Assembly (NCBI RefSeq): GCF_000820005.1
Contig: NZ_CDBL01000034.1
Coordinates: 17,611 to 81,610 of the forward strand
Reading direction: 5' to 3'
Length of the DNA stretch: 64,000 nucleotides
Source of the DNA: Aeromonas piscicola
GTDB taxonomy: Bacteria; Pseudomonadota; Gammaproteobacteria; Enterobacterales; Aeromonadaceae
Made by a program: the position numbers and the translations under genes. Positions 1 through 64,000 of the stretch are shown one piece after another. Position 1 is the stretch's first letter; every line of letters starts with the position of its first letter. Under the pieces are notes generated by a model. That model was given only the letters and a program-made list of their open reading frames with translations, was not told the origin of the DNA and searched no databases.

Positions 1-20
1 GGCCGCTCGGGAACCCCTCC
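1..20 (-). tRNA. tRNA-Tyr, 5' fragment cut by the window edge
   Basis: Read on the minus strand, the first 20 bases are GGAGGGGTTCCCGAGCGGCC. This matches the acceptor 5' strand, U8-U9 and the start of the D arm of a bacterial tRNA-Tyr (GGxGGGGUUCCCGAGCGGCC). The gene begins at position 20 and continues beyond position 1, so the anticodon cannot be read. tRNA-Ser and tRNA-Leu have a different D-arm start, which makes Tyr the best fit. Confidence 0.72.
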
Positions 21-35
21 CCAAGTGCGAGGCGC

Positions 36-63
36 ATACTATCAGATCCGGCAGCTTTGTGAA
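36..63 (-). promoter_or_regulatory. Probable sigma-70 promoter of the tRNA-Tyr operon
   Basis: On the minus strand a -35-like TTCACA (58-63) and a -10-like TAGTAT (36-41) are separated by 16 bases. A GC-rich discriminator (26-35) follows, as is usual for stable-RNA promoters under stringent control. Initiation would fall about 9 bases before the tRNA. Confidence 0.5.
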
Positions 64-366
64 CCCCTTCCGATGATATCTGGCGACAAAAAAGTGCGAG
101 TCGGTCATTTTTTGATATCTTTCGCTCATTTTTCATCCTTATCAACGACTTCTATGTCGATTCCCGGCATGAATACGGCGAGAACCCCGTGCCGGCAGGC
201 ACTGATGGAGAGGGCGGGCCATGCGTGGCTCCCCAGCATTTTATACTGAAAATATGGCCTCATTTTGTAACTGTGATGGTTGACCGGTTCACGGATGGAC
301 ATTGCTGCTGCACCATTTTACTCTCATCATGTTATTCAACTGTTAACATGGACTGTGAACTCTTCT
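64..366. other. Intergenic stretch without a supportable gene
   Basis: It separates the divergent tRNA-Tyr promoter from the class-V aminotransferase gene. The short open frames here have no ribosome-binding site or recognisable product. It is more AT-rich than its surroundings and presumably holds the promoter of the gene at 367, but I cannot place it. Confidence 0.5.
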
Positions 367-1599
367 ATGCAGGCTCTCGATATCGCCGTGTTGCGCGGCC
401 AGTTTCCCGCCCTCAATCAACTGGTTGATGGCAAGACCCCTATATTCTTCGACGGCCCGGGCGGCGCTCAGGTGCCTCGCCCCGTGCTCACGGCCATGAC
501 CGACTATCTCGGCCACTTCAATGCCAACCTGGGTGGTCCCTTCTTCTCGGCCCGCGCCACTGAGCAGCAGGCACAGCGAGCAAGGCAGGCCGTGGCGACC
601 CTACTGGGGGCGGATCGGGCCGAAGAGATCGTCTTTGGCGCCAACTTCACTACTCTGACGTTTGCAGTCAGCCGTGCCCTGTCTAGGGAGTGGCAGGCGG
701 GGGACGAGATTATCGTCAGCGCGCTGGATCACTACTCCAACGTGTCGAGCTGGCAGCAGGCCGCGGCCGATCGTGGCGTTGTGGTGCATCAGGTGCGGGT
801 GGATGTGGCGAGCGGCGGGCTCGACTATGCGCAGTTGCTGACGCTGCTGGGCCCCAAGACCCGGCTGGTGGCGGTCACTGCGGCATCCAATACCACGGGC
901 ACCCTGGTCGATATCCCCCGCATCGCCGATGCGGTGCACAGCGTCGGGGCCTTGCTGTATGTGGATGCGGTTCACTTTGCGCCCCACGAGCGCATCGACG
1001 TGCAGGCCTGGGATTGTGATTTCCTCGGCTGCTCCGCCTACAAGTTCTTCGGCCCGCACCTCGGCATCCTGTATGGCAAGCACCGTCATCTGGAGCGGTT
1101 CACGCCCTACAAAGTCGAACCGGCGAAGAATGTGGCACCCTACAAGTGGGAGACCGGTACCCAGAACTGGGAAGCCCTAGCCGGGGTGGAGGCGACGGTC
1201 GAATATCTGGCTTCGCTGTCCGGGCTGGACGCCGCCGAACATGATCTGGAGGCGCGTATCGATCTGGCATTTGCTCGCAGCCGGGCCCATGAGCAGCAGC
1301 TCGGCGCCCATCTGCTGGCCAGGCTGGCCGAACGGCCCTGGTTCACTCTGCACGGCATCAACGATAGCAAGGGGCGCACCCCGACCTTCGCCATCACCTC
1401 GAACCGCCATACGCCGACCGAGATGGCCGAGTATCTCGGCCATCACCAGGTATGCAGCTGGGCCGGCCACTTCTATGCGCTGGCGCTGGTGGAACAGTTG
1501 GGGGTGAGTGAGGGAGTGTTGCGGGTGGGTTGCATGCATTACAACACGCAGGCCGAGATCGATCGGCTGTTCGCGCTGCTCGACGACATGCCGTATTAA
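367..1599 (+). CDS. Cysteine desulfurase-like PLP enzyme (class V aminotransferase, VC1184-like)
   Basis: A 410-residue fold-type I PLP enzyme related to CsdA/SufS, closest in my recall to the VC1184 subfamily. The PLP lysine is about residue 226 (SAYKFFGPH), preceded by VDAVH with the Asp that binds the pyridine ring (about 200) and His203; a DHYSN motif lies near 121. In true desulfurases the mobile loop carries the catalytic Cys in AGHHCA. Here the matching segment reads AGHFYA, so the usual nucleophile is absent and sulfur mobilisation from cysteine is doubtful. The ATG at 367 is chosen because similarity begins there; the frame stays open upstream to 280 without a good ribosome-binding site. 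Monocistronic, convergent with the chemotaxis operon. Confidence 0.8.
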   Translation: MQALDIAVLRGQFPALNQLVDGKTPIFFDGPGGAQVPRPVLTAMTDYLGHFNANLGGPFFSARATEQQAQRARQAVATLLGADRAEEIVFGANFTTLTFAVSRALSREWQAGDEIIVSALDHYSNVSSWQQAAADRGVVVHQVRVDVASGGLDYAQLLTLLGPKTRLVAVTAASNTTGTLVDIPRIADAVHSVGALLYVDAVHFAPHERIDVQAWDCDFLGCSAYKFFGPHLGILYGKHRHLERFTPYKVEPAKNVAPYKWETGTQNWEALAGVEATVEYLASLSGLDAAEHDLEARIDLAFARSRAHEQQLGAHLLARLAERPWFTLHGINDSKGRTPTFAITSNRHTPTEMAEYLGHHQVCSWAGHFYALALVEQLGVSEGVLRVGCMHYNTQAEIDRLFALLDDMPY

Positions 1600-1608
1600 A
1601 ACAGCACA

Positions 1609-1625
1609 GCCCGGTGATGCCGGGC
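1609..1625. terminator. Hairpin between convergent genes
   Basis: A perfect 6-bp GC stem (GCCCGG, loop TGATG, CCGGGC) lies 10 bases after the stop at 1599 and 17 bases from the cheB stop. There is no strong T run, so it may be a weak or Rho-assisted terminator. Confidence 0.45.
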
Positions 1626-1641
1626 CGTGTCGTCTTGCCTG

Positions 1642-2703
1642 CTAGCGACCCACTATGGCGTGGTGAATATCCTGCAGCGGCAGTATGTGGCGGGCGGCCC
1701 CGAGCTTGATGGCCTCCTTGGGCATGCCGAACACCACGCAGGAGGCTTCATCCTGAGCGAAGGTGTTGGCGCCTGCCTCCAGCATCTCTCTTAGCCCACG
1801 CGCACCATCATCCCCCATCCCCGTCATTATGATGCCGGTGGCATTACCACCGGCAAATTTGGCCACAGATCGAAACAGTACGTCCACCGAAGGGCGGTGA
1901 CGGTTGATGAGGGGGCCGTCCATCACATCGACGTGATAGTAGGCGCCGCTGCGCTTGAGCAGCATGTGCTTGCCCCCCGGCGCTATGAGCGCCAGACCCG
2001 GAATGACCCTGTCATTGCTCTTCGCCTCCCGGACCTCGATCTGGCATATATTGTTGAGCCGCTCGGCGAAGGAGGCGGTGAACTTCTCCGGCATGTGCTG
2101 CACGATGACGATGCCGGGACAGACGCGAGGCAGAGTCGTCAGCACGGCTTCCAGCGCCTGGGTGCCGCCGGTAGAGGTGCCGATCGCCACGATCCGCTCC
2201 GTGGTCTGGGCCATGGCATGCTGGCTGGCCGCAGGCATGATGGCGTCGGCGTTGAGTTTGGCGGCGACTGTGGCCGCCGGCGCCTTGCCCAGTCGTTTGA
2301 CATTGGCCTGAGCTGCAGCACGCACCGCCATGGCCAGCGCTTGTGCCGACTCCTGCAGAAAGCTTTTGAGCCCGACCGTGGGCTTGGTGATGATGTCCAC
2401 TGCGCCGGCAGCCATGGCCTGGAGTGTGGTTTCCGCCCCCTTCTCGGTCAGGGAAGAGCAGATCACCACGGGGGTGGGGTGCTCGGCCATGATCTTGGTG
2501 AGGAAGGTGATGCCATCCATGCGTGGCATCTCCACATCCAGCACTATCACATCGGGCCACTCTTTTTTCAGCTTCTCCAGTGCAAACAGCGGGTCCGACG
2601 CGGTGGCAATCACCTTGATATCAGGCTCCTGTTCCAGAATGGCCTGCAATACCTGCCTGACTACGGCGGAGTCATCCACCAGCATGACCTTGATCTGTTT
2701 CAT
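1642..2703 (-). CDS. cheB: Chemotaxis methylesterase/glutamine deamidase CheB
   Basis: 353 residues. It demethylates chemoreceptor glutamates and resets the adaptation state. The N-terminal receiver carries the phospho-acceptor Asp56 in [10 protein letters not shown]. The C-terminal methylesterase has Ser177 (GTSTGG), His203 (VQHMPEKF) and Asp299 (GMGDDG) as the catalytic triad. The linker at about 130-165 is Ala-rich and longer than in E. coli. Last gene of the operon, 12 bases after cheD, with ATG at 2703. Phosphorylation by the neighbouring CheA would activate it. Confidence 0.95.
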
Positions 2704-2715
2704 AGCCCAGTTCCC

Positions 2716-3186
2716 TTAACGATGCGGCAGCCGGTGGTGGCGTACCCAGACATTGCCGTTGGCCAGTTCAAAAATCAGGCTTCTGTGGCCTGCATGTCCA
2801 AGATGATGAGCCTTGATCGACAGCCCCAGGTGCTGCGTCAGTTGCCAGGCCGCCTTGATGTTTTTAATGGCCACATTCATGGTGTTGAGTGTCTGTTGTT
2901 CGATAAACATGTTGCCGCCACCGAACAATTTGACCTCGTATTCGTGAATGGGGGCGGGGTACTTGCTTATTTCATTGATAAACAACTGGATTGCCTCATC
3001 CGCATAGCGGCCATCCAGTTCGTCATCGTTGTGGCCACGGCTGGGCAGCATGTAGTGGCACATGCCACCCCGTTTCTGCTCCGGGTGCCACATGGTAATG
3101 GCTACGCAGGAGCCCAGATGGGTGCGGATGATGGTGTCGTCCTGACCAAAAAAGAACTCTCCCGGTTGCAGCATTATCTCTTTCAT
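2716..3186 (-). CDS. cheD: Chemoreceptor glutamine deamidase CheD
   Basis: 156 residues. CheD deamidates glutamines of receptors and in some species is bound by CheC. The signature Cys27 in HLGSC and His44 in GMCHYMLPS are present, consistent with an active thiol deamidase. No cheC is seen in the window. It starts at 3186 behind a GAGGG ribosome-binding site, 10 bases after cheR. CheD is absent from the E. coli pathway but common in Vibrio-type accessory chemotaxis clusters. Confidence 0.93.
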   Translation of the reverse strand: MKEIMLQPGEFFFGQDDTIIRTHLGSCVAITMWHPEQKRGGMCHYMLPSRGHNDDELDGRYADEAIQLFINEISKYPAPIHEYEVKLFGGGNMFIEQQTLNTMNVAIKNIKAAWQLTQHLGLSIKAHHLGHAGHRSLIFELANGNVWVRHHRLPHR

Positions 3187-3196
3187 CTTGAAACCC

Positions 3197-4000
3197 TCAG
3201 GGTTTCAGATAGATGGAGGGCGACACCAGTTGCAAACCGTGGGGCAGACCGTTCAGACTCTCCGCATGGCTGACGATGAGGTAGCCTCCCTTCTTCAAGC
3301 GTGGCACCAGGCGCTGCAGCACCTGTCCCTTGGTTTCCCGATTGAAATAGATCATCACATTGCGGATCAGAATGATGTCGAACATGCCGATGTCGGGGAT
3401 CTCCTGATTCAAGTTGATGTGATGAAATTGCACTTTTTCCCTGAGTTTGCGGTCGATGATGAAGGTGCCTTCCTGAAAGCCTACGCCCTTCAGGCAGTAC
3501 TTCATCAGGAAGGAGAGCGGAATATTGTGGGCCCGCTCTATGGGATATTGTCCAGACCTGGCCTGCTCCAGCACCCTGGTCGAAATATCCGAGGCGATTA
3601 CCTCCCAATTGCCCTGGCTCAGCGTGTCGGCCAGCGTCATGGCCAGGCTGTAAGGCTCTTCACCGGACGAGCTGGCTGCGCTCCAGATGCGCACCGCCCG
3701 CTCTTTTGGTTGTCGTGCCAGCACCTTCTCGCTGAGAAATTCGAAGTGTTTTGGCTCCCGGAAAAAGTAGGTCTCGTTGGTGGTGAGCAAGTCGAGCGCG
3801 ATCTGCAGCTCTGTTCCCCGGTTATTCATTATCAGACTGAAATAGTCGCCATAGCTCTCCAGTTCGTAGTGACAGAGCCGTTTTGACAACCGGCTGGCGA
3901 CCAGCGCCTTCTTCGCCGGTGACAGATCTATGCCTGCCGTTTGGTGGATCCAGCGTTGGAACTGCGCAAATTCATCATCATGCAACTGGGTCTGATACAC
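3197..4000 (-). CDS. cheR: Chemoreceptor methyltransferase CheR
   Basis: 267 residues, S-adenosylmethionine-dependent methylation of receptor glutamates. An N-terminal helical domain (about 1-75) is followed by the methyltransferase fold, with the SAM-binding segment WSAASSSGEEPYSLAM and the IRNVMIYF motif. It starts with GTG at 4000 behind GGGAG. The beta-subdomain that binds receptor C-terminal pentapeptides appears present, which fits the xFxxF tails of two receptors in this operon. A strong hairpin (4029-4055) sits just upstream. Confidence 0.95.
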   Translation of the reverse strand: MYQTQLHDDEFAQFQRWIHQTAGIDLSPAKKALVASRLSKRLCHYELESYGDYFSLIMNNRGTELQIALDLLTTNETYFFREPKHFEFLSEKVLARQPKERAVRIWSAASSSGEEPYSLAMTLADTLSQGNWEVIASDISTRVLEQARSGQYPIERAHNIPLSFLMKYCLKGVGFQEGTFIIDRKLREKVQFHHINLNQEIPDIGMFDIILIRNVMIYFNRETKGQVLQRLVPRLKKGGYLIVSHAESLNGLPHGLQLVSPSIYLKP

Positions 4001-4028
4001 GGACGGACTCCCTGTGGTGATAGGGGCG

Positions 4029-4055
4029 TAGCGGGTGAGCCATACTCACCCGCTA
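4029..4055 (-). other. Intercistronic hairpin between mcp and cheR
   Basis: A perfect 11-bp inverted repeat (TAGCGGGTGAG, 5-base loop, CTCACCCGCTA) fills the gap between the PAS receptor gene and cheR. There is no T run on either strand, so it is not a classical terminator. An RNA-processing or stabilising element, or a way to lower cheRDB expression relative to the receptor, is more likely. Confidence 0.6.
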
Positions 4056-4061
4056 CCTTGC

Positions 4062-6233
4062 TTAGAACCGGACAAAATCAGTGTCATTGTGGGGGCGAGG
4101 TGAGCCATTGAAGCCATCTTGCCCATTATTGTCGGTGATGAAACGCCCTCGGGTCCCAGCCCGGGGGACTGTGGCTTTCTGACCCGTGCCACCCTTGTGT
4201 TGCTCCAGGGTAAAGAACTCCATGGCCAGTTGCAGTTGCTCGGCCTGGCTGCTCATCTCCTCTGCTGTCGCTGCCAGCTCCTCGCTGCAGGAAGCATTCT
4301 GCTGGGTCACCTGGCTCAGCTGATTCATGGCGATGTTGATCTGGCTGACGCCGGTGGACTGCTCGGCGGAGGCGGCGCTGATCTCCTGCACCAGATCCGA
4401 AGTCTTGTTGATGGAGGGCACCATTTGATCGAGCAGGCGGCCCGCTTTTTCCGCCATGTCGACGCTGCTGGAGGCCAGCTCGCCTATCTCCTGAGCCGCC
4501 ACCTGGCTGCGCTCTGCAAGTTTGCGGACCTCGGCGGCGACCACCGCGAAGCCCTTGCCGTGATCCCCCGCGCGGGCGGCTTCGATGGCGGCGTTGAGGG
4601 CTAGCAGATTGGTCTGGTAGGCGATGTCATCTATGATGCCGATCCGTTTGGCGATCTGCTTCATGGCATCGACCGTGAGCTTGACCGCCTCACCGCCTTC
4701 CACCGCTTCCTTGGCCGCCTTGCTGGCCATGCCGTCCGTGACCTGAGCGTTGTCTGTGTTCTGGTTGATGCTGGCACTCATCTGCTCAATGGAGGCGCTG
4801 GTCTCCTCCATGCTGGATGCCTGCTCACTGCTCGACTGACTGATGGATTGGGCGGTGGCGCTGACTTGTTCCGAAGCGCTGGAGAGGTTGTCGGACGCGC
4901 TTCGCACCTCGGTCACTATGTTGGTCAGCGAGATGATGGTTTGATTGAGAGAGTCCTTGGTGGTGCCAAATACCCCAGGGTAGTCGGCCACGATCGTCTG
5001 GGTCAGGTCCCCCCGTGCCAGGCATTGCACCACCCGGATCACATCGTTGAGATTGGTGTCTATCACCTCTGCGATGCGATTGATGCCTTCCCCCAGAGTC
5101 TGGAAGAAGCCACTCTTGCCCACCAGATCCATGCGTTTGTGTAGCTCCCCATTGATCACCGCCTGCACTATCTCCGACATCTCCCGCTCGATCGCGACCT
5201 CCTTGGTGCGATCAGACCATTCGACCACCGAGCCCAACCGCTCGCCATCGTCGCTGAATACCGGGTTGGCAATGAGCGAGAAGGTGCGACCACCGAGCAG
5301 GATCTGGGTCTTGTAGGTGTTGTTCAGTTTGGCCAGCATGCTGCGCTGATGGCCGGGATTTTTGTGGAAGCTGTCTATGTTGGCGCCCATCAGGGTGGAT
5401 GAGTTGAAGCTGAATAGCTCCTTCCTGATGTCGGACTCGGCCAGGCTCAGCATCTCCTTGACCGACTCGTTCATGTAGATGATGTTCAAATCTGTGTCGG
5501 CAATCATCACGTTGGTACTGGCGCCATCCAGCGCCCTCTTGACTCGCAGGCTTTCGGCGGCGGCGAGCTTGGCAGCCGCGTTGGCCGCTTTCACTTCATT
5601 TTCGATGGCGATCTCCTTGGTGCGATCTGCCCATTCAACCACTGAACCGAGCCGTTCCCCGCTGTCATTGAAGACAGGGTTGGCGATCAGGGAGAAGATG
5701 CGGCCACCGACCGAGATCTGCGCGCGGTAGGTCTTGTCCAGCTTGGCCAGCATGCTGCGCTGGTGGGATGGATCCTTGTGAAAGGTGTCGATGTTTTTGC
5801 CCATCAGCTGCCTGGTGTCAAAGTTGGGCAGATCCTTGCGGATGTCGGATTCCGCCTGCCCCAGCATGGCGAGGACGGCTTCATTCATGTAGACGATGTC
5901 GAGGTTGGTATCGGCGATCATCACATTGGTCGAGGCGCCATCCAGTGCCTTGCGTACCCGCAGGTTCTCGTCATACAGGGCCTGGTTCGCGCTGATGGCC
6001 GCCAGCCCGCTGCTGAGGCGCTGGCCCAGCAGTGTAATTACCTGGTTGAACTCCTGACAGAGTTCCCGCAGCGGGCCATCCAGCATGCCCAGTTCGAGCA
6101 AACTCGGCTGTTCACCCTGCGCGATCCCCTGCGAAATGGTGCGAGTGGCGCCGATCAACTGGGTCAGCTGTGCTTGTTGCAAGGTATGAGCGCTACCGTT
6201 GCCGAAGAGATTGCCAAAGAATGATTGAGTCAT
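4062..6233 (-). CDS. Soluble chemoreceptor with tandem PAS domains
   Basis: 723 residues with no signal peptide or membrane segment, so a cytoplasmic methyl-accepting protein. An N-terminal segment (about 1-95) is followed by two near-duplicate PAS modules (about 97-215 and 235-350), each containing [17 protein letters not shown] and LIANPVF. A HAMP-like stretch and the MCP signalling domain follow, with the tip core [20 protein letters not shown]. The last residues DFVRF fit the x-aromatic-x-x-aromatic pentapeptide that tethers CheR/CheB. The start at 6233 has an AAGGA site; an upstream frame extension to 6260 lacks one. Ligand or cofactor of the PAS domains is unknown; heme or flavin is possible. 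Confidence 0.92.
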
Positions 6234-6305
6234 GGGCCTTATCCTTGTGCGACATGTCATTGCTGTGTGGTGTGAGCGACACTCTCGTTGTTGTTGACGC
6301 CAGGG

Positions 6306-6878
6306 TTATGGCGTTGGCTGTCTCTGTTCAAGCAGCCGTTCCTGCTGCTGGGTGAGTTCACTGAGTTGTGTCATCTCGTCGATGGAGAGCACCTTCTCGG
6401 TATTGATGAGGATGACGAACTTGCCGTTCACCTTGCCCATGCCGCTGATGAAATCGGCCCGGATGCGGGCGCCAAAACTGGGCGGCGGCTCTATTTCGTT
6501 GCTGGGGATGGTCAGCACTTCCGAGACCGAATCCACCACGACACCAATGTCCTGATTGCCGTGCTCGGGATCATCCGGGTGCACCCCTTCAATAATGACG
6601 ATACAACTGCGGCGGGTGATGCTGGAGGGGGCGTTGCCAAAGCGGGCGTTGAGATCCACCACCGAGACCACTGCCCCCCTGAGGTTGATCACGCCACGGA
6701 TGAAGTTCGGCATCATGGGGATGGGGGTGATGTTGCCGTATTCGATGATCTCCTTGACCCCGAGAATGTTGATGGCAAACATCTCACCCTTGATCAGGAA
6801 GGTCAGATACTGGGCATCGCCCTGATTGTCATGAGCCAGCGTGACTGGCTGTGGGACCACTTCGGTTGACATGCTCAT
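6306..6878 (-). CDS. cheW: Chemotaxis coupling protein CheW
   Basis: 190 residues, single CheW SH3-like domain that docks CheA onto receptors. Recognisable segments include FLIKGEMFAINILGVKEI and the FIRGVINLRG core. It lies 6 bases upstream-to-stop from the preceding receptor gene and starts with ATG at 6878 behind GGAGAG. The C-terminal tail (about 165-190) is Gln-rich and extends past the core domain. Confidence 0.95.
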   Translation of the reverse strand: MSMSTEVVPQPVTLAHDNQGDAQYLTFLIKGEMFAINILGVKEIIEYGNITPIPMMPNFIRGVINLRGAVVSVVDLNARFGNAPSSITRRSCIVIIEGVHPDDPEHGNQDIGVVVDSVSEVLTIPSNEIEPPPSFGARIRADFISGMGKVNGKFVILINTEKVLSIDEMTQLSELTQQQERLLEQRQPTP

Positions 6879-6890
6879 GAGTCTCTCCGG

Positions 6891-8813
6891 TTAAAAGCGG
6901 ACAAAATCGGCTTCATCAACCTGGGGTTGCGGTGCCGTGTTGCCGTGCAGCGGGTGTTGGGCAGGCATGACAAACTTGCCTCTGGGGGGCGCGCCCCTGT
7001 GCGTGCCCTCGCTGAGTTTTGAGGGCCTGACCAGGTTCTCCAGCGAGAAGAAGTCCATGGTCTGCTGCAGCTCGTTGGCCTGGGAGCTCATCTCCTCGGC
7101 GGTGGCTGCCAGCTCCTCGCTGCTGGCCGCGTTCTGCTGGGTCACCTGATTGAGCTGGTTCATGGCGATGCTGATCTGGTTCGCCGCGCTGGCCTGCTCG
7201 CCGGACGCCGCGTTGATCTCCTGGACCAGATCGGATGTCTTGCGGATGGAAGGCACTATTTTGTCGAGCAGGCTGCCCGCTTTCTCTGCAGTATCGACGC
7301 TGCTGGAGGAGAGTTCACCTATCTCTTGAGCCGCAATCTGGCTGCGCTCGGCCAGTTTGCGCACCTCTGCGGCCACCACCGCAAAGCCCTTGCCGTGTTC
7401 ACCGGCGCGGGCCGCCTCTATGGCGGCATTGAGCGCCAGCAGGTTGGTCTGGTAGGCGATGTCATCGATGATGCTGACTTTGCGGGCTATCTGTTGCATC
7501 GCCGCCACGGTTTGCTGTACCGAGCGGCCCCCTTCGGTCGCTTCGAGGACGGCGCTGCTTGCCATGTTGTCGGTCACCTTGGCGTTGTCCGTGTTCTGGT
7601 TGATGCTGGCACTCATCTGCTCGATGGAGGCGCTGGTCTCTTCCACGCTTGCGGCCTGTTCACTGGTGGCCTGACTCAGGGACTGGGCCGTGGTGCTGAC
7701 CTGGCTGGAGGCATTGGTGAGGTTGTCGGCGGCGTTGCGCACTTCTTCAATTATGGCCGTCAAGGCGTCTATGGTGCTGTTGAGACCATCCTTGGTCTGA
7801 CCAAAAATCCCTGGGTAGGGCTGATCTATCTTCTGAGTGAGATCCCCCCGCGACAGGGCGGTGGCGATGCGCATGACATCCTTGAGGCTGGTATCTGTAA
7901 CGTTGGACAGGCGGTTCAGCAGCTCGGACAGGCGCTTGATATAGCCCTGCCGATTGTCCAGCGCTATCTTGTAGCTGAAATCCCCCTGTTCGACGGCGGC
8001 CGTGACCAGGGTTTCTATGTCGTTGATGAGGGCCGTCAGCTTGTTGACCATGTTCTGCATGGCCATCAAGAGTTGGCCCGCTTCATCGTTGGCCCCTATG
8101 GTGATGGTGACGTCGAGGTTGCCCTCCGCCAGATGATTGGCCACCTGCAGCGCCTGATTGATGGGGGCTATGATGCTGCGGATGAGCACTATGCCAAACC
8201 AGGCTGCTGCCACTATGCCCATCGTGACCACCACCATCATGGTGAGCAGCATAGCGTCGTACCAGGATTGAGCCTGCTCGTATTCGGCTTTGGCCACATC
8301 GAGTTGCAGACTGACCAGTTCGGTTATCTTGTTGCCGATGGGATCGATGGAGCCGTAAAGCTTGCCGTCAAAATCATTGAGGTTGCCGGCGATGACGCCG
8401 TGCTGGGCGGCGAGAAACTGCTCCAGTCGGTTGATGTCGCGATCCGCCGCGCTGAACAGGGTGCCTGCCTCTGCCGACAGTTTCTGCTCGGCTGCGGTCA
8501 GCTTGGTGGACTGATAACGCTGCCACTCCTGCTTGATCTGCTGCTGGGCCCGCTGGATCTGTTGCAGCGCCTCTTCGGCGCTGATGAGGCCCGCATTGGC
8601 CTTGTTGACGTTGTCGATGACGGCGACGGCGTAGTTGTCGGAGATGGTTTTCAGCTGTTTGAGTGGCACCACCCGGTCGTTATAAACCCGCTGCAGGCCC
8701 TGATTGCTGTTCTGCATGTTGTAAAGTCCCAGCCCGCCGACGCCCAGCAGCAGCGTGCATAACAGGCAGAGCAGTATGGTGAGTCGCATTTTAATGGTGG
8801 AGTTTCTGAACAT
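6891..8813 (-). CDS. Transmembrane methyl-accepting chemotaxis protein (4HB-HAMP-MCP)
   Basis: 640 residues. A first membrane helix (about 10-32), a helical periplasmic sensor of the four-helix-bundle type (about 33-185), a second membrane helix (about 188-212), HAMP, then the cytoplasmic signalling domain with [20 protein letters not shown]. The C-terminus again ends DFVRF, the CheR-tether type tail also found in the soluble PAS receptor of the same operon; the two signalling domains are close paralogs. Flanked by cheA (16-base gap) and cheW. Confidence 0.94.
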
Positions 8814-8828
8814 GACGGGCTCCTGGCG

Positions 8829-11042
8829 TTAATTGACTCTTGGTTGAGTTTGCTGGCGAGGAAGGGCGTACTGGCTCAGCTGGCTCAGTTCCTGATCGAT
8901 GGCATGTTGAATGAGGGAGGGAATATCCAGGATGAGGGCAACCTCGCCGCCGCCCAGAATGGTGGATCCGCTGATCCCTTGCAGGCGTTGAAACAGCTTG
9001 CCGAGCGGCTTGATCACGGTCTGAAATTCCCCCAGCAGTTCATCGACCACCAGCCCGGATTTCCTGCCGCCGTGACTGACGACTACGATGTTTTCCCTGC
9101 GCCCTCTCGCCCCTTCGACATCGAAGTAATGCTGGAGCCGGACAAATGGCAGCACCTCGCCGCGCAGGTTGAGGTAGTTGCGTCCCTGGGTATCGGCCAG
9201 CGCACCCTGGGTCAGCTCCACGCACTCGATTACCATGTCAAGGGGGATGACGTAATGGGTGGTACTGACCCGAACCAGAAAACCGTCGATGATGGCCAGG
9301 GTCAATGGCAGCCGGATCTGCACCCGGGTGCCTTGTCCTGGTTTGCTGTCCAGCTCGACGCTACCGCGCAGGGCCGTGATGTTGCGTTTGACCACGTCCA
9401 TGCCGACCCCTCGACCCGAGAGATTGGTGATGGCCTCTGCGGTGGAGAAGCCGGGCTCGAAGATGAGCTGGTAGATCTCCTGGTCCGTCAACACTGCATT
9501 GGTGGCGATCAGGCCCCGCTCTTGCGCCTTTTGCAGAATTCTTGCCTTGTTGAGTCCGGCGCCATCATCCTTGATCTCGATGACGATACTGCCGGAGTCG
9601 TGATAGGCATTGAGGGTCAAGGTGCCCCTCGCCGGTTTGCCAGCGGCGAGGCGCTGCCCCGCCGATTCGATGCCGTGATCCATGGAGTTGCGAACCAGAT
9701 GCATAAGGGGATCGCCTATTTTTTCCACTACGGATTTGTCGAGTTCGGTGTCACCGCCTGTGATGACCAGTGCAATGTCCTTGTTCAGCTCGTGGCTGAC
9801 ATCGCGTACAACGCGCTGGAAGCGGTTGAAGGTGTCCCCAATGGGCACCATGCGCAGGCGTAGGGCACCATCCCGGATCTCCTCGACCAGCATGGCGATG
9901 GTGGAGTTGGCCTCCTGCTGCTGACTGTCTCGTGAGCGCTGAGCCAACAGGCTGGCGCCCGAACTGGCGACAACCAGCTCGCCGACCAGATTGATCAGAT
10001 CATCCAGTTTGTCGGCATGCACCCGAACGTAGCGACCTTCCTTATTCTTGTTCTCCTTGCTCTGGCTCTGTTTCTTGAGCGCGGCGTCAACCACTACCTC
10101 GTTGACGGCTCCCTGAGCAATCAGGATCTCCCCAAGCTTGCTGCTGCCAGCCTGCGAACTGTCATGCTGGGTTTGCAGGCCGATCGCCAGCTCGCTGGCG
10201 GTCAGCGCCCCCGTTTTGACCAGCAGTTGCCCCAGCATGTCGTTGTCTTCTGGCAGGTCATGGATGAGTGCTATGTACTCGGCAATCTTGCTGTGAGGAG
10301 GCAGTATGGTGATGCGACAGTCATCGCGTACGAATTCGAACACATCGCTCAGGGCCCCCTTGTCGGCCAGGGTGTCGACATCGAGCTCATAACCTAGGTA
10401 GCAGCTCTCGGGATCGAAGTGTTCCCAGTCGGGCAGGGCGTCGTGGAGGGTTTCGATGGCGCAGAGGGTGCCCATGGTGCCGAGATAGCGCATGAATGAG
10501 GTTGGATCCATGCCATTACGCAATACATCCGGGCCAAAGCGCAGGGAGATGTGCCACAGTGAGGTGACGCTGACATGACCCTCCTCCTTGCTGACCGGCT
10601 CAGGTTCTGTTGATGGGGGGCATTCCGGCAATCTGGTCTGGCTTGCCACCTGATGGCGCGCCAGATTGAGCCGCAATTGAGAGTCCAGTGCCTGTTCGTC
10701 ATCCCCTAGGGACACGCCCTGCTCTGCGACCAGGCGGACCAGTCGCTCGATATGATCCCGGCTCTCCAGCAGATCCTTGATGAGCGTTGTGGTGATCGTC
10801 AGTTGCTGATTGCGCACCTGATCGAGCAAGTCTTCGACTATGTGGGTAAAGCTGACGATGGGTTGCAAGCCAAACAGGCCGGCGGAGCCCTTGATGGTAT
10901 GTGCCGCCCGGAAGATGGCACCGATCAGCTCGCTGTTCTCCGGATCGTTTTCCAGCGTCAGCAGGGCGGACTCCATTTCTTCCAGCAGTTCGCGTGCTTC
11001 GGCGATGTAGGTTTGTAGGGCCTGATCAAGATTGATGCTCAC
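8829..11042 (-). CDS. cheA: Chemotaxis sensor histidine kinase CheA
   Basis: 737 residues. The N-terminal HPt domain has phospho-acceptor His48 in AAHTIKGSAG. A central, family-specific P2-like region (about 155-330) precedes dimerisation helices. The GHKL ATPase has the N box HLVRNSMDHG, G1 box DDGAGLN and G2 box GRGVGMDVV, and a CheW-like domain forms the C-terminus. It phosphorylates CheY and CheB of this operon in response to receptor state. ATG at 11042. Confidence 0.96.
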   Translation of the reverse strand: MSINLDQALQTYIAEARELLEEMESALLTLENDPENSELIGAIFRAAHTIKGSAGLFGLQPIVSFTHIVEDLLDQVRNQQLTITTTLIKDLLESRDHIERLVRLVAEQGVSLGDDEQALDSQLRLNLARHQVASQTRLPECPPSTEPEPVSKEEGHVSVTSLWHISLRFGPDVLRNGMDPTSFMRYLGTMGTLCAIETLHDALPDWEHFDPESCYLGYELDVDTLADKGALSDVFEFVRDDCRITILPPHSKIAEYIALIHDLPEDNDMLGQLLVKTGALTASELAIGLQTQHDSSQAGSSKLGEILIAQGAVNEVVVDAALKKQSQSKENKNKEGRYVRVHADKLDDLINLVGELVVASSGASLLAQRSRDSQQQEANSTIAMLVEEIRDGALRLRMVPIGDTFNRFQRVVRDVSHELNKDIALVITGGDTELDKSVVEKIGDPLMHLVRNSMDHGIESAGQRLAAGKPARGTLTLNAYHDSGSIVIEIKDDGAGLNKARILQKAQERGLIATNAVLTDQEIYQLIFEPGFSTAEAITNLSGRGVGMDVVKRNITALRGSVELDSKPGQGTRVQIRLPLTLAIIDGFLVRVSTTHYVIPLDMVIECVELTQGALADTQGRNYLNLRGEVLPFVRLQHYFDVEGARGRRENIVVVSHGGRKSGLVVDELLGEFQTVIKPLGKLFQRLQGISGSTILGGGEVALILDIPSLIQHAIDQELSQLSQYALPRQQTQPRVN

Positions 11043-11068
11043 GAATGACTCCTTGTCGCTGGGACTGC

Positions 11069-11395
11069 CTAGCCGTGATCAGCGTGGGGCATGAGGGTTG
11101 GATCGCCAAAGAAGGCTGTCAGTTGGCACAGCTCCAGCGCGTCGAGCACCGCATGGCTGTGCATGATCAGGTGCAGCGGATAACCGCCTTGTTGCGCCGT
11201 TTTCTTGGCCGCCAGCAACAGCTGCAAACCGGCACTGTCTATCTCGGATACCTGAGACAGGTCCAGCTCCAGCGTTTGCTGGCGATAAAGCAGGGGGGTG
11301 AGTGCCAGCTTGAGCTCGGCGGCTGTGTAGATGGTCATCTCCCCCGATACTTTGACCAGCGTCTTGTGTTCACCCGTCTCTATGTGTAGCGGCAT
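11069..11395 (-). CDS. STAS-domain protein of the chemotaxis operon
   Basis: 108 residues with an anti-sigma-antagonist (SpoIIAA-like) STAS fold. Ser54 in the motif EIDSAGLQ occupies the position phosphorylated in SpoIIAA. No kinase or phosphatase partner of the SpoIIAB/E type is in the window. Located between cheY and cheA, it is probably part of the signalling complex or a cross-talk input. STAS genes occur in several non-enteric chemotaxis operons, but the role is not established. Confidence 0.88.
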   Translation of the reverse strand: MPLHIETGEHKTLVKVSGEMTIYTAAELKLALTPLLYRQQTLELDLSQVSEIDSAGLQLLLAAKKTAQQGGYPLHLIMHSHAVLDALELCQLTAFFGDPTLMPHADHG

Positions 11396-11409
11396 GGGTA
11401 GCTCCAGAC

Positions 11410-11778
11410 TCAGGGCATGATGAGCTTGGCGACGGCCGCCAGCATCTGATCGGGCTGAAATGGCTTGACCACCCAGGCTTTGGCCCCTGCCGCCTGTCCT
11501 TCCTGCTTCTTGCTGTCCTGAGATTCCGTGGTCAGCATGATGACGGGGGTGAACTTGTAGCTGGCCAGTTTCTTGGCCTCCTTGACGAAGCTGATGCCAT
11601 CCATGTTCGGCATGTTGACGTCGCTGATGATGAGATTGATCTTCTTGCCGTCGAGTTTCCTGAGGGCATCCTTGCCATCGCAGGCTTCCATCACCTCGTA
11701 ACCGGCTCCCTTGAGTGTCATGCCGACGACTTGGCGAATAGTTGCCGAGTCATCCACGATCAGGACTGTTTTGGCCAT
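11410..11778 (-). CDS. cheY: Chemotaxis response regulator CheY
   Basis: 122-residue stand-alone receiver domain. The acidic pocket DD (9-10), phospho-acceptor Asp53 (ISDVNMPNMDG), a conserved Thr in LTTES and the Lys of VVKPF are all in place. It starts at 11778 behind AGGAGAC. In an accessory cluster it need not act on the flagellar switch; output other than swimming is possible. Confidence 0.94.
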   Translation of the reverse strand: MAKTVLIVDDSATIRQVVGMTLKGAGYEVMEACDGKDALRKLDGKKINLIISDVNMPNMDGISFVKEAKKLASYKFTPVIMLTTESQDSKKQEGQAAGAKAWVVKPFQPDQMLAAVAKLIMP

Positions 11779-11787
11779 ATCTGTCTC

Positions 11788-13017
11788 CTAGAAAAAAGTA
11801 ACGTCTGCACTGCTGGAGGAATTCACCATGGGTTGCTGGCGGCGGCCATGATGAATGTTGCGTTGTTCATCAGTGGCATAGGAGAGTTCCATGTCTGCCA
11901 GCCAGCTCTCCGCATCTATCTGGATGGGGCCGGACTGGTGTGTTCTGTTGCGTGAGGAAATCAGGTGGTCATTGAGGCTGTCCATGTTCTGGCGTACATG
12001 GTTGAGGATTTGACTGACTCTATCCTGGAACTGTAACGAAACAATGACATCGGAGATCTCGCGGTGGATCCCCGAGCTTTCGCTCTGCAGCAGGGCGGCC
12101 GACTCCGCCAGGCTGGTGGTGGCCATACGAAAGCGCTCCAGCACCTGCTCGATGGCGTGCTCCGAGTCACTGACGGCGGCTTGATCCCGTGCGGCAGCAC
12201 TTTCTGCTATCTGGAAGGCACGTCCAATGCCGCTATTGATGGTGTCGACCTTGTCCGTCATCTTCTGGGCCGTTTCGCTGGAGAGACGCGACAGGGTGCG
12301 TACCTCATCGGCCACCACTGCGAAGCCGCGACCGGCTTCACCAGCGCGAGCCGCCTCTATGGCGGCATTGAGTGCCAGCAAGTTGGTCTGGGAGGCAATC
12401 TTGGCCACGTCGAGCGCCATGGTATTGAGTTCTATGGTGTAGGCGGTGAGCGTCTTGATCTCTGCCAGCATGGCATCACGATTGGCTTGTGCGGAATGCA
12501 TGATGGCGAGCACCTGGTTGAGTTGGGCCTGGCTCTCGGCCAGTACGGCAGCCATGCCCGCCGATTTTGTTCCCCCAAGATCGCCGGCTGCATTGTGAGA
12601 GGCGGCCACCGCCTCTTCCAGCTTGGTGGTGAGCCCGGCGAAGCGCTGGGTCAGATCGATCATTGCCCCTTCGGTCTGCTGACGGGAGTTCTCAATCTGC
12701 TGTGACCAGATGGGGACGGCTTTCTCGCACACTTGCTCGAGCCCAATGATGGAGTGGCTGAGCTGTGCGGCAGACCAGGTATGGGCAGCCTCATCATCGT
12801 GATGACTCGTCTCCGGCCTGCCGTGATAGTGATGGGAACACCAGAGGGCGGCACCGAGAGCCAGCACGCCGTTGGCCAGCAGATAAGGCAGGGGGCTACC
12901 AGCGAGAATCAGCAGCAGGGTGCTGAGCAGGCCTATGCCCAGGCAGCATGCCCAACTCACCGGGTCCCAGAATGCAATGGTTTCTGCCGTTTTGTGATCT
13001 GTCATACGCAAACTCAT
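11788..13017 (-). CDS. Short methyl-accepting protein, first gene of the chemotaxis operon
   Basis: 409 residues. Two closely spaced N-terminal hydrophobic segments (about 18-60) with little periplasmic sequence are followed by a coiled-coil signalling domain containing [20 protein letters not shown] and a C-terminal [18 protein letters not shown] segment. It lacks HAMP and a sizable sensor domain, so it may sense internal or membrane-linked signals through a partner. The tail ends DVTFF, which does not fit the CheR pentapeptide. ATG at 13017 (a second in-frame ATG at 13005). The AT-rich region upstream should hold the operon promoter. Confidence 0.9.
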
Positions 13018-13277
13018 CCCTGCACGTGAGTCGGGGTGGGAACAAGCGGTTATCCCACTGGTGACAGAGAGGATGATCCACGCCCGAACCCATTAGTTAC
13101 AAATGGCTCAGTAAGGTTAGCGCAAAAAAATAACTTGGTTACAAATCGGTCCTATTCGGGGGGGGCTACTGATAAAACTGGAATATGAAGGCAGCAGAAG
13201 GGGCTCTGGCTAAACGAGAGCGCAGTGAAGTGGCGGATAACGAAGCGTGGGGATAGCGCGGAAGTAAGCACAGAGAT

Positions 13278-13305
13278 AAAAAAGGAGCCTGATGACCCAG
13301 GCTCC
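13278..13305 (-). terminator. Rho-independent terminator of the fabH-like gene
   Basis: On the minus strand GGAGCCTG, a six-base loop and CAGGCTCC are followed by six T. It lies just after the stop codon at 13315. Confidence 0.88.
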
Positions 13306-13314
13306 TGATGAGGA

Positions 13315-14403
13315 TTAGGCCTGGTTGGCGTGGGCCTTCTGGCACCCTTCGACCGCATGGGCAATCAGCTCAAGCGCGCTCTTGTCGCACGGGGGCAGTT
13401 CGGCATCGCATGAGTTGATGGGGGTGACGCGATCGCCCCATTTGATGATGGCGGCGCCCCAGGTCAGACCGGCACCGAAGGCTGCGGTGAGCAGATAGGA
13501 GTTCGGCTTGACGCGGCCTTGCTCCAGCGCTTCGCACAGGGCGATGGGCACGGTAGCGGCGGAGGTATTGCCGTAGTTTTCGATGTTGACCATCACCTTC
13601 TCCATGGGGGCGTTCATGCGCTTGGCCAGGGTTTCGATGATGCGGATGTTGGCCTGGTGCGGCACTATGAGATCGACCTGTTCAGGGTCTATGCCAGCCT
13701 GAGCGAGCACTGAGCTGGTGGCTTCTCCCATGCCGCGCACGGCGCGTTTGAAGATCTCCGGGCCTTCGAAGTTGAAGGTGAAGAGGCCATCGACATCGGC
13801 AAAACGCACTCGATCGGTACCAAAGTTCGGGACGTGCAGTATCTCCCGCGCTTCGCTGTCACAGCCGAGCTTGTTGGCGATAAGGCCGCACTCTTGCTCG
13901 CTTGCTTCGATCACCACGGCACCTGCGCCATCGCCAAACAGCACCGCAGTATCGCGACGCGCCCAGTCCAGCAGATAGGTCAGGCGCTCGGCACCGATCA
14001 CCAGCACCTTCTTCATCATGCCGGTCTGCACCAGTGAGGTGGCGACGGAAAGGGAATAGACGAAACCGGTGCAGGCAGCGTTTAGGTCGAACACGGCGGC
14101 GTTGACGGCACCGAGCTTCTTCTGCACCGCAGAGGCGGCATTGGGTAGCAGGTTATCCGGAGTCGCGGTCGCCAGTATGATGCCATCGAGATCGCTCGCT
14201 TCCAGGCCCGCACAGGCGAGGGCGCGGCGACCGGCCAGGGTGGCGAGATCCGAGGTACTGACGTGGGAGATCCGGCGGGCCTTGATACCGGTTCGCGGAT
14301 AGATCCATTCATCCGACGTATCCATGATGGTGCTGAGGTCATCGTTGGTCAGCACTGAGGGAGGCAGACATTTGCCCCAGCCGGTGATATTGGCGTATTT
14401 CAT
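13315..14403 (-). CDS. fabH: 3-oxoacyl-ACP synthase III (FabH family)
   Basis: 362 residues. KAS III enzymes condense acyl-CoA with malonyl-ACP to start fatty-acid synthesis. Catalytic Cys111 (AACTGF), His249 (VPHQAN) and Asn279 (NYGNTSA) form the expected triad, and [13 protein letters not shown] is the C-terminal signature. The protein carries a C-terminal extension of about 35 residues rich in Cys and Ala beyond the usual end. It stands alone rather than in a fab operon, so it may be a second FabH with a different acyl preference. ATG at 14403; the frame extends to 14532 without support. Confidence 0.88.
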
Positions 14404-14628
14404 CTTGTTACCGCTTCTCAAAGTGGATCGCCCGCGGGCGGAAAATCGTGCAATTATGCCGTACGAGACAACCACTGTCATCTTGTGGTCATGGTTATGT
14501 GCGGGGCGAGCGGCTGCGCCATCTGGCCACAAAGGGCTGCAAGGTGCTGAACATGGCTGGAAATTTTGCTTAAAACGCGGGACTCGTCTGCCCTAAGATA
14601 GGCGTTTCCCCACCGATGAGGGTATTCC

Positions 14629-15570
14629 TTGCACAGAGCCAATCTCAACTTGTTGCCCACCCTCAAGGTGCTGCTGGAGACCCGCAATATCAGCCGTGCC
14701 GCCGAGCTGTTGCACCTGAGCCAGCCCTCTATCAGCAAGCAGCTAAGCCAGCTGCGCAGCGAGTTTGGCGACGACTTGCTGGTACGGGAGGGACAACGCT
14801 GGCTGCTGACGCCACGGGCCGAACTGCTGGCCGCTCAGCTGGCGGATTCTCTTGGGGCGCTGGAGCGGCTCTACGCAGCACCCGGATTTGACCCGAGCCG
14901 CTGCGAGCGGGTATTTCGGCTCGCTTCTTCTGATTATGTGGCCCAGCATATCCTGCCCGATATCTGTGCTGCGCTCGCCAAAGAGGCGCCGTTGGCAGCG
15001 CTGGAGTACAGCCTGTGGGACAAGCGTCAGTTGCCGCAGCTGTGGCAGTCAGAGCTGGATCTGGTCTCCACCATCACCGAGCTGGTACCGGATCAGATCC
15101 GCGGTCTGCATCAGGGGGAAGATCGGTTGGCGGTGCTGATGGGAAGCCACCATCCGTTGGCAGGCAAGGCGCTGAGTCTCGATGACTATCTCGCCTGGCC
15201 TCACCTGCAGGTGAGTGGCGGTGGTGACAAGGACAGTCCGGTGGAACAGGTGCTGGCGCCGCAGGGGCTGAGTCGGCGCTGGTTTGCCAGGGTTCCCTTC
15301 TTTCAGGCGGCGGTGGAGGTGTTGCTGCGCACCGATTGCCTGATGACCACCCCGGCCCATATCGCCTGGCAGCTCTCCTGCGGCCATGGGCTCACCTTTG
15401 TCGACTTGCCCTTTGCTACCCGCGATCAGCAGTATCATCTGCTGTGGCACCAGCGTCACCATCAGGATCCGGCCCACCGCTGGTTTCGAGAGCTGGCCTA
15501 CCCCTTTCTGCGGGATCACCTGCAACGCACCGTCGGCGAGAGTCGCAAGCAGTTCGATCTCGGCGGTTAG
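14629..15570 (+). CDS. LysR-family transcriptional regulator
   Basis: 313 residues. A winged helix-turn-helix (about 5-64, with NISRAAELLHLSQPSISKQL) is followed by the LysR effector-binding domain. It starts with TTG at 14629 behind GAGGG, a weak start that implies low expression. It is divergent from the fabH-like gene and shares a 225-base region with it, so either that gene or its own gene is the likely target. The effector is not evident. Confidence 0.88.
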   Translation: MHRANLNLLPTLKVLLETRNISRAAELLHLSQPSISKQLSQLRSEFGDDLLVREGQRWLLTPRAELLAAQLADSLGALERLYAAPGFDPSRCERVFRLASSDYVAQHILPDICAALAKEAPLAALEYSLWDKRQLPQLWQSELDLVSTITELVPDQIRGLHQGEDRLAVLMGSHHPLAGKALSLDDYLAWPHLQVSGGGDKDSPVEQVLAPQGLSRRWFARVPFFQAAVEVLLRTDCLMTTPAHIAWQLSCGHGLTFVDLPFATRDQQYHLLWHQRHHQDPAHRWFRELAYPFLRDHLQRTVGESRKQFDLGG

Positions 15571-15697
15571 CCCCAGTCAGTTGTGTTGCACTATAGCCAT
15601 GGGTTATGGGTTCTATTCATAACTTTCAATACTGGCATAATGGCTCAGCCAGTACCCTGAGTGCAGGTCATCATATCGAGCACAAAAGAGGAAAAGT

Positions 15698-16306
15698 ATG
15701 GAACTGACGAGTTGGCTGGCACTGGCTGCAATCTGCGTGATGGGGGCCATCAGCCCGGGGCCGAGTCTGGCACTGATCATCCGCAACACGGTGCAGGGCG
15801 GGCAGGGCCACGGGGTTGTGACGGCCTTGGGTCACGGCCTTGGCGTTGGCATCTATGCACTGATTACCGCGCTGGGGCTCTCCGTGCTGATCACCCAGAC
15901 CCCGCTGCTGTTTGATCTGATCCGCTACGGCGGCGCCGCATTTCTTGCCTGGCTCGGGGTGAAAGCCCTGTTGGCGAGGCCTGCCGGTGGCGAAGCGAGT
16001 GAAGAGGTACACCAGTTGCGCGGTCGGCAGGGGGCCTTTGAAGGCTTTATGGTTGCCTTCCTCAATCCCCAGCTGGCGGTGTTCTTTATCGCCCTGTTCA
16101 GCCAGTTTGTGCGGGCCGATACCGGCTGGAGCGAAGGGGGCATCATGATGCTCACCGCTGGCGGGATCGATGCCGTCTGGTACGTGCTGGTGGCGCTGGT
16201 GCTCTCTCGTGGCCCCGTACTGGCGTGGCTCAAAGCCAAATCCTTCGTGATCGACAAGGTCAGCGGCTTGGTGCTGCTGGGGTTGGCGCTCAAGGTGGTG
16301 CTCTGA
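15698..16306 (+). CDS. LysE/RhtB-family amino-acid exporter
   Basis: 202 residues, about six membrane helices. The family signature GAISPGPSLALIIRN is at residues 16-30, and FLNPQLAVFFIALF in the middle is typical of RhtB-like exporters. An AGAGG-type ribosome-binding site precedes ATG 15698. The substrate (threonine, homoserine lactone or another amino acid) cannot be read from sequence. A GC hairpin (TCAGCGGC / GCCGCTGA, 16317-16350) follows the stop. Confidence 0.85.
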   Translation: MELTSWLALAAICVMGAISPGPSLALIIRNTVQGGQGHGVVTALGHGLGVGIYALITALGLSVLITQTPLLFDLIRYGGAAFLAWLGVKALLARPAGGEASEEVHQLRGRQGAFEGFMVAFLNPQLAVFFIALFSQFVRADTGWSEGGIMMLTAGGIDAVWYVLVALVLSRGPVLAWLKAKSFVIDKVSGLVLLGLALKVVL

Positions 16307-16496
16307 GGTTCGCTTGTCAGCGGCTCGCGCTATGAGAGCAGGGCCGCTGAACGAATATCCGGCTCCACAGGCGGGACTGCGAACTCCGGACTTTTAATCC
16401 TGTATCTTGCGGTGATCTTAAGCGGGATCAAGGCAAGCAAAGGGCGACTGACCTAGAGTGACGGGCATTTTCTGTCTGCCGATAGACTCAGAGACC

Positions 16497-18368
16497 ATGC
16501 ACCCACAGACCATGCACCCACAGACCCATAGCCACGCACTGAACCGCCTCGAACTGTTGGCTCCGGCCAAGAACCTCGCCTACGGCATCGAAGCCATCAA
16601 CCATGGCGCCGATGCCGTCTACATGGGTGGCCCTGCCTTTGGCGCCCGCAGTGCGGCGGGCAACTCCCTCGACGATATCGAAGCGCTGGCGCGTCACGCC
16701 CACCGTTTCGGCGCCCAGGTCTTCGTTGCCTTCAATACCTTGTTGCACGATCACGAGCTGGAGCAGGCTCGGCGGCTGACCCACCAGATTTACGAAGCAG
16801 GGGCCGATGCGCTGATAGTGCAGGACATGGGACTGCTGGCGCTCGATCTGCCGCCCATCGCACTCCATGCCAGTACCCAGACCGACAACCGCACGCCAGA
16901 GAAGGTGAAGTTTCTGCAGGATGTGGGCTTCTCTCAGGTAGTGCTGGCGCGCGAACTGTCCCTTGCGCAGATCCGCGAGATCAGCGCGGCGACCAATGTG
17001 CAGCTGGAGTTCTTTATCCACGGCGCGCTCTGCGTCTCCTACAGCGGTCAGTGCAATATCAGTCATGCCCGCACCGGCCGCAGCGCCAACCGCGGCGAGT
17101 GTGCCCAGCTCTGCCGCCTGCCCTGCTCACTGCAAAAGCCGGACGGCGAAGTGCTGGTGGCCGACAGTCACCTGCTCTCCTTGAAGGACATGGATCAGAC
17201 CGACAATCTGGAGGCGCTGATCGCTGCGGGCATTCGCTCCTTCAAGATTGAGGGGCGCCTCAAGGGGCTGGATTATGTCAAAAACGTCACCGCCTGGTAT
17301 CGTAAAAAGCTCGACGCCATTCTCGACAGCCGCTCCGATCTGGTGGCCGCCTCGGCGGGTCGTTGCAGCTACAGCTTCGAGCCGGATCCGAAAAAGAGCT
17401 TCAACCGTGGTGCTACCGACTACTTCCTCAATGGTCGTCAGCAAGGTATCGACTCCACCAAGAGCCCGAAATATGTGGGCGAGCCGCTGGGTCGCGTTAC
17501 CAAGGTGACCAAGGATGGCATCGAGATTGACGGCAAGCAGGTCACCCTCAACAACGGCGACGGTCTGGGCTTCTTCAAGCCGAACAACGAGCTGGTGGGG
17601 ATGCGCCTCAATAAAGTGGAAGGTAAGCAGTTACTCCTGTCAGAACGTATGCCGGGGCTGAAGGTAGGCACCGAGATCTACCGCAACCACGATCAGGTGT
17701 TTAGCAAGATGCTGGAGAAGGCGAGCGCGGATCGCCGTATCCGGGTCGATATGATGCTTGCAGAGTGTGATGAGGGTTTGAGCCTTACGCTCACCGACGA
17801 GCAGGGCATCAGCGCTACCGTCATGCTTCCCTGTGACAAGCTGCCAGCCGACAATCCGGAGCGGGCGCTGCAACAGGCGCGCGACCAACTTGGCAAACTC
17901 GGCAATACCCTGTTTGTGGCGCGCAAGATTGAGTTGGTAGTAACGAGGCCGCTATTCATCGCCGCATCACAGCTCAACGGCTTGCGCAGGGATGGCATCG
18001 CCGCGCTGGAGGCGGCGCGTGTGGCCAGCTACCAGCGCCCCGAGCGACGCATCGCCTTGCGGGATATCAACTATCCGCAGCACCGTCTCTCCTATCTTGG
18101 CAATGTGCTGAACAGCGCCGCTGAGCAGTTCTTCCGCGAGCATGGGGTCGAGCGCATTGCTCCCGCCTATGAGGCGAATAAGGAGGAGGGGGAAGTGGTG
18201 CTGATGATCACCAAGCACTGCATCCGCTACAGCCAGAACCTCTGCCCGAAAGAGGTGCCCGGTCTCAAGGCTGAGCCGCTGGAGCTCAAGATGGGTAAAG
18301 ACACCTTCCGCCTGCGTTTTGACTGCAACCGCTGCGAAATGCAGGTGATGGGTAGCCTTAAGCGTTAA
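16497..18368 (+). CDS. rlhA: 23S rRNA 5-hydroxycytidine C2501 synthase RlhA (U32 peptidase family)
   Basis: About 623 residues, the long U32 architecture of E. coli YdcP/RlhA rather than the shorter tRNA enzyme TrhP. It has LLAPAKN near the start, GADAVYMGG, ELSLAQI, the U32 signature with Cys residues (FIHGALCVSYSGQCNIS, RGECAQLCRLPC) and a Cys-rich C-terminus (HCIRYSQNLCPKE, DCNRCEMQV), all probably binding an iron-sulfur cluster. The 15-base segment ATGCACCCACAGACC is present twice in tandem at 16497-16526, giving two candidate starts; the frame also opens at a GTG at 16458. RlhA modifies C2501 of 23S rRNA using prephenate. Confidence 0.85.
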   Translation: MHPQTMHPQTHSHALNRLELLAPAKNLAYGIEAINHGADAVYMGGPAFGARSAAGNSLDDIEALARHAHRFGAQVFVAFNTLLHDHELEQARRLTHQIYEAGADALIVQDMGLLALDLPPIALHASTQTDNRTPEKVKFLQDVGFSQVVLARELSLAQIREISAATNVQLEFFIHGALCVSYSGQCNISHARTGRSANRGECAQLCRLPCSLQKPDGEVLVADSHLLSLKDMDQTDNLEALIAAGIRSFKIEGRLKGLDYVKNVTAWYRKKLDAILDSRSDLVAASAGRCSYSFEPDPKKSFNRGATDYFLNGRQQGIDSTKSPKYVGEPLGRVTKVTKDGIEIDGKQVTLNNGDGLGFFKPNNELVGMRLNKVEGKQLLLSERMPGLKVGTEIYRNHDQVFSKMLEKASADRRIRVDMMLAECDEGLSLTLTDEQGISATVMLPCDKLPADNPERALQQARDQLGKLGNTLFVARKIELVVTRPLFIAASQLNGLRRDGIAALEAARVASYQRPERRIALRDINYPQHRLSYLGNVLNSAAEQFFREHGVERIAPAYEANKEEGEVVLMITKHCIRYSQNLCPKEVPGLKAEPLELKMGKDTFRLRFDCNRCEMQVMGSLKR

Positions 18369-18521
18369 TTGCCCATCAAGGTACCAGACGGGGCATGCCA
18401 CAGGAGTGGGTTTGATGGCAGTATAAGACGCTCGAGAGAGGGCTGGCTTGCCCGAGATGCCTTCTGTGGGGGCAAGTGAGTCGTCCTTGGGATCCCCGTT
18501 TTTTCGACAAATGGAGTTGTG

Positions 18522-18851
18522 ATGGAAATCAAAGACCTGCCGTTTTGCACGACCCGTTGGGCCGATATCGAACCGACCGAGCACAAGGGTGAAACCGGCG
18601 TCGCCCGTTGGCATACCCAAACCTTTGGTACGCTGCGGGTGCGGATGGTGGAATATTCTGCCGGCTATCTGGCGGATCATTGGTGCAGCAAGGGGCACGT
18701 CCTGCTCTGCATTGAGGGAGAGCTGCACACAGAGTTGCAGGATGGCCGCGTCTTCACCCTGACACCGGGCATGAGCTATCAGGTGGCCGACAATGCAGAG
18801 CCCCATAGATCCTTCACCGAGCAGGGCGCCCGGCTCTTTATCGTCGATTGA
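18522..18851 (+). CDS. DHCW-motif cupin protein
   Basis: 109 residues forming a single small cupin. The central ADHWCSKGHVLLCIEGEL gives the His/Cys/Glu metal-ligand pattern of the DHCW cupin group. ATG 18522 follows GGAG by about six bases. Function is unknown; such proteins are stand-alone metal-binding cupins. Confidence 0.78.
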   Translation: MEIKDLPFCTTRWADIEPTEHKGETGVARWHTQTFGTLRVRMVEYSAGYLADHWCSKGHVLLCIEGELHTELQDGRVFTLTPGMSYQVADNAEPHRSFTEQGARLFIVD

Positions 18852-18890
18852 GCCGCTCACCTTCTTCCGCTGCCACTGAGGCCAACCACC

Positions 18891-19184
18891 ATGCTTGAAC
18901 TCAGACCCAACTGTGAATGCTGTGAGCAGGATCTGCCCGCCGACACGGGTCTTGCGTATATCTGCTCATTCGAGTGCACCTTCTGCGCCGATTGCAGCGA
19001 GCACTATCTGCAACTGATTTGCCCCAACTGCGGCGGTGAATTGCTCAGGCGTTCCCGCCGCCCTACAGCCAAGCTGGCGGCCAATCCCGCCTCCATCAAG
19101 CGCGTCTTCAATCCAGCCCTGAAAGCGGCCCCTAGCAAGGGGGCGCTAGAGCCGCTGCGCTCCCTCTGGGGCAACGTCTGCTAA
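18891..19184 (+). CDS. DUF1272 zinc-ribbon-like protein
   Basis: 97 residues. The N-terminal half has closely spaced cysteine pairs (CECC, CSFECTFCADC, CPNCGGELLRR) diagnostic of DUF1272, presumably binding zinc. The C-terminal half is basic and extends beyond the core domain. It is 40 bases downstream of the cupin gene and may be cotranscribed. Function unknown. Confidence 0.82.
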   Translation: MLELRPNCECCEQDLPADTGLAYICSFECTFCADCSEHYLQLICPNCGGELLRRSRRPTAKLAANPASIKRVFNPALKAAPSKGALEPLRSLWGNVC

Positions 19185-19334
19185 CAAGTACCTCAACCCT
19201 GATGGTTCTTGACCTTCTCCCGGTAGTCGCCCCTATCAAGGGGGCTCACACCTAGGAGCAGAAGATGACGGGGCGATTCAAAGGTGACGGGGCACAGGAT
19301 GATGATCCGCGCATCTTGCGGTTGGTACCCGGTT

Positions 19335-19526
19335 ATGGGTCTGCAGGCTTATCTGGCCGGTTTACCGCTCTCGACCTGCGAGCAGATGATACAGCGTCTG
19401 GATCGGGACTTTTTCCCCTTGAATGAGGAGCAAACCTGGCAACCGCTGGGGGCTGCCGGGTTGGGCACTGGCTGGCGCTATTTTCAGGCGAGCGGTTTTC
19501 ATGGCTGGTTGGCTGAACGTGACTGA
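19335..19526 (+). CDS. Small hypothetical protein, weakly supported
   Basis: 63 residues from ATG 19335 (the frame is open from 19284). The composition looks protein-like, with many aromatic residues (FFPLNEEQTW, GWRYFQASGFHGW), but there is no clear ribosome-binding site. Its 3' end overlaps the ogt stop region by 28 bases, tail to tail. It may be a remnant or a genuine small gene. Confidence 0.3.
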   Translation: MGLQAYLAGLPLSTCEQMIQRLDRDFFPLNEEQTWQPLGAAGLGTGWRYFQASGFHGWLAERD

Positions 19527-19993
19527 TCACATTCCAGTGCCAGCAACTGCTGCTTGATGGGCAATCCTCCCGCATAACCGGTCAGACTGCCGTTCTGGCC
19601 TATCACGCGATGGCACGGCACTATGATCGACAGCGGGTTGCGGCCGTTCGCGGCGCCGACCGCCCGGCTCGCACTCGGCTTGCCGATGGCGCGGGCAATA
19701 TCGCTGTAGCTGCGTGTTTCGCCGTAGGGGATGTCACGCAGCGCTTGCCACACCGCTTGCTGAAAAGCCGTGCCATGGGCGGCGAGTGGCAGGGTGAAGC
19801 GCTGCAGGCGTCCGCTGAAATAGGCGTCAAATTCGGCAAGATAGGGGGCGAGCGCCTCACTGTCTTGTTGCCAGCCGCTCATATCGGGCAGTGCCCGCAG
19901 GCCAGCCACAAAGTCCACGTGCACTAGGCCGCGGGCGTTGATGGCGACCAGCAGCTCGCCGCAGCTCGTTGGCAGCATGTCATAGCGGATCAT
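19499..19993 (-). CDS. ogt: Methylated-DNA--protein-cysteine methyltransferase
   Basis: 164 residues. A suicide repair protein that transfers O6-alkyl groups from guanine to its own cysteine, here in the IVPCHRVIG motif, with the helix-turn-helix IPYGETRSYSDIARAIG upstream of it. The start at 19993 overlaps the end of the ada/alkA fusion by 14 bases, so the two repair proteins are translationally coupled. Confidence 0.94.
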   Translation of the reverse strand: MIRYDMLPTSCGELLVAINARGLVHVDFVAGLRALPDMSGWQQDSEALAPYLAEFDAYFSGRLQRFTLPLAAHGTAFQQAVWQALRDIPYGETRSYSDIARAIGKPSASRAVGAANGRNPLSIIVPCHRVIGQNGSLTGYAGGLPIKQQLLALECDQSRSANQP

Positions 19994-21548
19994 GGGTTAT
20001 CTCCTCGTCATGGCTTTGGGGCGCCTTGCTCCCCGTGGTGGCTGAAACCAGGCTCGCAGTGGTGGTCAATGGCTCGTTGATCAGCAGCGCCGGTTGTTCG
20101 CTCATAGCGTGCCACAGCCAGCTCGCTGCATAGCCGCGCCAGGGTTGCCATGCTTCGCTTTGCGCCAATACCTTCTTCACCGGCAGCTTGTCGCCGCCCC
20201 CCAGCGCCTTTTGCAGCACCAGATCGGAGGCGGGGAAGGCGTCTGGATCCTGCCCGCAGCGCAGCCGCCAGTAAGCGACCGTCCAGGGACCTATGCCCGG
20301 CAAGGCCAGCAGTTGCTCGTCGCTGGCCGTGGTCAGGGAAAGCGCACCGCTCGCGAGCGCGGCGGCGAGCCCTTGCAGCGTGCGAATGCGGCTACCGGGC
20401 ATGCCGATGCCGTCGAGATCCAGCGTGCACAGCTGCGCCGGGGTGGGCAGCTGCACCACGCCGAACTGCGCCTCGGTACGCGTCACCAGCCGCCCCATAA
20501 TGGTGATGGCGCCCTTGACCGATACCTGCTGGCCAACGATGGCGCGCAGCATCACCTCGTACTCATCCCAACCGGCGGGCAGTCGCACACCGGGCCAGCG
20601 TGCCTGCAGGCGCGCCAGCAGCGGATCCTGCCCGAGCCGCTCACCGATGCGCTGCATGTCGGCGTCGAGATCCCACATGCGTCGCACGCGATACAAGAGA
20701 TCAGGCAGCGCCGCGGGCGGCAGATCATGCACTGTGAGCCTGATGCTATGGCCCTTGCCCTGCTCGATACGGATCCATCCAGACTGATCGCTGACCCTGT
20801 GGCGCCGTTCATACGCCTCGCCATCGACCCGCTCCAGCCCGGGGATGGCCCGCAGCCGGTAAAACGCCAGCATGGCTGCCACGTCATAAGGCGGGCGATA
20901 CGGCAATTGCAGCGTGAGCACCGCGCCGCTCTCGATGACGTCGGCCCTTCCTTCACGCTGGCGCAGCGCCCGGGGCGCCAGGCCATACGCCTGGCTCCAG
21001 GCATCGTTGAAGCGGCGAATGCTCGCAAAGCCCGCCGCAAACGCTATGTCCGTGATGGGTAGTGCGGTTTCGGTCAGCAGCCGTTTCGCGAGCAGCAGCC
21101 GGCGCGTCTGCTCCACCTGTTTCGGGGATGCGCCGAGATGCTGTTCGAACTGGCGGCGCAGCGTGCGCTCGCTTATTCCTGCCTCTGCCGCCAGTTCGGC
21201 GAGCGAGCCGTCCGCCAGCTCGCCGCGATCGATCCGCGCCAGCAAACGGGCGAGTTCGAGCGGCAGATCGCCGCGTGCGGCGGGGGCCAGCTCGGGGCGA
21301 CAGCGCAGACACGGGCGCAGGCCATGTTGCTCGGCCGCGGCTGCGCTTTGGAAGTAGCGCACGTTGTGCTCGTGCGGTGGCCGCGCGGGGCAGACGGGGC
21401 GGCAGTAGATGCCGGTGGAGAGCACGCCGGTAAAGAAGCGGCCATCGAAATGCGCATCGCGGGCGAGCCGGGCGGCGTGGCATTGCTCGCGGTTGAGGCT
21501 CGGGATCCCCTCATCCTGATGGTGGTCACTGGCTGGTTGCGAGTTCAT
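19980..21548 (-). CDS. AdaA-AlkA fusion: alkylation sensor/regulator and 3-methyladenine DNA glycosylase
   Basis: 522 residues. The N-terminal Ada zinc domain (about 20-90) has the methyl-accepting cysteine region GIYCRPVCPAR and CLRCRPE. An AraC-type HTH (about 110-200, SERTLRRQFEQHLGASP) follows, then an AlkA N-terminal domain and the HhH-GPD glycosylase (LPGIGPWTVAYWRLR, with the catalytic Asp in FPASD). One polypeptide thus senses methyl phosphotriesters, probably activates its own operon, and excises alkylated bases, while the overlapping ogt repairs O6-alkylguanine. ATG 21548 follows AGGA; an upstream ATG at 21575 lacks a site. Confidence 0.93.
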   Translation of the reverse strand: MNSQPASDHHQDEGIPSLNREQCHAARLARDAHFDGRFFTGVLSTGIYCRPVCPARPPHEHNVRYFQSAAAAEQHGLRPCLRCRPELAPAARGDLPLELARLLARIDRGELADGSLAELAAEAGISERTLRRQFEQHLGASPKQVEQTRRLLLAKRLLTETALPITDIAFAAGFASIRRFNDAWSQAYGLAPRALRQREGRADVIESGAVLTLQLPYRPPYDVAAMLAFYRLRAIPGLERVDGEAYERRHRVSDQSGWIRIEQGKGHSIRLTVHDLPPAALPDLLYRVRRMWDLDADMQRIGERLGQDPLLARLQARWPGVRLPAGWDEYEVMLRAIVGQQVSVKGAITIMGRLVTRTEAQFGVVQLPTPAQLCTLDLDGIGMPGSRIRTLQGLAAALASGALSLTTASDEQLLALPGIGPWTVAYWRLRCGQDPDAFPASDLVLQKALGGGDKLPVKKVLAQSEAWQPWRGYAASWLWHAMSEQPALLINEPLTTTASLVSATTGSKAPQSHDEEITHDPL

Positions 21549-21738
21549 GGTCCTGGCGCTCGGTACTGGGTGCATGGATGAGAGAGTAAGGGGGAGGGGG
21601 CGCGGTGACTAGCCAGAAACGGACAGCAATTGAAATAAAAACGTCGCCGGGAGAGCCCCTGTGGCGAGGTTGAAAGCGGTCGAACCGGGCGGGCAAGTGT
21701 GAGAATCTGGGGTGACAACATCCAAGGAGGATAGCACC

Positions 21739-22140
21739 ATGCCAGGACCCGCCCGCGCCGGCGCCCTGATCTACGCGAGGGATCTCGGCCTGCTGACCCA
21801 TTTCTACCGCACCTTGCTGCAGATGGACATTCGCAGTCAGGATGCCGCTTTTGTCGTGATGGAGAACGACGACATCCAGCTGTTGATCCACGCCATCCCC
21901 GAGTCGATTGCCTGCGATATCAATATCCAGGTGCCACCGATCCTGCGGGAACAGGGGGCGATCAAATTGTTCTTTACCGTGCCAAGCCTCGCCTGGGCCG
22001 AGGCCAGGGCGGCCGATCTCGGTGGCGGCCTGTTGCCGCAGCAGTGGCCGGGGCCTGGCTTCGTGCTGCGCAATGCGTTTGATCCGGAAGGCAATATCCT
22101 GCAATTGCGCGAGTTTTTGAGCGTCCCCGATCCTCTCTGA
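21739..22140 (+). CDS. Glyoxalase/bleomycin-resistance family protein
   Basis: 133 residues with a vicinal-oxygen-chelate fold: ARDLGLLTHFYRTLLQMDI at the start and FDPEGNILQLREF at the end, the usual position of the metal-binding Glu. The Shine-Dalgarno AAGGAGG (21724-21730) is perfect and fixes the start. Substrate unknown; members include dioxygenases and antibiotic-binding proteins. Confidence 0.82.
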   Translation: MPGPARAGALIYARDLGLLTHFYRTLLQMDIRSQDAAFVVMENDDIQLLIHAIPESIACDINIQVPPILREQGAIKLFFTVPSLAWAEARAADLGGGLLPQQWPGPGFVLRNAFDPEGNILQLREFLSVPDPL

Positions 22141-22162
22141 ATCCGGTTGTTTGCCAATGAAA

Positions 22163-22187
22163 AACGGGGCAGCCAAGCTGCCCCGTT
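22163..22187. terminator. Bidirectional terminator between convergent genes
   Basis: An 11-bp perfect stem (AACGGGGCAGC, loop CAA, GCTGCCCCGTT). On the minus strand it is followed by T residues and so ends the carboxypeptidase transcript; on the plus strand a short T4 follows a few bases later. Confidence 0.85.
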
Positions 22188-22216
22188 GCACTTTTCACTC
22201 GCTGGCGCGTCATCCG

Positions 22217-23695
22217 TTATTTCAGGTAGCGCTGCTCCAGATGCTGGCGCAGCCAGCGCGGGTTCAGCGCCTCGCCGGTCGCGCGGCGAATGAGCTCGTC
22301 CGTGCTGTGCTGGCTGCCCTGTGACCAGATGTGGCGACCAAGCCAGGCGAGTATCTCCGGCAGGCGACCCGCCTCGATCACGCTGCTCATGTTGCCCAGC
22401 TCCCGCTCCAGCGCGAAACGCAGCTGCGCCGCATACATGGCGCCGAGCGTGTAGCTCGGGAAGTAGCCGAACGAGCCGTCCGTCCAGTGAATGTCCTGCA
22501 TGCAGCCATTCTGGTAGTTGCCCTGGGTGGAGAGACCGAGCCACTGCTGCATCTTGGCATCCCACAGCTCGGGCAGATCGGCCACCTCGATGTGCCCTTC
22601 GATGAGGTCGCGTTCCAGCTCGTAGCGCAGGATCACGTGCGCCGGGTACGTCACCTCATCCGCATCGACGCGGATAAATCCGGGCTCGACCCGGTTGTAG
22701 AGCTTCGCCAGGTTCGCCGGCGCAAACGCCGCCTGCTCGCCAAAGTGCGCGCGGATGCGCGGCGCCAGCAGAGCTAGGAAGGCCGCATCGTGGCCGAGCT
22801 GCATCTCGCAGAACAGGCTCTGGCTTTCGTGAATGCCCATGGAACGCGCTTCGGCCACCGGCTGACCCAGCAGCTGGCGCGGCAGCCCCTGCTCATAACG
22901 CGCGTGACCCGTCTCGTGCACTATGCCCATCAGGCTGGAGACGAACTCCTGCTCGTTGTAGCGCGTGGTGATGCGCACGTCGGTCGGCACGCCGCCACAG
23001 AACGGGTGGCTGCTCACATCGAGCCGGCCGTGGGCGAAATCAAAGCCGAGCAGCCCCATCACCTCCTGACCGAGCGCCTGCTGGCTCGCGATGGGGAAGG
23101 GCCCCTGCGGGATCAAGATCGATTCATGCTTCTGCTGTTCACTCACTTGCTGGATCAGGCCGGGCAGCCAGCCGGTGAGATCGCCGAAGATCTGATCCAG
23201 ACGCGCACTCGTCATGCCGGGTTCGTACAACGCCAGCATGGCGTCGTAGGGGCGCACATCAAGTGCCTCGGCGCGAAGGCGCGCCACTTCCCGCGACAGC
23301 GTCACCACCTCCTTGAGATTGGGAGCGAAGCCTGCCCAGTCGTTGTTTTTGCGCTGGCTGCGCCAGGCGTGCTCGCACTTGCTGCCGGCCAGCGACAGCG
23401 CCTCGACCAGATCTGTGGGCAGCAGACTCGCATCCTGCCAGTGGCGCTTTATCTCGGTGAGGTTCGCGCGCTGGATCTCATCCAGTGGTTCGCTCTCGGC
23501 TTTGGCTATCCAGTCGCCGAGCTCGGGGGCGGTACGCTTTTGATGGATCAGCACACCGAGTTCGGCCATGGCCTCGGCGCGTGCCTCGTTGCCGCCCTCC
23601 GGCATCATGGCGGCCTGATCCCAGCCGCAGATGGCGCTGAGGTGGGAGAGCCGGTGCAGCTGTTGCTGATGTTGTTCAAGTTTTTGATATGACAT
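22217..23695 (-). CDS. M32 family metallocarboxypeptidase (carboxypeptidase Taq type)
   Basis: 492 residues. Zinc carboxypeptidase with the catalytic HETGH motif (GIVHETGHARYEQGLP), a downstream GIHESQSLF segment supplying the third ligand Glu, and DVRITTRYNE upstream, all M32 hallmarks. It removes C-terminal residues broadly except before proline. ATG 23695 follows AAGGAC; the frame extends to 23791 without support. Confidence 0.93.
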   Translation of the reverse strand: MSYQKLEQHQQQLHRLSHLSAICGWDQAAMMPEGGNEARAEAMAELGVLIHQKRTAPELGDWIAKAESEPLDEIQRANLTEIKRHWQDASLLPTDLVEALSLAGSKCEHAWRSQRKNNDWAGFAPNLKEVVTLSREVARLRAEALDVRPYDAMLALYEPGMTSARLDQIFGDLTGWLPGLIQQVSEQQKHESILIPQGPFPIASQQALGQEVMGLLGFDFAHGRLDVSSHPFCGGVPTDVRITTRYNEQEFVSSLMGIVHETGHARYEQGLPRQLLGQPVAEARSMGIHESQSLFCEMQLGHDAAFLALLAPRIRAHFGEQAAFAPANLAKLYNRVEPGFIRVDADEVTYPAHVILRYELERDLIEGHIEVADLPELWDAKMQQWLGLSTQGNYQNGCMQDIHWTDGSFGYFPSYTLGAMYAAQLRFALERELGNMSSVIEAGRLPEILAWLGRHIWSQGSQHSTDELIRRATGEALNPRWLRQHLEQRYLK

Positions 23696-23828
23696 GGGAT
23701 TGTCCTTGTTATCGTCCCTGATGGTATGCACCCCGTACCTGGCATGATCGGGGCCGATCGATGCTAACACTGCCATCGCGCGTTTTACCACCCTGGCCTA
23801 GGATGACTGACCAGATGACGGGGGCTGA

Positions 23829-24410
23829 CTAGCCGAGCCGCTTCTGGTGTCGCTCGCGGTTCTCCGCCTTCTTGCGCTCGCTTTTTCGCAGCAGCACATA
23901 GAGAGCGCCGCTGCCGCCGTGGCGGCGCTCGGCGCTGTGCATGGCCATGACGGCCGGCAGTTGCGGCAACCAGGTGCTGACATGGCTTTTCAGCACCGCG
24001 CGCGGCGTGTTGCGCTCCCCCTTGCCGTGCAGGATCAGCAGGCAGCGGATGTCCCGCACCTCGCAATCCGCAATGAACTGCACCAGCGCCTGACGCGCTT
24101 CGTTGAGGGTCTTCTGGTGCAGATCCAGGCTTGCCTGCAACTCGTATTTGCCGAGCCGCAGCTTCTTGTATACCCCCTCCTGAACCCCATCGCGCTTGAA
24201 GCCGACGATGGCGTGGGGATCGAGCAGCTCGACCGCCTCCATGCTGAGGTGATCCAGGGTCAGTTGCTCGGCGGTAGCCGCCTGACGGCGGGCCAGTTGC
24301 GCCTCGGTCGGGGCGGATGTGCCCGTGAGGGAGAGGGTGTTGTCGCTGTGAATGGGCCGCACGTCGGCCACTTCCTGCAGAAACAGTGAGAGTTCGTCGT
24401 CATGAGACAC
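23829..24410 (-). CDS. smrA: Smr-domain endonuclease SmrA (YdaL-like)
   Basis: 193 residues. The N-terminal leader FLQEVADVRPI and the FKRDGVQEGVYKKLRLGKYELQ region match E. coli YdaL. The C-terminal Smr domain has LDLH, LLILHGKG and GGSGALYVLLR. Smr domains nick DNA or cleave RNA at collided ribosomes, depending on subfamily; the target here is not established. Confidence 0.88.
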   Translation of the reverse strand: MSHDDELSLFLQEVADVRPIHSDNTLSLTGTSAPTEAQLARRQAATAEQLTLDHLSMEAVELLDPHAIVGFKRDGVQEGVYKKLRLGKYELQASLDLHQKTLNEARQALVQFIADCEVRDIRCLLILHGKGERNTPRAVLKSHVSTWLPQLPAVMAMHSAERRHGGSGALYVLLRKSERKKAENRERHQKRLG

Positions 24411-24539
24411 GGCAGGCTCCCCGCATTGGAATGAGCGGGCATTATAGCGGGGGAGTCGGGGTCAGAAAATGGGGCTAGCCAGCCAGACGGCCACCGTCGG
24501 TCGGGAAGGAAAAGCTGTTGCTGCCGGGCAGGCGTCAAC

Positions 24540-24558
24540 AGGCGATCGGGGATCGCCT
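24540..24558 (-). terminator. Hairpin downstream of the DUF3149 gene
   Basis: Perfect 8-bp stem (AGGCGATC, loop GGG, GATCGCCT) beginning 12 bases after the stop of the small membrane protein. No T run follows, so termination would be weak or the element may protect the mRNA end. Confidence 0.45.
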
Positions 24559-24569
24559 GACTAGATGTG

Positions 24570-24719
24570 TTACTGCTCCTCTTTCGGCGGCTTGGCGTTC
24601 ATCACCTTGTAGATGAAATAGGCCGCGTAGGAACTGATCAGCAGGAAGGTACCGATAATCACCAACATGGACATGAGCCCCACGCTGTTGCCGAACATCA
24701 GGTTCATCCAAAATTCCAT
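24570..24719 (-). CDS. Small inner-membrane protein, DUF3149 family
   Basis: 49 residues with a single membrane helix (about 13-35) and a charged tail KPPKEEQ. The sequence MEFWMNLMFGNSVGL is typical of DUF3149. ATG 24719 follows AGGAGT. Upstream are a near-perfect FNR box and a -10 at ideal class II spacing, so it is probably induced under low oxygen. Function is unknown; the size suggests a subunit or regulator of a respiratory membrane complex (inference). Confidence 0.82.
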   Translation of the reverse strand: MEFWMNLMFGNSVGLMSMLVIIGTFLLISSYAAYFIYKVMNAKPPKEEQ

Positions 24720-24730
24720 CTCATGTACTC

Positions 24731-24751
24731 CTGTCATCCCATTGATGACAG
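24731..24751. promoter_or_regulatory. Operator-like palindrome at the DUF3149 start site
   Basis: CTGTCATC, five bases, GATGACAG: a perfect 8-bp inverted repeat covering the predicted transcription start (about 24747) and lying just before the ribosome-binding site. It could be a repressor operator or, if transcribed fully, a leader hairpin. Confidence 0.45.
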
Positions 24752-24753
24752 GC

Positions 24754-24796
24754 ATGATAGATACCTCTTTGGGAGTGATGAGATGATCTCGATCAA
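24754..24796 (-). promoter_or_regulatory. FNR box and class II promoter for the DUF3149 gene
   Basis: ATGAT-CTCG-ATCAA (24783-24796) matches nine of ten positions of TTGAT-N4-ATCAA. The minus-strand -10 TATCAT (24754-24759) puts transcription start near 24747, about 42 bases from the box centre, the classic position for FNR activation. Confidence 0.6.
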
Positions 24797-24888
24797 GTCC
24801 CGTAGTGGTTATTTAACCGGCAACCGGATCTGTGAGCGGCCTCGCACTCGGCCAAGCCGCCGGGCAGATCAGGCGCACGGATGGGGCA

Positions 24889-25779
24889 TCACTTGGCGGC
24901 CGTGCCTGGGCCAGGTGCTGTGAGCGGTGTGATGCGCCACCCCTGCTGCTCCAGCAGCGCGATCAACCCCTGGTCGCCATAAAGGTGCAGAGCGCCTACC
25001 ACGATAAAGCTCTCGTTTGGCAGGGTCGGCCACTTCTTCAACCAGTTGTGGTTGCGCTCTGCCAGCAGAGTCTGTTCCAGCCAGGCTTGCAGCTTGGGTG
25101 GCGCCATCTCGGCTTTGAGCAGGTTGACGAGAGCCGCCTGATCCCCCTCCTGCCACGCCTTCATCACGTCGCGAAAGCCGGTTTCGAGCTGGGGCAGCTC
25201 ATCCAGGGTGCTCTCCAGCATCAGGGTCTGGTTGTCACCGACGCTGGCGAGGTAGCCGAGCTGTTCGAGCAGGGTCTCGAAGCCGATGATGGGCTTGCCG
25301 CTCTCGGTGGCGCGCTTGGCGAAGTGTTGATCCACCCCGAGCGCGCTGCTGAAACCGGTACGTTCCAGCGCCGCCTGGGTCAGAGTGATGGCCGCAAACC
25401 AGGGGCGCAGCGGGGAGAGCATGTTCTCGGTCAGGCCATTCTGGCCGGCGGCTATGATGGTGCGCCGATACAGATCGAGCGGCACGTGATCCTTGAGGGT
25501 CTTGCCATCCACCAGCCGGGTGATGGCGCCCATCTCCTGCCACTGCGTCTGGCTGATGTGGGTCAGGTCGGCCTCCATCACCAGGGCGCGGCTCTGTTGC
25601 CAGGCGCGCTCGATGGGATCAGGCAGCGGATAGAGCGAGGGTTTGCCCGCATGAATGGAGCCCAGCAGCCAGTGCTGCTGGTCACCCTTGCTCACCCGAT
25701 AGAAGGCGGGGTCGGCAAAGGCGGTCAGCGGCAGCAGCAGGCAGAGCAGGAAGGAAATCAGCGTGCGATGAAATTTCAT
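24889..25779 (-). CDS. TraB/GumN family secreted protein
   Basis: 296 residues with an N-terminal signal peptide (MKFHRTLISFLLCLLLPLTAFA). The fold of the TraB/GumN group is seen in LLGSIHAGK near the start and VVGALHLYGDQGL near the end, whose His and Glu/Gly positions resemble the metallopeptidase-like Tiki/TraB active site. Probably periplasmic. ATG 25779 follows AAGG. Function in Gram-negatives is unclear. Confidence 0.85.
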   Translation of the reverse strand: MKFHRTLISFLLCLLLPLTAFADPAFYRVSKGDQQHWLLGSIHAGKPSLYPLPDPIERAWQQSRALVMEADLTHISQTQWQEMGAITRLVDGKTLKDHVPLDLYRRTIIAAGQNGLTENMLSPLRPWFAAITLTQAALERTGFSSALGVDQHFAKRATESGKPIIGFETLLEQLGYLASVGDNQTLMLESTLDELPQLETGFRDVMKAWQEGDQAALVNLLKAEMAPPKLQAWLEQTLLAERNHNWLKKWPTLPNESFIVVGALHLYGDQGLIALLEQQGWRITPLTAPGPGTAAK

Positions 25780-25866
25780 GAGGCACCTTATGTTGGCGGG
25801 ATGGCTTCTCTTCATAACAATAAGCCCTATGATAAGTCCTCATTCGTCACAGCCAAGAGGTTTCCC

Positions 25867-26199
25867 ATGCCCCATCTTCGTTTTCGGGCCGTCTCCATCG
25901 ATACCCTGCAGCAGATAAGCACGCCCCTGCTGGCGGATCTGTGCGCCCTGACCGGCGGCAAGCCCGAGTTTGTCACCCTGGAGCGGGTCGAGAGCAGCTG
26001 GGTACGCGGCGGGGCGGTCGAAGCCGGTTTTCCGTTTGTGGAGCTGGTCTGGTTCGAACGACCACAGGAGCTGCAAGATGCCGCTGCGGCGCTCATCACC
26101 CGTCATCTGAAGGCGGTGCTGGGGGAGCAGACCTATGTGGTGGTGCAGGTGCTGCCCATCGTCAAAAGCCACTACTACAGCGATGGTCAGCACTATTGA
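25867..26199 (+). CDS. DUF1904 protein (tautomerase-like)
   Basis: 110 residues from MPHLRFRAVS. The short beta-strand N-terminus beginning directly after Met, and the VELVWFERPQELQD region, match DUF1904, a family resembling 4-oxalocrotonate/CHMI tautomerases. The residue after Met is Pro, which could be the catalytic N-terminal proline. Divergent from the TraB gene. A much longer open frame in register upstream is not coding. Confidence 0.78.
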   Translation: MPHLRFRAVSIDTLQQISTPLLADLCALTGGKPEFVTLERVESSWVRGGAVEAGFPFVELVWFERPQELQDAAAALITRHLKAVLGEQTYVVVQVLPIVKSHYYSDGQHY

Positions 26200-26281
26200 A
26201 AAGAGGGTAAACAAGATCGGCGCGTCGGGTTACGCCGCTAACCCAATCTGGGTTGCTTGATGCCCATAGCCGCTAACGGGA

Positions 26282-27112
26282 TCAGGCCGACTTGGAGAGG
26301 ATCCTGTCGAGCCAGCGGCTTGGCAGCAGGCGGCGCAATACCGCAAACAGCTGGGTTGGGAAGGTGACCGGGTAGCGGTGCTTTGGCCGCTTGCTCTGCA
26401 GCGCATGCAGCAGTGGCGGAATGCAGGCATCGCTTGGCAGCGTGAAGCCGCTGGTGGCCCCCTCTTTTTCCAACCGGGTCAACGTCTGGCGATAGGCGCC
26501 CTGATGACGACTCTGGGCTGGATCGATATGGCGCACGAAGGCGGCGTGGGCATTGGCGCGAAAGCGGGTATCGATGGGGCCCGGTTCGATCAGGCTGATG
26601 TGCACGCCGCTGCCTTCGAGTTCCAGGCGCAGGGTGTCTGTATACCCTTCCAGCGCAAACTTGCTGGCGTTGTAGGCGCCACGATACTTCATGGCCACCA
26701 GCCCCAGCACCGAGCTGTTCTGCACTATCCGTCCCTCTGCTGCGGCCAGCATGGTCGGCAGTATCTGGCGGATCAGGTGGTGCCAGCCAAACAGGTTGGT
26801 GTCGAACTGCTCGCGCAGCGCTTGGGTGGGCAAGTCTTCCAGCGCGCCAGGCTGGCCATAGGCGCCGTTGTTGAACAGGCCATAGAGACGGCCCCCGGCC
26901 AGGGCCAGCGCCTCTGCCGCCCCTCGCTCTATGCTGGCGGTGTCCGCCAGGTCCAGTTGAACTGCCAGCAGACCCTGCTGTTGCAGTTGTGCCACATCGT
27001 CGGCCTTGCGGGCGGAGGCGATCACGGTGAAGCCGTGAACACCGAGCGCCTTGGCGGCGGCGAGGCCGATGCCGCTGGAGCAGCCGGTGATGAGCACGAA
27101 GGGGTGGGGCAT
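26282..27112 (-). CDS. Short-chain dehydrogenase/reductase
   Basis: 276 residues. Rossmann motif TGCSSGIG at residues about 8-15, NNGAYG, the catalytic Ser in NSSVLG and the YNASK pair. The motif set is of the classical SDR type using NADP(H). ATG 27112 is favoured over 27121 because AAGGA is properly spaced from it. Substrate unknown; a C-terminal hydrophobic extension suggests membrane association. Confidence 0.88.
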   Translation of the reverse strand: MPHPFVLITGCSSGIGLAAAKALGVHGFTVIASARKADDVAQLQQQGLLAVQLDLADTASIERGAAEALALAGGRLYGLFNNGAYGQPGALEDLPTQALREQFDTNLFGWHHLIRQILPTMLAAAEGRIVQNSSVLGLVAMKYRGAYNASKFALEGYTDTLRLELEGSGVHISLIEPGPIDTRFRANAHAAFVRHIDPAQSRHQGAYRQTLTRLEKEGATSGFTLPSDACIPPLLHALQSKRPKHRYPVTFPTQLFAVLRRLLPSRWLDRILSKSA

Positions 27113-27171
27113 AAAGGTCATCCTTGTTGGCGACCAGAGTCTGGCCGAAGCAGGCATGGTAGCCCGAGCGC

Positions 27172-27206
27172 GACAAAAAAGAAAACCGGGCCACGTGGCC
27201 CGGTTT
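27172..27206 (-). terminator. Rho-independent terminator of chiP
   Basis: Perfect 12-bp palindrome AAACCGGGCCAC/GTGGCCCGGTTT followed on the minus strand by two T runs. It begins 20 bases after the chitoporin stop codon. Confidence 0.9.
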
Positions 27207-27226
27207 GCTGAGGTTCTACCACCTGC

Positions 27227-28672
27227 TTACAGAATGGTGAACGGCATTATGATGTGGAACTTGACGTCATGCTCGGAGGCGAAGATGTTCGGGTATTCGG
27301 TCCAACCGCCGCCCTGGCTGATGTCGTTGTTGTAATCTGTGTAGTGCAGTTTGAACAGGGTGCCTTTCAGCTTGCCATCCTGCACCGTGTACATGACGTC
27401 GAAGTTGGCTGCCCATTCGGTATCTTCACCGTTGGTGGCCTTGGTACCGTCGCCTTTCTGGATATCCCAGCCGTAGGCGCCGGAGACACCGACGGACCAG
27501 CCCGGTGCACCCACCAGATCATCCAGGGAACGGGTCACGCCGAAGAACAGCGCTTTTTCGTTGTTCGCGTTCCAGTCGGAGCGGGAATCCCACCAGATTT
27601 CGTTCGCGCCCTGGGAGTTGCCGTAGCCACGGGTCAGACGGGGCAGATAGTTGCCTTCGTTACCCTCGGCCTTGGTCCACAGACCTTCCAGACGGAAACC
27701 GTACGGGCCTGTGCCCCAGGCGGCGGTCAGCGCTTGTTGCCATGCCATGCCGTCATAGGTCTCGATGTCGGCACCACCCTTCTGATAGGTGTCGGTTTCG
27801 GAACCGTAGAACTGATAGCTGGTGGAGAGGCCGTTCAGCACGTCGAATTTATGGGCCAGCTTGAAGTGGTAGCTGTCCATGTATTTTTCGGAGTTACCGT
27901 AGGAGCCGGTGATGGCGGTGCCATTTTCGAAGGTATAACGTGCGGCTACACCCTGGATGTAGTCGATGACGTTTTCATCGGCGAACGGATCCATCCATGC
28001 CTTGGCGCGGGAGAACTTCTGGGTCTCCTTGTACCAGGGGGACTTGTACTCGTCGGCGATGGCGTAGGTCAGGTAGAGACCGCCGAAGTTACCCTCGATC
28101 TGGCCACCACGGTAGGTACCCGGCTGATAGGACCAGTTCACACCGATCACGCCCGGTACGTAGAGCTGGGTCAGGCCGCCCTTGGCGGTGACGGCACCGT
28201 CCAGTGCTTTCAGTTTCAGCGAGGCGTTGGCCAGGCTGAAGCCACCTTCGGGGGAGCCATCCTTGTAGTTTTCGCCCCACTTGTTGCCGGCGAAGGAGAA
28301 TTCGTTCTCCTGGTTGACCGCATGGTTCTCGGTCACGGCCAGGTCATAGGCACCGAAGCCACCCACGTCGATACCGACGATGTCCCAGGCATAACCCGAG
28401 TTGAAGTTAAGGGAGGCCTGGGTAGTGGCGTGGCTCAGGTTGGACTGGTATTTGCCTTCTTTCTTGGCGGCAGTCGGGTCGCCATCGATACGCTGACGAT
28501 CACGCTGGAAGTAGAAGAGGCCACCGTTGAGTTTGCCTTCTTCATAGAATTTGCTGGCGGCGGCAGCATAGGCGGGACCTGCTTCGTCGGCAGCAAATGC
28601 CATACCGGGGGCGACCAAGGCGGCAACAACAGCTGCACTCAATGCGGCACGCTTGAAGATCACTTTTTCCAT
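27227..28672 (-). CDS. chiP: Chitoporin ChiP, OprD-family outer-membrane porin
   Basis: 481 residues with a signal peptide cleaved near residue 28 (GMAFA-ADEA). The body resembles E. coli ChiP/YbfM throughout: GGLFYFQRDR, YQSNLSHAT, EIWWDNRSD-like WWDSRSDWNANNEKALFFG, GTLFKLHYTDYNN and the terminal DVKFH-PFTIL strand. It should admit chitooligosaccharides for periplasmic cleavage. It stands alone with its own terminator and a long upstream region with operator-like repeats. Confidence 0.9.
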   Translation of the reverse strand: MEKVIFKRAALSAAVVAALVAPGMAFAADEAGPAYAAAASKFYEEGKLNGGLFYFQRDRQRIDGDPTAAKKEGKYQSNLSHATTQASLNFNSGYAWDIVGIDVGGFGAYDLAVTENHAVNQENEFSFAGNKWGENYKDGSPEGGFSLANASLKLKALDGAVTAKGGLTQLYVPGVIGVNWSYQPGTYRGGQIEGNFGGLYLTYAIADEYKSPWYKETQKFSRAKAWMDPFADENVIDYIQGVAARYTFENGTAITGSYGNSEKYMDSYHFKLAHKFDVLNGLSTSYQFYGSETDTYQKGGADIETYDGMAWQQALTAAWGTGPYGFRLEGLWTKAEGNEGNYLPRLTRGYGNSQGANEIWWDSRSDWNANNEKALFFGVTRSLDDLVGAPGWSVGVSGAYGWDIQKGDGTKATNGEDTEWAANFDVMYTVQDGKLKGTLFKLHYTDYNNDISQGGGWTEYPNIFASEHDVKFHIIMPFTIL

Positions 28673-29112
28673 TTTGTATTGCTCCTGATTTTATGGACTT
28701 AGCTTTTTGTCCGGCAGTCAGGCAAGGGCCCGCCGCTCGGTATTGGCATTGCAATCAAAACCCCGTAGGGCAAAAAATTCCTGGTAGTTCGTCTGCGGCC
28801 GCGATGTCTTGGCACATCTGCGGTGGGCAGTTCTGTTCATCACATCATTTTATTTTTTGTGTTCCGATTCTTGGCTATCGGACAATTCCAAGAGTACGTT
28901 CGCGGTGCGAAATATCAATGAAAAGTTCCCACCAAGTTTCAAAAATATGACCGAGTGCAAATAATCATGGATCTTGTTGTGGACACTCCCAGCCCGCTCA
29001 TATCGGCGCTGATAGCGTTTTCAGGTGAAATTGTTCAGCGACGCGGGCGGATCTCTCACAAGGGGCATAACTTTTTTCGTTAACCTGTATGCAACAGATA
29101 ATTTTGTGGCAC
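28673..29112. promoter_or_regulatory. Chitoporin upstream region, no gene
   Basis: About 440 bases with no supportable gene. Visible elements are TCCGAT-N8-ATCGGA (28863-28882), GATGT-N6-ACATC (28803-28818 area), a minus-strand -10-like TAAAAT just before 28850, and a CRP-like GGTGA-N6-TCAGC further upstream. The implied 5' leader of about 180 bases is long and could be a small-RNA target, as chiP is in enterics. Confidence 0.4.
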
Positions 29113-29141
29113 AAAAAAAGATATGCCCCCGCGTTGGGGGC
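29113..29141 (-). terminator. Terminator of the orphan MCP gene
   Basis: On the minus strand GCCCCC, a five-base loop and GGGGGC are followed within a few bases by seven T. It starts 39 bases after the receptor stop codon. Confidence 0.82.
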
Positions 29142-29179
29142 GGGGGCAGGGGACTCGGAAGGGAAACCGGACGGGAGAT

Positions 29180-31117
29180 TCAGGCCTGATGGCCGAGGAT
29201 GCGAGGGATCTGGCTGGCTTGATGATGGATGTGCTCCGACACCTGCACCGAGAGCCGGCTGCCCTGGCGGGCGTGCTGGCTGATGCGAGCGATGAGGTCG
29301 GCGAAGCTGGCCAGCTTGTGCTCCTGGCTCTTGGCGTTGTCCGCCCCTTGCAGGGCGATGACGGCTGTGCTGCGCGCCATCTCCCGTACCGCCTGGGTGG
29401 TCTGGCGCAACTGCTCCGCCTGCTGGCGCTGGGCGGCTGCTTCTGTGGTGATCCGCGCCAGCACAGTGCCGAGTTGATCGCCGGATTGGGTGAGTCGCAC
29501 CAGGATCTCGGTGATCTGGCCAAGGGATCGCTGGGTATCGGCGGAGAGGTGGCGCACCTCGTCGGCCACCACTGCAAACCCGCGCCCCTGTTCCCCCGCC
29601 CGTGCCGCCTCTATGGCCGCATTGAGCGCCAGCAGGTTGGTCTGCTGGGCGATGTGGCCTATCACGTCGACGATGGCGGTGACATCATCCACCGAGCGTT
29701 TGAGCTGTGTCAGGGCGCCACTGCTCTCGTCGATGGCAAGCCCGGTCTGGGCCGTGGCCTGCAACATGCCTCCCACCAACTGCTCGCTCTGGCTCATGGA
29801 GTGCTCGTTGTGCTGGGCGTGCTGTGCTATCTCGGCGGCCACCTGATGTACCTCGCCGGCCAGCTGGTTCAGCTCGTTCATCATCAGATCGCCCTCGTCC
29901 ACCGCCTGCTCGGTGGTGCGCGTACTGTGGTGGATCTCTTCGACCTGATTGACCATGCCCTGCAGGCTCAGTGAGACCGCCGACAGTTGCCCCTCCTTTT
30001 GCTGCTGCTCCTGTTGCAGGCGCATGATGAGGCGGTTGTAACTGGCCACTATGTCGCCGAGTTCGTTGCGCTCGCGCCCCTGGGGCAGGGTCTCGGCCTG
30101 ACCCGTCTCGTTGAGTTGCAGAAAAGCACCGCGCAGCCGCTGCAGCGGTTTGACCAGCCAGCGGCGCTGCACCAGGGCAAACAGCAGCGCGACCAGCACC
30201 AGACAGAGCGCCAGGCTGCCGAGGATGAGGGCCAGCTCCTGGTTGACCGCCTGCCGCCCGGCTGCAAGCTCGGCCCCCATCTGGTTGGTGGCCTGCAACA
30301 TCTGGCCGATGTCCTGCTGCACCGCGAGGCGGGCAGTCTGCTGCTGTTGCAGCGCCTTGCGGCTGTTCTCCAGCTCCTGCGGGTAGCGAGTGAGAAGGGA
30401 GAGCAGTTCGCTGCGCGGTTGATCGCCAAGCTCCTTGCGCTCTGGCTCCCCCAGAGTGAACTCGTCGGCAGGCGCCGCTGCAAACAGGCCGAGCAGCGGC
30501 AGTGCGGCCAGTTGCTGCGCCTGCTTTTGCAAGGCAGCCAGCTCGAACGTCAGTCCCTCCAGCAACTTGGGGCTGGCCTGCTCCATGTAGTTCTGGCGCA
30601 GGTGACTGAGCCCGGGCAGGGCCGCCAGTATGTCGGTGGCACCCTGGCGGTATCGATCCGCGCTGGCCGGATCTGCCCCCGTCGCCCCCTGCTGGCCATA
30701 ACGCAGCAGCGCCCTGGCCTGGGCGGTCAGCTCGTTTTCGGCGTTTTGCAGCAGCCACTGGCTGTTGCCGGAGAGCTTGCCCGCCGCCAGATAGTCGTTG
30801 TCGATGCGCGTTCCCATCTGCTCGAGCAGGGCGCGTAGCGGGGCTGTCAGCTGCTCGTCCTGCTGCGCCAGCTGGGTGAGTGCCTGCTTGCGCACCCCTT
30901 CGGCCTCAGTCAGGCGCAGGGGATCGCCGCTGGCGAGGTAGTCGCGCAAGGTGCCTTGCAGTGTGCCGGTCAGTCGTTGTTGCAGCCGTTCGTGTTGATG
31001 CTGGGCCTGTTCGGCCCGGTTCAGCTGCTGCCAGCCATGAAACAAGGCGCCGGCTTGCACGGCGGCGACCAGCAGCAGTACCAGGGAGGAGAGGGAGGCG
31101 TAATGGGCTATTTTCAC
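29180..31117 (-). CDS. Methyl-accepting chemotaxis protein with large periplasmic sensor
   Basis: 645 residues. An N-terminal membrane helix (about 8-26), a helical Gln/Ala-rich periplasmic domain of about 270 residues, a second membrane helix (about 298-318), HAMP (about 320-375) and a signalling domain with [20 protein letters not shown]. No CheR pentapeptide at the C-terminus. It is an orphan receptor; ligand unknown. Confidence 0.92.
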
Positions 31118-31212
31118 GTCAGGATTCCTGCTTGAGCCACGGGAATGGAAGTCGGCGTGAGCTTAAGCAGGAGAGATGGCGTTTTTATGACAGCCGCTGC
31201 ATGGCGGCGAGA

Positions 31213-32115
31213 TCATGGCAACGAAGGCGCGGCGGGCTCCTCCGGCTTGCGGGCGGCCGGCGACTTGCCCAGCATGCCGAGCAGGGCGCCCCCGATGATG
31301 AAGGCCCCGGCCAGCAGGTGACGGGGCGTCAGCTGTTCGCCATTGAGCAGCACCAGAGCCAAGGTACTCAGCAGCGGCGTCAGATAGGCCAGCGCCCCGA
31401 TGCGACGGGGATCTCCGTCTCGCAGCGCCAGATACCAGGTGACGAAGGCCGCCCCCATGGGCCCGAGCGCCAGCCCCAGGATCAGCCACCAGTCGCCGGC
31501 GGGGATCTGTTCGAGAGGCAGCGGCCCTTCCAGCCAGAGTGCCAGCAGCAGTGCCAGTAATCCGGCGGGTAGGCAGGCCGCTGCCGTCACCACAGCCGGG
31601 GCGGGGGGCAGCCGGCGGGAGAGCACCGAGTAGGCGCCCCAGATGATGGCGGCGCCGAGCGCCAGCAGGTAGCCGGGCAGATAGGCCTGCTGCAGCTGCA
31701 ACTCGCCGTTGACCATCACCAGCACGGAACCCGCCAGCCCGAGCGCGCCGGCCAGCAGGTGGCGGGCATGGAGCGGATGACCCGGCAGCAGCAGGGGGGT
31801 GAACAGTATGATGCACAGGGGCCAGAGGTAATTGATGAGGTTCGCTTCCAGCACGGGGGCGTGGCGAAAGCTCATGAACAGCAGCAGATGGTAGAACAGC
31901 AGCGCGGCCACCGTGACCAACCAGGTGATGGGGCGAGCCCGCCACCGGCGCCAGAACGGCAGGGCACCGGCGCCACAGAAGAAGAGCACCAATCCCACCA
32001 GCACCAGAGGCGACACGCTGGTGATCCGGGAGGTGAGCGCCGCCAGCGAGGCCCACAGCAGTATGGTCAGCAGTGCAAAACCGGTGGACCTGTCCCACCA
32101 GGAAGAAGCAGACAT
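31213..32115 (-). CDS. EamA/DMT-family exporter
   Basis: 300 residues with about ten membrane helices in two EamA repeats. Segments such as EANLINYLWPLCIILF and GAIIWGAYSVLSRRL resemble the YddG-type aromatic amino-acid exporters. Encoded 95 bases upstream-to-stop from the orphan MCP gene, same strand, without an obvious terminator between them. Substrate is a guess. Confidence 0.85.
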   Translation of the reverse strand: MSASSWWDRSTGFALLTILLWASLAALTSRITSVSPLVLVGLVLFFCGAGALPFWRRWRARPITWLVTVAALLFYHLLLFMSFRHAPVLEANLINYLWPLCIILFTPLLLPGHPLHARHLLAGALGLAGSVLVMVNGELQLQQAYLPGYLLALGAAIIWGAYSVLSRRLPPAPAVVTAAACLPAGLLALLLALWLEGPLPLEQIPAGDWWLILGLALGPMGAAFVTWYLALRDGDPRRIGALAYLTPLLSTLALVLLNGEQLTPRHLLAGAFIIGGALLGMLGKSPAARKPEEPAAPSLP

Positions 32116-32136
32116 CCAACACTCCTTTGCAAGATG

Positions 32137-32171
32137 AATAAAAAGAGGGCCAGTCTAGCAGACCGGCCCTC
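32137..32171 (-). terminator. Terminator after the 35-residue peptide gene
   Basis: On the minus strand GAGGGCC, an imperfect inner stem and GGCCCTC are followed by five T. It lies 12 bases after the small gene stop and before the exporter start, so it separates the two transcripts. Confidence 0.8.
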
Positions 32172-32182
32172 CCTTGCCTGAT

Positions 32183-32290
32183 CTAATGGCTGCCGAACTC
32201 GTCCTCATTCAGACTGGTATTGGCTTGCGCTGCTACGCCCCAAAGCAGTAGCAGGAGAAATAGGAATAGCCAATTACATTGGCTGAGCAT
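32183..32290 (-). CDS. Small membrane or secreted peptide, 35 residues
   Basis: Below the length usually called as a gene. It begins with ATG at 32290, has a hydrophobic run FLFLLLLLWGVAAQA (residues 9-23) ending in a possible signal-peptidase site (AQA-N), and a polar acidic tail NTSLNEDEFGSH. A GGATTCC stretch precedes the start and a good intrinsic terminator (32137-32171) follows the stop, which supports a dedicated transcript. It is either a single-helix membrane peptide or a tiny secreted peptide. Function unknown. Confidence 0.5.
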   Translation of the reverse strand: MLSQCNWLFLFLLLLLWGVAAQANTSLNEDEFGSH

Positions 32291-32357
32291 TAAAGGAATC
32301 CAACGAAAATTGGGCGCGTATTGTAAGTGCATTTAAAAGGCAGCAGCCAACATCAAT

Positions 32358-32568
32358 TTACTCAATATTGATCCGCGACATACAGACATACCGACGGGCT
32401 GGTGTGAGCCGGGGGTTCCCCAGGATTGCAACAGGTGATAAGGCCTTTGTGTCGCACTGCCCGACGAGGCGCTTGGCGTTCTCTTCGGACTGAGGCCAGT
32501 TCAAGGAGATGTGGATAATCCCGGTGCTTGTCAGCCCGACAGCATGAGTGTTCCGCCGACCTTGTTAA
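32358..32568 (-). pseudogene. Possible coding remnant at the island edge
   Basis: A minus-strand frame stays open for about 69 codons from a TAA near 32569 to the TAA at 32358-32360 with a protein-like translation (TGIIHISLNWPQSEENAKR, then SRINIE at the end), but it has no start codon. A neighbouring frame reads SINKVGGTLMLSG into a stop, as if a frame had been lost. I do not recognise the family. It marks the left edge of the island. Confidence 0.3.
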
Positions 32569-32615
32569 TACTCAAGTTCGCGCGATATGTGCAACATGAT
32601 GGCGCTGGGGCTACT

Positions 32616-32655
32616 TGTCAGATGGGAGAGTTGTAGACCACTCGCCCATCTGACA
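32616..32655. repeat. Long inverted repeat after the helicase fusion
   Basis: TGTCAGATGGG and CCCATCTGACA form a perfect 11-bp stem that extends by GAGT/ACTC after one mismatch, with an eight-base loop. It directly abuts the stop codon of the exonuclease-RecQ-UvrD gene (32657). There is no T run. It could be the transcript end or a leftover of the island boundary. Confidence 0.6.
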
Positions 32656-32656
32656 G

Positions 32657-35600
32657 TTATAACTCCAGCTCGATAATGGGCAGCTCCCAACGTTCACTTC
32701 GAACTTGCTCCTGATAGGCATCGTCTTCCTGTTCTTTGCTTCGTTCAATCATGGCGATGACGTTGGCGTGCCGGATAGTGGCAAACTGGTGCTGCCAGAT
32801 CTGATGAGCACTTTGGGAGAGGCGAGCAACGGGTGTTTGACCATGGAAAACATGAAGTTTCTGACGCTTGTCGATATCGATACGCACTGCGTCTCCGACG
32901 TGTAATTGCCGCAGGTTCTGGTGTATCGAGTGGTTTTCGTTACTACGTCCGGCATAACCGATATCCAGTTGACGCATACCCATGATGGCAAAACGGCGTT
33001 GCCTTACAGGGGCGGTGGCCTGGATCGACTCGTTGTAACAACGTTCGGCAATGAGAGGGAGGTGGGGATGCCGCTGGTCAGCGCGGGACATAACCACTAA
33101 CCGTTGGATTGCTCGGGTCATCGCAACATAGAAGAGGCGTCGCTCTTCCTCGATGTTGTTCGCAGTGCTTTCTGCGCAGCGTTGCCATCCGCCATCAAGG
33201 ATCAAAACATGGCGATACTCTTCCCCTTTAACGCCATGCACCGTGCTGAGAAGCACGCCCTTGCCAAAGCGGATCTGGCGACGCTGCTCGCTCAAGTATT
33301 CGTAAAGGAACTGCAGGAAATAGTGCGCTGACAGCGCTTGCTCTCCCTGACTCTCCTGCCATTGGGCAATCAGATCGTACAACAAGGCCTCCCAGCGGTT
33401 TGCCTGATCAAGGGGAGGGAGTGGGCCGGCCAGTTGTTGCGCTGTCAGGAGTGCGTGGCCTTGTTGATGTAACCAGTTCTGGTAACGCAAGATCTCGCGA
33501 CAGCGATGTATCGGGAAGCCATGCTCTCGATCCAGGGTAAATCTGCAGGGAATAGAAGCATCAGCGAGTGCTGAACGTACCCATGCCAGCTCTTCTTTAT
33601 CCAACCCATTGCGAGCCAGTACTGCGATAGACTCCAGCGGGCATGTCGGATCTTTTTCACGAATCAGTGTGATGTGTCTGACGATTTCAGCGGCCTGTTG
33701 GGCAGCGTCAGTACAGGATTGTACGATGACTTTGCCGCGTGAAGTCTCCAGCCCTTCCCAAGCGCCACCCGGTACCTCCATCTTGCGCCGTTCATCGATC
33801 ACAATGGGATGCGAACGCTTCATGCGATCCAGATTGTGTTCTATCAGCTGGTTAGCCGTTTCGATGATGTGGCTTGTTGAGCGGTAGTTCCAGGTCAGGT
33901 AGTGCGTCTGGGAGTTGTAATCTTGCTCGAAGCGACGGATAAAGCTGACGTTCGCTTCGCGGAAGGCGTAGATAGACTGGTCGTCATCACCCACCGCCAT
34001 CAGGTGCAGGCGCGCTTCTTCATCCTCTTCGCTTTTTCCAACCAGTGCGGCGATAAGTTGGTACTGCTGCTCGTCAATATCCTGATATTCGTCGACGAGC
34101 AGAAATTGCAGCCCTCCGAGCAGCTTTTCCCGCTGCTCTTCCAATTCGAGACCGAGCTGGCTCTGCTCTCCCCGGAGCAGCTTGATAGCGTCATCAATGA
34201 TGGTGGTAAAGTCGATATCGTCTGATGTCCGGTTTTGCACCGCATTGCCTGTCAGGCTCATTGCAAGACCGTGAAAGGTGAATACCGAAACCCGAGCTCC
34301 GTCACGCCCCAGCAGTTCGGTCAGGCGTCGGCGCAGGGACATCGCCGCATTATGGTTGTAACAAAGCAACATGATCTTGGATGGGGCGACTTGCTTGACC
34401 CGCATCAGGTAGGCGCAGCGGTGGATAATCACCTTGCTCTTGCCTGAACCCGGGCCTGCCAGTACCAGCAAGTTTTGCTCGGGTGGTGCCTGGACGATCT
34501 GCTCCTGTGCCCGGTTGTGAAGATCTTCGACGATGCGTTTCCAGGAGTGTTCGCTGGTCGCCAGCTCCAGGATCTTGTTGCGCCCTTTGAAGTAGTGACC
34601 GAGGAACTTGTCAGCTTCCATGGAGAAGTAGTCTGTCACCAGCTTTTTGGCTTGCTTGAAGTGTTCCAGACTGATGCGGGCGTATTCATTCATCACATGG
34701 ATCTGAATCACCTTCTGGCGATAGTGATGCTCAAGCGGCTGATAGTCTGCTTTGTTGTATTGCTGCTGCCGCTCCGCCGTCAGCGTGAGGGTCATGGCGC
34801 TTCGGAACACGGCGAGACCATTTTGCAGCACGATGGCGTGTTGCTCATGCAGGTAGAGCAGTGCCCGCTCGGCCCCTTTGAGCAGCCACTCCTGCTGGCT
34901 GCTTGCCTCCCGCTTGTTCATGAGCTGAGCCACATCCATGTCTTCTCGCAGGTATTTGACCAGTTGTTCCAGGGCAAACGACAGCATTACCTGGCGCTGG
35001 ACACTCTCTTCGCTGCTTGCCAACAGGGTGTAGAGAAAATCGAGGGTGGCACCTGTGACGCGATGGCGTTGATCAATCGTCTGCTCAATCTGGGACCAGG
35101 TACGGTTGAAGGTGAGTTGGTAGAGATCCCGAGAGAGATATTTGACATCAATGGAGCCTTTCTCGCCCCCCGAGCGACCATCCTGGGACCAGCTGGTCAG
35201 CAAATTGCGCAGCAAGCCAGGGTTACTCCGTTCATGCCCCAGATCTTTGATGGCCTGATTGACCAGTCGAATGTTAAAGATCAGACCTTGCCCTGTATCA
35301 GGTTCGGGTTCTTGTTCACGCAAGGTGTCCAGCATCGCCTTTTCAATACTGTGCACTTGCCCGCAGAGCACCCGGGCGTTGTCTCTTCCTTTGGGGCGAA
35401 GCCAGGTAGTCAGTAACATCCCCTGAGAGAGCAGACCTACATCCGCCATTTGGGTGAGTACCCGCATCACTTCGCTGGCCTGAACACCACTTCCTTGGTC
35501 CGCCATGTATTGGCCTGCCTCTTCGGCAATGGTATCGGCACTGAGACCATCATCATCGGCAGCACTCATCAGCGCCTGGATAACAGCTTGCCAGATGGCG

Positions 35601-37855
35601 TTGGCCTTGGGAGCCAGTTTCAGACTGTCTACCCTTTTCATCGCCTCCTCGGTGGACGCAAACAGGGGGCGTCCCTGAAATACCTGAGTGATGTTGTCGC
35701 TGCGCTCCAGATAGCCAGCTCGCTCGAGCCAGGCGATAGCTGTCTTGACCTTGGTATCCGCATTGTTGTCATCGGCAGCGAAGCTGGTTTCCACCTCTGG
35801 CTGGTTGATGAGCTCTGCGCTGGTTGCGACCAGTGGCGGGTTGTTCTCCTGCTTGCCTCCTTTGCTGGCCCTGAGTCTTATTCCGCGCAGGATCTGTTTG
35901 ATATCGCGCAGGCTGACCTCACTCATGGCTTCGAGCTGGAACTGTTTCTCGATGTCTTGTGCATCAAACAGCAGCACGCAGTGGGCTTGCTCTGTATCGC
36001 GGCCCGCTCGCCCCGCTTCTTGCAAATAGTTCTCGAGCGAGCCGGGGATATCGGCATGAATGACCAGACGCACATCATCCTTGTCGATGCCCATCCCAAA
36101 GGCATTAGTCGCGCAGATGACCCGGATCTCGCCACTGATAAATTGTTCGAGGGTTGCTTTCTTTTGGGCACTGTCCATTCGGGCGTAAAAGCGCGCGACG
36201 GTGAGGGATTGTTGCTGGCCGAGGAAATCAGCCAGCTCGTCCACGCTACGCTTGGTTGCGCAGTAGATAACACAGGAGCCGGGCTTCTCCCCGCCAAAGA
36301 ACTGCTCGAGCAGGTTGAGGATATGGCCCTGTTTATTGAGGCCTGGGCACTCAACGACGGCATATTCGAGGTTGGTACGTTCAACCCCCCCTTCCAGTCT
36401 GCGAAGCGGTCGGGGCTGCTTGTCGAGAAACTGTGCGCAGATATCCTCAATCACATCCGGCTTGGCAGTGGCGGTATAGCAGAAGACAGGAGGCATGGGG
36501 ACCTGCTGCTCGTTGGCAATGGTGGCGATGGCCTTGGCGCAGTAGAGATAGTCAGGGCGAAAATCATGTCCCCATTTCGACAGGCAGTGCGCTTCGTCAA
36601 ATACCCAGCCACCGATCTGACGTTGTCGTATTGCTTGTTTGACAGTGCGGTTACGAAGCTGCTCGGGGGAGATATAGAGCAGGGCGATATCCCCCATGCG
36701 GATCTGCTCAAGAATCGCGCCTCGCTCTGGTAGCGTCAGCAGCCCCGAGATGGCGGCAACCCCTTCGATACCGGCCTTGTATTTAAGGTTGTCCACCTGA
36801 TCCTTCATCAGTGCCTGCAGGGGGGAGATCACGACCGTGAGCGCGCCACTGCGCTGGTTGCGAACCAGTGCAGGGAGTTGGTAGCAGAGCGACTTGCCGC
36901 CGCTGGTGGGGAGGATCCCGAGCAGTGCGACGCCAGCCATGGCTTCCTCGATCAAGGTCTTCTGCAATGGTGTCCCATCAGGCAAATTACGGAAGTTGTC
37001 GAGCTCAAAGATGCGTTGCAGATGGCGGCGTGCGTCGTGGTTCTCCAGACAATAACTGCAGTCGGCATGACCACAGTGGCGCTCGCGGACAGTGTGAATG
37101 ATCTCTGCTGTTTGGGGAAAGCGGCGCCAAATCCAGGGTGGCAGCACAGAGTTGCCGCCGGAAACGGGCAACCAGGCGCAGGCATAAGCCAACGGTAACA
37201 GCAGCATAGGTTGACGCAGGGCATCGCCAATCACTCGGTTGAGCTGATTGGGGCAAGCCTTCTCATGGGCAATGCTCTTGATAAGGGTGGGTAGCTCGGA
37301 GACCCTTACTGGAGGACAGCCCGTAAGCCTTGCAAACACCAGTGACAGACCCTGAGTGTTAAATTGCGCCATGACTCCCTGGCTGAACAGGTGTTGATAA
37401 AGCTGCAATTGGGGTAGGGGTAAGGCTTGCAGGGCTATCAACTGTTCCGAGAAAATCTGCAAGGCGAGCCTTGCATCAGCGACCGGATCATTGAGGGTAT
37501 CCCGAACCAGTTTGTAATCCTTGACCAAGCGGTGATAGGGGTTTTTGGGAAAGGCAATGGGAGATAGATAGAGGGTATCTATTACCGGTTTTTCGAGAAG
37601 CAACTGGGGGCGTACAGCCTGTTTGGCCAACCAGGGGAGATCAAAATCGAGAATATTGTGGCCAAGGACCACATCAGCCTCTTGTGCCAGCGTATTTAAC
37701 TCCTTGAGGGAGAGATCCTGCGGGCCCTTGAGATTGAGCTCACGATCAGCCAAAAGTGCACCCAGATGACGGAGCTTTTCATCCCGGGTCAGTTCAAGGT
37801 CAAAGGAAAGAATCTTGTCATCCCCAAACAGGGCCACGACATCAGTCGAGTTCAT
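32657..37855 (-). CDS. Exonuclease-RecQ-UvrD triple fusion helicase
   Basis: 1732 residues. The N-terminal DnaQ/DEDD-like exonuclease (about 1-135) has FDLE (19-22), GHNILDFD (66-73) and DPVADA (124-129). A His/Cys cluster (HCGHADCSYC, about 260-270) may bind zinc. The RecQ-type SF2 helicase follows: Walker A PTSGGKS (about 317-323), DEAH (421-424), QEAGRAGRD. The C-terminal third is a UvrD/Rep SF1A helicase: Walker A AGPGSGKS (about 1135), DEYQD (about 1256), GDDDQSIYAF, WNYRS and STVHGVKGEEY. Two different helicases and a nuclease in one chain suggest DNA unwinding and degradation, as in anti-phage systems. ATG 37855 follows GGAG; a TTG precedes it by one codon. Divergent from the methyltransferase-HNH pair. 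Confidence 0.9.
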   Translation of the reverse strand: MNSTDVVALFGDDKILSFDLELTRDEKLRHLGALLADRELNLKGPQDLSLKELNTLAQEADVVLGHNILDFDLPWLAKQAVRPQLLLEKPVIDTLYLSPIAFPKNPYHRLVKDYKLVRDTLNDPVADARLALQIFSEQLIALQALPLPQLQLYQHLFSQGVMAQFNTQGLSLVFARLTGCPPVRVSELPTLIKSIAHEKACPNQLNRVIGDALRQPMLLLPLAYACAWLPVSGGNSVLPPWIWRRFPQTAEIIHTVRERHCGHADCSYCLENHDARRHLQRIFELDNFRNLPDGTPLQKTLIEEAMAGVALLGILPTSGGKSLCYQLPALVRNQRSGALTVVISPLQALMKDQVDNLKYKAGIEGVAAISGLLTLPERGAILEQIRMGDIALLYISPEQLRNRTVKQAIRQRQIGGWVFDEAHCLSKWGHDFRPDYLYCAKAIATIANEQQVPMPPVFCYTATAKPDVIEDICAQFLDKQPRPLRRLEGGVERTNLEYAVVECPGLNKQGHILNLLEQFFGGEKPGSCVIYCATKRSVDELADFLGQQQSLTVARFYARMDSAQKKATLEQFISGEIRVICATNAFGMGIDKDDVRLVIHADIPGSLENYLQEAGRAGRDTEQAHCVLLFDAQDIEKQFQLEAMSEVSLRDIKQILRGIRLRASKGGKQENNPPLVATSAELINQPEVETSFAADDNNADTKVKTAIAWLERAGYLERSDNITQVFQGRPLFASTEEAMKRVDSLKLAPKANAIWQAVIQALMSAADDDGLSADTIAEEAGQYMADQGSGVQASEVMRVLTQMADVGLLSQGMLLTTWLRPKGRDNARVLCGQVHSIEKAMLDTLREQEPEPDTGQGLIFNIRLVNQAIKDLGHERSNPGLLRNLLTSWSQDGRSGGEKGSIDVKYLSRDLYQLTFNRTWSQIEQTIDQRHRVTGATLDFLYTLLASSEESVQRQVMLSFALEQLVKYLREDMDVAQLMNKREASSQQEWLLKGAERALLYLHEQHAIVLQNGLAVFRSAMTLTLTAERQQQYNKADYQPLEHHYRQKVIQIHVMNEYARISLEHFKQAKKLVTDYFSMEADKFLGHYFKGRNKILELATSEHSWKRIVEDLHNRAQEQIVQAPPEQNLLVLAGPGSGKSKVIIHRCAYLMRVKQVAPSKIMLLCYNHNAAMSLRRRLTELLGRDGARVSVFTFHGLAMSLTGNAVQNRTSDDIDFTTIIDDAIKLLRGEQSQLGLELEEQREKLLGGLQFLLVDEYQDIDEQQYQLIAALVGKSEEDEEARLHLMAVGDDDQSIYAFREANVSFIRRFEQDYNSQTHYLTWNYRSTSHIIETANQLIEHNLDRMKRSHPIVIDERRKMEVPGGAWEGLETSRGKVIVQSCTDAAQQAAEIVRHITLIREKDPTCPLESIAVLARNGLDKEELAWVRSALADASIPCRFTLDREHGFPIHRCREILRYQNWLHQQGHALLTAQQLAGPLPPLDQANRWEALLYDLIAQWQESQGEQALSAHYFLQFLYEYLSEQRRQIRFGKGVLLSTVHGVKGEEYRHVLILDGGWQRCAESTANNIEEERRLFYVAMTRAIQRLVVMSRADQRHPHLPLIAERCYNESIQATAPVRQRRFAIMGMRQLDIGYAGRSNENHSIHQNLRQLHVGDAVRIDIDKRQKLHVFHGQTPVARLSQSAHQIWQHQFATIRHANVIAMIERSKEQEDDAYQEQVRSERWELPIIELEL

Positions 37856-38116
37856 CAATAGCCATCTCCATCTGGCGTTGACATCTCATGGCGATAATAA
37901 GTGCCAAAAGATCAGTGAGTTGGCCGAATATTACCCGAAATGTTGAACGGTGGCATCATTCAGAGCCCTCTGGTCTCAGTTCTTTTGGCTGGCATCCCGT
38001 TTTGGTAAATGTCCCTGCATCCTTAATGGCTCATGTTTGGAAAGTGTTGTCCTTGTCATGGTCAACCCACTGATCTTGTGAGACTATTTCCCTTCCTTCT
38101 CCGATCGGAACGCATT

Positions 38117-38743
38117 GTGTCCCTCGATTACTACCAGCGCCACGCCACCGAATTGGCGACCCGTTACCAGCAGGTATCTGCTCGCGCAGTTCACGGCGAC
38201 TGGCTCACTCTGCTGGAGCCTTGGCTCCTGGCTGCGCCGCGCAGGTTGCTCGATGTGGGGGCTGGCAGTGGTCGTGATGCCGCGTTTTTAGCGGGGCTCC
38301 ATCAGGGCCACTGTGTGGTCGCTGTCGAGCCCTGTCAGGCACTCGCTCTACAGGGGCAATGTCATACCCGTGAGGCTGCGGTGGCGTGGGTCAGTGACGC
38401 TATGCCTGCTCTCTCTCGCGTGACAGGCACTTTTGATCTGATTTTGCTCAGTGCAGTCTGGATGCATCTACCCCCGGAGTCTCGCCCCGTGGCTCTGGCA
38501 CGTATTCATGAGCTGCTTTCATCAGATGGTTATCTGGTACTGAGTCTGCGCCTGGTTATCTCGGAGCAGGAGATGCGGGAGCGAGCCATGTATCCGGTGG
38601 CTGCCGATGAAGTGGAGCGGCTTGCATTGGAGGAGGGGATGACACTTCTCCATGTGTCAGAACCACAGGGGGATGCCTTGGCGCGTACCGGCTTGAGTTG
38701 GCAGAGTCTGATCCTTGGGGGCGAACATGCACGCCTCCCCTGA
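38117..38743 (+). CDS. Class I SAM-dependent methyltransferase
   Basis: About 208 residues from GTG 38117 (SLDYYQRHATELATRY); an in-frame ATG at 38033 would add 28 residues with a less typical sequence. Motif I is LLDVGAGSGRDAAFLA, motif II ends in AVEP, and FDLILLSAVWMHLPP is the post-II region. It resembles small-molecule or protein methyltransferases more than DNA methylases: no DPPY or PC motif is present. It overlaps the HNH gene by 17 bases and so is coupled with it. The intervening 260 bases to the helicase fusion form a divergent promoter region. Confidence 0.82.
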   Translation: MSLDYYQRHATELATRYQQVSARAVHGDWLTLLEPWLLAAPRRLLDVGAGSGRDAAFLAGLHQGHCVVAVEPCQALALQGQCHTREAAVAWVSDAMPALSRVTGTFDLILLSAVWMHLPPESRPVALARIHELLSSDGYLVLSLRLVISEQEMRERAMYPVAADEVERLALEEGMTLLHVSEPQGDALARTGLSWQSLILGGEHARLP

Positions 38744-39788
38744 GCAGCAACTCGCCTTTATTGCTTATTTGCAACGCATCTTTAACGAAGGCGATTTTGT
38801 TGCCACTTACAAGTGCGCCTTGCTCCACGGGATTGCAGATATCGCGATTGAGCGCAGTACCGAGACCCATGATCTGATGGCGGCGCGCACTATTACGCTG
38901 GACGAACTGGCCACCAAGTTTGTGGAGCTCTATTGGCAGCACAGTCTGCCCTACTCGGCGACGGGAGAAACGGCTACCTTGCTCAAACAGAGCAGCGGTC
39001 GTCAGGCCATCATGCTGACGGAGTTGTCCAGGCTGCGTGAAGAGGGTGTCCGTTCGGTGACTGCACTGCGTCGTCACGACGCCTGGCGGCCTCTCCTTGC
39101 CCGAGTTCGGCGAATCCTCATAGAGGGCCCTTTGTGGCGTCTGCAGATCCTGGGTGGGCGAGAGGAGTGCCACCTTTATCCGCACCAAAGGGGCGCGGAT
39201 CATATCTGCCTTAACCCCGGCATTCTCTACAGTCTTCACCGCTTTCACGATCTGGTGGTTTCCCTCTCCCGACAGCATTGGCTGCAGCTTATCTGCGACA
39301 TCAAGGGGAATCAGCCACTGATTGGCCCAAGTGTTGGGCTGGAGAATTTTCTTTTTGGTTCAAGCCGTCAGGCGCTGGGGCGGGTAGGGGATGTATTGAG
39401 GGACTTGCAGGGGGGAACCTGTTTTTACTGTAACAGGGCGATACACGGGAGTGGTGAGGTAGACCATTTCATCCCCTGGCGTCGTTATCCAATCGATTTG
39501 GGCCACAACTTCGTACTGGCACACGCCAACTGTAACCGGAGCAAACGGGATTTTCTCGCCGCTCCCGAGCACAGGGATGCTTGGTACGAGCAGAATATCC
39601 TGACTCACGGGGCGTACCTTACTGGCGAGCTGGCCCCCCTGGTGAGTGTCGATGCCGAGCGTTCTACCGCCATCGCCACTTGGGCCTATCAGCAAGCCGC
39701 CCGTGAGCATGCCCGGCTGTGGTGTGGTATTGACGAGTTTGTGGACGTGACAGCCCCTAGTGTGAATATTCCTCTGCGCTTTTTATGA
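38727..39788 (+). CDS. HNH endonuclease
   Basis: 353 residues. The HNH/ββα-Me domain lies at about 230-285: CFYCNR, EVDHFIPW, HNFVLAHANCN and SKRD provide the zinc-binding Cys pairs and catalytic His. The N-terminal two-thirds (about 1-225) has no motif I recognise and may be a target-recognition or regulatory domain. ATG 38727 follows GGGGG within the 3' end of the methyltransferase gene. Its 3' end overlaps the opposite-strand methyltransferase gene by 32 bases. Confidence 0.85.
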   Translation: MHASPEQQLAFIAYLQRIFNEGDFVATYKCALLHGIADIAIERSTETHDLMAARTITLDELATKFVELYWQHSLPYSATGETATLLKQSSGRQAIMLTELSRLREEGVRSVTALRRHDAWRPLLARVRRILIEGPLWRLQILGGREECHLYPHQRGADHICLNPGILYSLHRFHDLVVSLSRQHWLQLICDIKGNQPLIGPSVGLENFLFGSSRQALGRVGDVLRDLQGGTCFYCNRAIHGSGEVDHFIPWRRYPIDLGHNFVLAHANCNRSKRDFLAAPEHRDAWYEQNILTHGAYLTGELAPLVSVDAERSTAIATWAYQQAAREHARLWCGIDEFVDVTAPSVNIPLRFL

Positions 39789-41681
39789 GACGTTGAGGGT
39801 TTAAAGCTTGATAAAAAAGGGCCACCTCTTGCGAGGTGGCCCTTTCCAAACGTTTGGTTGGCCGGGTCTGCTCATTGATGTAGTCAAAAAAATCGACCTC
39901 CTGCTCGGCCATCTTGATCTTCACCCGCTCCACCAGATAGGGAATGGGTTTGTTGAAGTCGTCATATCCCATCAGGCTCACCTTGCCGGAGCGAATGTGC
40001 AGTTTGATCACATCGATATCGGTCACGTCACCATAGAGTTGGCAAGCCGCCCCCAGGTAGACACGCAGCAGCGGCGGTAATTGCGCAATAAAGCATTTGT
40101 GCAGCAGCAGTGAATGGCTGGGATAGAGCAGGCTGTTGGGGAGCTGTTGATGGGCCAGCTCGCAGGCCTGGTTGATCAGGGCAATGTCGGCAATCTGATA
40201 GAGCAGCGCTTTGGCGGCCTGCTGTGCCTGTGGGTTGCCACCGAAAAAGGCTTTGATATCCCGCTGCAACTCGCTGGGGTACTGGGTATAGGCTTGTCGT
40301 TTTCCAAACAGGTTGAGTGCCAGGTAGACCAGCAGATCTTGTTGTCGCTCTTGTTCGGCCTGTTTTAGCTGGGCCAGGTCAAAATGCTGACCAAGCAGGG
40401 TCATGGCTTTGCGATGGCTACCTGCTATCCCTTTTAACTCGCCGCTTTGTTCAAATTCGTCATTGGCCGGAATTCGGCCAAGGGTTAGCGCCCGCTGCCA
40501 GAAGGCTTCAAACAGTGGTTGATGGCGAGCGATCAGCAGTGCTGCAGTGGCCTGATGGTTGGGGGTGGGCGAGGTCAGCTGCTGCCAGCTGTGGCTTCGA
40601 CGTTGGCGCTGTGCCAAAAAGCGCTGCTCTTCGAGCTTGTCTTTGAACACGTAGAAAATGCCGGGGCCGACGGCGATGGCATTCTCATCCAGTGTTTTGT
40701 CTATGTAGTGTTTGAGCTCGCTTTGGTTGTAGTAGCGCTGAAAGGTGTTGCGAGAGGTGATGACGCCATCTTTATAAGGGGTGAACTGGGCAATAAAGCT
40801 GTCGTTGGCCAGCATGGCCGAGATGACCAGCAGGGTTTGGGTCAGCTCCCAGGCGCCGAGCAGTGCCTCCATTCGCTCATCTTGATCCTCAATCACGTTA
40901 ATCACAAAACCGAGATTGACCAGATGGGAGATCACCTTCTCGCCATCCGGGCGAAAGTTCGGGTCCCAGCCCAGCGCGTCAATACCGTGTGCTTCCAGCT
41001 CACGCAGGTCATCCCCCCGACCGCAGCCGTAATCAAACAACGCATGGTCGCCGTTGAGGTAACCATGGCGGGCCAGCATCTTCATGGGGGCCGAGAGCTC
41101 ATGGCGAACCAGCGCCGTTTTATGGCGATCAATCGGTGGGCCCCCCTCTTCGGGCGGCAGGGCGGAGGTGCGAAACAGGCGTCCATCAACCAGTTGATAG
41201 CCATGTTTTGCGATAAGCCGCTCCCACGAGGCTTTAAAGCCAATCATGCGGGGATGATCGTAGAGTCCCGCTAGCTCCCCCTCTTCGGTGATCTGGCGGC
41301 AGCTCTCTGCCTGTGGGTGATCGGGGCCAGCATGCACTCTTTGCGATGCAGAATGGGGGGATTGTCCTGGTTGTCGTAGCGGGTAACGGTATGACTCAGT
41401 TTGGCCAGATCAATGGTGACGCTCTGCTTGAGGCTGGGATAGGCCTCATCAAAGAAGCTGGGGTAGCTCAGCAGTGACAGCCGGAAATCTTTCTTGGCCA
41501 ATTTGAGCAGGTCCCACTCATTTTCTGGCAGCTTTAGCGCTTGAGCTACGGCGCAGACAAAGCGATAAAGCAGCGGGCTGGTAGCAGCCAGGGTCTCTTT
41601 GTGCAGATAGACCGCATCGGGCAGCACTTTTTTGTATGGCAGGGCTGAGACCAGTTGCGCGAAACGCTCGGGAGTCAGCAT
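39757..41681 (-). pseudogene. Putative phosphorothioation-associated methyltransferase (TIGR04096-like), frameshifted
   Basis: Two adjacent frames together give one protein of about 640 residues. The first (41681 to 41271) ends soon after PPILHRKECMLAP; the second carries DHPQAESCRQITEEGELAGLYDHPRMIGF and continues to the stop at 39757. Adding one C to the four-C run at 41323-41326 (plus-strand gggg) joins them as MLAPDHPQ. The body has a SAM motif FDYGCGRGDDLRELEAHGIDALGWDPNF and VINVIEDQDER. The family assignment is from memory. The break could be a real phase-type mutation or a sequencing error. The start ATG 41681 overlaps the stop of the upstream gene (TGATG). Confidence 0.78.
39811..39844 (-). 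terminator. Terminator-like hairpin inside the 3' end of the methyltransferase frame
   Basis: Perfect 12-bp stem (AAGGGCCACCTC, loop TTGC, GAGGTGGCCCTT). On the minus strand six T follow immediately, 55 bases before the stop codon of the gene that contains it. On the plus strand only T3 follows, 29 bases after the HNH stop. It is well placed to end the HNH transcript and oddly placed for the methyltransferase. Confidence 0.6.
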
Positions 41682-42220
41682 CAGCACATTCCTTTGAGTT
41701 GGGTGAGTGTCAGCCGCTTGGGAATCCGTCTTTCACTGTGTGTGGTTAGCTCGACCAAGGCTCGCTGTTGCTCGGGTCCATAGCTGATATGCAGTGGCCG
41801 GTCTGGACCATAGAGATAGAGACGATCAAATGGGGTGTGTTGTGCCAGCCAAAGGGCGACTTGATAGCTGTTTTGCCCTGGGTATATCAGATCAACCGCT
41901 GCCCCTTGCCGAGGACAGACAAGTCTTCCTCGCTGGTTGAGTTCACAGGCCGCATGTTGGTCTAGGGTGGGGGCTATGCCGGGGGAGGGATTGGCCAGAA
42001 TCGTTTTACGCAGCACAGCCCCGCAAAATCCGTAGGTGAGTGACACGGGTCCGAACATGTGTACCAGCGGGTCGAGAATATGCGTCGCCAGTTCACGATA
42101 GGCCAACCAGCTCTCGGTTTGTTCCGGCAAGTTTGGGCATTGGATGCGCTGCCAGGTTTCACCACAGTGAAACAGCATCTCGAAGGTAAAGTGGCGGCTA
42201 CATGAGCGGTAGATATCCAT
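41681..42220 (-). CDS. Peptidase M15-like protein with altered active site
   Basis: 179 residues. The layout follows zinc M15 peptidases: an N-terminal FHCGETW helix, ILDPLVHMFGPVSLTYGF, then RQGAAVDLIYPG, PFDRLYLYG and LHISYG near the end. The usual SGYR and SxHxxGxAxD motifs are changed: the residue three before the Gly is Pro instead of the first zinc His, while the Asp (AAVD) and late His (LHISYG) remain. A non-catalytic or re-purposed M15 fold is likely. Its stop overlaps the start of the frameshifted methyltransferase (TGATG), so the two form one operon. It is next to tRNA-Arg. Confidence 0.6.
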   Translation of the reverse strand: MDIYRSCSRHFTFEMLFHCGETWQRIQCPNLPEQTESWLAYRELATHILDPLVHMFGPVSLTYGFCGAVLRKTILANPSPGIAPTLDQHAACELNQRGRLVCPRQGAAVDLIYPGQNSYQVALWLAQHTPFDRLYLYGPDRPLHISYGPEQQRALVELTTHSERRIPKRLTLTQLKGMC

Positions 42221-42390
42221 TGCTCATTTACTCTTTCCATGGCGAAAAGGTCAATGCAGGGCTTCCATTCGCTTAAGGAATGGTAAGCGCTGTTTTTGTA
42301 TGGTCTGCCTAGTACTCAAGGCTGACGCAGAGATACCGTAACAAAAGATGACACATTCGAGAATTTGGGATGTGCAGAAACACCCAAGCC

Positions 42391-42433
42391 AAAAACGACC
42401 AAGGGGTTGGCATCGTCATGATGCCAACCCCTT
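42391..42433 (-). terminator. Terminator downstream of tRNA-Arg
   Basis: A perfect 14-bp stem AAGGGGTTGGCATC/GATGCCAACCCCTT with a five-base loop begins 9 bases after the tRNA 3' end. T5 follows 5 bases further on the minus strand, and T4 is adjacent on the plus strand. Confidence 0.75.
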
Positions 42434-42441
42434 GTTTTATA

Positions 42442-42518
42442 TGGTGCTCCCGACTGGAGTCGAACCAGTGGCCTGTCCCTTAGGAGGGGACCGCTCTATC
42501 CTACTGAGCTACGGGAGC
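42442..42518 (-). tRNA. tRNA-Arg (anticodon CCT)
   Basis: 77 bases on the minus strand. The acceptor GCTCCCG pairs with CGGGAGC and the 3' ACCA is encoded. The anticodon stem GTCCC/GGGAC closes the loop CTCCTAA with anticodon CCT (codon AGG). The T arm is CTGGTTCGACTCCAG. Its 3' end faces the 32.6-42.2 kb island, the usual orientation for tRNA-targeted integration, but I found no repeat of the tRNA end at the other edge and no integrase. Confidence 0.95.
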
Positions 42519-42530
42519 CTTGTGGCGGGC

Positions 42531-42558
42531 ATTATACAAGAAGCCGCTCCCTTTTAAA
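42531..42558 (-). promoter_or_regulatory. Promoter of tRNA-Arg
   Basis: Minus-strand consensus -10 TATAAT (42531-42536), a 16-base spacer and -35-like TTTAAA (42553-42558), with a GC-rich discriminator (GCCCGCC) before the tRNA, as in stringently controlled tRNA promoters. Confidence 0.7.
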
Positions 42559-42568
42559 CCCTTGATTC

Positions 42569-43723
42569 TTATTCCAATACTGCCAAATCCCCGATCTGGA
42601 TGTTAAACGGCGAATATTTGTTCTGAGTGCTGATGATGGCGCCGTCCTCGAATACCTGTACCACTTCGAACAGGCCGTCGGCCGGGTTGCGCATCATGCG
42701 TGACTTGCCATAGGGGTCGATGAAGTCGGCGCTGTGCTGGATGCGGAACTGATCCCCCAGTCTGACGCCGTTGCGCCGGCCCAGGTTGATGTGGGGGCCG
42801 CGTTCGTTCTGGCCTATCACCCGGGCGGTGACCGGGGCACAGTTGAGCTGGGCCACCAGATCCTGCACCGCCTCCTGCAACTGATAGTTCACCTCCTGGC
42901 CATAGCTGGACTGCCAGAACTGGCCGCTGCTGCTGCCTATCTGATCCCGCTTGCCGAAGGTCCAGTTGGCGCGGCCCTGATACTCCTTGCGGCTTAGCAG
43001 GCTGCCATTGATGCCGTCGAACAGGTAGAGCTGCATGCGAAAGTTGCGGATGGGATCTTCGTACCAGCTGGTCAGCTGGTTGCCCTGCGGCTCGATGGAG
43101 AGGTCATCTATGCTGCCGAGCACCAGATACTGGCTGTCGGTGCGCAGGCTGAGGGCCTTGATCTCCTCGAGGGCGCTGCGATCCCCCTGTTGCAGGTGGA
43201 GCGGATCTATGCGCAGGTTTTCGTCCAGCCACTGGCGTACGGCTACCCCTTGCGGCGCGTTGGCCAGGGTCTCGAACATGCGACGGGACAGGTTGGCGGG
43301 CATGTCGTCGAGGGCGCCGTAGCTCGCCTGATCCGGGTAGCGCAGCCGCAGCCTGACCAGCGTCAAATCCTTGGCGTAATGTTGGGTCTGGCAGATCTGG
43401 CGTTCGGCCTGGATATCGGCCTGTACCGTGATGTACATGCGGCCGTTGCGCACCTCTTCCCGCTTGAGCCGGTACTGGCGGATGTCGCCGCCGGAGCGGA
43501 TCTGGATCTGCTCGGAGCGCAGGCTGCCGTTCTCCAGACGCTGGATGCTGGAGACGGCGGCACCGCTCGCCAGCAGGGCCTGGCGCAGGGCGTCGCGGGT
43601 CGCCTGCTCGCGGGCATAGACCTCGTCGCCCCCCAGGATGGCGGCACTGCCCTGGGCTTCGATAAGCTCTGCCCGGACCGACAGGCTGGCCAGCAGCAGG
43701 GTTAACAGCAGCGGTAATTTCAT
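42569..43723 (-). CDS. flgT: Flagellar assembly protein FlgT (H ring)
   Basis: 384 residues with a signal peptide (MKLPLLLTLLLASLSVRA). FlgT forms the H ring around the LP ring of polar sodium-driven flagella in Vibrio and Aeromonas. Matching segments include EAQGSAAILGGDEVYAREQATRDALRQ near the N-terminus, YLVLGSIDDLS and the C-terminal IQIGDLAVLE barrel. It is divergent from flgO-flgP, the arrangement known in Vibrio. ATG 43723; the frame extends to 43822 without support. Confidence 0.93.
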   Translation of the reverse strand: MKLPLLLTLLLASLSVRAELIEAQGSAAILGGDEVYAREQATRDALRQALLASGAAVSSIQRLENGSLRSEQIQIRSGGDIRQYRLKREEVRNGRMYITVQADIQAERQICQTQHYAKDLTLVRLRLRYPDQASYGALDDMPANLSRRMFETLANAPQGVAVRQWLDENLRIDPLHLQQGDRSALEEIKALSLRTDSQYLVLGSIDDLSIEPQGNQLTSWYEDPIRNFRMQLYLFDGINGSLLSRKEYQGRANWTFGKRDQIGSSSGQFWQSSYGQEVNYQLQEAVQDLVAQLNCAPVTARVIGQNERGPHINLGRRNGVRLGDQFRIQHSADFIDPYGKSRMMRNPADGLFEVVQVFEDGAIISTQNKYSPFNIQIGDLAVLE

Positions 43724-43859
43724 GACAAACACCTTGAATATGCGGGTCGGCCCTCTCACCCCTGTCGAAGTGATGGCGCCGGCCGATACAGACCACAGAA
43801 CCGTGCCAGTTGCACAGCACACCGCAAATAATTAGCAAGATCCATGCCTCATTCCCGAC

Positions 43860-43886
43860 TCAAGCTTTGGCCAGCCGAACCGATAA
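43860..43886 (+). promoter_or_regulatory. Candidate sigma-28 (FliA) promoter for flgOP
   Basis: TCAAGCTT, exactly 11 bases, ACCGATAA: this fits the FliA consensus TAAAGTTT-N11-GCCGATAA at 13 of 16 positions. It lies 31 bases before the flgO start codon, giving a leader of ordinary length. Confidence 0.6.
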
Positions 43887-43917
43887 CGAATCAGGTGCAG
43901 ATACAGGAAAGGTATCC

Positions 43918-44538
43918 ATGAACAAACTCATCACGGCGTTGGCCCTCGCGCTGGCTCTGACCAGCTGTGGTTCCGACCCCATCAACCGGGATCTGGGTGA
44001 TCCTCGCCAGGCCGCTGCTGGCATGGAGCTAAACTGGCTGGTTGCGCGCATGACCGATCAGCTGATGGAGCGCAAGTCCCTCACGACCCTGACCGAGCCC
44101 ATCGCCGTCTCCTCCTTCGTCGATCTCGATACCCTGCAGGACACCAACTGGATGGGGCAGCAGATCGAGGAGAGCTTTATCTACGAGCTGAACCGCCGTG
44201 GAGAAGTGGTGGTGGATTTCAAGATGACCGGCAGCATCAAGGTGACCCCGCAGGGTGACTTCGTGATGAGCCGCAACTACCGGGATCTCTCCCCCCGGCT
44301 GCCCATCTCCCGGATCCTGACCGGCACCTTCAGCCGCAATGGCAAGGGGATCCTGGTCAATGCCCGCATCATAGATCTACGGACCAAGATGGTGGAGACC
44401 ACGGCCCAGAGCCTGATCCCGCAAAAATACCTGTTTGGCGCCAACAACTCGTTTGGCCGGGCATCCATCAATCGCGGTTACCTGATGCGTGACAGCCAGG
44501 CTCGTCCCGGCGGCCATCTGGTCAACCTGACGCCCTGA
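43918..44538 (+). CDS. flgO: Flagellar outer-membrane lipoprotein FlgO
   Basis: 206 residues. Lipobox LTSC at residues 14-17 gives a lipid-anchored mature protein. The FlgO domain covers most of the chain (ELNWLVARMTDQLM, IAVSSFVDLDTLQDTNWMGQQIEESF, ILTGTFSRNGKGILVNARIIDL). It supports polar-flagellum stability and motility with FlgP. AGGAAAGG precedes ATG 43918; flgP follows after 16 bases. Confidence 0.93.
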   Translation: MNKLITALALALALTSCGSDPINRDLGDPRQAAAGMELNWLVARMTDQLMERKSLTTLTEPIAVSSFVDLDTLQDTNWMGQQIEESFIYELNRRGEVVVDFKMTGSIKVTPQGDFVMSRNYRDLSPRLPISRILTGTFSRNGKGILVNARIIDLRTKMVETTAQSLIPQKYLFGANNSFGRASINRGYLMRDSQARPGGHLVNLTP

Positions 44539-44554
44539 TATAGGAGTGAGCACA

Positions 44555-44983
44555 ATGAAAATCCTGTTTGGATGCCTGCTGGCCCTGCTGCTGACCGCAT
44601 GCAGTGGCAATCGGGTGGTCAACTACGGCGGCGGCAACAACAAGCCTGATGACTTCCCGGTGCTCAAGGCAGTGGGCTACGCGGTAATCGACATCCAGCC
44701 GGGGCCGTCCCAGTCAGAGAAGATGTTGCAGGCCATTCGCGCCTCCAAGATGGATGCCTACCGCGAACTGGCTGAGCAGCTCAATGGCCAGCAGGTGCGA
44801 GGCCAGAGCAGCTACAAGGATTTGACCCAGACCTCCAACTCGCTGGACGTGTCCGTGGCCGGCATGGTGCGTGGCGCCCGGGTGGTGGCCTCCTATCCCC
44901 GTGGCAACACCTATGCCACCGAGATGGAGCTCGATACCCGCGCCCTCTACAACATCAACCAGTTGATGGCCGGTCAGTTCTGA
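44555..44983 (+). CDS. flgP: Flagellar outer-membrane lipoprotein FlgP
   Basis: 142 residues. Signal peptide with lipobox LTAC (residues 13-16). The LPP20-like domain has KAVGYAVIDIQPG, SKMDAYRELAEQL and VAGMVRGARVV. It forms outer-membrane-associated rings around the polar flagellar motor. AGGAGTGAG precedes ATG 44555. Ends at a strong terminator. Confidence 0.93.
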   Translation: MKILFGCLLALLLTACSGNRVVNYGGGNNKPDDFPVLKAVGYAVIDIQPGPSQSEKMLQAIRASKMDAYRELAEQLNGQQVRGQSSYKDLTQTSNSLDVSVAGMVRGARVVASYPRGNTYATEMELDTRALYNINQLMAGQF

Positions 44984-45000
44984 CGGCGAGGCAGAAAAAC

Positions 45001-45029
45001 AAAAGGCGAACATCATGTTCGCCTTTTTT
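45001..45029. terminator. Bidirectional terminator between flgP and pheA
   Basis: Perfect 9-bp stem GGCGAACAT/ATGTTCGCC with a one-base centre, six T on the plus side and A-rich flank on the other. It ends both converging transcripts. Confidence 0.9.
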
Positions 45030-45043
45030 GTTGGCAGAAACGG

Positions 45044-46216
45044 TCAGTTGCCCATCAGGACCGGCGGCACTGTGGTCGGCTTGACGTCTTCGCTCGGATA
45101 GCAGCCAAGCACCTTGATGTAGCGGGTGAGCTTGGTCAGCTCGATCAATGCGGCTTGCATGGCCGGCGTCTGCAGGTTGGCGGACACATCCAGATAGAAC
45201 ATCTCTTCCCAGGGGTTGCCCTGTACCGGCCGGGATTCGAGCTTGGTCATGTTGATCTCGTTGTTGCGCAGCACCAGCAGCGCCTCCACCAGGGAGCCGG
45301 GCTTCTGGGAGGTGGACATGATGAGGGTGGTCTTGGCCGGAATTTGCGGTGCCACGTCGATGGGCTTGCGCGCCACCACGATGAAGCGGCTGTAGTTCTC
45401 CTTCTGGTTGGCGAGCTGCTCGGCCAGCACGTCCAGTCCGTACAGCTCACCGCCAGCCGCGCTACCAATCGCTGCCGCCTCCGGGCTGGCCAGCTCTTTG
45501 ACCTTCATCATGGCGCTGGAAGAAGAATCGCAGATCTCGTGGCGTGCCCCTTCCAGCTTGCTTAGGTAGTGGGAGCACTGCTGGAACACCTGGGGGTGGG
45601 CATAGAAGGTCTTGATGCGACCCAGCTCGGTCGGCACTGCGGTGAGGATGCAGTGCTCTATGGGGTAGGTCAGCTCACCGACGATGGAGAGGCTGGTGTG
45701 CTGCATCACGTCATACACCTCGTTGATGGAGCCCGAGCTGGTGTTCTCTATGGGCAGCACGCCGAAGGCGGCGCGCCCTGACTCCACCGCATCCAGCACC
45801 TCGCGGAAGTTCTGGCAATTTACCTCTATCACCTGATCCTTGTAGCGGGCCAGATACTTGCGGGCAGCCAGGCTGGAGTAAGAACCGCGCGGGCCCAGAT
45901 AGGCGACGCTGGTCATGGGCTCCTGCTGCTCCGGGTTGAGCAGGCTCTGCAGATAGGCCTGCTGGGAGAGCACCGAATCTTCGATGATGGTGTGGTAGAT
46001 GCGGGTGATGTACTGGGCATCCAGCCCCAGCAGCCGGCCCTGCTGGATCAGGGCGACCAGCAAGTCCTGCTCGCGCTGGGTATCGCGGATGGGACGGGGA
46101 TTGGCCTGCTTGGCACGGGCGACCTCTATGCTGAGAGTCTTGCGCTTGGCCAGCAGGGCAAGCAGCTCCTGATCCAACCGGGTGATGTCTTGTCTGATCT
46201 CGTCGAGCGTAGCCAT
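45044..46216 (-). CDS. pheA: Bifunctional chorismate mutase/prephenate dehydratase (P-protein)
   Basis: 390 residues. The AroQ chorismate mutase domain is at about 1-90 (LDEIRQDITRLDQELLALLAKR), prephenate dehydratase at about 105-285 (YLGPRGSYSSLAA, ENTSSGSINEVYD), and the ACT domain with the Phe-binding ESRPVQGNPWEEMFYLD at about 300-375. It makes phenylpyruvate from chorismate and is feedback-inhibited by Phe. Expression is controlled by the attenuator and leader peptide just upstream. Confidence 0.96.
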   Translation of the reverse strand: MATLDEIRQDITRLDQELLALLAKRKTLSIEVARAKQANPRPIRDTQREQDLLVALIQQGRLLGLDAQYITRIYHTIIEDSVLSQQAYLQSLLNPEQQEPMTSVAYLGPRGSYSSLAARKYLARYKDQVIEVNCQNFREVLDAVESGRAAFGVLPIENTSSGSINEVYDVMQHTSLSIVGELTYPIEHCILTAVPTELGRIKTFYAHPQVFQQCSHYLSKLEGARHEICDSSSSAMMKVKELASPEAAAIGSAAGGELYGLDVLAEQLANQKENYSRFIVVARKPIDVAPQIPAKTTLIMSTSQKPGSLVEALLVLRNNEINMTKLESRPVQGNPWEEMFYLDVSANLQTPAMQAALIELTKLTRYIKVLGCYPSEDVKPTTVPPVLMGN

Positions 46217-46254
46217 GATTGTTCCCTATCCAAGTAATCGATTGTTGTAGCTGC

Positions 46255-46283
46255 AAAAAAAAAAGCCTCCGCTAGGGGAGGCT
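46255..46283 (-). terminator. pheA attenuator terminator
   Basis: Minus-strand AGCCTCC (46277-46283 read first), a six-base loop and GGAGGCT, then ten T, ending 39 bases before the pheA start. Upstream, AGAAAGCAAAGA (46290-46301) is complementary to the TCTTTGCTTTCT segment in the leader-peptide Phe codons, the alternative pairing expected in attenuation. Confidence 0.88.
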
Positions 46284-46327
46284 CGATTCGTCTTTGCTTT
46301 CTGTTCATGCGACGACAGGGCCTTCCC

Positions 46328-46375
46328 TCATGTGGGCTGGATAAACGAGAAAGCAAAGAGGAATGGTGCGTGCAT
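46328..46375 (-). CDS. pheL: pheA leader peptide PheL
   Basis: 15 residues, MHAPFLFAFSFIQPT, with four Phe among eleven positions. It is followed by the alternative-pairing segments and attenuator terminator, then pheA. Ribosome stalling at the Phe codons under Phe-tRNA shortage would block the terminator. A CAGGAC stretch precedes the ATG. Too short for ordinary gene calling. Confidence 0.88.
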   Translation of the reverse strand: MHAPFLFAFSFIQPT

Positions 46376-46549
46376 GGGTCTTGTCCTGAAAATATCGTCA
46401 TAACCATTAAGGGATTTGGGCCTGTGATGCAAGTAAAACTTGCCCAGGGGAGGCGAACGGGGCAGGGTGTTTGCGTGTGCCGACGGGGCCATTCAAGCAC
46501 CAGATTGCGGCGGTTGGCTCAGAGGCAGAGGCATCAGGAGGAGGTAACA

Positions 46550-47146
46550 ATGGCGATTATTTTTGATCTGGGACGAGTGGTGGTGAGCTGGGATCCGGTT
46601 GCCATAGTGCGCTCGGTGCGAGGGCCAGACGACGCTGAGGCGCTGGCGGAGCGGCTGTTCAACCACCCGGACTGGTTGGAGGTGGACCGCGGCACCCTGT
46701 CGCTGCACACCATGGCCCGCCAGGCGCAGGGGCGTACCGGCTTGCCTGCGGCACAGAATCTCGCCATTTTGCAGGCTGTGCCCGCATCGCTCCTGCCGGA
46801 TCCCGCTATGCTGACCCTGATAGAGACGCTGCATGGAGCGGGCCACACCCTCTATGCGCTCTCCAACATGGGGCATGCCAGCATCGACTGGCTGGAGCAG
46901 CATGCATTCTGGCGCTTCTTCAGCGGCAAGGTGGTGTCGGCGCGGGTACGAATGATGAAGCCGGAGCCGGATATTTACCGCTATCTGCTGGTGTCGTTCG
47001 ACCTGAAGGCCGAGGAGTGCCTGTTCATCGATGACAGCCCCGCCAACGTGGCGGCCGCGCAGGCACTGGGGATCGGGGGGCTGGTGTTTACCGATGTGCC
47101 CAGCTGTCGTCAGCAGCTGCTGTCGCTGGGCTATCTGCCCGGTTGA
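46550..47146 (+). CDS. HAD-superfamily hydrolase (YihX-like)
   Basis: 198 residues. HAD motif I is FDLGRVVVSW, in which the second Asp of DxD is changed to Gly; motif III is MKPEPDIYRYL and motif IV FIDDSPANV. The group includes sugar phosphatases such as E. coli YihX, where motif I reads DxGxV as here. The AGGAGGAGG site fixes ATG 46550; a longer upstream open frame is not coding. Confidence 0.88.
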   Translation: MAIIFDLGRVVVSWDPVAIVRSVRGPDDAEALAERLFNHPDWLEVDRGTLSLHTMARQAQGRTGLPAAQNLAILQAVPASLLPDPAMLTLIETLHGAGHTLYALSNMGHASIDWLEQHAFWRFFSGKVVSARVRMMKPEPDIYRYLLVSFDLKAEECLFIDDSPANVAAAQALGIGGLVFTDVPSCRQQLLSLGYLPG

Positions 47147-47177
47147 GCCGACAGTCAGGAATGCTCAAGGAGACGTT

Positions 47178-47456
47178 ATGGAGCATGGCCGGTTTCGTAA
47201 TTGGTTGAGTCACTATCCGGATGCCGGCCTGCTGATCGCCTGCCTGGATGGCAGCGGTTACCAGCTCTGTGTCGAGGTCGACGGCGAGATGCAGTGTCTC
47301 ACCGACAGCGAGGAGGGGAGGCTGACGTTCGGCTCCCTCGAACAGGCGGAGGGCTTTTTGCGGGCCCACCAAGTGCATCAGGCGAAACTGCGGATTTATG
47401 ATGCGCAACAGGATGAAAACGAGGGAGATTGGCAGGAGATGATCATTAAATTCTGA
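47178..47456 (+). CDS. Small conserved hypothetical protein (possibly DUF6482)
   Basis: 92 residues from ATG 47178 after AAGGAG. The pattern of a beta-rich start (CLDGSGYQLCVEVDGEMQ), a SLEQAEGFLR helix and an acidic tail ending EMIIKF reminds me of DUF6482. 31 bases after the HAD gene, so probably cotranscribed. Function unknown. Confidence 0.65.
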   Translation: MEHGRFRNWLSHYPDAGLLIACLDGSGYQLCVEVDGEMQCLTDSEEGRLTFGSLEQAEGFLRAHQVHQAKLRIYDAQQDENEGDWQEMIIKF

Positions 47457-47501
47457 TTTACCCCTCTCCTTTAAGGGTTTATTCAGGATTGTTACGGCAC
47501 A

Positions 47502-48374
47502 ATGGTGACCAATTCATCATCCGGTGTTGTCGTTATGGATGCCAATATAGTTGTGCTGAATCGAGGATACGATCAGACCTTTCAGGCCAGGGAGCAGCTG
47601 CTTGTCGAGACCCTGGCCAGCTACGGCGAACTGGTGGTCTCCTTCTCCGGCCGACTGGAATCCTGCTACAGCATGGATTTGTGCCGCGCCAGCGGGGTCC
47701 GGATCAGGGCCGTCACCCTGGACAGCCCGACCCGCAGCCGCAAGGAGGTGGCGCGGGCCAAACGTTACTGCCAGCGCTATGACATAGAGCAGAAAGTCAT
47801 CAAGACCGACGAGATGATTTTCTGCGATCACCTGCGTCACCTCTATGAGGTGATAGACCCGGTACGCTACATCTGTCATCTCACCGCGCTGGAAACCGAC
47901 TGGAGCCATCTGCCCATGCTGCTGCCCGCCCCGGTCGAGGAGTTGCAGGAGTATTTGCGCCGCTTCGGCAGCCTGCCGGTCAACACCCTCTGGCTGTTTG
48001 CCAAGCAGGGCATGACCCACAGGGACTTTCGTTACGGCTTCAACAAACGGCAGCTGGGGCGCTGGGGCAAGAGTGCCCATGGCTGCCTGAGCCGTCGCTT
48101 CTCCGATCCCGAGCTGGTGGACAAGCACCATCTGCGCATGGTGGACATGGCGGAGCAGATGCTGGCCGATATGGGGCTGGAGGAGGCGCAGGTGTTCTTC
48201 CATACCCTCTCGGATCAGGCGACCACCCTGGCACGGGTGCGCGTACCGCTGCGGCTGCGTGCCCGGGCATTTGACCTGCAACCGGACATCCTCAATGCCC
48301 TCAAGAGCACAGAGTTCGATCTGGTGACGCTGGACATGGTGCAGGAGGAGGAGCGGCAGGAGCTGGCCGGCTGA
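47502..48374 (+). CDS. LarE-like PP-loop protein with altered nucleotide motif
   Basis: 290 residues. The layout follows LarE-type sulfur transferases: VVSFSGRLES (47-54) where SGGxDS is expected, RIRAVTLDSPTRSRKEVARAK, VIKTDEM and the KSAHGCLSRRF segment (about 190-200) with Cys195 at the position of the LarE family Cys (CLASR). Loss of the second Gly and the Asp of the PP-loop suggests weak or no ATP pyrophosphatase activity, or a changed reaction. No larB/larC or nickel gene is near. Start at 47502 or 47535; no strong ribosome-binding site at either. Confidence 0.7.
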   Translation: MVTNSSSGVVVMDANIVVLNRGYDQTFQAREQLLVETLASYGELVVSFSGRLESCYSMDLCRASGVRIRAVTLDSPTRSRKEVARAKRYCQRYDIEQKVIKTDEMIFCDHLRHLYEVIDPVRYICHLTALETDWSHLPMLLPAPVEELQEYLRRFGSLPVNTLWLFAKQGMTHRDFRYGFNKRQLGRWGKSAHGCLSRRFSDPELVDKHHLRMVDMAEQMLADMGLEEAQVFFHTLSDQATTLARVRVPLRLRARAFDLQPDILNALKSTEFDLVTLDMVQEEERQELAG

Positions 48375-48474
48375 CGCTGGCGGCAGAGGGCAAGAACGTG
48401 AGTCGGATCATAGGCAAGTCGGAGCCGACTCTTTATACTGACGCCCTTTTCCATCGATGCCGAGCCATAGCCCT

Positions 48475-49023
48475 ATGAAACCCTTGTCCCGCCTGCTGGT
48501 TGCCCTCTGTCTGTCACCCTTGCTGGCACAGGCTGCGCCCCTGACCCAGGTCACATTGCCGGATGGCCGCCAGGTGCAGCTCAACGATGATTTCACTTGG
48601 GAATACCTGTTGATCAAGCCGACGGCGAGCGGTGAGGTGGTCACGGGCGGGGTGGCCGTCCCCGTGCTGACCGAGCAGGCGATGACCAATCCGGATCTGC
48701 TGGCCCAGGCGGTCAAGGACGGGATAAGCGTCAAGCTCGACAAGATTGAGGGCTCGGATCCCCTGTCGCTGCAATTTTTGGTGAGCAACACGGGCAGCCG
48801 CAGCGTGGTGCGGGTGCGCGGCAGCGTCACCCTGTTCAGCGAGCAGGGTGCCCAGCTGGTCAAGCAGGAGGCCCGTTTCTGGGTGGGCGAGAACCGCCTG
48901 CCGGAGTCCTACCTGCGCAAGGGTCAGCAGCGTCCCTCCCTGGTGCTCGAGATGCCGCGCCCGGCCGGTCTGACTGGCAAACCCCTAGTGCGGGTCGAGA
49001 TTGAGGAAGTGGAGTTCCGCTAA
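48475..49023 (+). CDS. DUF3157 periplasmic protein
   Basis: 182 residues with a signal peptide (LLVALCLSPLLAQA). PDGRQVQLNDDFTWEY is the typical N-terminal segment, also seen in SH3-like outer-envelope proteins, and the C-terminal half resembles a beta-sandwich (VVRVRGSVTLFSEQG). Function unknown. ATG 48475. Followed by a hairpin at 49051. Confidence 0.75.
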   Translation: MKPLSRLLVALCLSPLLAQAAPLTQVTLPDGRQVQLNDDFTWEYLLIKPTASGEVVTGGVAVPVLTEQAMTNPDLLAQAVKDGISVKLDKIEGSDPLSLQFLVSNTGSRSVVRVRGSVTLFSEQGAQLVKQEARFWVGENRLPESYLRKGQQRPSLVLEMPRPAGLTGKPLVRVEIEEVEFR

Positions 49024-49050
49024 ACACTCGCCACGCAGACACCAGTTGCC

Positions 49051-49077
49051 AAACAGGCTCCATCACCGAGCCTGTTT
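49051..49077 (+). terminator. Hairpin after the DUF3157 gene
   Basis: 10-bp stem AAACAGGCTC/GAGCCTGTTT with a seven-base loop, 27 bases after the stop codon. Only T3 follows. Confidence 0.6.
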
Positions 49078-49230
49078 GGGGTCAATTGTTAACCTGGTAA
49101 CCGCCAGCAACAGTTGCTTACATCTGACATGATTTGGCAACAGCTTGCCGCTCGGCATTCCCCCTCCTGCTCGGCACAATGGCTCCATTCCAGCTAGGTC
49201 TCAACTAGCTCAACAAGTGGAGTCATCAAA

Positions 49231-49860
49231 ATGAAAAAAGTTGCACTTTCTGTTCTGGTTCTGGCCGGTTTCGCTTCTACTTCCGCTCTGGCACAGGATG
49301 CCTTCAGTTACGCCAAAGGCGGCCTGACCTGGGCACACACCAAGTCCGACTACATCGGCGGCAAAGACGGCAACAACCGCGATTTCGGTGGTCTGAATCT
49401 GGATCTCTCCAAGAGCTTCGGTTCCAACTTCTACGGCCGTCTGGGCAGTGAATACACCTCCCGCAACGATGGCAACGACAGCATGGGCCTCTCCAGCCTG
49501 GGTCTGGGTGTCTACACCCCGCTCAGCACCGGCCTGAACCTCTATGGTGAAGCGGGTCTGATGGGTTACACCATGGAGCGCCAGCTTCAATCCAACGTGA
49601 ACAACACTGGTTGGGACAACATCACCCGCAAGAACAGCGGCAGCATGTACGGTGAAGTGGGCCTGCGTTACGACATCGGCGCCGTCGAGCTTTCCACCGG
49701 CTACCGCTACGCCAACATGACCGACGACATGCACGATTTCAAAGTGGGCGCCGCCTACAAGGTGAGCCAGAACCTGGCCCTCACCGCCGATTACACCTAC
49801 CGCAAGTGGGACCTGCAACAGGGCTCCATCTCCAGCCTGGGTGTGAAGTACAGCTTCTAA
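49231..49860 (+). CDS. Small outer-membrane beta-barrel protein
   Basis: 209 residues. Signal peptide MKKVALSVLVLAGFASTSALA, then alternating amphipathic strands rich in Gly, Tyr and Asn, ending in YSF with a C-terminal Phe as in OMP insertion signals. Size suggests an 8-strand barrel of the OmpX/Ail or OmpA-barrel type. A strong terminator follows. Function not evident. Confidence 0.85.
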   Translation: MKKVALSVLVLAGFASTSALAQDAFSYAKGGLTWAHTKSDYIGGKDGNNRDFGGLNLDLSKSFGSNFYGRLGSEYTSRNDGNDSMGLSSLGLGVYTPLSTGLNLYGEAGLMGYTMERQLQSNVNNTGWDNITRKNSGSMYGEVGLRYDIGAVELSTGYRYANMTDDMHDFKVGAAYKVSQNLALTADYTYRKWDLQQGSISSLGVKYSF

Positions 49861-49888
49861 TCCTGTTTCCTGTAGTGTCTTCATTTTT

Positions 49889-49915
49889 GCCCATGACGTC
49901 TGTCATGGGCTTTTT
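49889..49915 (+). terminator. Terminator of the outer-membrane protein gene
   Basis: 9-bp stem GCCCATGAC, loop GTCT, GTCATGGGC, followed by five T. Confidence 0.92.
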
Positions 49916-49965
49916 CATTTTCTGGTGATCCTGTTTTTGCTCTTGTGCCGTATCAGTCCGCAATA

Positions 49966-50022
49966 GTTATACAACTTTCTTTTCTTTGTATAACTGCTAT
50001 AACTGAACTCAGGCTTATACAA
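49966..50022 (+). promoter_or_regulatory. Three TTATACAA half-sites: probable MerR-family operator
   Basis: GTTATACAA (49966-49974) and its inverse TTGTATAAC (49986-49994) are 11 bases apart, and a further TTATACAA (50015-50022) overlaps the ribosome-binding site of the first gene of the operon. TACA-type half-sites are typical of the CarH/LitR/BluR branch of MerR regulators, and such a regulator is encoded as the second gene. Autorepression of the operon is the simplest reading. Confidence 0.6.
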
Positions 50023-50033
50023 GGAGCGTCAAC

Positions 50034-50978
50034 ATGTACAAGATTAAAGTCGGTATCAGTGCCTGCCTGCTGGGACAGGAAGTGCGGTTCGACGGGGGCC
50101 ACAAGCGCTCCAGCTTCTGCGAACGGGATCTTGGCGCTCACTTCGATTACCACCCAGTCTGTCCCGAGATGGCCATCGGCCTGGGGGCGCCGCGCGCCGC
50201 CATCCGGCTGGTCAAACGCCATGGCGAGATCCGCGCCGAGGCGAGCAACGGCAGTTTCGATGTCACCGAGCAACTGATCGCCTTCAGCGAGCAGAAGGCT
50301 CGCCAGCTCGACTTCATCTCCGGCTATATCCTCTGCGCCAAGTCACCCAGTTGCGGCATGGAGCGGGTGCGCATCTATGGCGCCAACAATGAGGGGAGTG
50401 CCAAGGAGGGGATTGGCCTGTTCGCCAAGGCGTTGATGGAAGCCAACCCCCTGCTGCCGGTGGAAGAAGATGGCCGCCTGTGCGACCCCATACTGCGGGA
50501 GAACTTCGTGCTGCGGGTCTTTGCCTACCACGACTGGCAGCAGCTCTGCGCCCAGGGGCTCAGTGCCGCGGCGCTCATCCGCTTTCACTCCCGTTACAAG
50601 TATCTGGTGCTCTCCCATGCCACTACCCACTATCGGGCGCTCGGCAAGCTGCTGGGCAACCTTGGCAAGGCCAACCTGCAGCAGGTGGCCGACAGCTACA
50701 TCAAGGGATTGATGGCTGCCCTGACCCTGCGTGCCAATCGCCGCAGCCACACCAATGTGCTGATGCACCTGCAGGGTTACTTCAAACGGGTACTGACCCC
50801 CTCCCAGAAGCAGGAGCTGGCCGAGACCATCGACAAGTACCGCACCGGCATCTTCCCCTTGCTGGTGCCGCTGACCCTGATCCGCCACTACCTGCGGGAA
50901 TACCCCAATCCCTATCTGTCCGGGCAGGTTTATCTCAATCCTCATCCCGATACGCTCAAGCTGCGCTACGGGCTCTGA
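50034..50978 (+). CDS. DUF523-DUF1722 protein (YbgA-like)
   Basis: 314 residues. The N-terminal DUF523 (about 5-150) has GISACLLGQEVRFDGGHK, CPEMAIGL and CAKSPSCG, with cysteines likely to bind a cluster. The C-terminal DUF1722/YbgA domain (about 190-305) has HSRYKYLVLSH and ANRRSHTNVLMHLQGYF. In E. coli ybgA lies upstream of phrB; the same link is kept here. Function unproved. ATG 50034 after AAGGAG. Confidence 0.88.
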   Translation: MYKIKVGISACLLGQEVRFDGGHKRSSFCERDLGAHFDYHPVCPEMAIGLGAPRAAIRLVKRHGEIRAEASNGSFDVTEQLIAFSEQKARQLDFISGYILCAKSPSCGMERVRIYGANNEGSAKEGIGLFAKALMEANPLLPVEEDGRLCDPILRENFVLRVFAYHDWQQLCAQGLSAAALIRFHSRYKYLVLSHATTHYRALGKLLGNLGKANLQQVADSYIKGLMAALTLRANRRSHTNVLMHLQGYFKRVLTPSQKQELAETIDKYRTGIFPLLVPLTLIRHYLREYPNPYLSGQVYLNPHPDTLKLRYGL

Positions 50979-51042
50979 TCCCTGTTTTGCGACCCCGGCC
51001 CCTTTGGCCGGGGCGCCCATACCCTGCTGAACGGAATTAGCC

Positions 51043-51930
51043 ATGTCAGATTTACCACAAGATGATGCCACCAGGCTGGATGAGGGGATTTACCCCATTC
51101 GCGATGTCTCCCGCCTCACCGGTGTCAATGCCGTTACCCTGCGCGCCTGGCAGCGCCGCTACGGGCTGGTGCAGCCGGCCCGCACCGAGAAGGGTCACCG
51201 CCTCTATAGCGAGCAGGACATCCGCCAGATAGGCGAGATCCTGAGCTGGCTGGAGCGGGGAGTGAGCATAGGCCAGGTCAAAGGATTGCTGAGCGAGCCC
51301 CAATCCCAGCTGGTGAGCGATCACTGGCAGCAGACCCTTGAGCAGCTATGCCAGTCTGTGCTCGCCCTCAACCAGCGCAAGGTGGAGGCGCAACTGAATG
51401 ACCTGCTGGCGAGCTACCCGTTCGAGCTGGTACGCAGCCGGGTGCTGCAACCCCTGGTGGAGCAGCTGCTTGGTCTGTGGCGCGAGCGGCCCGATGGCGA
51501 GCTGCTGCAACAGGTGTGGCTGGGCTGGCTTCATACCCGCTTCGCCCGCCACCTGATCGAGCAGGAGAAGGGCACGCCGATCACGTTGGCGAGCTGGGGC
51601 CAGGTCGGCCCCCTCGATCTGGTCTGGTCTGCCTACGAGCTGATCGGCCAGGGTTACGAGGTGCAGCTGCTGGGGGCGGTCGAGCCGCGCCACCTTGCCC
51701 TGCTGGAGGGGCGGGCGACCACTCCCTGGCTGGTGCTGCTGGGGGCCGGGCTTGGCAAGCCTGATCTGGCCACCGGCTGGCCGGCGGGCACCCGATTGTT
51801 TGGCGAGCTGGGGAGTCTCTATGACGCGGGTTGGCTGAGGGCCCACGGCTGGCAGCCCACCCTTGCCGAGGTTGGTTTGGACAAACCGGCAGCCCGTGGC
51901 GGCGCCGTACGCGGGAGCAAGAACCCATGA
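51043..51930 (+). CDS. MerR-family light-type regulator (BluR/CarH-like)
   Basis: 295 residues. The MerR winged helix (about 17-85, YPIRDVSRLTGVNAVTLRAWQRRYGL, EKGHRLYS) is followed by a helical linker and a C-terminal domain with the fold order of the B12-binding module (ASWGQVGPLDLVWSAYELIGQGYEVQLLG), but the cobalamin DxHxxG and W-x9-EH motifs are missing. It should therefore bind a partner or another ligand, as E. coli BluR does with the BLUF protein BluF. Its stop overlaps the photolyase start (ATGA). Confidence 0.82.
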   Translation: MSDLPQDDATRLDEGIYPIRDVSRLTGVNAVTLRAWQRRYGLVQPARTEKGHRLYSEQDIRQIGEILSWLERGVSIGQVKGLLSEPQSQLVSDHWQQTLEQLCQSVLALNQRKVEAQLNDLLASYPFELVRSRVLQPLVEQLLGLWRERPDGELLQQVWLGWLHTRFARHLIEQEKGTPITLASWGQVGPLDLVWSAYELIGQGYEVQLLGAVEPRHLALLEGRATTPWLVLLGAGLGKPDLATGWPAGTRLFGELGSLYDAGWLRAHGWQPTLAEVGLDKPAARGGAVRGSKNP

Positions 51931-53348
51931 AGCTGGTCTGGTTTCGCAATGACTTGCGCCTCGCCGACAATCCGGCCTTGCGACACGCGTGTGCCGAGAC
52001 GGGGGAGGTATCCGCCCTGTTTGTCATCTCCCCGACCCAGTGGCGGCAACACAAGATGGCCCCTATCCGTCAACGCTTTATGCTGGCGCAGGTCGATGCG
52101 CTGGGCCGCGAACTGGCGGCCCTCGGCATCAAGCTCCATCTGTTGCGGGTGGAGACCTTTGCCGAGCTGCCGGCAGCGCTGGCGACTCTGACCCGGGAGC
52201 TCGGTGTCACCCATCTCTACGCCAATCAGGCCATCGAACTCGACGAGCAGCGCCGTGACCATGCCGTCACCGCAGCGCTGGCAGAGCAGGAGGTGAGTTG
52301 CCATTGGCTCAACGGCTGCTGTGTGTTGCCGCCGGGGCGGGTGCTGACAGGTGCTGGGGAGATGTTCAAGGTGTTCACCCCCTTCAGCCGCGCCTGGCTC
52401 AAGGCGTTGGAGGAGGATGGCTTCGTTATTCACAGAGCCCCCGCGCCACGGGGCGAGCCGCTGCCGTGGCAGCCGCTGGCCGACAGGGCATTTGTCGATG
52501 CAGATCTCGGTGAAGTGACGCCGGATCCACGCTGGCCGGTGGGGGAGGCCGAGGCACTGCGCCGTTTACACGCCTTTCTGGAACAGGCCGTGCTCGACTA
52601 CGGCGAGACCCGGGACTTTCCGGCTCAGGCGGGCACCTCCATCCTCTCGCCTTATCTGGCTGCTGGCATTATAAGCCCGCGTCAGTGCGTAGGAGCGCTG
52701 CAGCAGCGGCTCGGTTATCGGCCCCAATCCAAGGCGCAGCCCGGTTTCGTCTGGCTCAACGAGCTTGTCTGGCGCGAATTTTATCGTCACCTGCTGGTGC
52801 TGGTGCCGACCCTCTCCATGAACCTGCCGTTCAAACCCGAGACTGCGGCTCTGCCCTGGGGCTGGGATCCGGATGCCTTGGCCGCCTGGTGTGAGGGGCG
52901 GACCGGCTATCCCATCGTCGATGCGGCCATGCGCTGCCTCAACGCCACCGGCTGGATGCACAACCGGCTGCGGATGATAGTGGCGAGCTTCCTGACCAAG
53001 GATCTGCACATCCACTGGCGGCTCGGGGAGGATTACTTCATGAGCCAGCTGATTGACGGGGATCTGGCGGCCAACAATGGCGGCTGGCAGTGGGCGGCGG
53101 GTACGGGCGCCGATGCGGCCCCCTACTTTCGGGTGTTCAATCCCACCACTCAGGGGCAACGATTTGATCCACAAGGAGACTTTATCCGTACATGGGTAAC
53201 TGAACTGGCCGATGTCCCTGTCGCCTATGTGCACCAGCCCCATGACTGGTTGCGACTCAAAGGGGGAAGGGGATATCCGGCGCCCATGGTGGATCACGCC
53301 GTCGCCCGGGTGAGAGCCATCGAGATGTTTCGACACCTGGAGAAATAG
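51927..53348 (+). CDS. phrB: Deoxyribodipyrimidine photolyase (CPD photolyase, class I)
   Basis: 473 residues. An N-terminal antenna domain (LVWFRNDLRLADNPAL) precedes the FAD domain, with ETRDFPAQAGTSILSPYL, FVWLNELVWREFYRHLL, GYPIVDAAMRCLNATGWMHNRLRMI and DYFMSQLIDGDLAANNGGWQWAAG. Repairs cyclobutane dimers in blue light. Translationally coupled to the upstream regulator; the NTF2-like gene begins 1 base after the stop codon. Confidence 0.95.
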   Translation: MKLVWFRNDLRLADNPALRHACAETGEVSALFVISPTQWRQHKMAPIRQRFMLAQVDALGRELAALGIKLHLLRVETFAELPAALATLTRELGVTHLYANQAIELDEQRRDHAVTAALAEQEVSCHWLNGCCVLPPGRVLTGAGEMFKVFTPFSRAWLKALEEDGFVIHRAPAPRGEPLPWQPLADRAFVDADLGEVTPDPRWPVGEAEALRRLHAFLEQAVLDYGETRDFPAQAGTSILSPYLAAGIISPRQCVGALQQRLGYRPQSKAQPGFVWLNELVWREFYRHLLVLVPTLSMNLPFKPETAALPWGWDPDALAAWCEGRTGYPIVDAAMRCLNATGWMHNRLRMIVASFLTKDLHIHWRLGEDYFMSQLIDGDLAANNGGWQWAAGTGADAAPYFRVFNPTTQGQRFDPQGDFIRTWVTELADVPVAYVHQPHDWLRLKGGRGYPAPMVDHAVARVRAIEMFRHLEK

Positions 53349-53349
53349 A

Positions 53350-53778
53350 ATGAATGCGCCGCTGGCCCGCTTTATTGCCCTTTACCAGCAACTGGACAAG
53401 CAGCAGTTGCATCGCTTGCCGGACGTCTACGCCGAGCAGGTGATCTTCATCGATCCGGCCCACCGTATCGAGGGGCTGACGGCGCTCACCGACTATTTTG
53501 CCGCCCTCTATGAGCGTCTCGCAGACTGCCGCTTCGAGATCGTCAGCCAGCAGCAACAGGGTCGTGAGGCCTGGATCAGCTGGGTCATGACCTTCTCCCA
53601 CCCAAGGCTCGGCGGGGGGCGGCCCGTCACTGTGGAGGGGGCGACCCGGCTTGAGTTCGACGCCGCAGACAAGGTGTGTCTGCATCGCGACTACTTCGAT
53701 CTCGGCGCCATGCTCTACGAGCAGTTGCCGCTGCTCGGATCCCTGGTGCGCACCATCAAGGGGAGGCTGGGATCATGA
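53350..53778 (+). CDS. NTF2/SnoaL-like protein
   Basis: 142 residues with a cone-shaped alpha+beta fold inferred from the helical start (ARFIALYQQLDKQQ), IDPAHRIEGLTALTDYF and a GREAWISWVMTF strand. Such proteins act as small isomerases or ligand binders. Part of the light-response operon, and its stop overlaps the SDR start (ATGA). Confidence 0.82.
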   Translation: MNAPLARFIALYQQLDKQQLHRLPDVYAEQVIFIDPAHRIEGLTALTDYFAALYERLADCRFEIVSQQQQGREAWISWVMTFSHPRLGGGRPVTVEGATRLEFDAADKVCLHRDYFDLGAMLYEQLPLLGSLVRTIKGRLGS

Positions 53779-54509
53779 GCGGACGTGTGCTGATCACGGG
53801 GGCCAGCTCCGGGCTGGGCTGCCAGCTGGCGCTCGATTACCGGCAGGCGGGCTGGCAGGTGTGGGGCTGCGGTCGCGATGGCGATCGGCTGCTGGCACTG
53901 GGTCGCCACGGCATCACCCCATTGCAGTTTGATGGCCGGGATGCGGCTGCCATGGCAGAGGTGGCGGCCAGCCTGCCGCCGCTGGATCTGCTGATCCTCA
54001 ATGCCGGCAGCTGCGAATACATGGATCTGGCAGAGGGGTTCGATGGCGAGCTGTTTGCCCGGGTGATCGAGACCAATCTCATCGCCACCGGCCACGCGCT
54101 GGCCGCCTTCCTGCCGCTGCTGGAGCGCGGTGCCAGGCTTGCCATCGTCGGCTCCTCGGTGAGCTGGTTGCCGCTGCCACGGGCCGAAGCCTATGGCGCT
54201 TCCAAGGCGGCCCTCGACTATTTGGCCGATACCCTGCGTCTCGATCTCAAGGCCAGGGGCATAGCTGTGACCCTGATCCGCCCCGGCTTTGTGCAGACGC
54301 CGCTCACCGCGAAAAATGATTTTCCCATGCCCTGCCTGGTGACGGTAGAGCAGGCCTCTCGCGCCATCCTGACCGGACTGGCCGCCGGTCGTCACCAGAT
54401 CCATTTTCCTCGCCGCTTCATCTGGTTGTTGCGCCTGCTTGGCGCACTGCCGGTGGGACTCTGGCTGCGGCTTGGCAGCACGCTTGTTTCGAAAGGACGC
54501 CCTTCATGA
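53775..54509 (+). CDS. Short-chain dehydrogenase
   Basis: 244 residues. TGASSGLG cofactor motif (8-15), NAGS, the catalytic SSVSW Ser and YGASK pair. The C-terminus is hydrophobic and basic (RRFIWLLRLLGALP), suggesting membrane contact. Coupled on both sides by 4-base overlaps. Relatives are found with CFA/flavin-oxidase genes in Vibrio and Rhodobacter clusters (from memory). Confidence 0.9.
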   Translation: MSGRVLITGASSGLGCQLALDYRQAGWQVWGCGRDGDRLLALGRHGITPLQFDGRDAAAMAEVAASLPPLDLLILNAGSCEYMDLAEGFDGELFARVIETNLIATGHALAAFLPLLERGARLAIVGSSVSWLPLPRAEAYGASKAALDYLADTLRLDLKARGIAVTLIRPGFVQTPLTAKNDFPMPCLVTVEQASRAILTGLAAGRHQIHFPRRFIWLLRLLGALPVGLWLRLGSTLVSKGRPS

Positions 54510-55765
54510 AGAAAAAAATCGCCATCGTCGGCTCTGGGATCTCCGGGCTTACCGCTGGTTTTCTGCTCCACAAGCGCCACGACGTTACCCTGTTTGAGGC
54601 CGCGCCCACTCTGGGTGGCCACACAGCGACCGTCGATGTGAGCCAGGGTGGCCGCAGCTATGCCATCGATACCGGCTTCATCGTATTCAACGATCGCACC
54701 TATCCCAATTTCCTCAAATTGCTGGAGCGGATCGGCGTGGCGCGCCAGGACGCCGAGATGAGCTTTTCGGTGAAAAGCCCGCAGGGGCTCGAGTACAACG
54801 GCCACAACCTGGATACCCTGTTTGCCCAGCGCAGCAATCTGTTGAGCCCTGGTTTTTACCGCTTCGTCGCCGAGATACTGCGTTTCAACCGGGAGGCCCG
54901 CGCCTGGCTGGCCGACGGCCAACGACATGGCGAGTGTCCCGCGCTGACCCTGGGGGACTTCTTGCAGGTGGGTGATTTTAGCGACTACTTCGCCCGCCAC
55001 TACATTCTGCCGATGGGGGCGGCCATCTGGTCCTCCACCCTGGCGGACATGCGTGCCTTCCCGCTGGCCTTCTTCCTGCGCTTCTTTGCCAACCATGGCC
55101 TGCTCGATGTGGCCAACCGTCCCCAGTGGTACGTGATACCGGGCGGTTCGCGGGAATACATAGGCCCGCTCACCGCAGGCTGGCAGCCGCAGATCCGGCT
55201 CGCCTGCCCGGTGCAGGGGATCCGGCGGCTGGCCGAGGGTGTGCTGATCCAGAGCCGTTATGGCGAGGAACAGTTTGACGAGGTGATCCTCGCCTGCCAC
55301 AGCGATCAGGCGCTGGCCCTGCTTGCCGATGCGAGCGAGCGGGAGCAGGCCATTCTCGGGGACATGGCTTATCAGGCCAATGACGTCTGGCTGCATACCG
55401 ATGTCAGCTGTTTGCCCACTCGCCGCAAAGCCTGGGCCAGCTGGAACTATCAGCTGGACGGGGACGACGAGGCGCGGCCGCTGGTGAGCTACAACATGAA
55501 CATTCTGCAGGGGGTGAACTCGCCAGTGCCCTTCTGCGTCAGTCTCAATCCCAAAGGAAAGGTGGACGAGAGCAAGGTGCTGCGCCGCTTCGTTTATCAC
55601 CACCCTGTGTTCAATCAGGCATCCATCCAGGCGCAGCAGGCGCGCCTGGAGATCTGCGGCCAGCACCACACCCATTTCTGCGGCGCCTACTGGTACAACG
55701 GCTTTCACGAGGACGGGGTACGCAGCGCACTGGACGTTGCCAGACGCTTCGGAGCCGAGCTATGA
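54506..55765 (+). CDS. FAD-dependent amine-oxidase-like protein
   Basis: 419 residues. An N-terminal dinucleotide motif GSGISGLTAG (9-18), then FEAAPTLGGHTATVD and a C-terminal FAD-contact HFCGAYWYNGFHEDGVRSAL. It is the NAD(P)-binding Rossmann/amine-oxidase group found beside DUF1365 and CFA synthase genes. Related genes in Rhodobacter belong to the singlet-oxygen regulon and modify membrane fatty acids (known for that organism; by analogy here). Confidence 0.9.
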   Translation: MKKKIAIVGSGISGLTAGFLLHKRHDVTLFEAAPTLGGHTATVDVSQGGRSYAIDTGFIVFNDRTYPNFLKLLERIGVARQDAEMSFSVKSPQGLEYNGHNLDTLFAQRSNLLSPGFYRFVAEILRFNREARAWLADGQRHGECPALTLGDFLQVGDFSDYFARHYILPMGAAIWSSTLADMRAFPLAFFLRFFANHGLLDVANRPQWYVIPGGSREYIGPLTAGWQPQIRLACPVQGIRRLAEGVLIQSRYGEEQFDEVILACHSDQALALLADASEREQAILGDMAYQANDVWLHTDVSCLPTRRKAWASWNYQLDGDDEARPLVSYNMNILQGVNSPVPFCVSLNPKGKVDESKVLRRFVYHHPVFNQASIQAQQARLEICGQHHTHFCGAYWYNGFHEDGVRSALDVARRFGAEL

Positions 55766-56514
55766 GTGCTGTCGCCATGGCTCAGACTGTCAGCGCCATC
55801 TGGCAGGGCTCGGTGCGCCATCGCCGCTTTGCACCCAGGGCCCACGCTTTCTCCTACAGCCTCTTCATGCTGGGGCTGGATCTGGACGAGCTGCCGAGCC
55901 TCAGCCAGGGGCACTGGTTCGGCGTGGAGCGGGCCGGGTTGCTCTCCTTTCATCGCAATGACTATCTCAAAGGCAGCGAAGGGAGCCTCAAGCAGGCGGT
56001 GTGGCACAAGGTGAGTGAACTGGGTGGCGATGCCGACCCCGAGGGGCGGGTGTTGCTGCTCGGCAATGTACGCTGCATGGGCTTTTACTTCAGCCCGGTC
56101 AACTTCTACTTCTGCTACCGGCAGGGTGAGGCGCGTTACCTGCTGGCCGAGGTGTCGAACACCCCCTGGAACGAGCGTCACTACTACCTGCTGGATCTGG
56201 CGGCGCTGGCGCCCCACGACAAAGATTTTCACGTCTCCCCGTTTATGGGGCTGGCCATGCGCTACCACTGGCGTATTCGCCCACCGGAGCAGGAGACATT
56301 GATCCACATAGAGAGTCATCCCCAGTCCGGTGAGGCCAAGCTGTTTGACGCCACCCTGGCGCTGAGCCGCGAGCCCCTGTCCCGCAAGGGACTGATGGCG
56401 CTGCTCGCTCGCTGGCCCTGGATGACCCTGAAGGTGCTGCTCGGGATCTACTGGCAGGCCTTGCGTCTTTTTATCAAACGAACACCTATCTTCAGCCATC
56501 CGGAGACTCGCTAA
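55762..56514 (+). CDS. DUF1365 protein
   Basis: 250 residues. SVRHRRFAPRAHAFSYSLFML at the start, FSPVNFYFCYR and EVSNTPWNERHYY in the middle are the DUF1365 signatures. It always accompanies the flavin oxidase and CFA-type methyltransferase, and probably acts with them on phospholipid acyl chains. A 4-base overlap with the preceding gene and 1-base overlap with the next show coupling. Confidence 0.9.
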   Translation: MSAVAMAQTVSAIWQGSVRHRRFAPRAHAFSYSLFMLGLDLDELPSLSQGHWFGVERAGLLSFHRNDYLKGSEGSLKQAVWHKVSELGGDADPEGRVLLLGNVRCMGFYFSPVNFYFCYRQGEARYLLAEVSNTPWNERHYYLLDLAALAPHDKDFHVSPFMGLAMRYHWRIRPPEQETLIHIESHPQSGEAKLFDATLALSREPLSRKGLMALLARWPWMTLKVLLGIYWQALRLFIKRTPIFSHPETR

Positions 56515-57770
56515 TGGAACTGGTGCAATCAACAAGTTCAGCCTCTTTCATCGACAAAGGCGCAAGGCAACTGCTGCTCAAGCTGCTGGGGCGTCTCGAG
56601 CACGGTCAACTGCTGCTGCGGGACGGCAGCGATCGTCATAGTTTCGGGGTGGCGGGTACTGACCTGCACGCCGAAGTGGTGGTAAAGGATCCGGCCTTCT
56701 ATCGCCGCCTGCTGCTGGGGGGCAGCATTGCCGCCGGTGAAACCTGGGTGGAGGGGCTTTGGACCAGCCCGGATCCGGTGGCGCTGGTGCGGTTGCTGGC
56801 CCGCAATATGACACTGCTCGACAGCCTGGAGCGGCGGCTCAGTTGGCTGAGTTTCCCCTTCAACAAGGCGCGTCACTGGATAAATCGCAATACCCTGACA
56901 GGATCGAGATCCAACATCGCCGCCCACTACGATCTGGGCAATACCCTCTATCAGGGTTTTCTCGATGGCCATATGCAGTACTCGAGCGCGATTTATCCGA
57001 GTGCGGAAGCAAGCCTGGAGGAGGCACAACAGGCCAAGCTGCGTACCATCTGCGAGCGGCTTGAGCTGAGGCCGGACGATCACCTGCTGGAGATAGGCAC
57101 AGGCTGGGGCGGGCTGGCCATTTATGCGGCCCGTCACTATGGCTGCCGAGTGACCACGACGACCATCTCTCAGGCCCAGCATGACTATGCTCGCGAGTGG
57201 ATCGAGCGGGAGGGGCTCGGAGATCGCATCACCTTGCTGCTGGAGGATTACCGCAAGCTGGAGGGAACCTTCGACAAGCTGGTCTCCATCGAGATGATAG
57301 AGGCGGTGGGTCACGCCTTCCTGCCGGACTATTTCCGCCAGTTGTCGCGGCTACTCAAACCCGGTGGTCGCCTGCTCATTCAGGCCATCACCATCGCCGA
57401 TCAGCGCCACGCCCAGTATCTGCGCGGCGTCGACTTCATCCAGCGTTACATCTTCCCCGGCGGCTGCCTGCCGAGCGTCTCCCAGATGGCGGGCTTGCTG
57501 GCCCGCGAGACCGACATGCAGCTGGTGCGGCTGCACGATCACGGTCACCATTACGCCCGCACCCTGGCGCACTGGTGCGAGCGCTTTCTGGCGCTGGCCC
57601 CAGAGCTGCCGAGGCTCGGCTACAACCAGGATTTCATCCGGCTATGGCACTTCTACTTTGCCTATTGCGAAGGAGGCTTCTGGGAGCGGGCCATCAGTCT
57701 GGTCCAGCTGGAAGCGGCCAAACCGGGCCCCCTCGGCTGGTCTGGGGATCTGCCAGTAAGCGGTCACTGA
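56514..57770 (+). CDS. Cyclopropane-fatty-acid-phospholipid synthase family methyltransferase
   Basis: 418 residues. SAM motif LLEIGTGWGGLAIYAARHYGC (about 190), then TTTISQAQHDYA, VSIEMIEAVGH and YIFPGGCLPSV, all CFA-synthase hallmarks. It uses SAM to methylate or cyclopropanate acyl double bonds. In the context of the flavin oxidase and DUF1365 it may be of the UfaM type that makes methylated or furan fatty acids, rather than a housekeeping cfa (inference). Confidence 0.92.
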   Translation: MELVQSTSSASFIDKGARQLLLKLLGRLEHGQLLLRDGSDRHSFGVAGTDLHAEVVVKDPAFYRRLLLGGSIAAGETWVEGLWTSPDPVALVRLLARNMTLLDSLERRLSWLSFPFNKARHWINRNTLTGSRSNIAAHYDLGNTLYQGFLDGHMQYSSAIYPSAEASLEEAQQAKLRTICERLELRPDDHLLEIGTGWGGLAIYAARHYGCRVTTTTISQAQHDYAREWIEREGLGDRITLLLEDYRKLEGTFDKLVSIEMIEAVGHAFLPDYFRQLSRLLKPGGRLLIQAITIADQRHAQYLRGVDFIQRYIFPGGCLPSVSQMAGLLARETDMQLVRLHDHGHHYARTLAHWCERFLALAPELPRLGYNQDFIRLWHFYFAYCEGGFWERAISLVQLEAAKPGPLGWSGDLPVSGH

Positions 57771-57772
57771 CC

Positions 57773-58252
57773 ATGTGGCAGTGGGCCCAGCTGCTGGGGT
57801 TCAACCTTTACTGGTTGCTGGCGGTGAAGTGGCAGCAGCCGGGCCCGCTGCTGCTGATGCTGTTGCTCCACTTTCTCTTCTCCCCCAGCCGCAGGCGCGA
57901 TCTGCGGTTATGGCCGGTGGCCCTGGCCGGCTGTCTGCTCGATGGCTCGCTCTGGCAGCTCGGATTGTTTCAATTTTCAGCCGGTTTCCCCCTCTGGCTG
58001 GCACTGCTGTGGTTGGGATTTGCCTTGAGCCTCAGTCACGGATTGCGCTGGTTGCGCCCCTTGCCCCGCTGGCAGCAGGGGCTGTTTGGCATGGCGGGTG
58101 GCGCCTCCTCCTATGTGGCGGGAGCAGCCATGGGGGCAGTACACTTACCTTGGGGCATCTGGATCAGCACGGCACTGCTGGCGGTGATCTGGATGTGGTG
58201 GTTACCCGTACTCCTGTGGGTAACGGTCAAGCTGGAGGGTGAAGCGAGATGA
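57773..58252 (+). CDS. DUF2878 membrane protein
   Basis: 159 residues, five predicted membrane helices, very rich in Leu and Trp. WQWAQLLGFNLYW and ACLLDGSLW-like LLDGSLWQLG match DUF2878. A standard partner of this photolyase/CFA cluster; possibly a membrane anchor for lipid modification. ATG 57773 begins 2 bases after the methyltransferase stop, and its own stop overlaps the next start by 4 bases. Confidence 0.82.
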   Translation: MWQWAQLLGFNLYWLLAVKWQQPGPLLLMLLLHFLFSPSRRRDLRLWPVALAGCLLDGSLWQLGLFQFSAGFPLWLALLWLGFALSLSHGLRWLRPLPRWQQGLFGMAGGASSYVAGAAMGAVHLPWGIWISTALLAVIWMWWLPVLLWVTVKLEGEAR

Positions 58253-58467
58253 ACACCTTTTCGACCGACACCTTGTTGTTTTCCAAGTGGACCAAAGAGA
58301 GCCAGCACGAGCTGACCGAGCGCTTCTATCTGGTGGTGTCATGCCAACGGGATGCGCAGGGGAAACTGGCCCGCGTGGTGATGCAGGATATCAACACCCT
58401 GCTGGAACAGGAGATGGATTGGCATGAACTGGAAGATCCCGCGAGCTGGCACATGGGGTGGAATTAG
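58249..58467 (+). CDS. Small Trp-rich protein (TIGR02450/DUF2389-like)
   Basis: 72 residues. LLFSKWT near the N-terminus and DWHELEDPASWHMGW at the C-terminus match the small Trp-rich family. Function unknown. It overlaps both neighbours (4 bases upstream, 44 bases downstream). Confidence 0.78.
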   Translation: MNTFSTDTLLFSKWTKESQHELTERFYLVVSCQRDAQGKLARVVMQDINTLLEQEMDWHELEDPASWHMGWN

Positions 58468-58966
58468 CCTGCTGATCGTGGCCTTGAGCAGCCCGCATTC
58501 ACTGGCCAAGGAAACCCCTTCAGCCCCCTGGCAGCTGCTGCGAACCGTGGGGCAGGGGGAGATGAACTGGCTCTGGTTCAAACTCTATGACGCTACCCTC
58601 TACAGCCAGAGTGGTCGTTATGAGCCGGGCCATTATCCACAGGCGCTGACCCTCACCTACGCCAGAGATATCGAACGTAGTGATTTGCTCACCGCCACCG
58701 CCGAGGAGTGGCAGCGACTCGGGCTCGGCAGCGATGCCGATCGCCTGCGTTGGCTCGATCAGCTGGCGGCGCTCTGGCCCGATGTGGGGGCGGGAGACAG
58801 TCTTACCTTCTATGTGGATGAGGCCGGATTTGGCCATTTCTGGTGGCACGATCAGCCGCTCGGCAGCCTCGCCGATCCCCAATTCTCCGCGGCCTTTCTG
58901 GCCATCTGGCTTGCCGACAATAGTCGCGATCCTGCCCTTACCCGCCGCCTGCGCGGTCAACTCTGA
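58424..58966 (+). CDS. Chalcone-isomerase-like secreted protein
   Basis: 180 residues with a signal peptide ending near residue 28 (SPHSLAKE). WFKLYDATLYSQSGRYEPG and ALTLTYARDIERSDLLTAT resemble bacterial chalcone-isomerase-like proteins that accompany CFA/photolyase loci. The start ATG 58424 lies 44 bases inside the preceding gene in another frame. Probably periplasmic; catalytic residues of plant chalcone isomerases are not obvious. Confidence 0.8.
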   Translation: MNWKIPRAGTWGGISLLIVALSSPHSLAKETPSAPWQLLRTVGQGEMNWLWFKLYDATLYSQSGRYEPGHYPQALTLTYARDIERSDLLTATAEEWQRLGLGSDADRLRWLDQLAALWPDVGAGDSLTFYVDEAGFGHFWWHDQPLGSLADPQFSAAFLAIWLADNSRDPALTRRLRGQL

Positions 58967-58980
58967 TGCTGGAGTACTCA

Positions 58981-59523
58981 ATGTCTTTCTATCGTTACTG
59001 TCGTTTTCTGCTCTTGTTGCCACTCCTGTTGCTCACTGGCTGTGGCGCCAGCCTGGATGAATATCGTGGTCAGGGGCCGAACTGGGATCTCGCCCGCTTC
59101 TTCAGCGGCAAGCTGGTGGCCCATGGCCTGGTGACCGACCGCAACGGCGAAGTGACCAGTCGCTTTCGGGTCGAGATGGTGGGGCGCTGGCAGGATGGCA
59201 AGGGCGAGCTGTTTGAGCAGTTCTATTTCGATGACGGCCGCCGGCAGACCCGTACCTGGTTTTTGAGCAAGGGGGCCGATGGTCACTGGCGCGGTACCGC
59301 ATCCGATGTAGTGGGGGAGGCGATAGGCAAGACGGAAGGCTTTGCTCTCAACTGGCGCTATCAGCTCGATCTGGCCCTGCCGGACGGGGAGGTGGTGCGG
59401 GTGAGCTTCGATGACTGGATGTACCTGCTGGATGAAGATCGCCTGATCAATCGGGCCGAGATCAGCAAGTTCGGCATTCATCTGGGCGAGGTGATCCTCT
59501 ATATCGAGCGGCGCCCGGGGTGA
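58981..59523 (+). CDS. DUF3833 lipoprotein
   Basis: 180 residues. Lipobox LTGC at about 18-21. GQGPNWDLARFFSGKLVAHGLVTDRNG and DDWMYLLDEDRLINRAEISKFGIHLGEV are typical of DUF3833. ATG 58981 follows GGAG; an in-frame ATG at 58966 is less well placed. Last gene of the light-response operon. Confidence 0.88.
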   Translation: MSFYRYCRFLLLLPLLLLTGCGASLDEYRGQGPNWDLARFFSGKLVAHGLVTDRNGEVTSRFRVEMVGRWQDGKGELFEQFYFDDGRRQTRTWFLSKGADGHWRGTASDVVGEAIGKTEGFALNWRYQLDLALPDGEVVRVSFDDWMYLLDEDRLINRAEISKFGIHLGEVILYIERRPG

Positions 59524-59581
59524 GTCATGCCAGATCATCTGATGGGTGCACTTGGCGATAGCCGCTCGCTATCAATCAGTT

Positions 59582-59599
59582 AGGTAGTAACTATTACCT
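59582..59599. promoter_or_regulatory. Palindromic operator-like site upstream of dps
   Basis: AGGTAGTAACTATTACCT is an 18-base palindrome with two mismatched pairs. The GTAACTA core resembles operators of HxlR/MarR-type redox regulators. It is 53 bases before the dps start codon and could control it; the regulator is not identified. Confidence 0.4.
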
Positions 59600-59652
59600 T
59601 TTGAGTCTGAAGGGAGCTAATCTGGCTCCGTCGTCAAATCTGGAGGTGAAAC

Positions 59653-60120
59653 ATGAAAAGTCCGATTGGTCTTGATACCGTTCAATCACAAGCCCTGGCC
59701 GCCGAGCTGAACAAGTTGCTGGCCAGCTACCAGATCCTCTACATGAACGTCCGTGGCTTCCACTGGAATATCCGCGGCAACCAGTTCTTCGAACTGCACC
59801 TGAAATTTGAAGAGATCTATAACGATCTGCTGCTGAAGGTCGACGCCTTGGCCGAGCGTATCCTCACCCTGGATGGCGTGCCCATGCACAGCTTCAGCGA
59901 TTACCTGAAAGTCTCTGCCATCCCGGAGCAGAAGGGGCTGCATGACGGTCGTGCCTGTGTCGAATCCCTGCTTGAGAGCTTCCGCGAGCTGCTGGTCGCC
60001 CAGCGCCGGATCCTGGGACAAGCCGCCGAGGCCGGTGACGAGGGGACGGCATCCATCCTCTCCGACTATGTACAGCAGCAGGAAAAACTGGTCTGGATGC
60101 TGCGCGCCTATCTGGCCTGA
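59653..60120 (+). CDS. dps: Dps/ferritin-like DNA-protecting protein
   Basis: 155 residues. The ferroxidase signature NVRGFHWNIRG, FFELHLKFEEIYNDL and DALAERIL are present. Dps stores iron and protects DNA from peroxide. GGAGG precedes ATG 59653. Monocistronic with its own terminator. Confidence 0.94.
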   Translation: MKSPIGLDTVQSQALAAELNKLLASYQILYMNVRGFHWNIRGNQFFELHLKFEEIYNDLLLKVDALAERILTLDGVPMHSFSDYLKVSAIPEQKGLHDGRACVESLLESFRELLVAQRRILGQAAEAGDEGTASILSDYVQQQEKLVWMLRAYLA

Positions 60121-60194
60121 CCCTTTGTAGATGTGAGTTTTGTTGTAAACCTTTGTTGTAAACCTGAGTTGTCTCTCCTTTTATCCACCCGCTT

Positions 60195-60219
60195 GCCGCC
60201 CTGTTTGGGCGGCTTTTTT
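60195..60219 (+). terminator. Terminator of dps
   Basis: GCCGCCC, loop TGTTT, GGGCGGC, then six T. Confidence 0.92.
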
Positions 60220-60223
60220 GTTT

Positions 60224-60237
60224 TTGATCTGCATCAA
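60224..60237 (+). promoter_or_regulatory. Perfect FNR box upstream of hcp
   Basis: TTGAT-CTGC-ATCAA matches the FNR consensus at all ten positions, 102 bases before the hcp start. It points to anaerobic activation; TACCTAT (60263-60269) also fits a NarL/NarP heptamer. Confidence 0.82.
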
Positions 60238-60338
60238 TGAAAACTTAATTGGCAAATTGAATACCTATTAAGTTTTTGGCGAGGGGCATAGAATCGCCAC
60301 AAAACAAGTAACTGAAATGTCCAATTGGGAGAGGCATG

Positions 60339-61988
60339 ATGTTTTGTGTGCAATGTGAACAGACAATTCGTACCCCGGCAGGCAATGGCTGTGCTTATGC
60401 ACAAGGCATGTGCGGCAAGACGGCCGAAACCTCGGATCTGCAGGATGTGCTGATCTATGCGCTGCAGGGCCTCAGTGCCTGGGCGCTGGCCGCCCGCGAG
60501 CACGGTGTCATCGACAACGAGGTCGATGCCTTCGTGCCCAAGGCCTTCTTCGCCACCCTCACCAACGTCAACTTCGATTCCGCCCGCATCGTTGCCTATG
60601 TCAACCAGGCGCTGGCTCATCGTCAGCAGCTGGCCGACCGTCTGGCGGCACTGGCGGTGCAAGTCACCGGCTTGCCCGAGGCCGCCAGCTTCGAGCCGGG
60701 TGACGAGCTGCTCGCCCAGCTGGCCCATGCACCGCAAACCGCGGTCAATCGCGGCAAGAGCGAGGTGCATGAAGACATCATGGGGCTGCGTCTGCTCTGC
60801 CTATACGGCCTCAAGGGCGCCGCCGCCTACATGGAACATGCCCGGGTGCTGGGCCAGCAGGATAGCGCCGTGGCCACCGAGTTCCATCGCATCATGAGCT
60901 GGCTCAGCACGGACCCGAGCGAGCTGGATCCCCTGTTCAAATGTGCCATGGAGATCGGCCTGCTCAACTTCAAAGTCATGGAGATGCTGGATCTCGGTGA
61001 AACCACGGCGTTTGGCCACCCCGAGCCGACCCAAGTGCGCGTCACACCGGTGCCGGGCAAGTGCATCCTGGTCTCCGGCCACGACATGATGGATCTCAAG
61101 CTGATCCTGGAGCAGACCGCAGGCACTGGCATCCATGTCTACACCCACGGCGAGATGCTGCCGGCGCTGGCCTACCCCTTCTTCAAGCAGTACCCGCACC
61201 TGGTGGGCAACTACGGCTCCGCCTGGCAGAACCAGCAGAAGGAGTTTGCCAACTTCCCCGGTGCCGTGGTGATGACCTCCAACTGCATCATAGATCCGAA
61301 CGTGGGCGACTACAGCGACCGCATCTTCACCCGCTCCATCGTCGGCTGGCCGGGCGTCACTCACCTCGAAGGGGACGATTTCTCCGCTGTGGTGGCGAAG
61401 GCACTGGCGCTGGACGGTTTCAAACACACAGAGCTCGATCACTTCATCACCATCGGCTTTGCCCGCAATGCCCTGATGCAGGCCGCCCCGGCAGTGATTG
61501 AGAAGGTGAAAGCCGGTGAAATCAGCCACTTCTTCCTGGTGGGCGGTTGTGACGGCGACAAGGCCGAGCGCGCCTACTTCACCGAGTTTGCCAAGGCCGC
61601 CCCCCGAGACAGCCTGCTGCTCACCCTGGGCTGCGGCAAGTACAAGTTCAACAAGCTCGATTTTGGCAACATAGGTGGCATTCCCCGCCTGCTGGACGTG
61701 GGGCAGTGCAACGATGCCTACTCCGCCATCCAGCTGGCACTGGCGCTCTCCGAGGCGTTCGAGTGTGGCGTCAATGACCTGCCGTTGACCCTGGTGCTCT
61801 CCTGGTTCGAACAGAAGGCCATCGTCATCCTGCTCACCCTGCTGGCGCTCGGTGTGAAAGACATTCGCACCGGTCCGACCGCACCGGCCTTCCTGACCCC
61901 GGCCCTGCTCAAGGTGCTGGAGGAGCAGTTCGGCCTGAAAGGAACCACCACGGCCGAAGCAGATCTCGCCGAGATCCTGGCTGCCTGA
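60339..61988 (+). CDS. hcp: Hydroxylamine reductase / S-nitrosylase, hybrid cluster protein
   Basis: 549 residues. N-terminal Cys pattern C-x2-C-x11-C-x6-C (residues 3, 6, 18, 25) binds the [4Fe-4S] cluster, and later cysteines ([26 protein letters not shown]) with His and Glu carry the hybrid cluster. It detoxifies NO with Hcr. The start at 60339 is set by homology and an SD spacing of about seven; an in-frame ATG is three bases upstream. Confidence 0.95.
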
Positions 61989-62045
61989 ATCCGGTGATCG
62001 CGCAGGCCGTGCCGGCCTGATCATCTCAGCATGTTGTAAGCCTTT

Positions 62046-62072
62046 GGCGAGCCTGATGGCTCGCCTTTTTTT
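62046..62072 (+). terminator. Terminator between hcp and hcr
   Basis: 8-bp stem GGCGAGCC, loop TGAT, GGCTCGCC, then seven T. It should reduce hcr relative to hcp or give hcr its own promoter. Confidence 0.92.
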
Positions 62073-62120
62073 CAACGCGTCGTGTTTCAAAAACATGTTT
62101 TCAAAATGAGGAGCCTTGTG

Positions 62121-63128
62121 ATGACCTCCACCTCTCTCACCCTGCGTTGCATCGGTCGTCGCGCCGACACCCATGATGTGGTGAGCTGGCAGTTCGCGCC
62201 GGTTGCAGGAAGCCTGCCCCCCGTGCTGGCCGGCCAGTGCGTGACCCTGCACACAGAGATCGACGGCCAGCCCATGTGCCGCGCCTATACCCTCTCCTCC
62301 AGCCCGCAGGATGCGTGCTGGCAAGTCACCATCAAGGATGTGGGGCGGGTCTCCCACCATCTGCACCAGAGCCTGCAGTTGGGGGACGAGATCCGGGTCG
62401 ACGGCCCCTTCGGCGACTTCAACCTGACGGCGCTGCCCTGCGAGCGACCGCTGCTGCTCAGCGCCGGTTCCGGCATTACCCCCATGTGGGCCATGCTGCG
62501 CGACGAGCTGGCCAAACGGCCCGAGGCGGACATCCGCTTCATTCACAGCGCCCGTTCGCCCCAGGATCTGATCTTCGCGGACGAACTGGCTGCGCTGGCC
62601 GAGGCTCATCCCGGCGTGCGCCATGGGTTGGTGCTGGAGCAGGCGCCGGCCGCTCATCCCTGGGTTGGCCGACTCAGCCCGGACATGCTGAGGGAATTGG
62701 CACCGGACCTGCTCGATCGCCACGTCTATCTGTGCGGCCCTGCGCCCTACATGACCGCCGTCTGCGCCATGCTGGCGGAGCTGGGGTTGCCAGCGGAACA
62801 GTTGCATCAGGAGTCGTTCGGCTTGCCTGCTGTTACATCGGGCGCGGCGCCGGTTGCGGCCGGTAGCGACCATTTCTGGCTGACCCTCAAGAAAAGCGGC
62901 AAGAAGGTGAAGATACTGCCGGGCCAGACCCTGCTTGCCGCCCTGGAAGGGGCTGGCGAAACCATGATGGCCGCTTGCCGCGCCGGAGTATGTGGCGCCT
63001 GCCGCTGTACCACGATTGGCGAGATCGAACGGCAGAGCGTGATGACGCTGAGTGCGCAGGATCTGGAGATCGGAGTCGCACTGGCCTGCTCCTGTACCGC
63101 CAGGGGGGATGTCAGCCTCGACTATTGA
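62121..63128 (+). CDS. hcr: NADH oxidoreductase Hcr
   Basis: 335 residues. FAD domain with RAYTLSSSP, NAD domain with LLSAGSGITPMW, and a C-terminal 2Fe-2S ferredoxin with CRAGVCGACRC. It passes electrons to Hcp. The GAGGAG site favours ATG 62121 over upstream in-frame starts. Confidence 0.93.
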   Translation: MTSTSLTLRCIGRRADTHDVVSWQFAPVAGSLPPVLAGQCVTLHTEIDGQPMCRAYTLSSSPQDACWQVTIKDVGRVSHHLHQSLQLGDEIRVDGPFGDFNLTALPCERPLLLSAGSGITPMWAMLRDELAKRPEADIRFIHSARSPQDLIFADELAALAEAHPGVRHGLVLEQAPAAHPWVGRLSPDMLRELAPDLLDRHVYLCGPAPYMTAVCAMLAELGLPAEQLHQESFGLPAVTSGAAPVAAGSDHFWLTLKKSGKKVKILPGQTLLAALEGAGETMMAACRAGVCGACRCTTIGEIERQSVMTLSAQDLEIGVALACSCTARGDVSLDY

Positions 63129-63211
63129 TGGCTTCATTGGCATCTCAAGCTTTTCCCGATGACGCAGGGCAGGTAGACTCTGCCCAGTTTCACCAGAACA
63201 CGGGATAAAAA

Positions 63212-64000
63212 ATGACAATATTGGTCACGGGCGGTGCCGGTTACATCGGTTCCCATACCCTGGTTGAGCTGCTCGGCGCGGGGCAGCAAGTGGTGGTGCT
63301 GGATAACCTATCCAACTCCTCCCCCGAGTCTCTCAAACGGGTCGAGCGGATCACCGGCAAGCCGGTTACCTTTGTTGAAGGAGATGTGCTGGACAGAGCC
63401 TGCCTGCAGCAGCTGTTTGCCGCCCACAAGATTGAATCCGTGATCCACTTCGCCGGCCTCAAGGCGGTGGGAGAGTCGAGCCAGATCCCGCTCACCTATT
63501 ACCAGAACAACATCACAGGTACCCTGGTGCTGTGCGAGGAGATGGCAAAGGCGGGCGTGTTCCGGCTGGTATTCAGCTCGTCGGCCACCGTGTATGGCGA
63601 TCCTGCCTCTGTGCCGCTGCGGGAAGATTTCCCCACCAGCGCGACCAACCCCTATGGTCGCTCCAAGCTGATGGTGGAAGAGATACTGCGTGACTTGTCC
63701 AAATCCGATCCGCGTTGGGCCATAGTGCTGCTGCGCTACTTCAACCCGGTCGGCGCCCACGAGAGCGGCCTCATCGGTGAAGATCCCAACGGTATCCCCA
63801 ACAACCTGCTGCCCTATATCAGCCAGGTGGGTGTCGGCAAGCTCAAGGAGCTGGGGGTGTTTGGCAACGACTATCCGACCCCGGATGGCACAGGCGTGCG
63901 CGACTACATCCACGTGGTGGATCTCGCTCTCGGTCATCTCAAGGCGCTGGCCCGCATCGCTGCCGATACCGGTGTCTTCACCTACAACCTGGGTACCGGT
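63212..64000 (+). CDS. galE: UDP-glucose 4-epimerase, 5' part
   Basis: 263 codons to the window end without a stop. [11 protein letters not shown] (7-17) is the NAD motif, SSSATVYGD and NPYGRSK the catalytic Ser/Tyr/Lys. Interconverts UDP-glucose and UDP-galactose. ATG 63212. The gene continues past 64000. Confidence 0.95.

What the first reader, a model, noticed from the sequence alone, without database searches (positions are those of the whole stretch)
32616..42220. Candidate undescribed defence module at the tRNA-Arg(CCT) site
Five proteins stand together: an exonuclease-RecQ-UvrD fusion, a SAM methyltransferase overlapping an HNH nuclease, a TIGR04096-like putative methyltransferase (broken) and a degenerate M15-like protein. 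Nuclease plus helicase plus methyltransferase at the 3' side of a tRNA is the make-up of anti-phage islands. The Dnd/Ssp core genes expected beside TIGR04096 are not in the window, so the combination may be a distinct system. No integrase or exact tRNA-end repeat is visible, so mobility is inferred.
Basis: partly seen in the sequence, partly recalled or inferred. Interest (0 to 1): 0.8.

Follow-up and report, generated by a model that had tools for sequence, protein, structure and literature searches.

The report
Dnd remnant joined to nuclease cassette
The five genes next to this Aeromonas tRNA are not one new defence system but two pieces: the leftover front end of a lost DNA-sulphur-modification system, and an intact, apparently undescribed set of a methyltransferase, an HNH nuclease and a giant exonuclease-helicase that came from another insertion site.

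Summary
The genes exist, but not as one system. (1) The M15-like gene and TIGR04096 (42220-39859) are the stump of a dnd operon. Four relatives keep an intact pair followed by dndBCDE, and DndC was found in exactly those 4 of 37 genomes. Here TIGR04096 is frameshifted and cut at profile position 416 of 478, with no dndC found in the genome. (2) At the cut lie 45 bp (39814-39858) identical to the tmRNA (ssrA) end and terminator of other Aeromonas. The block 32194-39858 is colinear (94.7%) with one that abuts intact ssrA in A. finlandensis; G030 and G021 share the joint. (3) That block holds genes under purifying selection: a DEDD-exonuclease/RecQ/UvrD fusion and a SAM methyltransferase overlapping an HNH nuclease. 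MT-HNH is a rare cassette, found elsewhere beside BREX, CRISPR I-F, McrBC and others; a HIT protein can replace the MT, and related MTs pair with SauUSI-like helicases. PADLOC 2.0 names no such system. Defence is likely but untested, and the RecQ-UvrD link was seen only in Aeromonas. 'Variable tRNA-site island' holds; 'five-gene module' does not.

The parts
31213..32115 (-). flank: YddG-like EamA transporter gene (left border of the variable site)
   Evidence: NCBIfam NF050091 E 2.3e-56, below its cut-off; relative in 32 of 37 genus genomes
32175..42388 (.). inserted segment relative to G004; homology to G004 stops at 32174 and resumes at 42389
   Evidence: blastn against empty and other occupied sites
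32657..37855 (-). DEDD-exonuclease / RecQ / UvrD fusion, 1732 aa from the ATG: exonuclease about residues 1-150, Cys-cluster linker, RecQ 278-650, UvrD about 1111-1600
   Evidence: dN/dS 0.05-0.11
38117..38743 (+). class I SAM methyltransferase (Methyltransf_11/23/25 type), probable GTG start at 38117 (ORF opens at 38033)
   Evidence: dN/dS 0.15-0.34
38727..39788 (+). HNH nuclease with an unassigned N-terminal helical domain; overlaps the MT gene (ORF opens at 38715)
   Evidence: Pfam HNH E 9.8e-6; invariant D246-H247 and N270 numbered from 38727; dN/dS 0.07-0.14
39814..39858 (-). ssrA scar: last 4 nt of tmRNA plus its terminator hairpin, identical (45/45) to the ssrA ends of G003, G008 and G034; the displaced ssrA end of this genome (contig C77) differs at 2 of 45
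39859..41687 (-). TIGR04096 (dnd_rel_methyl) remnant: frameshifted and 3' truncated
41681..42220 (-). M15-like protein of the dnd operon, full length, H89/D110/H144 conserved
42400..42434 (.). hairpin (self-complementary stretch) downstream of the tRNA, kept at empty sites
42442..42518 (-). tRNA-Arg(CCT), 3' end towards the island

Best explanation
The segment is a composite of two islands. A dnd operon (M15-like - TIGR04096 - dndBCDE) lost its core and keeps only its front end. Joined to it through an ssrA-end scar is a block that in another Aeromonas lies at ssrA, carrying a still-selected cassette: SAM methyltransferase plus HNH nuclease, divergent from a DEDD-exonuclease-RecQ-UvrD protein. 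Most likely mechanism (inferred): the HNH protein recognises and cuts invading DNA, perhaps by its modification state as SauUSI does; the small MT, replaceable by a HIT protein, is its dedicated partner or regulator rather than a protective DNA methylase; the exonuclease-RecQ-UvrD protein unwinds and resects DNA and may act on its own. Shown: composite structure, absence of the dnd core, the ssrA end at the joint, kept motifs and purifying selection, MT/HIT-HNH pairing in several taxa, frequent defence genes nearby. Inferred: anti-phage function, type IV-like action, the role of the MT, cooperation of RecQ-UvrD with MT-HNH, and the order of events.
For: Dnd stump: intact M15-TIGR04096 followed by dndB/C/D/E-like genes in G003, G008, G034 and G028 (models passed for G003 and in part for G028); DndC in 4 of 37 genomes, the same four. 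In the 3 of 3 genomes where TIGR04096 lies beside MT-HNH it is truncated at the same joint and further broken: frameshifts at different places in G000 and G030, a large deletion in G021. Scar: 45/45 identity to ssrA ends of other species at the TIGR04096 cut. Block colinear with the A. finlandensis ssrA locus (G013), 94.7% over 7.67 kb. Purifying selection. MT partner in 22 and HIT in 3 of the 27 HNH-family loci examined; 11 of these 27 have a defence gene or dnd remnant in the fetched flank (same calls and 72, 73). Related MTs lie beside or are fused to SauUSI-like PLD-DEAD proteins.
Against: No functional data. The defence-neighbour tally has no control. RecQ-UvrD and MT-HNH were seen together only in Aeromonas: 0 of 8 other gammaproteobacterial RecQ-UvrD loci, 0 of 3 plasmid loci and 0 of 5 viral-contig loci have MT-HNH in the fetched flank (some flanks are short). 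MT-HNH occurs without RecQ-UvrD in G015 and G009. The window MT is only about 25% identical to the MTs of most other cassettes (34% in G614). dN/dS does not by itself mark TIGR04096 as a pseudogene (0.10-0.14 against G030, 0.46 against G021; intact copies among themselves 0.11-0.16). The frameshift could be an assembly error; the truncation and missing dndC less easily so. Several genomes have metabolic genes, not islands, between the flanks.
Confidence: 0.65

Rival explanations
1. A single five-gene defence system: TIGR04096 and M15-like act with MT-HNH and RecQ-UvrD.
For: The five lie together in the same order in G000 and G030 (in G030 the contig ends inside the M15-like gene).
Against: TIGR04096 is broken in the 3 of 3 such genomes; M15-TIGR04096 is intact only where dndBCDE follows; an ssrA scar separates the halves; G013 has the MT-HNH/RecQ-UvrD block with no TIGR04096, and G015 and G009 have MT-HNH alone.
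Confidence: 0.05
2. RecQ-UvrD and MT-HNH are two independent systems that merely travel on one island.
For: Outside Aeromonas each was seen without the other; RecQ-UvrD is near type I R-M in Allochromatium and a type II MTase in G352.
Against: In Aeromonas the three intact HNH-linked copies (G000, G013, G030) are adjacent and divergent, so are relics in G021 and G017 (G017 without a detected MT), and in G023 RecQ-UvrD sits downstream of a different MT-nuclease pair. G000, G030, G021 and G013 share one block, so these are not independent cases.
Confidence: 0.5
3. MT-HNH is a selfish or homing-type cassette that inserts in defence islands, not a defence system.
For: Scattered distribution; other genes lie between MT and HNH in L115 and L117; HNH is common in homing enzymes (recalled).
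Against: Pairing with MT or HIT is kept across genera; an MT of the related family is fused to a SauUSI-like helicase in one plasmid; HNH carries an S24 domain in two loci; purifying selection on both genes.
Confidence: 0.15
4. The MT and HNH form a type II restriction-modification pair (protective DNA methylase plus restriction enzyme).
For: Overlapping MT and nuclease genes.
Against: The MT matches Methyltransf_11/23/25-type families and no PADLOC MTase_II model at E up to 0.1; a HIT protein can stand in its place.
Confidence: 0.08

Closest known systems
Dnd DNA phosphorothioation system (dndBCDE with TIGR04096)
   Same: M15-like (85-87% identical) and TIGR04096 (96% in the C-terminal part, 83-89% in the N-terminal part) are front genes of such an operon in G003, G008 and G034
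   Different: dndBCDE absent beside them and no dndC found in the genome; TIGR04096 frameshifted and truncated
SauUSI (PLD-DEAD-DUF3427 type IV restriction enzyme; PMC3874153, passages seen)
   Same: MTs related to the cassette's also pair with SauUSI-like PLD-DEAD proteins in G023, L120 and (fused) L122
   Different: the window pair has an HNH protein with no helicase and no DUF3427; specificity for modified DNA is untested
RecQ/BLM/WRN helicases and UvrD/PcrA
   Same: RecQ core and UvrD motifs; an N-terminal DEDD exonuclease, as in WRN (WRN layout recalled)
   Different: RecQ and UvrD fused in one 1732-residue chain; no RQC or HRDC family among the Pfam hits at E up to 1
Septu PtuB and PDC-M01B (PADLOC)
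   Same: weak HNH-domain similarity (E 5.9e-6 and 3.3e-5)
   Different: similarity is limited to the roughly 50-residue HNH motif; no PtuA hit among the six proteins scanned (best 25 rows for RecQ-UvrD)

Membership tests
Dnd system | core sulphur-modification genes dndC/D/E present | tested here: not met
   none among the six interval proteins scanned; TIGR03183 DndC: no match in G000, 4 of 37 genomes positive
Dnd system | TIGR04096 and M15-like genes at the head of the operon | tested here: met
   homologues in the same order in L034-L037; TIGR04096 damaged in the window
Type II restriction-modification | cognate DNA methyltransferase | tested here: not met
   no PADLOC MTase_II hit; only Methyltransf_11/23/25-type hits and mad2 at 3e-11; enzymatic activity untested
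SauUSI-like type IV restriction | PLD nuclease plus DEAD helicase plus DUF3427 in one chain | tested here: not met
   window HNH protein has only HNH hits in Pfam
SauUSI-like type IV restriction | cuts modified DNA only | not testable with these tools
   needs an enzyme assay
MT/HIT-HNH cassette (named here) | HNH protein of this family with an MT or HIT gene directly upstream or close by | tested here: met
   window MT ends at 38743, HNH starts at 38727; 22 of 27 loci with MT, 3 of 27 with HIT
RecQ-UvrD fusion family | DEDD exonuclease, RecQ and UvrD motifs in one chain | tested here: met
   motifs kept in 13 of 13 proteins; exonuclease model pLDDT 80, Foldseek to E. coli Pol II E 2.7e-4, probability 1.00, TM-score only 0.38
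tRNA-integrated mobile island | integrase and tRNA-end direct repeat | tested here: not met
   no integrase hit in the six proteins scanned; no repeat of the tRNA end at the left border. Other genomes carry a duplicated tRNA end 23-45 kb from the flank on the same contig (G003, G015, G001, G023)
named PADLOC 2.0 system | all components match one system's models | tested here: not met

The most novel reading that the evidence does not exclude
MT-HNH is one form of an undescribed two-gene immune family in which a small enzyme (TehB-like MT or HIT) licenses or restrains a nuclease (HNH, HNH-S24, or SauUSI-like PLD-DEAD with S24), with the S24 forms possibly linked to the SOS response, and in Aeromonas it works with a WRN-like exonuclease-RecQ-UvrD machine that degrades the cut DNA.
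Probability: 0.3. Interest if true: 0.75.

Novelty: new variant of a known kind. Interest (0 to 1): 0.5.

Why it matters
It shows how a 'novel system' can arise on paper from the joint of two islands, and gives a readable sign of it (an ssrA-end scar at a tRNA site). It also isolates a real candidate, the MT/HIT-HNH cassette, whose exchangeable partner and repeated position beside BREX, CRISPR-Cas and restriction systems make a clear, cheap plaque test worthwhile. It further marks M15-like plus TIGR04096 as a linked accessory pair of Dnd operons (fused in Methylibium).

Tried and rejected
Five-gene system: rejected (see rivals). Integration by an element-borne integrase at the tRNA: no integrase hit and no att repeat found in the window. 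HNH fold assignment: AlphaFold model pLDDT 65, best PDB match E 0.8; the PDB sequence profile finds only the HNH motif of Cas9 and others. Exonuclease region by sequence profile against PDB: only weak hits, best E 0.039. M15-like and intact TIGR04096 against PDB: no match. E. coli genomes and phage records: no match. Promoter scan of the divergent region: nothing. No control was run for the defence-neighbour tally. First thought that G013 holds a TIGR04096 relic: wrong; its match to the TIGR04096 tail is the ssrA end and HNH-side sequence, and the block there abuts a whole tmRNA. First thought that C77 holds this genome's ssrA: wrong; ARAGORN finds no tmRNA there, the gene is on C82, and C77 holds a displaced 36-nt tmRNA end plus terminator. 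Literature: TIGR04096 0 papers; the family's long name 1 (listing); HNH + SAM-dependent methyltransferase + HIT domain + BREX 0; RecQ + UvrD + fusion + defense island 1 (listing); DUF3427 + methyltransferase + defense 1 (passages of PMC3874153); dnd + phosphorothioat + ssrA + genomic island 0; YqaJ + DUF932 + genomic island + defense 1 (listing); two searches gave listings that I did not open. Rows dropped before counts: the paralogous MT of G023 was left out of the MT range; of 27 plasmid records with an HNH-family hit I fetched 14; the divergent HNH proteins of L121, L123 and L125 were left out of the tally of 27 loci; 13 of 37 genomes gave no flank-to-flank gap.

Full report
What is there. 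The window lies in an Aeromonas-type genome (related loci are titled A. popoffii, A. finlandensis, A. diversa, A. lacus and an Aeromonas MAG). The stated genes are present. Left of tRNA-Arg(CCT) (42442-42518, minus) lie, on the minus strand, an M15-like ORF (41681-42220) and TIGR04096 in two frames (41687-39859); then, on the plus strand, a SAM methyltransferase (MT) overlapped by an HNH protein (38117-39788); then a divergent 1732-residue exonuclease-RecQ-UvrD gene (37855-32657). Against G004, whose flanks are 97-99% identical, the inserted segment is 32175-42388.

The site is variable. The tRNA-side flank gene was found in 36 of 37 genus genomes (in G030 only tRNA-like places matched) and a relative of the yddG-like gene in 32 of 37. 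In the 24 genomes where both lie on one contig within 61 kb, the gap runs from 146 bp (G033, G016) to 60 kb (from the coordinates). The other 13 have no yddG hit at the threshold (5) or the flanks on different contigs, far apart or not both found (8). Several gaps hold metabolic genes rather than islands (read by eye). In G028, G015, G001 and G023 a DUF932-YqaJ-Gp3-like module lies next to the tRNA (by sequence; Pfam-tested in G028 only). Cargo near it includes Dnd in G028; a HEC-05 protein, a cytosine MTase and a partial DndH-like protein in G015; and a type III R-M pair with HEC-01 in G023. Two large proteins of G014 and one of G023 had no PADLOC hit.

The M15-TIGR04096 half is a dnd stump. 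In G003, G008 and G034 (at ssrA) and in G028 (at tRNA-Arg(CCT)) an intact M15-like gene and a 676-677 aa TIGR04096 are followed by four dnd-like genes. For G003 these pass the NCBIfam cut-offs of DndB, DndC, DndD and DndE; for G028 Pfam names DndB, DndE and a PAPS-reductase domain. DndC occurs in 4 of 37 genomes, exactly these four, and not in G000. The intact G003 TIGR04096 reaches profile position 476 of 478; the window copy stops at 416 and is frameshifted. Where TIGR04096 lies beside MT-HNH (G000, G030, G021) it ends at the same joint in 3 of 3 and is further broken: frameshifts at different places in G000 and G030, a large deletion in G021. The M15-like protein is full length here and keeps its His/Asp/His set in 6 of 6 homologues. 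In a Methylibium plasmid both are in one 918-aa frame.

The joint is an ssrA scar. At the TIGR04096 cut lie 45 bp identical to the last 4 nt of tmRNA plus its terminator in G003, G008 and G034. The same joint, with scar changes, is in G021 and G030. This genome's ssrA is on contig C82 without that terminator next to it; 36 nt of tmRNA end plus terminator lie displaced on C77, as after an insertion at ssrA (inferred), and differ from the scar at 2 of 45 positions. So the scar is probably not from this genome's ssrA. The block 32194-39858 is colinear at 94.7% with the A. finlandensis block (G013) that abuts a whole tmRNA and has no TIGR04096, while the tRNA-side flank of G013 is 90% identical. 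G015 also carries MT-HNH at ssrA. The simplest history, inferred: islands stacked at ssrA in a donor; dndBCDE was lost by a deletion up to a displaced ssrA end; the joined block moved to the tRNA-Arg site, where TIGR04096 keeps decaying.

The MT-HNH cassette. HNH-family genes are rare: 7 of 37 genus genomes, 2 of 369 class genomes and 3 of 398 phylum genomes, each count including G000; 27 of 72,556 plasmid records at E 1e-3, of which 13 cover at least 80% of the protein; 3 viral contigs; no phage record of 50,697. Of 27 loci examined (7 Aeromonas, G138, G614, G530, 14 of the 27 plasmid records, 3 viral contigs), 22 have an MT gene or a broken one upstream, 3 a HIT gene (L096, L097, L107), and 2 (a short relic contig and a fragment) neither. 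In L115 and L117 several genes, and in L112 a small ORF, lie between MT and HNH. Eleven of 27 have a defence gene or a dnd remnant in the fetched flank: BREX (L098, L099), CRISPR I-F (L113), McrBC and type I (L095), a DUF4011-REase helicase (L107), GmrSD_C-SNF2 and a type III-like nuclease (L112), SauUSI-like proteins (L117 by HMM, L116 by BLAST), and dnd remnants (G000, G030, G021). Type I R-M in L039 and L108 was read by eye only and is not counted. No control was run. HNH is fused to an S24 domain in L109 and L110. MTs like those of other cassettes also precede a SauUSI-like PLD-DEAD-S24 protein in G023 and a relative in L120, and one is fused to such a protein in L122. That SauUSI is a PLD-DEAD-DUF3427 enzyme cutting m5C and hm5C DNA is from passages of PMC3874153. 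Such MTs also occur with no HNH-family or SauUSI-like hit nearby (L126-L130). The window MT is a distant member (about 25% identity to most, 34% to that of G614).

The exonuclease-RecQ-UvrD protein. D-x-E, GHN-x4-D and the last D of the exonuclease, RecQ Walker A and DEAH, and UvrD Walker A and DEYQD are kept in 13 of 13 proteins. The model of residues 1-290 (pLDDT 80) matches E. coli Pol II best (E 2.7e-4, probability 1.00, TM-score 0.38), with DnaQ, RNase T, RNase D and TREX1 below; that this is the exonuclease domain of Pol II is inferred. Orthologues, some partial: 4 of 37 genus genomes, 9 of 369 class genomes including G000, 23 plasmid records at E 1e-100, 3 of them covering at least 80%, 5 viral contigs, no phage record at E 1e-60. 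Outside Aeromonas none of 8 genome loci, 3 plasmid loci or 5 viral-contig loci has MT-HNH in the fetched flank, so the link of the two halves is an Aeromonas matter so far.

Selection. Pairwise dN/dS of the window genes against Aeromonas relatives: RecQ-UvrD 0.05-0.11, HNH 0.07-0.14, MT 0.15-0.34 (paralogous G023 MT at 0.37 left out); TIGR04096 0.06-0.19 against intact copies, 0.10-0.14 against G030, 0.46 against G021 (147 codons); intact TIGR04096 copies among themselves 0.11-0.16. The module genes are kept by selection; the TIGR04096 values alone would not prove decay.

Verdict. A real island, a composite; two of the five genes are a Dnd relic, three are a candidate defence cassette that PADLOC 2.0 does not name as a system. 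DefenseFinder and newer PADLOC models were not available. Function rests on context and motifs.

Noticed in passing
G000 contigs C82:43297-43657 and C77:104119-104194 (L137, L138, L136): In this genome ssrA has lost its own terminator from its 3' side, and 36 nt of tmRNA end plus terminator lie on another contig: the sign of a further island at ssrA.
   Followed up: partly
L127 (Methylibium petroleiphilum RPME01) 7600-10356: TIGR04096 and the M15-like domain are fused in one 918-aa frame, with an MT related to the cassette's just upstream.
   Followed up: partly
L122 (Polaromonas sp. W11N) 4992-6749: MT fused to the front part of a SauUSI-like PLD-DEAD helicase; a transposase gene follows.
   Followed up: partly
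L109:9465-11009 and L110:7998-9539: HNH proteins with a C-terminal S24 (LexA-like) peptidase domain homologous to the C-terminus of the G023 PLD-DEAD protein: possible link to the SOS response.
   Followed up: no
L115:1404-8968; L117:5523-8707: Other genes (two huge proteins without PADLOC hits in L115) sit between MT and HNH, as if the pair framed a cargo slot.
   Followed up: partly
L066:8226-11267, L111:3593-7022, L112:1-3175: The same DUF932 - YqaJ - Gp3-like recombination-directionality trio sits beside tRNA-Arg(CCT) in Aeromonas and upstream of MT-HNH in two viral contigs (L112 by sequence only) whose HNH is 85-92% identical to that of an Acinetobacter plasmid.
   Followed up: partly
L132, L133, L134, L135: Exonuclease-RecQ-UvrD genes on IMG/VR contigs, in several cases near ORFs that read like phage terminase, portal or type III R-M genes (by eye).
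   Followed up: no
L059:1445-6874 (G015): 1809-aa protein whose C-terminal fifth resembles DndH, near a HEC-05 protein, at the same tRNA site, without dndC found in the genome.
   Followed up: no
L039 (A. diversa) 4510-14373: MT-HNH followed by what reads like a type I R-M operon with a DarTG-like pair nested inside (by eye).
   Followed up: no
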